From: Oceanospirillales bacterium
Lineage (GTDB): Bacteria > Pseudomonadota > Gammaproteobacteria > Xanthomonadales > SZUA-38
Assembly (NCBI GenBank): GCA_003233095.1
Contig: QIKT01000163.1
Coordinates: forward strand, 1 to 33,865
Length of the DNA stretch: 33,865 nt
Direction: 5' to 3'
How positions within the stretch are numbered: position 1 is the first letter of the stretch; each line of letters begins with the position of its first letter. The notes under the pieces are model-generated. The model was not told the DNA's origin, ran no database searches, and saw only the letters and a program-made list of their open reading frames with translations. The translations under genes and the position numbers were made by a program. Shown here piece after piece: positions 1 to 33,865 of the stretch.

Positions 1-24
1 AGCACCGTGACATTATGACTCTTA

Positions 25-163
25 TGAACATATTCGCTCATGCGAATATTCTACGCCTCAAGAGACGGGGAATTGAACCCTGAAAAAAATTTAACGAATA
101 AGGTCGAGACATCTGGCCAAACTCGGATTTTGTGCAGTCGATCACCTCAAGTCCGGCAGGCTG
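25..163 (+). repeat. Composite interspersed repeat, copy 1 (hairpin unit plus TIR-end unit)
   Basis: The first part (about 25-83) is a diverged version of the hairpin unit seen at 3376-3447 and 6702-6773. The hairpin arms differ but the CTC-AA-GAG core still pairs. The second part (84-163) is nearly identical to 3448-3519, with the shared words GACATCTGGCCAAACTCGG and GATCACCTCAAGTCCG. It ends in AAGTCCGGCAGGCTG followed by CTAG (164-167). That end matches the terminal inverted repeat of the complete element at 16002-16160. No transposase is encoded. Confidence 0.75.
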
Positions 164-470
164 CTAGTATCAAGCCCAGCATGGCAATCTGCAGCCAGCG
201 ATCAGATCGTGTCAGCAGGGGGGTAGCAAGCAGAAAGTACACGTCGTAGAAATGCAGAATATCCGTGGGCCAGATCGGCACAAAGCACAGACCCAGGAGA
301 AATAACCACAGGCCAGGGCGCGCGACACGCCAGCGCGTGGACGCAGGACCAGACACCCGATGAACCGACTGCGCCAGGTCGATGCCTGGTTCTCGTTGAA
401 TCATGGAGGTCGTTCTCGGCGATGAAATTGCTGTTGAAACGACACGGTCAGGGCAAAGGTTTGACGGCAT
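164..470 (-). pseudogene. Truncated membrane protein gene (N-terminal fragment)
   Basis: A minus-strand frame of about 100 codons opens at ATG 470, 12 nt after the stop of the gene at 483-896. It holds two or three hydrophobic stretches (around GLWLFLLGLCFVPIW, VYFLLATPLL and IAMLGLILAA). It runs straight into the repeat ending at 163 and stops inside it at about 147, so the C-terminus looks cut off by the element. I do not recognise the family. It could instead be a short intact protein, but the coincidence of its end with the repeat boundary argues for truncation. Confidence 0.4.
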
Positions 471-482
471 GTCCGAATCGGA

Positions 483-896
483 TCAGAAGTCGAAACCCAG
501 ATTAGCCAGAATGTAGATCACCACAGCAATGATCAGACCAATGAGAACGTACTCCCAACCGATGGCAATGATCCCTAGTGCACCAGCCATCCCGGAGAAT
601 CGGTGGTTCTCCTGCCTCAGGTACGAGACCACGCCGAAGATCACGGCCAGCAGCCCAACGCCAGAGTAGGCCCAGACGATCCAGTCCCGGTCCTCGCTGC
701 TGCGCCTGGGTTCGATCCCGATCAAGGCGGCCCCGCCTTCGATGACGCGCTCCTTGAGGGTTTTGCCGCTGGCGACCTGTTCCCTGATCGGGTCCTGAAA
801 CATGGCCAGGGCTATGGCCAGGATAGCGATGAAGATGCCGAGGATGGCCATCGCATTCTGGATCCGCTTGGGTGATTCGTTGATTGTGTCGGTCAT
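483..896 (-). CDS. Small multi-pass membrane protein of unknown function
   Basis: The protein has 137 residues when started at ATG 896 (MTDTINESPK...). The longer open frame upstream lacks protein-like character and runs into the 1005-1110 repeat. There are about four hydrophobic segments: near residues 15-32 (AILGIFIAILAIALAMF), 75-92 (WAYSGVGLLAVIFGVVSYL), 100-115 and 117-134 (the last ending in ILANLGFDF). A charged, amphipathic stretch lies between the first and second segments. No catalytic motif is visible. The downstream frame (164-470) begins 12 nt after the stop and may have formed an operon with it. Family not recognised. Confidence 0.6.
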   Translation of the reverse strand: MTDTINESPKRIQNAMAILGIFIAILAIALAMFQDPIREQVASGKTLKERVIEGGAALIGIEPRRSSEDRDWIVWAYSGVGLLAVIFGVVSYLRQENHRFSGMAGALGIIAIGWEYVLIGLIIAVVIYILANLGFDF

Positions 897-1004
897 GATG
901 GGATTCGGGTTTTGTTTGGCTTGTGCTAGTTCATGGTAATGGGTGCAGGGGAGTATTGCAGCAAGCTTCGGGGGTGGCATGATTTTTTGTTCGGTTTCGT
1001 CTGA

Positions 1005-1110
1005 TGGCGAGTCACTTTTCTTTGTCCGCACAAAGCAAAGTAGCCAAAAGAAATGCGCCCCAGATGACTTGCCAGATCAGTGCTGCGCACTGCTCTGGAG
1101 ACCTCGTGCC
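1005..1110 (+). repeat. 106-bp interspersed repeat, copy 1 (TCACTTTTCTTTG type)
   Basis: This is about 90% identical to 3229-3334 over the same 106 bp. It contains an imperfect hairpin around CTTTGTCCGCACAAAG (the second copy has a perfect CTTTGT-CTGC-ACAAAG). It is followed by an AAAG-rich arm and by GCCAGATCAGTGCTGCGCACTG. Similar words are widespread between genes of gamma- and betaproteobacteria (known generally; no database was consulted). Short open frames across it are repeat artefacts, not genes. Confidence 0.8.
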
Positions 1111-1595
1111 CGGATTCAAACGGGGCGTGTGCGACGTTCAAGGACGCACTAGTGTCACGGGCGCAGGATGCGCAGAAGCGACCAACTCGGCCAGAAGTTA
1201 CAGACAATCGCCTCCGGCAGGTGCTCGCTCGACCCCCGTTTGAATTCGGTTACGAGGCAGCGCCAGAAAGTGGGAAGATAGGTCAAACACCAAACCCCGT
1301 CGTCCCGAGCGCAACCGAGGGGCCTCCCAAGCTGATCAGATCACTGAGCTCAACAATAACTCGTGACTCGATCCGTCATCCCAGGGCACGCTTTTCCCCG
1401 TTTGACTCCGGGTACGAGACGACGTCAGGAGGTGGGTGGATGATCAGGTAGCGATTTGATCGAAGTCTGAATCTTGCCGGCCAGCCTGTGTAAATAACGG
1501 AGTTATAACCCACCTACAAACGACCCGTCAGACCGCACCCCTCTCGATCTCACAGCAAAGAAGGGAGAAGACAATCTACAGTCAGTTCTCTGCGA
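1111..1595. other. Intergenic stretch with inverted GTTTGAATTCGG-type words
   Basis: No credible gene is visible. GGATTCAAACGGGG at about 1112-1125 recurs in inverted orientation as CCCCGTTTGAATTCGG near 1235-1250, and in a related form near 1397-1413 (CCCCGTTTGACTCCGG). This probably extends the repeat block that begins at 1005. A small palindrome, ATAAC-GGA-GTTAT, lies near 1495-1507. The TGTGTAAATAACGG word there loosely resembles some insertion-sequence ends, but no partner end was found. Confidence 0.4.
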
Positions 1596-3014
1596 TCAGA
1601 GCAGCAGCACACTCAATGCCGTCACAACCACAGCCCCGATCAGATTGAGCTTGAAGCCGTAGCGCATCATTTCGCGAATGTGGATCTGGCCGCTGCCGAA
1701 GACGATTGCGTTGGGTGCCGTGGCCACGGGCATCATGAAGGCGAAGCTGGCGCTGATGGTAGCGGGCAGCATGAGCAACAAGGGGTCGACCTCCATGGCC
1801 TGCGCGGTAGACAACAGGATCGGCATCAGGATGGCGGTAGTGGCGGTGTTGCTGGTGATTTCGGTCAGAAAGGTGACGGATAGACACACGGTCAGGATGA
1901 TCAGCCAGACTGGCAATTGCTGCAGGACGACCAGATGACCGGCGACGGTTTCGCTGAGGCCGGACTGCTGAAAGGCGCTGGCGATGGTGATGCCGCCGGC
2001 AAACAGCAGCAAAATACCCCAGGGAATCTTGTTGGCGGTCTCCCAGGTCAGCAGTCGTTCGCCGGGACGATCACGGCCAGCGGGAATCAGAAACATGGCG
2101 ACCACTGCCAGCATGGCGACCGAGGCGTCGTTGGCTGTTGGCAGGTCCAACCAGCCGCGCCAACCCCCGAAGGGTTCGGTGCGGGTCATCCAGGCCAGGG
2201 CGGTGATGACGAAGACGATCAGAATGCGACGCTGCATGCTGTTGGGCGCGTCCTGCGACAGATCATAACCGACATCCACCTTGGGCAGGGATCGACTCAG
2301 CAGCCACATCATGATGGGCAGGAAGATCAGCGTCATCGGCATGGTCTTGCTCATCCAGCTCAGGAAGCCGATCTCCTCACCGGTGCCCTGCTGATAGTTC
2401 TGCAGCATCAACAGGTTGGGCGGCGTGCCTATGGGCGTGTTGATACCGCCAAGGCTGGCCGCATAGGCAATGCCGAGCAACAGCACGATGGCAAATTGTC
2501 GCTGCAGGCTCACACTGATTTCGCCGTTCTCGCTGGTGGACGACTGAATGACCGCCATTGCGATGGGCACCAGCATCAGCGTAGTGGCTGTGTTGGATAT
2601 CCACATACTGAGCAAGGCGGCGGTGATCATGAAGCTGATCAGTAATCGGGTCGGGCTGTGGCCACCGACAGCACGGATGATGCGCTGTGCAATCAGGATA
2701 TGCGTATTGGAATGCGCCATGGCGGTGGACAGCAGAAAACCACCGAGCAGCAGTAAAATCAGCGGACTGCCGTAAGCAGCCGCTACCTGGGTGGGGGTGA
2801 GCACACCAAGCAGCGGGAACAGTGCCAGGGGAATCAGTGAGGCCACCGGGATGGGCAGCCATTCGGTGATCCAGAAAACCGCCGTGATCAGGGTGATAAT
2901 CAAGGTCAGCTGAGCGGCGTCACTGAGGGCGGTCTGCCGAATGAGCAGCGCCAGCAGGGCGATGATCACTGCCGTGACGATGGGCATCAGTCGGGAGCGA
3001 GCGGGTTGAGTCAC
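1596..3014 (-). CDS. DASS/SLC13-family sodium:dicarboxylate (anion) symporter
   Basis: A multi-pass inner-membrane carrier of about 472 residues, of the divalent anion:Na+ symporter family (SdcS/CitT/VcINDY relatives). It has both family SNT motifs: SNTATTLMLVP near residue 140 and TSNTATTAILMP near residue 385. It also carries INTPIGTPPN and the C-terminal DASS signature region (FMMPVATAPNAIVFGSGQI). These build the substrate and sodium sites. The substrate is probably a C4-dicarboxylate or a related anion; sulfate cannot be excluded. I chose GTG 3014 because the longer frame from 3089 adds an unrelated basic, proline-rich leader. ATG 2987 is an alternative. The gene stands alone between repeat-rich spacers. 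Confidence 0.88.
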   Translation of the reverse strand: MTQPARSRLMPIVTAVIIALLALLIRQTALSDAAQLTLIITLITAVFWITEWLPIPVASLIPLALFPLLGVLTPTQVAAAYGSPLILLLLGGFLLSTAMAHSNTHILIAQRIIRAVGGHSPTRLLISFMITAALLSMWISNTATTLMLVPIAMAVIQSSTSENGEISVSLQRQFAIVLLLGIAYAASLGGINTPIGTPPNLLMLQNYQQGTGEEIGFLSWMSKTMPMTLIFLPIMMWLLSRSLPKVDVGYDLSQDAPNSMQRRILIVFVITALAWMTRTEPFGGWRGWLDLPTANDASVAMLAVVAMFLIPAGRDRPGERLLTWETANKIPWGILLLFAGGITIASAFQQSGLSETVAGHLVVLQQLPVWLIILTVCLSVTFLTEITSNTATTAILMPILLSTAQAMEVDPLLLMLPATISASFAFMMPVATAPNAIVFGSGQIHIREMMRYGFKLNLIGAVVVTALSVLLL

Positions 3015-3228
3015 GGTGTCGTCTCTGCGATGTTGTCTGGGGATTCTACATGACTGGGAGGAGTGGGGCTCTTGTCGAGGAGTCTTCATGGGGGGCTCGA
3101 CCGCGGGGCTGGCTTGTCGCTTTGTTTTCGCTTGCTGGCGATGGGGTTTTCTTCTGCTTTTTCCAGGTCAGATTTCGCCTGAGGGCGATTGGTCTTCTCT
3201 GTGTTGTTTTGACTCCGATTCCACCTGG

Positions 3229-3334
3229 TGGCGAGTCACTTTTCTTTGTCTGCACAAAGCAAAGTAACCAAAAGAAATGCGCCCCAGCTGACTTGCCAGA
3301 TCAGTGCTGCGCACTGCCCTGTGAACCTCGTGCC
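3229..3334 (+). repeat. 106-bp interspersed repeat, copy 2 (TCACTTTTCTTTG type)
   Basis: Second copy of the element at 1005-1110. Both copies are 106 bp, start TGGCGAGTCAC and end CTCGTGCC, with scattered substitutions. This copy has the perfect hairpin CTTTGT-CTGC-ACAAAG. The two copies flank the DASS transporter gene in the same orientation, so recombination between them would delete that gene. Confidence 0.8.
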
Positions 3335-3349
3335 GGGAAAATAAACATC

Positions 3350-3367
3350 CCCGCCCCAAGGGGCGGG
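3350..3367. terminator. GC-rich palindrome CCCGCCCC-AA-GGGGCGGG followed by ATATTT
   Basis: An 8-bp perfect inverted repeat with a minimal loop lies directly between the 106-bp repeat and the hairpin repeat at 3376. The T-rich ATATTT on its right side would allow it to act as a weak rightward terminator. It may equally be part of a mobile element end. Confidence 0.35.
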
Positions 3368-3375
3368 ATATTTAG

Positions 3376-3519
3376 AAGAATTCGCTCGCTCCGCATTGCT
3401 TAGCGTTTATTCGCCGCAAGCGGCGGGAAATAGAACCCTCAGAGATTTAACGAACATGATCGGGACATCTGGCCAAACTCGGGTTTTGTGCAGTAGATCA
3501 CCTCAAGTCCGACAGGCTG
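3376..3519 (+). repeat. Composite interspersed repeat, copy 2
   Basis: The hairpin unit 3376-3447 begins right after TTAG. It contains the hairpin CGCCG-CAAG-CGGCG and the tail TAGAACCC. It is followed by the TIR-end unit 3448-3519, which ends AAGTCCGACAGGCTG. The order of units is the same as at 25-163. The hairpin unit matches 6702-6773 over all 72 bp with about seven differences. No protein is encoded. Confidence 0.78.
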
Positions 3520-3623
3520 CCAGGGATCACCGCAAGTGTTCCGTGATGGCTTTGAATGAGTCTGTCACGTTCCGTTCGTCTGACGAAGACCCCTCTTGTC
3601 GGCGCGCGTGTCGTCCATATCAA

Positions 3624-4223
3624 TCAGGATAAGCGCTGAGCCAGCGCCTGTTTGACCAATGGCCACTCCCGATCCAGGATCGAATAGCAGGCGCTGTCAC
3701 GGATGCTGCCGTCGGCCAGAATCATATGGTTGCGCAGGACGCCATCCTTGTGTGCGCCCAGCCGTTCGATAGCGGTTTGAGAACGGTGGTTGTCATGATG
3801 GGTTCGAAATTCCACCGCGATCTGACGCATGGTCTCGAAGGCATGCTGCAAGAGCAGCCGCTTGCATTCGGTGTTGACCGCAGTGCGCTGCATGGATGCG
3901 GCGTAAAAGGTGTAGCCCAACTTGCAGCGACGGTTGCTGATCTGGATATCGTACAGTCGGGTGCAACCGACGATTTGATTGGAGTCCAAATGCTGGACTG
4001 CATAGGCCTGTTGCGTGCCGGCTTGCATGGCCCGCAGCGTCTTGTGGACATACTCGGGCATCTGATCGGGATGCGGCACATTGGCATATTCAACGGTCCA
4101 CAGTTCACCGTCACGCACCGCTTGCTGCAAGGGTTTGATATGCGCTTCAGACAGCGGCAGCAGTGCGACATGCTGACCGGCGAGCGGTGGCAAGCTCGAC
4201 TCTTCCGGTGTCAAAACCATCAC
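3624..4223 (-). CDS. GNAT-family N-acetyltransferase (RimJ/RimL-like)
   Basis: The protein has 199 residues and resembles the RimL-type acyltransferases that transfer acetyl from acetyl-CoA to an amine. The conserved core is visible. VGCTRLYDIQ (strands 2-3) and CKLGYTFYAASMQRTAVNTE (strand 4 and the CoA pyrophosphate loop) come first. HHDNHRSQTAIERLGAHKDG follows, typical of the C-terminal half where N, S and A cap the CoA arm. LRNHMILADGSIRDSACYSI closes the fold. The start is the first of two adjacent ATGs, 3 nt after the TAA of the upstream pseudogene (4224-4810), so translation was probably coupled to it. Substrate unknown. The frame is uninterrupted, unlike its upstream neighbours. Confidence 0.85.
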   Translation of the reverse strand: MMVLTPEESSLPPLAGQHVALLPLSEAHIKPLQQAVRDGELWTVEYANVPHPDQMPEYVHKTLRAMQAGTQQAYAVQHLDSNQIVGCTRLYDIQISNRRCKLGYTFYAASMQRTAVNTECKRLLLQHAFETMRQIAVEFRTHHDNHRSQTAIERLGAHKDGVLRNHMILADGSIRDSACYSILDREWPLVKQALAQRLS

Positions 4224-4810
4224 TTAAAGAGCCTCACAGGGGATGCTGAAATCAACATGGCCGTACTCATCATGACGCACCCAGGCGCGGCGGGTCGAAA
4301 AGGGCAGCGTCCTCATCAAACGCTCGCCGTCTGCGGTCCTGGCCAATCCAGGCTGAAGCACAGGATCAAAGATTACCCGGTCACTGCCATAGCCGCCAGC
4401 GCTCCATAGTCGATGCTCAGATGGTCATGGCGCCCCTGATCATCCAGCTCGGTATCATAAGCATAGCGCTTGGTGGCATGGGTGAGCAAGTGGGTCGAGA
4501 TGCCCAGGTCGGAGATCATCGGGGTCATCCGGTCGACGGACAAACCGTTCTGATGGGTCTTGTGTGGTGGAAACGGGCCGCCGTCGGACAAGCCCGTTTC
4601 GGCGTACTTGAAGGCTCTGTCCGGGTGACGTCATGCACCGACTGCCAGGCGGGCAGCTGACCATAGGCCACGAAATTCGGTCCGGACAGGGGCAGGAACG
4701 CCGTGCTCAAGACGGCCTTTGACGGTGGGCCCGTAGCACTGTGAATCACGCTGCGCTGCGGCCACGGCGACGACCGGCAGCATGAGCAGCAAGCAATACG
4801 CGCGAACCAC
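4224..4810 (-). pseudogene. Broken LAS-type (MepA/M74-like) murein endopeptidase
   Basis: Reading across frames reconstructs a secreted zinc peptidase. The pieces in order are: a signal peptide (GTG 4810, LLLMLPVVAVAAAQ); CYGPTVKGRLEHGV; then SGPNFVAYGQL; then FKYAETGLSDGGPF with HKTHQNGLSVD, in which H and D are seven residues apart as in the MepA zinc site; then VIFDPVLQP; then VRHDEYGHVDFSIPC, with HxDxxxH-type ligands at the end. The pieces lie in different frames. Shifts are near 4698, 4617 and 4385. The last shift appears combined with loss of about 15 codons. Family members cut peptidoglycan cross-links in the periplasm; this copy cannot make a full product. It lies 3 nt after the DUF5062 gene. 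Confidence 0.75.
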
Positions 4811-4813
4811 TGA

Positions 4814-5056
4814 TCAGCCCTTTTTCTTCTTCGACGCCCAGATGGCCAACTTGTGCTTCATGGACTTCTGCGAGACCTGATCTTCGGGCAGTGGCTGGAT
4901 AATCTTGTCGTGCACCAACAGACGATAGATGTAGGCGATTTTCTCGGTGGCCGAATCGGTCGCCTCAAAGATGACCGCACCGCGATCCTCTCCGTATTTC
5001 ATGCCATCTGCAATGGCGGTCTTGAGCAGTTCACCCTCGTTCTTTAGTTTTTTCAT
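4814..5056 (-). CDS. DUF5062-family small protein
   Basis: The protein has 80 residues, MKKLKNEGELLKTAIADGMKYG... to ...KLAIWASKKKKG. The middle (EKIAYIYRLLVHDKIIQPLPEDQVSQKSMKHKL) matches what I recall of DUF5062, a small cytosolic family of unknown role. Start at ATG 5056 is fixed by an AAGGAG Shine-Dalgarno 8-10 nt upstream; a longer open frame to 5188 is only a shadow of the DUF2959 remnant. It is the one uninterrupted gene between two pseudogenes in the same direction. The C-terminus is strongly basic (SKKKKG). Confidence 0.75.
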   Translation of the reverse strand: MKKLKNEGELLKTAIADGMKYGEDRGAVIFEATDSATEKIAYIYRLLVHDKIIQPLPEDQVSQKSMKHKLAIWASKKKKG

Positions 5057-5094
5057 GGCCCTCTCCTTACGTTGATTGTCCGCCTCTGAGTGGT

Positions 5095-5800
5095 TCAGGG
5101 TCGCATCTCGCGAATGAATGCATCGGCTTCGGCGATCGCATGCTGACCAACAGGGCACCGACATCGCGATCGACCTGGATCGCTTCACCTTTCAATGATT
5201 GAATCGCCCGCGCATTCAGATTGTGTTTCAGATACAGACGCTGATCATTCATGGCCCTGAGCACTGGCGGAATGAATTGTTCACTCTTGCGTATCGCACT
5301 GACCAATTCCCGGTAGCGTGATTTGCTGTCATTCAGCTAGCTGAGGCGATTGATTGCACAACTTGGTGCTGGAGAGCTCTTTGAGCTCCTCTTCCCACTC
5401 CTCGAACAGATCCTCGGCCACCCGTTCGATGTCTTCGATCCCTGAGGGGGTTTCCTCGGCCGAGGCCACGCTGCCCTCATACTCACCATCGAGTTTGTTG
5501 AACGCGCGATCGAGCTTGCTGTTCTCGACGGCGACCACCGACTTGAACTACTCCAGCGCCGAGGCAAACTGCTCGGTCGCCTCTTCCTGTGCTTCACGAG
5601 CACCCTCGACGCGGTCGACCAGAATCTCGCTCTAAGGGGCCTCTGAACAAGTCGTGGCCAACTGTCTCAAGCGTCAAATCCGCCCAGACTTGTTCAGAGG
5701 CTCCCTAGTGGATTTCAAAGGTTTCCATGGTGCCGTAATAGGCGGAGGAACACCCCGCCAGAAGGGCGAACAAAGCGATGGCTGTTGCGGTTCGAATCAT
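5095..5800 (-). pseudogene. Broken DUF2959 lipoprotein gene, interrupted by a 69-bp MITE
   Basis: ATG 5800 has AGGAGG 7 nt upstream and encodes a lipoprotein signal with lipobox (ALLAGC at residues 12-17), then SSAYYGTME, the usual start of DUF2959 proteins. The frame stops at once in the MITE (5636-5704). It resumes beyond the MITE as ILVDRVEGAREAQEEATEQF, an amber codon at 5548-5550, then FKSVVAVENSKLDRAFNKLDGEYE and a coiled-coil-like acidic stretch. A frameshift near 5333 leads to SRYRELVSAIRKSEQFIPPV...LKHNLNARAIQSLKGE. A second shift near 5140 leads to AIAEADAFIREMRP and the stop. The family is a predicted outer-membrane lipoprotein of unknown role. The gene is clearly dead. Confidence 0.85.
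5636..5704. mobile_element. 69-bp MITE, copy 1 (TIR GGAGCCTCTGAACAAGTC)
   Basis: The 18-bp terminal inverted repeats GGGGCCTCTGAACAAGTC and GGAGCCTCTGAACAAGTC (right end, reverse complement) differ at one base. It is flanked by CTAA (5632-5635) and CTAG (5705-5708), fitting a 4-bp YTAR target as used by the IS5 subgroup. Its reverse complement aligns end to end with the 69-bp element at 20235-20303 at roughly 85% identity. It has no coding capacity, so it would need a transposase in trans. Confidence 0.88.
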
Positions 5801-5880
5801 TAAGGCCTCCTCAGGGGTGCAATGGGTTCAGCTCATATGATAGCACTGGCTCAGACATCAGGGGTGTCAGTAGGATGGCA

Positions 5881-6169
5881 TCAGGCCTTCTTGACGAACT
5901 GCGATTTGAGCTTCATGGCGCCAATGCCTGTGATGTTGCAATCAATATCATGATCACCGATCGACAGGCGAATGTTCTTGACCCTGGTCCCGACTTTGAG
6001 CATTTGAGAACTGCCCTTGACCTTCAACTCCTTGATCAGCATAACGGTGTCGCCACCCTGCAACAGTGTCCCGTTGGCATCGCGAAATTCGGGCCCGTCG
6101 GAGTCTGGCAGGTCGCTGTCATCTTGAGATCACTGATGAGAACATGGGGTAGGGTGGAAGCTGGGTCAT
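5881..6169 (-). pseudogene. yjdM: Degenerate yjdM/phnA gene (zinc ribbon lost)
   Basis: The C-terminal half is a good YjdM (PhnA) domain: [62 protein letters not shown], ending at 5881. The normal N-terminus is a four-cysteine zinc ribbon. Here ATG 6169 gives MTQLPPYPMFSS in the equivalent place, with the first cysteines changed, the rest of the ribbon missing, and an in-frame stop and frame change before the C-terminal part. A shorter product from an internal codon is possible (longest open piece about 60 codons), so some function cannot be fully excluded. Despite the old name, YjdM is not itself a phosphonate-degrading enzyme. Confidence 0.75.
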
Positions 6170-6255
6170 GGCCTGTTCCGATGTGATTGGCCCACAGTCT
6201 GAGACATGTCGCAGAGGAGTGCCAGCGTCCGGTATTTTGACAGACCACAACGCAA

Positions 6256-6286
6256 CGAGGCCGACCTACATGGCAGGTCGGCCTCG
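6256..6286 (-). terminator. Perfect 12-bp hairpin downstream of cspA
   Basis: CGAGGCCGACCT and AGGTCGGCCTCG form a 12-bp perfect stem with a 7-nt loop, 41 nt past the cspA stop. In the cspA direction it is followed by TTGCGTTGTGG, a T/G-rich but interrupted tail. It is most likely the cspA terminator. Confidence 0.7.
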
Positions 6287-6327
6287 AATGTTCTTGTCTG
6301 TAGATCAGACCCTCGAAAGGATCTCTA

Positions 6328-6534
6328 TCAGCAAGGAACGACCTTGTTGGCACAAGGTCCTTTCTGGCCTTCTCCGACTTCAAACTCAACGGCTTGGCCA
6401 TCAGTCAGGGTTGCATAACCACCACCACTTTGGATTTCTGAATGATGTACGAATAGATCTTTTCCGCCATCTTCAGGCGCGATGAAACCGAAACCTTTCT
6501 CGGCGTTGAACCACTTGACTGTTCCTTTACTCAT
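6328..6534 (-). CDS. Cold-shock protein, CspA family
   Basis: The protein has 68 residues, a single cold-shock domain that binds single-stranded RNA and DNA and melts RNA structure. RNP1 is KGFGFI at residues 13-18 and RNP2 is LFVHH at 27-31. The N-terminus [16 protein letters not shown] is typical. The length equals the usual 67-70. The final residues (CANKVVPC) are unusual: two cysteines replace the common AxNVxxL ending. A start-proximal GAGAAG serves as ribosome site. The gene has its own promoter-like -10 about 50 nt upstream and a strong hairpin after it, so it is monocistronic. Confidence 0.95.
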
Positions 6535-6582
6535 GATCTTCTCACTGTTTTGAATAGAATACGTGCAGTTATCTGCCGCGAC

Positions 6583-6588
6583 AGTATA
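6583..6588 (-). promoter_or_regulatory. Candidate -10 box (TATACT) of cspA
   Basis: On the minus strand TATACT lies about 49 nt before the cspA ATG. Seventeen to eighteen nt further up, only a weak TTCCAA is present as -35. The short predicted leader (about 40 nt) would not hold the long thermosensing 5'UTR of E. coli cspA. Confidence 0.45.
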
Positions 6589-6688
6589 AAGGCTAGCGGC
6601 GGCGGTTGGAAATACTGTGGCTATTCAATCGTTCACCGATCGTGTGTTCCTGAGAGTTTGATCACGTATTTTGGTCGCAAATCTGACC

Positions 6689-6697
6689 AGAGGCTCC
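6689..6697. repeat. Remnant end of the 69-bp MITE family
   Basis: CAGAGGCTCC followed by CTAG (6698-6701) equals the right end of the 69-bp MITE with its target. The rest of the element is absent. The hairpin repeat (6702-6773) begins directly after the CTAG, so one element appears to have inserted beside or into another. Confidence 0.5.
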
Positions 6698-6701
6698 CTA
6701 G

Positions 6702-6773
6702 AAGAATTCGCTCGTTTCGCTTTGCTTAGCGTTTATTCGCCGCAAGCGGCGGGGAGTAGAACCCGCAGAGATT
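6702..6773 (+). repeat. 72-bp hairpin repeat, copy 3
   Basis: It matches 3376-3447 with about seven differences. It starts AAGAATTCGCTCG directly after CTAG, holds CGCCG-CAAG-CGGCG, and ends CCGCAGAGATT. Here it is not followed by the TIR-end unit found in the other two copies. It lies between cspA and the mnmE stop codon. Confidence 0.75.
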
Positions 6774-6808
6774 CAAATAGGATCTGACCCTGTTGTCGAT
6801 CAGAACCA

Positions 6809-8173
6809 TCATTTTCCGATACAGAAGCTGGTAAAGATCTCGCCCAGAAGATCGTCCGACGTAAAGGTTCCAGTGATCCGGCCGAGCGCCTGTTGCGCCA
6901 GGCGCAGCTCTTCGGCCAGCAATTCACCGGCCTGATAGTCACTGATCTGTTGCAGCCCGCGGGTTACCGCCTCGTGCACCTCATCGAGGGCATCCAGGTG
7001 ACGGCGGCGGGCCATGAACTGACCTTCGGTATGCGTCTGGATGCCGGCCAGTGTCTTGATATGCTCGATCAATTGGCCCATGCCTGCACCGGTCTTGGCA
7101 GACAGATACACGCGGGCTGGCCCATTCCGATCGGTCTCCAGACGGCCCTTGCCCTGGCTGAGGTCAATCTTGTTGATCACTTCGGTCACGGCAACCCCTT
7201 GCGGAAATGACATCCCCTCTGAGGCATTCTCTGTCAGGTCCCTCTGATCGATGACATGCAGAATGTGATCCACTTGCTCAAAGGCCTCGCGGGCGCGACG
7301 AATGCCCTCGCGTTCAATGGCATCCTCGGTCTCATGTAATCCCGCCGTGTCGACCAGATGCAGCGGAATGCCATCGATCTGCAAGCTCTCGCGAAGCAGG
7401 TCTCGGGTGGTACCGGGAATACCGGTGACGATCGCCGTCTGCCGCTGCGTGAGGGCATTGAGCAGGCTTGATTTGCCCGCATTCGGACGACCCGCCAGGG
7501 CAATCTGCAAACCATCGCGCAGCAGTTGCCCTCGTTGCGAGTCCGCCATCAGGCGCTCAACATCAGCCAGCAAAGCCTCTGTACGCCCAGTGACGTCGCC
7601 TTCGGACAGAAAGTCGATTTCCTCGTCGGGGAAATCGATCGCGCTCTCGACATAGACTCGAAGACTGACCAGCGATTCCAGCAGCGCAGCAATTCGTTCG
7701 GAAAACTCGCCCTGCAGCGACCGTTGTGCCGCTCTGGCCGATGCTTCTGTGGTTGCTTCGATCAGATCAGCAATGGCTTCGACCTGAGTCAGATCCATCT
7801 TGCCGTTAAGAAAAGCTCGCTCGGAGAATTCGCCTGGCCGAGCGAGGCGTGCGCCCAATTCCAGCGTCCGCTTGAGCAGTAAATCCATTACCACCGGGCC
7901 ACCATGACCCTGCAGTTCGATCACATCTTCACCGGTAAATGAATGCGGCGCCGCAAACGCCAGCAGAATGCCCTGATCGAGAATTCTCCCACCCGCATCC
8001 ACAAAGGCTTCATAATCTGCGCGGCGAATGGTGAGTTGGTGGTCCTCGCGCGTCATGGCACCGGCGATGGCATGCGCCTCTGATCCAGATACCCTCACTA
8101 TTCCCACGCCCCCCACACCTGGCGCGGTAGCAATTGCTGCGATGGTCTCGGTTAGTTGTGGCTGAGTACTCAT
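6809..8173 (-). CDS. mnmE: tRNA modification GTPase MnmE (TrmE)
   Basis: The protein has 454 residues, full length. With MnmG it forms the complex that installs the 5-carboxymethylaminomethyl (or taurinomethyl-type) group on wobble U34 of certain tRNAs. The N-terminal folate-binding domain starts TIAAIATAPGVGGVGIVRVSG. The G domain in the middle has GRPNAGKSSLLN (G1), IPGTTRD (G2), DTAGLHETED (G3) and NKID (G4). The C-terminus ends in FCIGK, carrying the catalytic cysteine motif C(I/L/V)GK. In many gammaproteobacteria mnmE follows yidC directly; here a CadC-like regulator gene is inserted between them, in the same direction. Confidence 0.98.
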   Translation of the reverse strand: MSTQPQLTETIAAIATAPGVGGVGIVRVSGSEAHAIAGAMTREDHQLTIRRADYEAFVDAGGRILDQGILLAFAAPHSFTGEDVIELQGHGGPVVMDLLLKRTLELGARLARPGEFSERAFLNGKMDLTQVEAIADLIEATTEASARAAQRSLQGEFSERIAALLESLVSLRVYVESAIDFPDEEIDFLSEGDVTGRTEALLADVERLMADSQRGQLLRDGLQIALAGRPNAGKSSLLNALTQRQTAIVTGIPGTTRDLLRESLQIDGIPLHLVDTAGLHETEDAIEREGIRRAREAFEQVDHILHVIDQRDLTENASEGMSFPQGVAVTEVINKIDLSQGKGRLETDRNGPARVYLSAKTGAGMGQLIEHIKTLAGIQTHTEGQFMARRRHLDALDEVHEAVTRGLQQISDYQAGELLAEELRLAQQALGRITGTFTSDDLLGEIFTSFCIGK

Positions 8174-8265
8174 AGGAACACGTTCTGAACAGTGATGATT
8201 ATGGTAGCGAGCTTACAGGCCAGACGCCGTACATGCCTGGCAGCCAACGCTGCGGAACAGCAGGA

Positions 8266-10281
8266 CTATCTGGAGCGTGTTTCAACGATCGTCTCGAGCT
8301 GTTCACCCGGTTGATGGATTGGTACGCCGTGAAGCGCGAGCAGTCGCTGATAGTCTGACCGCTCTCTTATTGCATCCAATGCCGGACTGATCCGCAACAA
8401 CAAAAAGACCTGACCTCGTCGTTGAAGTGTTTTTTCCAACCACACCATGGCCTCATCCAGTTGGCCATTGAGCGCCAGCATTTCTGCGTGAGAGAAAAAA
8501 AATATTCCCGTATGACGCGGTGGATCGTCTGTCTGTTGAGATTCACGCCATTGCCAATATGCCTGGCCATTGGTCTGATGCATTTGCTCGACAAAAGCAT
8601 CACGTTCCGAATCGAGCATCTTGCTACGGTCCCGTATTGTTCTGGCCAATGCTGCCTGGACTGGCTCGCCGAGGCGTTCATAGGCATAGCCCCAATAGCG
8701 ATATTGCCAATTGAACGAGGGGCCATATCGCTCCAGTTTTTCCATCTGCTCAATCGTCGCCCTGTAGTTACCTGAGCCACACAGCAAGATACCCTTGACG
8801 CCCATGAGCAGTAGCGAATAAGGCTGACGTTCCAGAGCGTCATCGATGACGGTCAAGGCCAGAGCATGTTGACCGGTTGCCGAGTAAAGCTCAGCAAGAT
8901 ACTGGCGCGCATCAATACTTCCCGGAGAGGCCTCGATGGCCTGCAACAGGTACGCGGCGGCGGCGTCAAAATCCCAATCGCGATGAAACAGTACCTGTGC
9001 CTTGGCCGTCAGTGCATAGGCACCGTGAGGGTCCAGCCGCAAGGCTTCTGTGGCCGCAACATCAGCTCGTGCATATCCCTCATCAGGGTCGTCATTGAAA
9101 TAACTGACCCGAACAATGTAGCTCAGAGCCAAACCCGCATGACCCGCAGCAAATTCAGGGTGGCTGATCGTCAACTGCCGAAACAGCGACTCACCTCGCT
9201 CCATCGCTGCATAGCTGCGTTGCCGTGAGTGCCAGCGAGCCTCCAGATACATCTGATAGGCGACCGGGTCAACCGCTCTGGTGCCGTGGGCCAAACTTTC
9301 TGTGTGCTTTTCACCCGGATGTCCCGCCACCAGCAGTGCGTCAACAATTCGATTTCGAAGCTGTTGTATGGACTCGATCGACTCAGTGAACGACTGTTTC
9401 CAATACCACTCAGTGTCCTCGAGGCCCTGAAGCACCAGATGAACCGTGATCGACTGTTCGCTCAGATCAACGGAACCACTCAGAACTGCACTGGCCTGAA
9501 GTGCCAGGCCGGCCTTCTGACCATCGGTGACGGTTGCCGGAAGTTGAATCAGCTGCGTGGTTTGATGGCGACTCAGCTGGATGACGATATCCTCCTGCAG
9601 GCTATCGGCCAGATAACGGAGCGATTCGGGGGCCGTCTCTATGCTGAAAGGCATCATGGCGATGGTGCTGATGCGTTCCGATGACAGGCGTGTCTGGCCC
9701 TCAAGGGCATGGTCATCCTGTGTTCGAATCAGGAACATGAACGCGGTGACCGACAGCGTCACGGCAACCAGAGCCAACATTAACCGTTTACCGAAGATAT
9801 CGAACATACGCCTGTCCACTGCCGGTGTTACCGGAAGCGGAGCAACCGTGTCCTCAACGTTTGTTTCTCTGAACTGACGCCGTACAGACGCAGATTCGTG
9901 ATCCTCCTGGCCTGGGGTGTCTGATACATTGCGTCGTGCATCCACAGGTTGTTCAACGTCGACAATCAAGCGATACCCTCGACGCGCGATCGTCTGGATG
10001 TACTTCGAGTCTGCTGGCGTATCTCCCAGACTCTGCCTGATCAGGGAAACAGCCCTGGCCACCACCGAGTCAGCATAATGGGTGTTGCCCCAGACACCCT
10101 GGAGGAGGATGTCCTTACTCAGAGTCTGACCCTGATGCTGGCACAGGAACGCCAGAAGACTCATCACCCTGGGTTCCAGGCTGACCTCCTGTGTCCCATT
10201 ACGCAAGGTATTGCTCTGCACATCGACGAGCCAATCGCCGATCTTGTACTGTGGTTTGAACCCAAGATCCGGTGGCGGCAT
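8266..10281 (-). CDS. CadC/ToxR-like membrane transcription regulator with TolB-like and TPR periplasmic region
   Basis: A protein of about 671 residues from ATG 10281; the longer frame to 10335 adds an unlikely leader. A winged-helix Trans_reg_C domain covers residues 10-105 (YKIGDWLVDVQSNTL, LEPRVMSLLAFLCQHQG, VVARAVSLIRQSLGD, IARRGYRL). A variable linker follows. One membrane helix lies near residues 165-185 (LMLALVAVTLSVTAFMFLI). The periplasmic part begins with a TolB/FlgO-like region (IAMMPFSIE...LADSLQEDIVIQLSR). Several TPR-like helices end near the C-terminus (YQMYLEARWHSRQRSY, HALALTVIDDALERQPYSLLL). This architecture senses a periplasmic signal and acts on DNA without a phosphorelay. 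Target genes unknown. Confidence 0.85.
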   Translation of the reverse strand: MPPPDLGFKPQYKIGDWLVDVQSNTLRNGTQEVSLEPRVMSLLAFLCQHQGQTLSKDILLQGVWGNTHYADSVVARAVSLIRQSLGDTPADSKYIQTIARRGYRLIVDVEQPVDARRNVSDTPGQEDHESASVRRQFRETNVEDTVAPLPVTPAVDRRMFDIFGKRLMLALVAVTLSVTAFMFLIRTQDDHALEGQTRLSSERISTIAMMPFSIETAPESLRYLADSLQEDIVIQLSRHQTTQLIQLPATVTDGQKAGLALQASAVLSGSVDLSEQSITVHLVLQGLEDTEWYWKQSFTESIESIQQLRNRIVDALLVAGHPGEKHTESLAHGTRAVDPVAYQMYLEARWHSRQRSYAAMERGESLFRQLTISHPEFAAGHAGLALSYIVRVSYFNDDPDEGYARADVAATEALRLDPHGAYALTAKAQVLFHRDWDFDAAAAYLLQAIEASPGSIDARQYLAELYSATGQHALALTVIDDALERQPYSLLLMGVKGILLCGSGNYRATIEQMEKLERYGPSFNWQYRYWGYAYERLGEPVQAALARTIRDRSKMLDSERDAFVEQMHQTNGQAYWQWRESQQTDDPPRHTGIFFFSHAEMLALNGQLDEAMVWLEKTLQRRGQVFLLLRISPALDAIRERSDYQRLLALHGVPIHQPGEQLETIVETRSR

Positions 10282-10660
10282 GTGTCGCGATTCAACAGCA
10301 AGTAATCGCCTTATAGCATACCAGCTCTGTCTCATCCAGACAGTGTCTGTGATCTCGTCTCAGACGACAATAGTGCTCGTCTGTCGAGCACAGCGATTCA
10401 AGTCGCCGCCTGTCCCTGCACGCGTCCAGATCAACCCAGACCGCCAAGGCGTTTGAAAGTGAAACAGGTGTCGAAATGACAATGCAGGAAGAATGATCCG
10501 TCAAGAACTGCCGTTCAACGCTCATTGATGGTCTGAGTGTCACCGCTGAAAGGGGTTTGGTGCCAGTAAGGTCGGCTGGCCATCAAGGAAGTGGCGATGC
10601 GGAACAACAGTGATCAGGCCTGTAAGAAGCGCCATATTTCAGTACCGATAGCACTCAGCT
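10282..10660. other. Intergenic region between the CadC-like gene and yidC
   Basis: I see no convincing gene here; the open frames present have no recognisable protein character. It should contain the promoter of the CadC-like gene (minus strand). No clear -35/-10 pair stands out. Confidence 0.4.
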
Positions 10661-10696
10661 CCATCCCGGACCCATGGCTTCATTGGTCCGGGATGG
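10661..10696 (-). terminator. 12-bp perfect stem-loop just past yidC
   Basis: CCATCCCGGACC and GGTCCGGGATGG pair over 12 bp with a 12-nt loop. The hairpin begins 4 nt after the yidC stop codon on the minus strand. There is no T-run after it, so it may stop transcription poorly or instead protect the 3' end of the rpmH-rnpA-yidC mRNA. Confidence 0.6.
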
Positions 10697-10700
10697 GTCA

Positions 10701-12419
10701 TTACGGAAGGGCGTCGATCCGCTTGGTGATCACCCACTGCTGAGCCAGCGAAATCATCACGTTAACGGCCCAATACAGCACCAGACCCGACTGGAAGAAC
10801 AGGAACAGCAGGGTGAACGCTACCGGCATGAACATCATGATCTTCTGCTGCATCGGATCCATGCCCGGCGACGGCGACAGGCGCATGGTCAGAATCATCC
10901 CCGCACCGTAAATCAACGGCAGAATGAAGAAGGGGTCGGGAGCAGTCAGGTCCTGGATCCACAACATCCATGGCGCCTGGCGCAGCTCGACACTCTCGAT
11001 CAACACCCAGTACAAGGCAATGAAGACCGGAATCTGGACCAGCATCGGCAAACAGCCGCCGAAAGGATTGGCCTTCTCGGTCTTGTACAGCTCCATCATC
11101 TTCATGTTGAATGTTTGCTTGTCATCGCTGTAACGCTCTTTCAGCGCGGCAATTCGAGGACCCAGCTTGCGCAGTTTGGCGGTGGTCTTGTACTGCTTTT
11201 CGGTCAGCTTGAAGAACAGGCCTTTGATCAAAATGGTGAGGATCACGATCGCCCAACCCCAGTTGCCGATCAAGCCGTGGATGAAATCCAGGATCCAGAA
11301 CAACACGGCAGACAGCGGCGTGAAAATGCCGTAATCCACAGTCAGGTCAAAACCATCGCGGATATTGTTGATCACATCCTGCAGCTTGGGACCGAGAAAC
11401 ATGTGTTGTTCGATCGTCTGGCTATCGCCGGCAGCAATAGCAATGGTCGGCATGACGTTTTCGACCCGATACAGCGTTCCACCACTTCGAGGGATGGCCC
11501 TGGCACTGTAATCGGCTTGAACACCGGCTTCGGGTAACCACGCTGTAATGAAGTAGTGTTGTACCATAGCCATCCAGCCATAATCACTGTTGCGCTTCTT
11601 GTCCCCTTCGCGCAGTTCTTCGTAGTCGAATTTCTCGTATTTGTCTTCCTCGGTATACAGCGCCGCTCCATTGAAGCTGAAACGCTCCGGGTTGGTAAAG
11701 GCGTTCTTGTCTTCGAGGTTGGGTTCACGTCGCTCCAGGCGGTGGAAGGCGGCTCCCTCCCAGGTACTGCTGCTGTTATTGCGAATGGTCTGATCAAAGT
11801 CGATCTCATAACTGCCACGTGTGAATCGATACGTCTTGGTCACTTCAATGCCATCATCACCGCGCCAGGTCATCGGTACGATCAACTCGTCCTGCCCTTC
11901 TTTGAGGGTATAGGTGGATTGCGCCGCCGAGAATGTCGCGCCAGGGGCCACACTCTGATGAGAGGTACTGACCAGACCGTGGGTCGCGACAAAATAACTC
12001 TGAACCTGATCATCCAGCAGCACATATTTGTCTTCAGGTATCATCCGATCGATCGGATAAGCCAGTAACTCCGCATGCACCAGACTGGCACCTTGTGTAC
12101 TCAGGCGAATTCGATAGACATCGGTCTCAACCGTGATTTGCTCGGCTTGTGATCCTGACTGAGTGCTGCTGGACGTGTCCGTGCGGGTCGGATTGATTTG
12201 CGGCAGGTCATTCTCATCGTTGGCCGAAACAGCCTGAGCTATCGTATTGACTGTTGGCAAATCGTCTTCCGCGTCAGTGATCAGACCTGGAGCCTGTTCG
12301 GAGACTGATGATGCATCGACGGGTGTCGGCTTGGGACCATAATCCTTCTGCCATGCCTGCCAGAGCATAAAGCTGACAAAAACAAGACCAATGAACAGAA
12401 TCGGACGCATGTTAGACAT
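10701..12419 (-). CDS. yidC: Membrane protein insertase YidC
   Basis: The protein has 572 residues and is the Gram-negative type. An N-terminal anchor (PILFIGLVFVSFMLWQAW) is followed by a large periplasmic beta domain (about residues 60-330) and the conserved 60KD_IMP core. The core has FWILDFIHGLIGNWGWAIVILT, KLGPRIAALKERYSDDKQ, NPFGGCLPMLVQIPVFIALYW and MPVAFTLLFLFFQSGLVLYW. It inserts and folds inner-membrane proteins alone or with SecYEG. The start at 12419 overlaps rnpA by 8 nt; a second in-frame ATG at 12410 avoids the overlap. The usual yidD gene between rnpA and yidC is missing. Confidence 0.97.
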   Translation of the reverse strand: MSNMRPILFIGLVFVSFMLWQAWQKDYGPKPTPVDASSVSEQAPGLITDAEDDLPTVNTIAQAVSANDENDLPQINPTRTDTSSSTQSGSQAEQITVETDVYRIRLSTQGASLVHAELLAYPIDRMIPEDKYVLLDDQVQSYFVATHGLVSTSHQSVAPGATFSAAQSTYTLKEGQDELIVPMTWRGDDGIEVTKTYRFTRGSYEIDFDQTIRNNSSSTWEGAAFHRLERREPNLEDKNAFTNPERFSFNGAALYTEEDKYEKFDYEELREGDKKRNSDYGWMAMVQHYFITAWLPEAGVQADYSARAIPRSGGTLYRVENVMPTIAIAAGDSQTIEQHMFLGPKLQDVINNIRDGFDLTVDYGIFTPLSAVLFWILDFIHGLIGNWGWAIVILTILIKGLFFKLTEKQYKTTAKLRKLGPRIAALKERYSDDKQTFNMKMMELYKTEKANPFGGCLPMLVQIPVFIALYWVLIESVELRQAPWMLWIQDLTAPDPFFILPLIYGAGMILTMRLSPSPGMDPMQQKIMMFMPVAFTLLFLFFQSGLVLYWAVNVMISLAQQWVITKRIDALP

Positions 12420-12774
12420 GATGGGTGTGCTTCCTGTGGATGCGCTTCCAGTGATGCTCGAGCGATTGAAACAGATCGGAGTTTCTGGCCTGAACAGCGG
12501 CCGGTCGGGTCATGACGACCAGATCGACTATCGGCAGTGTGCTCTCCTGACGTATGCTCTCACGAACCAGGCGTTTGATGCGATTGCGATCGACGGCGCG
12601 ACGAGCCACCCGTTTTGCAATTGCCAAACCCAGGCGTGCCCGCTCGGACTGACCGGTGGTAAAGAGAATAGTGAAGTATAGATCGCTACTGCGTCCCGCG
12701 TTCTTGAACACGTGGTCAAATTCCATCTTCCGCAGCAATCGTGCCTGCCGGGGAAATCCAGCAGGATGCGACAT
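12412..12774 (-). CDS. rnpA: Ribonuclease P protein component
   Basis: The protein has 120 residues. It is the basic protein subunit that binds the RNase P RNA and helps it recognise the 5' leader of pre-tRNA. The family signature is visible as LGLAIAKRVARRAVDRNRIKRLVRESIR (residues about 49-76), with the RNR core. The N-terminus FPRQARLLRKMEFDHVFKN is typical. ATG 12774 lies 2 nt after the rpmH stop, and the last codons overlap the yidC start, so the three genes are translationally packed. Confidence 0.96.
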   Translation of the reverse strand: MSHPAGFPRQARLLRKMEFDHVFKNAGRSSDLYFTILFTTGQSERARLGLAIAKRVARRAVDRNRIKRLVRESIRQESTLPIVDLVVMTRPAAVQARNSDLFQSLEHHWKRIHRKHTHHV

Positions 12775-12776
12775 GA

Positions 12777-12911
12777 TTATACGGCCAAGCGCTTACGACC
12801 CTTGGCACGGCGTGCATTGATGATGGCACGTCCACTGCGGGTTTTCATGCGAGCACGGAAACCGTGTGTACGGGCGCGTTTGAGATTGCTCGGTTGAAAT
12901 GTTCTTTTCAT
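12777..12911 (-). CDS. rpmH: 50S ribosomal protein L34
   Basis: The protein has 44 residues, [20 protein letters not shown] to GRKRLAV, the standard length and sequence of L34. It is a very basic component of the large ribosomal subunit. It opens the rpmH-rnpA-yidC cluster, diverges from dnaA, and has a strong sigma70-type promoter about 105 nt upstream. Confidence 0.97.
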
Positions 12912-13017
12912 GACAAGGGCTCTTTCTTGTGTGACGACCCGGGAGCCAGATCATCTATTCTGTCTGATAGTTTTACTGACCACGCACGGCAAGTCCGGCG
13001 CGGACAAAAGGAGCGAA

Positions 13018-13046
13018 ATGATACGTGCTGGCCCTCGCGCTGTCAA
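13018..13046 (-). promoter_or_regulatory. Sigma70-type promoter of the rpmH-rnpA-yidC operon
   Basis: Minus strand: TTGACA (13041-13046), 17-nt spacer, TATCAT (13018-13023). The -35 is a perfect consensus and the spacing is optimal. Transcription would start near 13010, giving a leader of about 100 nt before rpmH. Confidence 0.75.
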
Positions 13047-13126
13047 CTATCAGGGCGGTCTGAACCCATTCAGTCCCGGTTGGCATCACTGTGGCCTGGA
13101 CTGCTGGTTTTTATCGCTCGATTGCC

Positions 13127-13135
13127 TGTGGATAA
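13127..13135 (-). promoter_or_regulatory. Consensus DnaA box upstream of dnaA
   Basis: TGTGGATAA is the exact reverse complement of the TTATCCACA DnaA box. It stands alone in the rpmH-dnaA spacer, about 180 nt before the dnaA start, where it could mediate DnaA autoregulation. The rest of 12912-13314 holds the rpmH promoter and presumably the dnaA promoter. The dnaA frame happens to stay open through most of it. Confidence 0.65.
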
Positions 13136-13314
13136 CTCGCGATATGCGGGGTAAACTATCCGCTTGTTGTGGTTTGTACCCGATGCTGCTGAACGTCCCT
13201 GGTGACGAGGCTCGGAGCCGCTCGAGCCACTATTCGGTTATTGGTCAACAGCGGGTCTGTCACCCCGGCTGTGACCAACCGCCTGACTCCGTCGACTTTG
13301 AGAAACACAGCATC

Positions 13315-14640
13315 ATGTCTGCAACCATTTGGGAGCGCTGCCTGCAACGCCTTGAGCACGATTTGTCTGCTCAGGATTACAGTATGTGGATTTCTCCTCT
13401 CCAGGCCCGCGCCGATGAGCACAGCGTCCATCTGCTGGCGCCCAACACCTTCGTCCTGGACACGGTGCGTGAGCGCTTTCTCGGTGACATTGAATCGCTA
13501 CTGCGCTCCTATCAGGGTGATGACGTGGTTGTCCGGTTGATTATCGGAAATCACCATGAGTCTTCCGAAGTCCGTCAGCCTGATCCGTCACCTGCCGCCG
13601 TGCAGAGGCCGCGGGTACAGAGCAACCTGGACCGAACCTACCGTTTCGAGAGTTTTGTTCTCGGTAAATCAAACGAAATGGCCCATGCCGCGGCCATGCA
13701 GGTTGCGGAGAATCCGGGCGATTCAGCCTACAACCCACTATTGCTCTACGGCAGCACCGGGCTTGGAAAGACTCATTTGCTGCATGCTGTCGGTCATCGC
13801 ATTCTTGCCGAAAAGCCAGATGCGCTGGTGGTCTACCTGAACTCCGAACAGTTCGTCAACAGCATGATCCAGGCGCTTCGCCACAACCGTATTGATGAAT
13901 TCAAGCGACAGTATCGGTCTGTTGATGCCCTTTTGATTGACGATATCCAATTCTTCGCCGGCAAGGACCGTTCACAGGAAGAGTTCTTTCATACCTTCAA
14001 TTCACTACTGGATTCAAAACAACAGATCATGATGACCTGTGATCGTTACCCCAAGGAGGTCTCTGGCCTGGAACCCCGATTGAGATCACGATTCGGCTGG
14101 GGCTTGAGCATTGCCATCGATCCACCGGACTTCGAAACCCGGGTCGCCATTCTGATGACCAAAGCCGCTGCACAGCGTCATGCTATCTCAGAGGAGGTTG
14201 CCTATTTCCTGGCCAAGAAGATTCCATCGAATGTTCGGGATCTCGAAGGCGCGCTCAACACGCTGATTGCCAATGCGCGATTCAGCGGCAAGGCCATCAC
14301 ACTGGAATTCGCTCATATGACCTTGCGTGACCTGCTCTCGGTCCAGGATCGTCTGATCACCATCGTCAACATTCAGAAAACTGTCTCGGAATACTATAAA
14401 CTTCGGGTGGCAGATATGTTGTCGAAAGGACGAACACGCTCCATTGCCAGACCGCGACAACTGGCCATGGCCATGGCAAAGGAACTGACAGAGCACTCAC
14501 TGCCAGAAATCGGTGATGCCTTCGGTGGCAGAGATCATACGACGGTACTGCACGCCTGTCGCAAGATTGCCGAATTGATGCAGACCGACACAAGGCTGCG
14601 AGAGGACTATGACAAGATTCAGCAGATCCTGACCACATGA
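13315..14640 (+). CDS. dnaA: Chromosomal replication initiator protein DnaA
   Basis: The protein has 441 residues from ATG 13315. The frame is open upstream to 12910, but homologues begin at the [20 protein letters not shown] helix, so the upstream part is not expected to be coding. Domain I is at about residues 1-80. A short variable linker (80-105) follows. Domain III is an AAA+ ATPase with Walker [12 protein letters not shown] and Walker [10 protein letters not shown], plus [11 protein letters not shown] with the arginine finger region. Domain IV has the DNA-binding signature [15 protein letters not shown] near the end. It binds the boxes at 14657-14829 and opens oriC. Domain II is shorter than in E. 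coli. Confidence 0.98.
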
Positions 14641-14900
14641 GCCACCATGTTAGCCCTGTGGACAAGGTCAGTATAAGCGGGTTGATAAGCCTGTGGATAA
14701 GGTGTGGATGGATTGAGGTCGTCTATTTATCCACAGCTTGTACACAGAATCACCCCGGATTTTGGAGACAGTAGTTTCAACGTAAGCACTTGATATTAAA
14801 AGATAATTTTACTTATACAGATATCCACAGAGACTAGTTATTACTACTGTTTATATCTTTAATTAAGAACTAATAACCAACTGCTATTGGAAACCAGCTT
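14641..14900. other. oriC: Putative oriC (DnaA-box cluster and AT-rich unwinding region)
   Basis: DnaA boxes in the dnaA-dnaN spacer: TGTGGACAA 14657-14665 (one mismatch), TGTGGATAA 14692-14700 (perfect), TGTGGATGG 14703-14711 (weak), TTATCCACA 14727-14735 (perfect), TTGTACACA 14738-14746 (weak) and ATATCCACA 14821-14829 (one mismatch). Between and beyond the last boxes (14790-14880) the DNA is very AT-rich. Right after the last box comes a three-base-periodic stretch, TAG TTA TTA CTA CTG, which may be a DnaA-trio unwinding element. No gene fits in this spacer. Confidence 0.85.
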
Positions 14901-16001
14901 ATGAAATTCAGTGTTCAACGAGAGACCATCCTCAAACCCCTGATGCAGGTTGTCGGTGTCGTTGAGCGTCGACAAACGTTGCCTGTTCTCTCCAACCTTC
15001 TGGTCACGGCCAGTGATCAAGGTCTGGAGTTCATTGGCACCGATCTGGAAGTAGAGATGCGTGCCAGGATCGACCAGGTTGTCGATGAAACAGGAGAGGT
15101 CACTATTCCAGCGCGCAAGCTGGTTGATATTTGCAAGGCATTGCCTGACGGTGCAACGGTTGATATCACGGTAACCGATGAGCGCGCGACGATTGTGGGG
15201 GCACGCAGCCGTTTTACACTCTCGACCTTGCCCGCCACAGAGTTTCCAGTTATCGAGGATGTCAACGTAAGCCGCTCGGTTACCGTGCAGGAAAGCGACC
15301 TGAAGCGAATCATCGACAGAACGGCCTTTGCCATGGCTAATCAGGATGTGCGGTATTACCTCAATGGATTGCTGTTGGAATTGCATCCTGAGCGCGTTCG
15401 AGCGGTTGCGACAGACGGGCATCGTCTGGCCATTTGCGACGCCCTGGGTGAAACAGGATCTGAGGGCATCACTCAAATGATCATTCCTCGCAAGGGCATC
15501 GTTGAGTTGCAGCGTTTGCTTGATGACAATGACACCAGCATCCAGATGGAGTTTGGCCCATCACACGTCAGAGTTACGCTGAATGATTGCGTGTTCACAT
15601 CGAAGCTGATTGATGGTCGTTTCCCAGAATATGAATCGGTAGTACCGGTAGGTGCAGACCTCTCACTGACCGGTAACAAGGAAGTGCTTTGCAGAGCCTT
15701 GCAACGTGCAGCTATTCTGTCCAATGAGAAATACCGTGGCGTTCGGTTGGAACTTCAACCTGGCCGCCTGAAAATCATTGCGCATAATCCTGAGCAGGAA
15801 GAGGCTGTTGATGAGGTCGAGGTTGAGACAGAGATCAGCGATCTCGCGGTAGGTTTCAACGTCAACTACCTTCACGATGCACTGAGCTTTCTGGATGCAG
15901 AAACCGTCACCATGGCCTTCAAGGATCCGAATTCAAGCTGCCTGATTTCCGCGCATGATGATGATTCGGCGCGTCACGTGGTGATGCCATTACGTCTCTA
16001 G
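14901..16001 (+). CDS. dnaN: DNA polymerase III beta subunit (sliding clamp)
   Basis: The protein has 366 residues, three clamp domains, standard length. N-terminus MKFSVQRETILKPLMQVVGVVERRQTLPVLSNLL; it ends in VVMPLRL, matching the conserved MPMRL-type tail. It forms the dimeric ring that tethers polymerase III and many repair proteins to DNA. Its stop codon TAG (15999-16001) is part of the CTAG target of the element that begins at 16002, so the element sits exactly against the end of the gene without altering the protein. Confidence 0.98.
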   Translation: MKFSVQRETILKPLMQVVGVVERRQTLPVLSNLLVTASDQGLEFIGTDLEVEMRARIDQVVDETGEVTIPARKLVDICKALPDGATVDITVTDERATIVGARSRFTLSTLPATEFPVIEDVNVSRSVTVQESDLKRIIDRTAFAMANQDVRYYLNGLLLELHPERVRAVATDGHRLAICDALGETGSEGITQMIIPRKGIVELQRLLDDNDTSIQMEFGPSHVRVTLNDCVFTSKLIDGRFPEYESVVPVGADLSLTGNKEVLCRALQRAAILSNEKYRGVRLELQPGRLKIIAHNPEQEEAVDEVEVETEISDLAVGFNVNYLHDALSFLDAETVTMAFKDPNSSCLISAHDDDSARHVVMPLRL

Positions 16002-16160
16002 GAGCCTGTCGGACTTAACATGATCTATTGCGGGAAAGCTGAGTTTGGCCAGATTTCCGGATCTTTTTCGTTACATAGCAGAGCTATTCGCCTCAAAAGA
16101 TCGAAAAATCTGACTCAAATCGACTTTCCATCGCGACGATCGGTCAAGTCCGACAGGATC
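16002..16160. mobile_element. 159-bp MITE-like element between dnaN and recF
   Basis: The terminal inverted repeats GAGCCTGTCGGACTT and (right end, reverse complement) GATCCTGTCGGACTT match at 14 of 15 bases. It is flanked by perfect 4-bp direct repeats CTAG at 15998-16001 and 16161-16164. Its left half is similar to the reverse complement of the units at 84-163 and 3448-3519 (shared GAGTTTGGCCAGAT). It has no significant open frame. It splits the usually tight dnaN-recF junction. Confidence 0.85.
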
Positions 16161-16222
16161 CTAGGTCCTGGCTCGACTTCATTTGCAGCAGGGATCTTAC
16201 TTGTTCCGTTAGAGTCCGCCGC

Positions 16223-17314
16223 GTGATTGTCAATCGCCTTCAGATTGATGGATTGAGAAACCTCAGCAAGGTTGACCTTGCTCTTGATCCGGGTATCAAT
16301 TTCTTCTATGGCCTCAATGGCGCAGGCAAAACGTCTGTACTGGAAGCGGCACATATCCTGGCAACAGGCCGCTCCTTTCGAGTTGGCCAACCGCGCGACA
16401 TGATTCAGTATGGCCAGTCTCGATATCAGATTGTTGCTCATTGTCAGACTGATGCCGAGGATCCAAACTCAACTCTAATCCTTGGCCTTCAGCGCAGTCT
16501 TGACGACTGGACGGCGCGAATCAATGGCGACCCAATCGAGCGAATCAGCGATCTGGCAACCCATCTGGTCGCACTGTCATTCCATCCGTCTTCACATGAG
16601 TTGATCGAAGGGGGTCCGGAAAGACGGCGTCAGTATCTCGATTACACCATGTTCCACGTGGAACATACTTTTCTCACAACGTGGCGCAATTACCGCAAAG
16701 TACTCAAGCATAGAAATGCGTGTATCCGCCAAAAGCTTGGTGATGATTCATTTGATTATTGGGAAGGTGAGCTGGCACGATATGCAGCGCTGTTGACGAA
16801 ACAACGCGAAGCTATCATGCAGCAGTTGCAAGAGGTTTTCTCCAGCTTGTCCGAAATGATTCTCGGTGACAACTTGTCACTAGCCATGCAGTATCAGAGA
16901 GGCTGGAAGCAGGACGCCGATCTTCTTGATGTTCTATTACAGCAACGACGGACGGATAGGCAGATGGGGTATACGCGCTCAGGCCCACACCGTGCGGACA
17001 TCCGATTATCACTGTCTACTGGCAAGGTTGCGCCTCAACTTTCCAGAGGACAGCAAAAAAGCTTGGCGTTGATATTGCTTATGTCTCAGCTTTCGGTGAT
17101 ACAGGCGGAGACGTCGCACCGCCCCTTGATCTTGCTTGATGACTTCCCATCTGAGCTGGACGTCAATAAGCAGGCGGCTTGTCTTGATCGACTCTCCAAG
17201 ACGGGTTGTCAGATTCTGATCACCGGAGTCGATCCTCCAGGTCCTGGACTGAAACAGCACTCCGCAACCGTGTTCCACGTGGAACATGGCCAGATCCATC
17301 ACCAACCCGTCTGA
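16223..17314 (+). CDS. recF: DNA replication and repair protein RecF
   Basis: The protein has 363 residues, SMC/ABC-like ATPase that with RecOR loads RecA at gaps. Walker A is GLNGAGKTS (about residues 30-38), the signature is LSRGQQKSLALILLMSQL, and Walker B is LILLDDFPSELD. The start is GTG 16223, giving MIVNRLQIDGLRNLSKVDL, which aligns with the family start. The gene is displaced 222 nt from dnaN by the mobile element. Two parS palindromes are embedded in the coding sequence, each read as FHVEH: one near residue 145 and one near the C-terminus. Confidence 0.97.
   Translation: MIVNRLQIDGLRNLSKVDLALDPGINFFYGLNGAGKTSVLEAAHILATGRSFRVGQPRDMIQYGQSRYQIVAHCQTDAEDPNSTLILGLQRSLDDWTARINGDPIERISDLATHLVALSFHPSSHELIEGGPERRRQYLDYTMFHVEHTFLTTWRNYRKVLKHRNACIRQKLGDDSFDYWEGELARYAALLTKQREAIMQQLQEVFSSLSEMILGDNLSLAMQYQRGWKQDADLLDVLLQQRRTDRQMGYTRSGPHRADIRLSLSTGKVAPQLSRGQQKSLALILLMSQLSVIQAETSHRPLILLDDFPSELDVNKQAACLDRLSKTGCQILITGVDPPGPGLKQHSATVFHVEHGQIHHQPV
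16650..16665. promoter_or_regulatory. parS: parS site 1 (inside recF)
   Basis: TGTTCCACGTGGAACA, a perfect 16-bp palindrome and a canonical ParB-binding parS sequence. It lies about 1.8 kb from the oriC boxes. Confidence 0.9.
17271..17286. promoter_or_regulatory. parS: parS site 2 (3' end of recF)
   Basis: A second, identical 16-bp TGTTCCACGTGGAACA, 621 bp after the first (centre to centre), 28 nt before the end of recF. Together the two form a ParB loading cluster next to the origin. Confidence 0.9.
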
Positions 17315-17420
17315 TCAGAGCGCCTGTGTGGCGCGCTTCATGCAGAACGCGAGGCTCTAGTGGGGCGAGGTGCATTTACGCCTCACAAGCCTTGTCAGCC
17401 GGGCGTTTTGTCGCGAAAAA

Positions 17421-17432
17421 GGGTATACTGTT
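17421..17432 (+). promoter_or_regulatory. Possible -10 element upstream of gyrB
   Basis: TATACT follows GAAAAAGGG about 25-30 nt before the gyrB ATG in the 143-nt recF-gyrB spacer. No good -35 lies 16-18 nt upstream, so this is a weak call. gyrB promoters are often supercoiling-sensitive, but nothing here proves that. Confidence 0.3.
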
Positions 17433-17445
17433 CAGTCGAATATGA

Positions 17446-19851
<2,406 letters not shown>

Positions 19852-19883
19852 TCGGTACGAGAGAACCTTATAGTCATCGAAAA

Positions 19884-19902
19884 TAGCGCCATCGTGGCGC
19901 TA
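19884..19902. terminator. Hairpin TAGCGCCA-TCG-TGGCGCTA downstream of gyrB
   Basis: An 8-bp perfect stem with a 3-nt loop, 33 nt past the gyrB stop. In the gyrB direction it is followed by CTTGTCGTT; in the opposite direction by TTTTC. It may therefore serve both strands. Confidence 0.6.
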
Positions 19903-20060
19903 CTTGTCGTTATCATGCAGCGAAATTAACGTATGTTGTTGTAACAGGGTTATCAACCAACGATACCAGAGCCGCGATGTCATCGGCAGGCGTGCAAGCA
20001 AAAAAAACATCAACCACACGGTGTAATAACTGGCATGACCCAACACTGAGAATTGAGTGA
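19901..20060 (-). pseudogene. Remnant reading frame with one hydrophobic helix
   Basis: On the minus strand a frame of about 50 codons reads FSVLGHASYYTVWLMFFLLARLPM, then WYRWLITLLQQHTLISLHDN, and stops at TAG in the hairpin 19884-19902. The upstream end runs into the antisense of the DUF3185 remnant and has no start or ribosome site. It looks like the tail of a lost membrane protein, ended by its own terminator. The family is not recognised; it may also be chance. Confidence 0.25.
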
Positions 20061-20073
20061 TGTCACTGAAAAA

Positions 20074-20333
20074 ATGATGGGCCTCGTCTTGCTGATGACG
20101 GGCGCTTGCGCTGCTGTACTTTGGCTGGAATGCCTCTCAGGCGCCGATCGAGTCAATCAGTGAGTCTCTGACTGGGAAATACAGCGATGAGACCATGGCT
20201 TACCTGATGGGTGGTGCGGTTGCGGCAGTCCTTGGGAGCCTCTGAACAAGTCTGGGCGTATTTCACGCTCAAGACAGCCGTTCACGACTTGTTCAGAGGC
20301 TCCCTTGCTATTGTGATGTTGGCCAGCAAGTAA
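20074..20333 (+). pseudogene. DUF3185 gene with frameshift and MITE insertion
   Basis: The reading starts MMGLVLLMTG in one frame, then continues in another frame as ALALLYFGWNASQAPIESIS...LTGKYSDETMAYLMGGAVAAVL. It is then cut by the 69-bp MITE. After the MITE the frame resumes LAIVMLASK and TAA at 20331-20333. Removing the MITE and one CTTG copy restores AAVLAIVMLASK in frame. DUF3185 proteins are about 65-residue two-helix membrane proteins of unknown function, and this matches in size and pattern. A second break (frameshift near 20100) is independent of the insertion. Confidence 0.75.
20235..20303. mobile_element. 69-bp MITE, copy 2
   Basis: The 18-bp GGAGCCTCTGAACAAGTC is repeated perfectly inverted at both ends. 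Perfect 4-bp target duplication CTTG at 20231-20234 and 20304-20307. Same length as copy 1 (5636-5704) and homologous along its whole length in opposite orientation. The interior could fold but encodes nothing. Confidence 0.92.
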
Positions 20334-20442
20334 GGGTGGCAGACGGTCGGTTGATATCTGATACGCTTTGACAGTGCGAACAAACCAATAAAGTGATCGC
20401 AGGCAACTGATTTTATTGATGATATAATCAGTAACGATCCAT

Positions 20443-21084
20443 TCACCTGCCTTCATTCAGGACGAACGCGCGCAGCCAGTCTTCGTGATGTTGGCGGTCG
20501 GCCTCTATCAAGTGCTCTGCTGCGCGCCGAAAATCCTCTGCTGACTTGTCCTGCGACAGTTTGAACCGCCCAATCAATTCAAGATGTGTCAGTTCGAAAC
20601 AATGAATGGCATCAAGCAGGCGATGAACCCGATCCATTTGAGTTCGCAGGTCAAAGCGCTCGCCTGATCCCGGACGTCGCTGTTCCATATGGTCCGTCAG
20701 TCGAACCATCAGCTCGGCCTTGTCTGTCGTGGACTCGATTTCCACCACCGTGCCTCTAGCCTCGACTGTAATGTAATTCCAGGTGGGCAGATGATCACCG
20801 TGGTAATCCATTGGAGAAATATAGGCGTGCGGGCCCTGAAACAAAGCGGTGACTGATTGGCCATCTCGCAATGCTGCACACTGAGGGTTGGCCGCATGCA
20901 TGTGTCCAAGAAGGGAGAATTGACCTGAATCGGTTTGATTGGGCATCAATGGAATCTGGGTGATTCGGAGGTCCTCGTCAAACTGGCCTCGTGTAATCAG
21001 AGTGGCAAAATCAAAACGATCGATGACCTCGGTCAGACGTTGATGATCGTCTTCCAGATGATACGTCGGCGGATAACAGGACAA
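20443..21084 (-). CDS. PaiB-type FMN-binding protein (putative negative regulator)
   Basis: The protein has 213 residues from a TTG start (21084) with GAGG 10 nt upstream. The family fold is a split-barrel flavin-binding domain. Visible landmarks are YPPTYHL near the start, FATLITRG, LLGHMHAANPQ, GPHAYISPMDY and VPTWNY-like LPTWNYITVEARG, then a helical C-terminus. In Bacillus, PaiB represses sporulation and protease genes. In proteobacteria the role is undefined, and a direct regulatory function here is only inferred from the family. It lies 44 nt behind the stator-like pair in the same direction. Confidence 0.88.
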   Translation of the reverse strand: MSCYPPTYHLEDDHQRLTEVIDRFDFATLITRGQFDEDLRITQIPLMPNQTDSGQFSLLGHMHAANPQCAALRDGQSVTALFQGPHAYISPMDYHGDHLPTWNYITVEARGTVVEIESTTDKAELMVRLTDHMEQRRPGSGERFDLRTQMDRVHRLLDAIHCFELTHLELIGRFKLSQDKSAEDFRRAAEHLIEADRQHHEDWLRAFVLNEGR

Positions 21085-21128
21085 CGGTTTTTTACCTCAG
21101 AGCACGAACTTACAGTGTCGACCATGGT

Positions 21129-22214
21129 TCAACGCGAAGTCAACTTGATTTCGATACGGCGATTGGCGGCAAAGGCGGCATCCGTCTGGGCGCGAATCAG
21201 AGGATGGTAAGGACCAAAACCCGTAGGCGCGAGTCGTTTTGGCTCGATACCCAATTGAATCATGTATTTGACGATGGACAAAGCACGTGCCGTAGACAGC
21301 TCCCAGTTCGAGGGAAAATCAGGCGAAGAGATAGGGCGTTCATCCGTATGACCATCAATACGCAGGACCCAGTCAATGTTTGCTGGAATGTCATCGGAGA
21401 CATCCAGCAGCACACCGACCAGCTTCTGAACCTGGTCACGACCCTGGCTGCCCAATGTGGCCGAGGCTGACTCGAACAGCAACTCTGACTGGAACACGAA
21501 ACGATCCCCTTCAACGCGCAAATTGGGATTATCACCCAGTGCCTGTTTCAGCTGGCCGAAGAAATCTGACCGATACGCGGTCAACTCTTCGACCTTGTCC
21601 GCCAGAGCAAGATTGAGACGCTTGCCCAAATCGGCAATCTCGGCATCTCGAGTCTCCACATCGGTGGTCGTAATATCAAGGGCATTGGAAACCTTGGTCA
21701 ACTGGTCACGCAAACCGCTGAGTTGACGATTGAGTAACAGAACCTGAGCTTGTGCCTCAGTCGACAATTCCGATTGTATCGTCGTTTGCTGTTGGCTTTG
21801 CTCAAGAGAAGAGGCGAGAGCAACCACTTCATCTTGTAGCTCATCGCGAAGATTCATCAACGCGTTAACGTCGGATCTCAAGCCTTCGATTTCATCGATC
21901 CGGGTGTTCAGTGCGGCAATGGACTCGTTGAGCTTCAGTTGTGTCTGATCACGTTCGCGGCTGGTCTCGTCCAGGTATTGACTCAAGGATTCTGAACGGT
22001 CTTCGGCCACCGACAACATCTCGGAAAGTGAGCGGATATCGATTTCCAGCTGGCTCAGCGCGCGGTTCTTGCTGTTGAGGCTGTCATTGAGTACAAATTG
22101 ACCGAGCGTGAACAGCATCAGTACGAATACCATGACCATCAACAGAGCGGCCAGGGCATCAACGAAGCCGGGCCAGATGTTCAGCGGTCGTCGGTGTGAA
22201 GATTCGCCGATCAT
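21129..22214 (-). CDS. MotB-like OmpA-domain protein with long coiled coil (stator B subunit)
   Basis: The protein has 361 residues. A single N-terminal helix has WPGFVDALAALLMVMVFVLMLF, where the aspartate (about residue 18) is placed like the ion-carrying Asp of MotB/ExbD. A coiled coil runs from about 45 to 205 (heptad-rich, many E, L, Q). A C-terminal OmpA/MotB peptidoglycan-binding domain has RIDGHTDERPI, NWELSTARALSIVKYMI, LAPTGFGPYHPL and NRRIEIKL. Its ATG overlaps the stop of the MotA-like gene by 4 nt. No flagellar genes are nearby, so it probably powers another envelope process. Confidence 0.9.
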   Translation of the reverse strand: MIGESSHRRPLNIWPGFVDALAALLMVMVFVLMLFTLGQFVLNDSLNSKNRALSQLEIDIRSLSEMLSVAEDRSESLSQYLDETSRERDQTQLKLNESIAALNTRIDEIEGLRSDVNALMNLRDELQDEVVALASSLEQSQQQTTIQSELSTEAQAQVLLLNRQLSGLRDQLTKVSNALDITTTDVETRDAEIADLGKRLNLALADKVEELTAYRSDFFGQLKQALGDNPNLRVEGDRFVFQSELLFESASATLGSQGRDQVQKLVGVLLDVSDDIPANIDWVLRIDGHTDERPISSPDFPSNWELSTARALSIVKYMIQLGIEPKRLAPTGFGPYHPLIRAQTDAAFAANRRIEIKLTSR

Positions 22215-23206
22215 GCAGAAGGTCTTTGCTGCAGTGCCGCCGCAATAGTGCGATTGAGCAGGCGTAATTCCTGGCGCAGGTCGTCACTGACGTTCTGTTG
22301 CTGAATCTGTATGCCCAGATCAGCCAGGTGACGATTGAGTTGACTTAATTGCTGGTGCAAGGTGTTGTCTGACGCGGCCTTTCCGCTGAGTGTGCGCTGC
22401 ATTCGATCGAGCCCGTCGGCCGTTTGTTCCAGCAAGGCCTGAACATAGGCCGGAACCTGAGCGTCGCCATCTCCGGGCAGAGCACCGCTGGAGAGACGAG
22501 TCACGCTCGACAACCATTCTTCTAGTTCATTGAAGAATCGGTTCGAGGCACGACCGGCGAGAAGATCCAGGAAGCCGAGTATCAACGAGCCGGCCAAGCC
22601 GAACAGACTGGACGAGAAGGCAATGGCCATGCCTGACAGCGGACCTTGCAGTCCGTCCCGCAGTGAGCTGAAGACATCGGCACCGGCCCGATCATCGACA
22701 GTCAGGCCTTGAATGACGCTGCTGGCGTCACCGATGGTCTTGAGCAGGCCCCAGAACGTTCCCAACAGGCCGAGAAATATCAGCAGACCTGTCAGATATC
22801 GTGCCAGGTCGCGTGATTCTTCCAGCCTCAGACGAATGCTATCGAGCAGTGAGCGCAGCGACATGGCCGACAGGCTGAATTCGCCTTGCCCCGTGCGTGA
22901 GAGCATGCGCGACATGGGCGCCAGTAATTTGGGTGTCTGTCTGATTCGTTTCTCGGCATCCTGCCCGCCGCGGCGAAACGCCTCGATCCAGCTCAGCTCG
23001 GGAAACAGATTGATAACGTGTCGGAAACTAATGAACACACCGATCAGAAGCACGCCAATGATCACGCCATTGAATGCCGGATTGGCAGCGAAAGCTTCGT
23101 ACACGGCCTGATATCTGATAGCGACCAACAAGCTGACAATGATGACAAAGATCGCCATCCACATCAGGTTCTTGTCAGGACGGGTAAAGATCTGCTTGTG
23201 TTTCAA
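22211..23206 (-). CDS. MotA/TolQ/ExbB-like proton channel subunit (stator A)
   Basis: The protein has 331 residues from TTG 23206, supported by AGGGGA 7 nt upstream. Two helices near residues 12-32 and 42-62 are followed by a cytosolic loop and the MotA_ExbB core with LTGLLIFLGLLGTFWGLLKTI and LSGMAIAFSSSLFGLAGSLILGFLDLLA. A soluble, coiled C-terminal tail of about 100 residues follows. The partner is the adjacent MotB-like protein. Alternative: an ExbB-type energiser, but the OmpA domain of the partner favours MotAB-like. Confidence 0.9.
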   Translation of the reverse strand: MKHKQIFTRPDKNLMWMAIFVIIVSLLVAIRYQAVYEAFAANPAFNGVIIGVLLIGVFISFRHVINLFPELSWIEAFRRGGQDAEKRIRQTPKLLAPMSRMLSRTGQGEFSLSAMSLRSLLDSIRLRLEESRDLARYLTGLLIFLGLLGTFWGLLKTIGDASSVIQGLTVDDRAGADVFSSLRDGLQGPLSGMAIAFSSSLFGLAGSLILGFLDLLAGRASNRFFNELEEWLSSVTRLSSGALPGDGDAQVPAYVQALLEQTADGLDRMQRTLSGKAASDNTLHQQLSQLNRHLADLGIQIQQQNVSDDLRQELRLLNRTIAAALQQRPSA

Positions 23207-23590
23207 TGAAGAATCCCCTGTCAGGCGGTAGGCTCAGGTGCTGTTTCCAGACGGAACAAATCATCGGCATCTGTCGATGAGACGATTGCATGCGTCAATG
23301 GTTACAGCGTTAGTGGAGATGAGCCCAGATAAGTTCCGTATTGTCAGAATTTGGACAGATATTTCAACGTCAGTTCGGGAACCAGAGCGGATAGAGTCGA
23401 TCCAATCCATCTTCGCTCAATTCACTCAGTATCTGTTGCTCAACCATCAGTCTCGAATATGAGCTTCTCTCTGGGTTCAGTTCAAAAGCACGACGTGCAT
23501 AGAGCGCAGCAGACACGCTGAACCAAGAGCCAGGAGGATCAACAGAGTCGGTCATACAAGACGTTTGGAGGTCTCATTCAGTCATCGTGT
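23207..23590. other. Intergenic region upstream of the stator-like operon
   Basis: It holds the leader of the MotA-like gene. A 61-codon minus-strand frame (23370-23555) contains YARRAFELNPERS but has no ribosome site and no recognisable family. It could be a fragment; I do not call it as a gene. Confidence 0.35.
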
Positions 23591-23626
23591 CATGCCCTGC
23601 TGCACAGAAACAGTGCAACAGGGCAT
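23591..23626 (-). terminator. Long stem-loop after the secreted-protein gene
   Basis: CATGCCCTG and CAGGGCATG pair over 9 bp. One mismatch follows, then a 5-bp TGCAC/GTGCA inner stem with a 7-nt loop. It begins about 11 nt after the stop of the 23637-24719 gene. There is no T-run, so it is a hairpin of terminator type or an mRNA 3' stabiliser. Confidence 0.6.
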
Positions 23627-23636
23627 GGTCGCAGTC

Positions 23637-24719
23637 TTAGCGAACCCGGTCTTCAGAGGCCAGCTGGCGAGCCAGGTCGGTGACCATCTGATTGAGAAGT
23701 GCCAGGTGCTCGGGATCAGCCATTGAACGCTGAGAGGACTTGAAGTCTGGCTGTGCGACCAGAGTTCTGGGGGTGATGATCTGATTGTTTCGAGCCTGTC
23801 CAGACTTCAGCGTTTGCCCAGAGGCCACCTGGGGCGTTCCGGTTTCCACAAAAGTACGGTCAGAAATGCGCCTCAGATAGGATGGAAAGCCGATGCCATT
23901 GAGTAGGTTGCCAGGGATAAAACGCTCGGCTGTCGCTTGGATCTGATCGGTTCCAAAATCTTCATTGAAAAAATAGTAAGCCAGAAACTCGACGTTTCGC
24001 TCGGCAACGACGATGACATAGAGCTGCTGATCGGCATTGTAAGAGGCGGCCACTTCAATGTCGGTACCCGGACGAATGCCTTCGGCAGTCCGTTCGCCAT
24101 TGCTGTTGCCCTCGGTATCAATCTGCAGCAGATCACCTTCGAACGGCTGCAGCAGGTTATCGCCGTAGCAATTGTTGTCGACATCGGCAGTGCAGTCGGT
24201 GACCGCGACCCACTGGCCGAACAGGGCAAAGATGGCATCCTGAATCGATGCGCTATACCAGAAGCGCTGCAGGGGAACGGTCTCGCCATCAATCAGCATA
24301 TCGGCGGTTGAGACCGAGGTGAAAATGATCTCCACGGGGCGAAGGGTGTTACTGGTGTCCGGAGTCACGAAGCCACAGCCCAGACATTGGCCGTCTTCGG
24401 AGAACAGCAGGTCATCACTGAAGGTGTAGCTGACGTTGTCGCCGGTTCCGCTCGAGGTGACATTGCCAAGCGATGAGAACCACAAGGGATCGCGATTGTT
24501 GACGTTATTGCTTTCGGTGTAGGTATACACCGTCATGAACAGCTGTCGGTCCTGAATCTCGATCGCATAACCGCTGCCGGGTTGGCTGGGGTTCCAGTAA
24601 AATCCCGATTCGGGAATGAAGGCCTGGGTCTCGCGTGCGCCGGTTTGAGCCGATGCCATCATCGGCAGGCACACAGCCATCATCAGCATCATCAGCAGGG
24701 CAATGGGGGTCTGTCTCAT
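23637..24719 (-). CDS. Secreted protein of unknown function (GFYWNP-type beta domain)
   Basis: The protein has 360 residues from ATG 24719, chosen for AGGAGAG just upstream and because it leads directly into a signal peptide (MRQTPIALLMMLMMAVCLPMMASAQ). The mature part begins with SGFYWNPSQPGSGYAIEIQDRQLFMTVYTY and LWFSSLG, a pattern seen in many secreted Xanthomonadales-like proteins (GxWWxPxxxGxGxxxE...YTYD...WY). Another similar block lies around YFFNEDFGTDQIQA. Cysteine pairs (CLGC, DCTADVDNNCYG) may form disulfides. No catalytic motif is visible. It stands alone between a hairpin and the ABC exporter genes. Confidence 0.75.
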   Translation of the reverse strand: MRQTPIALLMMLMMAVCLPMMASAQTGARETQAFIPESGFYWNPSQPGSGYAIEIQDRQLFMTVYTYTESNNVNNRDPLWFSSLGNVTSSGTGDNVSYTFSDDLLFSEDGQCLGCGFVTPDTSNTLRPVEIIFTSVSTADMLIDGETVPLQRFWYSASIQDAIFALFGQWVAVTDCTADVDNNCYGDNLLQPFEGDLLQIDTEGNSNGERTAEGIRPGTDIEVAASYNADQQLYVIVVAERNVEFLAYYFFNEDFGTDQIQATAERFIPGNLLNGIGFPSYLRRISDRTFVETGTPQVASGQTLKSGQARNNQIITPRTLVAQPDFKSSQRSMADPEHLALLNQMVTDLARQLASEDRVR

Positions 24720-24824
24720 GAGAACTCTCCTGTCAGTCTTGATAGTCACAGGAGAGCAGTATGTCTCTCCCTGGCTGAATCGGGTCTGAATCGACCGAGG
24801 CCAGCAATGAGCCCGACTCAGGCT

Positions 24825-25595
24825 TCAGCTTCGCAGTCCCACTCCGCGGTGCAGCAACAGTAGACAGATGCTGCCCAGAACGATCACGAACAGCACGATC
24901 ACAGAGAAGGCGACGGTCAGTGACACATCCGAGGTTCCCAGAATGCCATAGCGAAAGGTGCTGACCATGTAAACAATCGGATTGGCCAGTGACACATTTT
25001 GCCAGAACTCCGGCAACAGACCGATCGAATAGAACACCCCGCCCAGATAGGTCAGCGGTGTCAGCACAAAGGTCGGAATGATCGAGATGTCATCGAACTT
25101 CTGGGCAAAGATGGCGTTGATCATGCCCGCCATCGAAAACACGATGGCGGTCAGCACAACCACCGACAGTGTCACACCCACGTGAGTAATCGTGAGGTCG
25201 GTGAAGAACAGCGAGATCAGCAGGACCACCGCCCCTACCATCAGGCCCCGGACGACAGAGCCGGTCACATAACCAATCAGTATGATGGTGTTGGGTAGCG
25301 GGCTGACAAGGATTTCCTCGATATGCTTGCCAAACTTGGCGCCGAAGAACGAGCTGACCATATTGCCGTAGGAGTTGGTGATCACGCTCATCATGATCAG
25401 GCCCGGGACGATGAACTCCATATAGTTGTGTCCCCCCATCTGACCAATCCGGCTGCCGATCAGATTGCCGAAGATGATGAAGTACAGCGTCATGGTAATC
25501 GCCGGCGGCACAATGGTCTGAATCCAGATGCGCAGAATCCGGTTGATTTCTTTGGTGACAATGGTTTTCAGGCCGATCCAGTTCGGATGACTCAT
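24825..25595 (-). CDS. ABC-2 type transporter permease (YadH-like)
   Basis: The protein has 256 residues with six hydrophobic segments of the ABC-2 fold. The landmark EEILVSPLPNTIILIGYV precedes the middle helices, and FVLTPLTYLGGVFYSIGLLP matches the conserved permease motif before helix 5. It pairs with the ATPase encoded upstream; start ATG and the ATPase stop overlap by 4 nt. YadGH-type exporters act at the inner membrane; the substrate is unknown (drug, lipid or polysaccharide are all possible). Confidence 0.93.
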   Translation of the reverse strand: MSHPNWIGLKTIVTKEINRILRIWIQTIVPPAITMTLYFIIFGNLIGSRIGQMGGHNYMEFIVPGLIMMSVITNSYGNMVSSFFGAKFGKHIEEILVSPLPNTIILIGYVTGSVVRGLMVGAVVLLISLFFTDLTITHVGVTLSVVVLTAIVFSMAGMINAIFAQKFDDISIIPTFVLTPLTYLGGVFYSIGLLPEFWQNVSLANPIVYMVSTFRYGILGTSDVSLTVAFSVIVLFVIVLGSICLLLLHRGVGLRS

Positions 25596-26572
25596 TTCAC
25601 CCCTCCAGTCGGCGTCAGGCTCACCGTTGCAGCGCTGCGTTGATCGTTGGCAGATGACTGGGTATTGTGATCAATCATGCGCACGAACAACTCTTCAAGT
25701 CGGTTGGACTTGTTGCGCATGCTGCGAATTTCGATGCCCGCGCGCTGCAGGTCGTCAAACACGCTGTTGAGCAGCTGGCCTCGAGGCAGGTCGATTTCAA
25801 TCGAGCCGTCGTCTCGAAGTCGGGTGGTGACGCCCTGTATCTCGGGGCATGCGTTCAACTCCTGAACGCTATCAAGCACGAAGGTTTCGATATCGATCTC
25901 GGTCAGCAGGGACTTGACCGTGGTGTTCCGAACAATCGCACCCTGATCGATAATGGCAATGTTGCGACACAATTGTTCAGCCTCTTCCAGATAATGGGTG
26001 GTGAGGATGACCGTGGTGCCATCGGTATTGATCGACTCGATGTATTTCCACACCGACCGACGGATTTCGATGTCCACACCTGCAGTGGGTTCATCGAGAA
26101 TCAGCAGGCGCGGCTGATGCATCATCGAGCGGGCAATCATGAGTCGCCGTTTCATGCCCCCAGAGAGCGTGCGCGAAAGGACGTTGCGCTTTTCCCAGAG
26201 GTTCAGGCGGTTGAGCAGATCTTCGGCGCGCTCATAGGCTTGGGCGCGCGCAATACCGTAGTAACCGGCCTGATTGACCACGATTTCCAGGGGCTTTTCA
26301 AACTGATTGAAGTTGGCTTCCTGGGGCACCAGACCGATCATTCGCATGGCCGCAGAGCGGTGGGTGCTGATGTCGGTACCGAAGACCTTGACCGACCCGC
26401 TACTGGCGTTGACCAGCGAACTGATAATGCCGATCATGGTGGACTTCCCTGCCCCATTGGGGCCGAGCAGGGCAAAGAAGTCACCCTCTTCAACCGTCAG
26501 GCTGACATCCTTCAGCGCCTCGACGCCACCAGCGTAGGTTTTGCTCAGATTCTGGATCGACAGGGCAGACAA
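25592..26572 (-). CDS. ABC transporter ATP-binding protein (YadG-like)
   Basis: The protein has 326 residues from TTG 26572 (SALSIQNLSKTYAGG), preferred because GGGAG lies 7 nt upstream and the product then starts as relatives do; a longer TTG-initiated frame to 26632 exists. Walker A is GPNGAGKST, signature LSGGMKRRL, Walker B LLILDEPTAGVD, H-loop TTHYLEEAE. The C-terminal 100 residues form a regulatory-type extension (ELNACPEIQGVTTRLRDDG). It energises the permease encoded immediately downstream. Confidence 0.94.
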   Translation of the reverse strand: MSALSIQNLSKTYAGGVEALKDVSLTVEEGDFFALLGPNGAGKSTMIGIISSLVNASSGSVKVFGTDISTHRSAAMRMIGLVPQEANFNQFEKPLEIVVNQAGYYGIARAQAYERAEDLLNRLNLWEKRNVLSRTLSGGMKRRLMIARSMMHQPRLLILDEPTAGVDIEIRRSVWKYIESINTDGTTVILTTHYLEEAEQLCRNIAIIDQGAIVRNTTVKSLLTEIDIETFVLDSVQELNACPEIQGVTTRLRDDGSIEIDLPRGQLLNSVFDDLQRAGIEIRSMRNKSNRLEELFVRMIDHNTQSSANDQRSAATVSLTPTGGVK

Positions 26573-26695
26573 GGGGGGACTCCCGAACGTGTGAGATTGC
26601 AGCCGTGTATAGTCGCAGGAATTGCGCTGCAAACCAAGTCCTCAGCCAGTCTGCTGTGATAGCATTGCCCGCACGACTATTCAGACGACACAACC

Positions 26696-27931
26696 ATGAT
26701 CCTGAATCCTGACTGGGTTGACTCACTGAGCATGCTGCAACAGCAATTTGCCAGCGCGCGGCCGTTTCGCCATGTGGAGATCGATCAGTTCTTCACCGCC
26801 GCCTTTTGCCAGAAGATGCTGGATGCCTTTCCCGGGTTCGAGGATGAATATGCGCGCAATGAAACGGGTCAGGTTGGTCGCAAGGCGGTGCGTTCGGACG
26901 TGCGTAATCTGGGGCAGGTCTATCAGCAGCTGGACGATGAGCTTCGCAGTGAGATGTTCCTCAAGGCCATCGAGACCGTCACCGGCATCAGCGGACTGAA
27001 ATATGACCCTGCGTATGTGGGTGGTGGCACTCATGACAACCGCAGCGGCCAGGGGCTGTCACCGCACGTCGACTTCAATTTTCACCCGCTCGATGGTCGT
27101 CATCGTCGATTGAACCTGATTGTCTATCTGAATGACGAATGGGACGCTGACTGGGGCGGTTGTCTGGAGTTGCATGAGAACCCCTGGAGCCTGCATCAGA
27201 ACCAGATCACCCAGGTTTTGCCCAGCCTGAATCATGCAATCCTGTTCGAGACCAATGAACACTCCTGGCACGGTTTCCAGACGATCAGGCAGCCGACCGA
27301 TGGGCCGACGCTGGCGCGTCGGTCGTTTGCTCTGTATCTCTACACCGACACCCGTCCAGAAGACGAAACGGCCATTGAGCACAGCACGGTCTACGTGCCA
27401 TTGCATTTGCCCAAATCACTGCAATCGGATCACGCAGATCCGCTTGTGCGTCAGGAAGTGACCGGTATTCTGGAAAATGGTCTGGGAATGTTGAAGTTCC
27501 TGTACGACCGCGAAAAGCAGTTTGCCGCAAGGATTGATCAGTTGAAGGGCTTGCAGAGATTACCGCTCATCGGGCAGGCGCTACAGGTCGGGCGACAGGA
27601 GGGCTTTGATGAGGACGGATGGATGGGGCCAGTGCTGCGCTTCGAGGTCAAGCCCGTCGAAAGAATCAACCGTGTGTCACTGAAACTGACCATCCCGTCG
27701 CAGGTTGGCGAGGGTCAGCAGTTGACATTGACGGTTGGTAACAAGTCATTTGAACGACGCTGTGAGCCGAATGAGTCCTTCGAATGGACCATCCAGACAG
27801 CGCTCAAGAAAGACAAGATATGTCCCATCAGCCTGAGTGCAGAACGACAATTCATTCCCGCCGAACATGGCCTGGGAGAAGACCGCCGGATGCTGGCGGT
27901 GCTGATCCGACAGATCGACCTGACTGCCTGA
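26696..27931 (+). CDS. 2OG-Fe(II) oxygenase (prolyl 4-hydroxylase-like) with C-terminal beta domain
   Basis: The protein has 411 residues. The catalytic half (about 20-235) has the jelly-roll motifs GLSPHVDFNFHP (HxD iron ligands near residue 122), WGGCLELHE, HSWHGF (distal His) and RRSFALYLY (Arg for 2-oxoglutarate). Such enzymes hydroxylate proteins or sugars using 2OG and O2. The C-terminal part (about 310-411) looks like a beta sandwich and ends FIPAEHGLGEDRRMLAVLIRQIDL. The downstream sulfatase ATG overlaps its stop (TGATG), so the two are translated together. Substrate unknown. Confidence 0.85.
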   Translation: MILNPDWVDSLSMLQQQFASARPFRHVEIDQFFTAAFCQKMLDAFPGFEDEYARNETGQVGRKAVRSDVRNLGQVYQQLDDELRSEMFLKAIETVTGISGLKYDPAYVGGGTHDNRSGQGLSPHVDFNFHPLDGRHRRLNLIVYLNDEWDADWGGCLELHENPWSLHQNQITQVLPSLNHAILFETNEHSWHGFQTIRQPTDGPTLARRSFALYLYTDTRPEDETAIEHSTVYVPLHLPKSLQSDHADPLVRQEVTGILENGLGMLKFLYDREKQFAARIDQLKGLQRLPLIGQALQVGRQEGFDEDGWMGPVLRFEVKPVERINRVSLKLTIPSQVGEGQQLTLTVGNKSFERRCEPNESFEWTIQTALKKDKICPISLSAERQFIPAEHGLGEDRRMLAVLIRQIDLTA

Positions 27932-30624
27932 TGGCTGCGCCTGCCTCAGTGGACGTCCGTGCTTTGCCGCTGTTTGTGTTGGCAAGTCTGGCCATCACCC
28001 TGCCGATTTACAACGTGCTCAAATCCAACCCGGCCTTTATTGCTGCGCATCAATTTGACCGGCTGGACATGACCCTGCTGGTCTTCGTGCTGGCACTGCT
28101 GCTGCCTGGACTGGCGGTCTTGATCTGGCTGCTGGTGCAGCGCCTGTCTGCGCGCGCCGGGCGAGGGGTTTTCAACGCGCAGATCGTCCTCTGGGTTGCG
28201 CTGTTGGTGTTGAACGAGATATCGGCCTGGTCGATGCACCCGGTCACTGTCGTCCTTGTGTCGCTGTTTCTGGGTTTGGTTGTCGTGATTCTCTACTGGC
28301 GATGGTCCATGCTGTCGGTGTTCCTCAAGTGGTACGCTTGGGTATTACCGGTGATGATGGTGTTGTTCGTGTCGAATGACTCCGTGCATCCATTTTTCAA
28401 GCCAACGGACGCGCCCGTTACGGCAGTGCGAATCGACCAGGACGCCGCACCGCCGATTATCATGGTCATCTTCGATGAGCTGCCACTCATCAGCCTGGTC
28501 ACAGATGAGCCGGTTGAAGGAGGAACGGATGAGGTCGGGTTTGCGATCAATTTAAAGCGCTTTCCGAATCTGGCGGCCCTGGCAGAGACGGCCAACTGGT
28601 ATCCCTGGCACAGCACCAATGCCGATTCAACCTCGGTCGCCATTCCTGCACTTTTGAGTGGACAACTGCCCGAGGGCAAGGCAACCATTCCCACCTGGCA
28701 GGATGTACCCGTCAATCTGTATACCTTGTTGGCCGAGGACTATCGGATGAACGTGTTTGAAAATGGCACACATCTGTGCCCAACGACCCTGTGCGAGTCT
28801 CGGTCGGTGTTGTCCACTCGAAAGGGCCGCTGGACTCTGATGCTGGATGATATCTGGATCAGTCTTCAACACCTGTGGGTGCCAGCCAAGTGGCGCTCTG
28901 CGCTGATCTCGATTGACAATCGATGGCTGGGTTTCAGAGATCCAACCGGTGTCGCCGAAGTCACCTCCGGCGCGTTCGAAAAGGCCAACTACAACTTTTC
29001 CGACCGGGGTGTGGTGTTTCGTCGCTTCATCGAACAAGCCCGCATGCTGTGGCAAGCGGATGATCCGAAGCCGAGTCTGAGTGTGATTCATTCGATGTTG
29101 CCACATGCACCCTACAAACGCTTGCCGGACGGTATGTTTTACAGCCTCAAAGAGCCCAACCGCGTCTTTGGAACACTCAGTGACAAGACCCAGATGTCCG
29201 TCATTCACCAAATGTACAATGATAATCAGGCGATGCTGCTGGCGCGCCAGCAACACCTGCTGCAGACTGGGTTTGCCGATGCGCTGCTAGGTGAACTGAT
29301 CGCCGAATTACGCGCAGAGGGGATATTTGACCGCAGTTTGATCGTCGTCACAGCGGATCATGGGGCCGCCTTCAAGCCGGGTCTTTCACGGCGACAAATC
29401 CAGGACGGTAACCAGGCAGAGATTGCCAGCACCTTGCTGTTGATCAAACGGCCCGGACAGCAGCGCGGAGAAGTCTCCCAACTGAGCAGCCAGAGCGTGG
29501 ATATTCTGCCGAGCATTCTGGAGCTGTCGGGCTACCAATCCCCTCGCGAGATGAGTGGTCAATCACTGCTGGGTGACTTCAAGCAACGCGCCGAAGTGAA
29601 CATCCAGGCCAGTGGCAGCCAACCGACCCACTTTCCCTTCAGCGGCTTCAAGGCAACCGTGCGTCAGACCCTGGCTGAGTATAGCGCTCGGGATGGAAAT
29701 GACTCCTTCGACGCCCTGTATGGCCTCAACCGCCTGGAGGCGCCTGTCGAGTGGGCCGGACAATCAATTGATGTCATTTCAAGCGAGGAAGGAGTTAGCG
29801 AAAGCAGACTTCGGATCGCTCAACTGGATTCCTTGCGCCGCTGGGCACCGGCGAATGAGTTTCGGTTGTCGATGATCTATGGCGAATGGGACGATGCCTC
29901 CTCGGCCGAGGCTCCCGAAGGCGTGGTTGTGGCCATCAATGACAGAGTCGCATGCCTATCTCGCTGGTTTGACATTCAGGGCTTCGAAAGCCAATTTCGC
30001 TGTGTCTTCGACTATCAACTGATGCAGGCCGGGGACAATGATATCCAGGTCTATCCATTGGTCCGTCAGGCCCAGAGTTGGTCCCGCGGCCCAGCAATGA
30101 CACTGGAGCATGTCGATGACGTGCACGGTGTCCAGGCACATCCGTTTGTAGTCATGTGGCAACCACGTTTGCAGCCCCAGACCGTGTCGGAAGATCAACG
30201 CTCTACCGATTCGGGTTTGGTGGATCATTTTATGGAGGGGTGGTCGACCGGGAAAAGCTCAATCCGCTGGACGGTTCAAGCAACGGCGACACTGATTCAT
30301 GCTTCTCGGAACCCTCTCCCTGTCGGCAAGTATCAACTGGTGCTTCGTGCCAAGGCACTGACGCATCCGACGATGCTTGCTGAGCAGCGTATTCGCGTCC
30401 GGATTGACGATCAGGCCTGGGTAGAGATGATCTGGTCCGAGACAGAATTCACCGAGTATCCGGTCGCATTCACAATCAGCGAACCTCAGGATCAACTGAT
30501 GATTCAGTTCGAACTGCCTGATGCTGCATCGCCGAAGGAAATGGACATAGGCAACGACGTTCGACCTCTCGGAGTGGCGCTATACAGTTGGCGAATCGAT
30601 CCTGCGGGTGATGAGGGCGGATGA
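27931..30624 (+). CDS. Membrane-anchored sulfatase-like hydrolase (alkaline phosphatase superfamily)
   Basis: The protein has 897 residues from ATG 27931; an in-frame extension upstream is only the overlap with the oxygenase gene in another frame. About five helices fill residues 10-146. The sulfatase domain then has IIMVIFDELPL (metal Asp-Glu), NADSTSVAIPALLSG (nucleophile Ser/Thr region), VIHSMLPHAPYK and VVTADHGAAF (metal Asp-His). A C-terminal beta region from about 740 ends IGNDVRPLGVALYSWRID. The nucleophile context lacks the CxPSR sulfatase motif, so it may be a phosphoethanolamine or lipid transferase rather than a sulfatase. It probably acts outside the membrane on lipid or glycan. 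Confidence 0.85.
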   Translation: MAAPASVDVRALPLFVLASLAITLPIYNVLKSNPAFIAAHQFDRLDMTLLVFVLALLLPGLAVLIWLLVQRLSARAGRGVFNAQIVLWVALLVLNEISAWSMHPVTVVLVSLFLGLVVVILYWRWSMLSVFLKWYAWVLPVMMVLFVSNDSVHPFFKPTDAPVTAVRIDQDAAPPIIMVIFDELPLISLVTDEPVEGGTDEVGFAINLKRFPNLAALAETANWYPWHSTNADSTSVAIPALLSGQLPEGKATIPTWQDVPVNLYTLLAEDYRMNVFENGTHLCPTTLCESRSVLSTRKGRWTLMLDDIWISLQHLWVPAKWRSALISIDNRWLGFRDPTGVAEVTSGAFEKANYNFSDRGVVFRRFIEQARMLWQADDPKPSLSVIHSMLPHAPYKRLPDGMFYSLKEPNRVFGTLSDKTQMSVIHQMYNDNQAMLLARQQHLLQTGFADALLGELIAELRAEGIFDRSLIVVTADHGAAFKPGLSRRQIQDGNQAEIASTLLLIKRPGQQRGEVSQLSSQSVDILPSILELSGYQSPREMSGQSLLGDFKQRAEVNIQASGSQPTHFPFSGFKATVRQTLAEYSARDGNDSFDALYGLNRLEAPVEWAGQSIDVISSEEGVSESRLRIAQLDSLRRWAPANEFRLSMIYGEWDDASSAEAPEGVVVAINDRVACLSRWFDIQGFESQFRCVFDYQLMQAGDNDIQVYPLVRQAQSWSRGPAMTLEHVDDVHGVQAHPFVVMWQPRLQPQTVSEDQRSTDSGLVDHFMEGWSTGKSSIRWTVQATATLIHASRNPLPVGKYQLVLRAKALTHPTMLAEQRIRVRIDDQAWVEMIWSETEFTEYPVAFTISEPQDQLMIQFELPDAASPKEMDIGNDVRPLGVALYSWRIDPAGDEGG

Positions 30625-31130
30625 GCGGAACACGGCTGCGGGGCCTGGATCCTGTGATGGATTCGAATATCCGTGTGTTGATTCTGGGTTCGATGCCAGG
30701 CGTTCAATCGTTGAACGCCGTCGAGTACTACGCCCATCCGCGCAATGCCTTGTGGTGGATCCTGTCCGAATGGCTGGAGTTTGATCTTCAGCAACCTTAC
30801 CTCGAGCGTTGTCAGGGTATTCTGGATGCCGGTCTTGGCTTGTGGGACGTGGTCGGTGAGTGTGTCCGCCCGGGCAGTCTCGACAGCGCCATCAGGCTCG
30901 ACTCTGTGGTCGTCAATGACATCCTCGGGCTGCTTGTGCGTTACCAGCAGATTGAACGGATTCTGTTCAATGGGGGCAAGGCGGCCAGCCTGTTCAACAA
31001 GCACGTCGCCGCATCGTTGAGGGACCTGGGTCGAGACGTGGCGAGCATCGTTTTGCCCTCGACCTCACCCGCCTATGCAGCGATGAGCCAAGAGGAAAAG
31101 AAAGCCCGCTGGATCAGGGCATTGAGCTGA
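30621..31130 (+). CDS. DNA-deoxyinosine glycosylase (UDG superfamily)
   Basis: The protein has 169 residues. It carries the start VLILGSMPGVQSLNAVEYYAHPRNALWW, the family motif for the hypoxanthine-DNA glycosylase branch, and the late motif LPSTSPAYAAMSQEEK. It removes deaminated adenine (hypoxanthine), and perhaps other damaged bases, from DNA. It overlaps the sulfatase stop by ATGA, so it is in the same operon although the functions look unrelated. Confidence 0.9.
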   Translation: MSGTRLRGLDPVMDSNIRVLILGSMPGVQSLNAVEYYAHPRNALWWILSEWLEFDLQQPYLERCQGILDAGLGLWDVVGECVRPGSLDSAIRLDSVVVNDILGLLVRYQQIERILFNGGKAASLFNKHVAASLRDLGRDVASIVLPSTSPAYAAMSQEEKKARWIRALS

Positions 31131-31136
31131 TCCGAA

Positions 31137-32348
31137 TCAGGCAGAAATTAATCGGCGCTGTTCGGTGTCGATGCACAAACCACCCGGGAAATTGCACACC
31201 AGATCATCCTGATAGAGCGCCTTGAGGTGATCGAGAATTTGCTGCAGGCCGCGCGCACGCAGTGGATAGTAGTGTTCCAGTCGGTTGACGGTGCCGTCTT
31301 CTTCGCGCCACTGCACGGTATAGGCAATCGTCCCAAGCTCTACGGAGGACTGTTCGGTCAGATCCAACTGGCCAACGGCTGGGCCGTCAATGGGGCGTTC
31401 GCAGACGAAGAAACCTTCCAGCTCAGGAAGCACGCTGCTCCAGTCATCGGCCGAGTCCAGACGCTCGATCAGATCGGCGGTCAGCTGCAACAGTCGAAAC
31501 GGAATATGATGCGCCTTCATCGCGGTGACGACCTGACGTTGAATGCGAATATAGCGCGCATAGCCACTGATCAGTTCATCCGTATCACAGTCGTTGATAT
31601 TGGCCCAGTCATCGAAACCCAGATAGGTCAGGTTGACGCCATCCGGGGTGCTTTGAAAGCGATTGCCTACCGGTGATTCGATCATGACCGAATCACCGGT
31701 CAACAGCTGGGCATCGAGTAGTGACCACAGTTCAGGCAAGCCAATGTGCGTCAGCTGCATGCTGAGCATGGCGCACAGGTCATGCAGAGTCATGTATCTG
31801 GCATGCAGTGGATTGATGCCAAACAGCTCGATCAGGGCAATCGCTGTCTCGGGTCGCACCTGACCCTGGTTGATCAGAATTTCCTCGGCTCGACAGGACA
31901 GCTCGGCCAGGGCCTCGGGGTCTTCGCCGATCAGCAGGATCGGAATCAGCAGCATGGGACCGGCCGAGGTGTTCGGCTCGGGGTTCAGGGCGGTTTCCGG
32001 GAATTGACCACCCGAGGCGCCCAGCGCCATCAAGCCGGGCTGGAAGGGGCGGCTGGTATCGTCGCCGGTCTGAGCCTTGTGATACATCGTCTTGAGCGCG
32101 TTGAAGACCGCATAGTCGGGCGTCAGCAACTGGGGTTGCTCGTAGATTGCGCCGGCAACCAAACAACCAAAATCACTGATGTCTCCGAGCAGACTGGTCA
32201 GGTCGGCGGCGACCAGGTCGGCCAGTTGGCTGGTCTTCGACTTGTCAATCGGTGCGGGCAAGGTCAGTCCGGAAGCGTGTTGGGCCAGGTCGGCTTCAAT
32301 GGCCATAGTCAGGCAGACACAATGGGTGGGCAACGGGCTGGAGCTCAT
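31137..32348 (-). CDS. Conserved protein of unknown function
   Basis: The protein has 403 residues from ATG 32348, with AAGGA 8 nt upstream. It is soluble, with no signal peptide and no membrane helix. Acidic and leucine-rich N-terminal half (LADLVAADLTSLLGDISDFG), a central stretch LGFDDWANINDCDTDELISGYARYIRIQRQVV, and a C-terminal part ending LVCNFPGGLCIDTEQRRLISA. I do not recognise the family. It converges on the glycosylase gene, with only 6 nt between the two stops. Confidence 0.75.
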   Translation of the reverse strand: MSSSPLPTHCVCLTMAIEADLAQHASGLTLPAPIDKSKTSQLADLVAADLTSLLGDISDFGCLVAGAIYEQPQLLTPDYAVFNALKTMYHKAQTGDDTSRPFQPGLMALGASGGQFPETALNPEPNTSAGPMLLIPILLIGEDPEALAELSCRAEEILINQGQVRPETAIALIELFGINPLHARYMTLHDLCAMLSMQLTHIGLPELWSLLDAQLLTGDSVMIESPVGNRFQSTPDGVNLTYLGFDDWANINDCDTDELISGYARYIRIQRQVVTAMKAHHIPFRLLQLTADLIERLDSADDWSSVLPELEGFFVCERPIDGPAVGQLDLTEQSSVELGTIAYTVQWREEDGTVNRLEHYYPLRARGLQQILDHLKALYQDDLVCNFPGGLCIDTEQRRLISA

Positions 32349-32449
32349 GCAGCAATTCCTTGTTGGTCATTCCATCGGGCGGGCTCGCATTGTACCATCG
32401 TGGGTTCAAAGTTCAGTGTGTTGCTTGCAACACCTGGGAGTGTGAGGAC

Positions 32450-33724
32450 ATGATCATGAATCATGATGCTTCCTATCACTTGGTCAGGGCAGTGCACACT
32501 GTGACACGAGCTGTCAGCCCAAAGTGCAAATCGAATTCCTGGCTGACTCGAGGGTACGGTCTACATCTGTTTGTTCTGGCCAGTGCAGCGATCGTGTTTC
32601 CCTGCTATGTGCTGCTTCAGACCCAGCCCGGTTTCTCACGGCGCATCAACTCGACCGTCTTGACCTGATTGACCTGATCCTTCTGTTTGTCATCTTGGCC
32701 CTCCTGATACCCGCCGTTCCGGTTGCAGTCTGGGCGCAACGACCTTCCGGCTTTGTTTGCGGCTGTTGTGCCTGATGCTGCTGCTGACCAGGTCACAGTC
32801 GTTTCTGCCCGGAAACTCAAGGCGAGTGACGACCGAGCAGAGTCTTTCCGAAATAGCCCGGACTCCCTTTGTTTATCAAGCGACCCGGACAACAGCAAGG
32901 TCTGAGACGGTTGATCCTCACAGTCAATCGGTTGACCTGCCCGACCGCTATGGCCGACGGGTTTTTCCGAGGTCTATGGAGCCAATGACCCTTATTCGCT
33001 GATCGACAGGTCGATCAACGAATTTCCAGGGTTGGATCCGACTGAACCCTCGGAGCGGGCGGAGATTGCCCAACTCGATTGGATGCAGCACTGGCAACCG
33101 GCAAAGGGCTTTACGCTGGGCGCCCTCTACGCAGACCTGACCGACCAGCATTTTGTGATCAGTCGCGATGGTGTGATTCTGTGTGATGCGCAGAGCTTCC
33201 GAATCGAGGGTTTCCAGAAGCACGTCCGCTGCCTGTTTGACAGTCCATCATTTGACGATTCGGTAGATCATCAGATCGGCTTGTATCGGTATTGGCCCGA
33301 ACAACCGGCTCTTGAAGCGTTGCCAATTGAACATCGAGAGCGTGTGACGGAGCTGAGATCCGCCCAAGCCGATCATCGCTGGAACACCAACCTTGTGCCC
33401 CTCCATCTGGATCAGACGGTAACCTTCGGGGCAACACCTGTCAGGGCTGCTTTCCCCAAGGCTCCTCAGTGGTTCAGGGCCCAATCATGTGGAACGATCA
33501 GCCCCGGGCTGTTATTGGCCCTGCAGCTCGATTCGCCCTTGCCGGCAGGGGACTATCAGGTTCTCGTCCGTATCAAGCCATATCTGGCTGATGGCAGGTT
33601 GCTCCATCAAAGACTGGATGAGCGTATTGACCATGAGACGTTTGAAACCCACACGATCAATGTCCGCTTGACCGAGCCCAAGCCAAAAGGTTCGCTTGGA
33701 GGTCTCCTTCCCGGGCGCTGTTAA
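32450..33724 (+). pseudogene. Decayed paralogue of the membrane sulfatase gene
   Basis: The start frame (ATG 32450, GAGG upstream) reads LHLFVLASAAIVFPCYVLLQTQPGF, matching LPLFVLASLAITLPIYNVLKSNPAF of the gene at 27931. After a frameshift near 32635 it reads LTAHQLDRLDLIDLILLFVILALLIP, matching AHQFDRLDMTLLVFVLALLLPG. The catalytic middle is gone apart from a trace near 32865-32930 (FIKRPGQQ-like DNA). From about 32961 one frame reads VYGANDPYSLIDRS, then AEIAQLDWMQHWQPAKGFTLGALY, matching the parent's C-terminal beta region to its LTEP point, where homology ends. A tandem duplication with internal deletion explains this. Confidence 0.8.
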
Positions 33725-33865
33725 ACCTTCATCGTTGGGCATCAGTGCAGACGCGCGGCATTTGGCTATTGCCTGGTTGTCGTTGACGGTCATCGAGGCC
33801 AGGGCCCAATGATGATCTGAAGTGATGCGGTCATTCCATAGGGTGGTGCCGACCTGTACCATATT
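33725..33865. other. Window end, no gene assigned
   Basis: About 140 nt with no recognisable gene. A minus-strand frame entering from 33862 begins MVQVGTTLWNDRITSDHHW and may continue antisense to the pseudogene; it lacks support. Confidence 0.25.

Follow-up and report, generated by a model that had tools for sequence, protein, structure and literature searches.

Two adjacent genes on the forward strand of the window (the whole 33,865-nucleotide stretch of DNA analyzed here) encode different enzymes with similar C-terminal ends, which raises the question of whether these enzymes share an accessory module and, if so, whether this module directs both to one surface substrate, as the first-pass annotation of the locus suggested. 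The first gene (26696..27931) encodes a 411 aa 2OG-Fe(II) oxygenase (PF13640, E = 9.5e-14), and the second one (27931..30624) an 897 aa inner-membrane enzyme of the alkaline phosphatase (AP) superfamily that matches the Pfam family 'Sulfatase' (PF00884, E = 9.2e-14). The reported overlap of the two genes is a single base, TGATG, with the stop codon at 27929-27931 and the ATG at 27931-27933; a longer, upstream open frame for the membrane enzyme begins at 27784 and adds 49 residues inside the oxygenase gene, an extension that is probably not translated. Upstream of the pair lie the dnaA-gyrB genes and a divergent ABC transporter, and downstream a DNA glycosylase, with no glycan cluster around the two genes in the window.

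The start of this downstream gene, which encodes a DNA-deoxyinosine glycosylase (30621..31130, forward strand; TIGR04274, 150 bits against a cut-off of 80), overlaps the stop codon of the membrane enzyme (ATGA). The glycosylase, an odd operon partner for a membrane enzyme, is probably co-transcribed with it and functionally unrelated. The locus adjoins an origin region with the gene order mnmE, yidC, rnpA, dnaA, dnaN, recF, gyrB (6809-19851). The reverse strand of the window encodes a pair of MotA/ZorA-like and OmpA/MotB/ZorB-like proteins (21129-23206), with partial PADLOC matches to ZorA/ZorB, and a 403 aa protein (31137-32348) with no match in Pfam, NCBIfam, or PADLOC.

The oxygenase ends in ...FIPAEHGLGEDRRMLAVLIRQIDLTA and the membrane enzyme in ...ASPKEMDIGNDVRPLGVALYSWRIDPAGDEGG. 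The pattern G-x-D-x-R-x-L-x-V is indeed exact in both tails, but the acidic residue that had been placed before it is not common to the two (L and I occupy this position). Direct BLAST of one tail against the other was not significant (17 residues, E = 1.5-6), so that the motif alone is little proof. The fetched loci contain 2055 distinct ORF tails, of which 10 carry the strict motif (with V, I, or L as the last residue) within the last 40 residues; the looser pattern D-x-R-x-L occurs in 51 ORFs, of which the clear matches carry the domain, and many of the others resemble chance shadow frames. The wider signature common to both domains, GW...P...G-x-D-x-R-x-L, spans a domain of ~105-125 residues. 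In the oxygenase, this domain, supported by alignment of 11 members, AF2, and Foldseek, covers residues ~302-409 (27599..27922, forward strand), with DGW at 307-309 and G394-x-D396-x-R398-x-L400; in the membrane enzyme, it covers residues ~766-893 (30226..30609, forward strand), with EGW at 769-771 and G874-x-D876-x-R878-x-L880.

For profile analysis, we aligned 11 oxygenase domains (the window domain, two from the related-locus search, and eight from the genome search), in which D, W, P, D, R, and L are invariant, and, separately, the membrane-enzyme domain with four relatives. With hhalign, the two alignments matched over 94 columns up to and including the motif (E = 2.1e-8, probability 95.3); the lowest E among 60 column shuffles was 0.038, and the reversed profile gave 0.13. 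When each profile was searched against 61 genomes, both matched identical places in three of these (G060, G019, and G030). Among 4905 ORFs, a profile without oxygenase-type rows retrieved the window oxygenase domain (E = 1.9e-4) and an oxygenase-type profile retrieved the membrane-enzyme domain (E = 0.005), both in register, these reciprocal profiles containing bridge sequences originally picked by the first profiles. Judged by these sequence comparisons, the two C-terminal domains are homologous and distantly related.

Against its own subfamily, each of the two domains has a much higher score than against the other (133 vs 18 bits for the oxygenase domain and ~125 vs 13 bits for the membrane-enzyme domain). 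We thus reject a recent duplication that placed copies of one module in both genes; by sequence, the two modules belong to different subfamilies. The membrane-enzyme domain matches PF22895 (DUF7024) over residues 773-891 with a borderline score (25.9 bits, gathering cut-off 24.4; six-frame genome search without a match). The oxygenase C-terminus has no match to this family up to E = 1 and is related to it via profile comparison only; the oxygenase copy represents a subfamily that is not recognized by Pfam.

Structure prediction with AF2, using the window sequences together with related-locus sequences as input rows, gave a confident model of the oxygenase domain (pLDDT 92.1, pTM 0.83) and a low-confidence one, from two rows, of the membrane-enzyme domain (pLDDT 68, pTM 0.64); by eye, the order of the strands is the same in both models. 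Foldseek searches of the PDB placed CBM35/CBM36 among the best matches of both models (E from 2.6e-4 to 1e-3, TM ~0.5), with the provisos that this fold is common and the membrane-enzyme model is weak; a HMMER search of the PDB sequences with the domain profiles gave no credible match. The models suggest a CBM-like jelly-roll class for both domains, and no more than the class. The two C-terminal regions are predicted to be beta-rich, as first described, and their predicted folds do not look unrelated, with CBM35/CBM36 among the best matches of both.

The proposed search for the module in other glycan-modifying proteins was productive. E. coli OpgB carries DUF7024 (E = 1.3e-65), with a weak match to the two small domain profiles, in the first third only. 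Other carriers include membrane proteins of the AP superfamily (one of which, L099, has the module twice), one multi-GT4 and one Methyltransf_24 protein (L100), a GT2 protein (L122), a GT4 protein (L124), and two sulfotransferase-like proteins (L144, whose total of 24.6 bits just exceeds the Pfam cut-off of 22, and L138, which falls short of its cut-off). Further carriers are three exported proteins of uncertain class (L095, L096, and L098), and in two relatives of the oxygenase, a methyltransferase domain follows the module (L117, tested against Pfam, and L118, by sequence). Across the superfamily alignment, G and W near the start and D, R, and L near the end are nearly invariant. No relatives of the oxygenase domain were found on plasmids. 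The oxygenase profile lacks a stretch of sufficient conservation for a search of viral contigs, and the other two scans of such contigs gave no relatives. The module is an old, promiscuous accessory part of mostly glycan-active enzymes. No paper naming DUF7024 was found in the literature searched; the link of this domain, which has no assigned function, to oxygenases, glycosyltransferases, methyltransferases, and sulfotransferase-like proteins predicts glycan binding, including for the OpgB domain.

The oxygenase contains the active-site pattern HxD...H...R (H124, D126, H192, and R208/R209), which together with the Pfam match places it in the 2OG-Fe(II) class, has no transmembrane or signal segment for export, and is predicted to be cytoplasmic. 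In the tree of 35 oxygenase catalytic domains, 10 of the 11 domain-bearing ones fall into one group (an unstarred node with support 86/74) and the remaining one is an outlier on a long branch; the module label changes twice compared to an average of 9.5 changes for shuffled labels. Hence, the module probably reached the oxygenase early and stayed, and the domain-bearing oxygenases probably form an old lineage of single or near-single origin. The neighbors of relatives of the oxygenase include glycosyltransferase, PIG-L, sulfotransferase, and PMT genes, with glycan contexts around the oxygenase in two loci (L013 and L001).

The label of sulfatase given to the membrane enzyme is not supported by its sequence. 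The segment STSVAIPALLSG has Thr234 at the nucleophile position and lacks the Cys/Ser of C/S-x-P-x-R, so that a formylglycine sulfatase is rejected; Thr234 aligns with Thr in the relatives, five residues before P-x-x-L-S-G, and D182 and D476-H477 were also located. This pattern is of the OpgB/EptA/LtaS type and matches the Thr-nucleophile group of EptA, LtaS, and YejM (PMC7576196). With five transmembrane helices predicted by a hydropathy scan and a predicted periplasmic catalytic domain, we infer from family and motif that the enzyme is phosphotransferase-like, its activity and donor being putative. More generally, annotation as a sulfatase should be avoided for membrane proteins that combine Pfam 'Sulfatase' and DUF7024 and have threonine as the nucleophile. 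Outside its own genome, the full-length enzyme is without a match at E = 1e-20 among 369 genomes of the class, and its nearest full-length homolog, from an order relative (G019), is 29% identical. The G019 homolog (L110) sits between genes resembling, by eye, ATP synthase and ParB genes.

A decayed paralog of the membrane enzyme lies further downstream (32450..33800, forward strand; BLASTP 25%, E = 1e-14). It consists of a remnant of the transmembrane region (~32540-32775) and a C-terminal part (33032-33724), the catalytic domain being missing; the tail PSSLGISADARHLAIAW, with D-x-R-x-L, is in another frame and reaches 33800. The tail domain thus occurs here a third time, in broken form (33518-33800; profile matches at 33518-33652 and 33678-33785). 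This second copy of the membrane AP enzyme is a pseudogene, in which frameshifts occur and the catalytic domain has been lost internally; given that the genome is in 232 contigs, assembly error may be the source of the broken paralog.

The shared accessory module thus stands, as a homologous beta-sandwich domain, but the claim that it directs both enzymes to one surface substrate does not follow: the module is widespread and the two copies come from different subfamilies. Because it occurs on many glycan enzymes, the module is a general accessory part and no proof that the window pair act together. The view of the two enzymes as an uncharacterized modification pair is likewise not supported. 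None of the 10 module-bearing relatives of the oxygenase has an AP enzyme of this kind beside it in the fetched flanks (several kb, shorter at contig ends), and a conserved oxygenase-AP gene pair is rejected from these neighborhoods; the oxygenase lineage is old and without this neighbor. Moreover, given the lack of transmembrane and signal segments in the oxygenase and the periplasmic AP domain, the two catalytic domains are predicted to be separated by the inner membrane. Adjacency in this genome appears to be local and, we infer, no sign of a common substrate.

Taken jointly, the data make it fairly probable that both proteins are glycan-modifying enzymes, each with a C-terminal CBM-like beta-sandwich of one superfamily, and that these modules were acquired separately by the two genes, long ago. 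The lack of a glycan cluster around the genes and the generic nature of beta-sandwich matches speak against this reading. With Fe(II) and 2-oxoglutarate, the oxygenase would act in the cytoplasm and hydroxylate a sugar or a glycan intermediate. Via its threonine, the membrane enzyme would transfer a phospho-substituent from a lipid donor to a periplasmic glycan, by analogy with phosphoglycerol transfer by OpgB. Given the fold and the precedent of CBMs on other glycan assembly enzymes, the domain might bind or position the acceptor glycan. In ORF12 of C. youngae, a GT136 enzyme (GT-C), the C-terminal CBM binds the enzyme's own unmodified O-polysaccharide and was not required for activity in the conditions used (PMC11127046); a Klebsiella chain terminator also carries a predicted C-terminal CBM (PMC11231755). 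The conserved GW and D-x-R-x-L at opposite ends of the domain could form a fold-stabilizing clasp, with the specificity surface varying.

A closer relationship, in which the operon and the module reflect a real pathway, is unlikely, if worth considering: both modules would bind the same glycan, which the oxygenase would hydroxylate at the stage of a lipid-linked intermediate and the membrane enzyme would substitute later, in the periplasm. This scenario draws on the TGATG junction and on a cluster in genome G029, where ~5 kb separate an oxygenase of the same family from an AP enzyme with the module, and PMT_2, GT2, and sulfotransferase genes stand in the same row, so that involvement in the same glycan pathway, though not at the same site, is possible. 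The G029 oxygenase, however, has no module, no such AP enzyme lies near any of the ten oxygenase relatives with a module, the membrane enzyme has no close full-length homolog in the 369 class genomes, and the modules come from different subfamilies. A common pathway for the window enzymes, as such, is plausible. Slightly less likely still, the C-terminal domain would be a structural or dimerization unit rather than a glycan-binding one, with only the clasp residues conserved; the near-invariant positions are at the two ends, with no conserved binding face evident from sequence, but nearly all identifiable carriers are glycan-active and CBMs are the nearest folds. We consider it improbable that DUF7024 and the oxygenase-borne domain form one large, unrecognized CBM superfamily whose members keep enzymes of the cytoplasm and the periplasm tethered to one and the same glycan, growing or lipid-linked; if so, the window pair would perform a two-step decoration, an oxygenase-made hydroxyl followed by phospho-substitution. 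A convergent or chance similarity of generic beta-sandwich ends, with which the non-significant pairwise BLAST of the tails would agree, is very hard to reconcile with the profile match, its clean controls, and the sites found by both profiles in the same three genomes.

The favored reading, two glycan-modifying enzymes with separately acquired modules, can be set against known systems. The oxygenase shares the catalytic fold family and HxD...H...R with 2OG-Fe(II) oxygenases (PF13640), the nearest PDB structure being a prolyl 4-hydroxylase-like protein (9ei6), and differs from these by its C-terminal CBM-like domain. A jelly-roll fold like that of CBM35/CBM36 is predicted for both window domains, at only ~10% identity and the TM given above. 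With EptA, LtaS, and YejM, the membrane enzyme shares five N-terminal transmembrane helices, the periplasmic AP domain, the Thr before P-x-x-L-S-G, and DHG, and differs by extra C-terminal beta domains. OpgB (phosphoglycerol transferase I) adds phosphoglycerol to periplasmic glucans (PMC10514313). E. coli OpgB matches the equivalog NF003000, whereas the window enzyme has no match up to E = 1 to either OpgB equivalog (NF003000 and NF009027), and the oxygenase copy of the domain, unlike that of OpgB, is not seen by Pfam. As in the window enzyme, the DUF7024 domain of OpgB is C-terminal to a membrane-anchored AP domain, and the OpgB tail SPRKLGIGM falls at the position of the motif.
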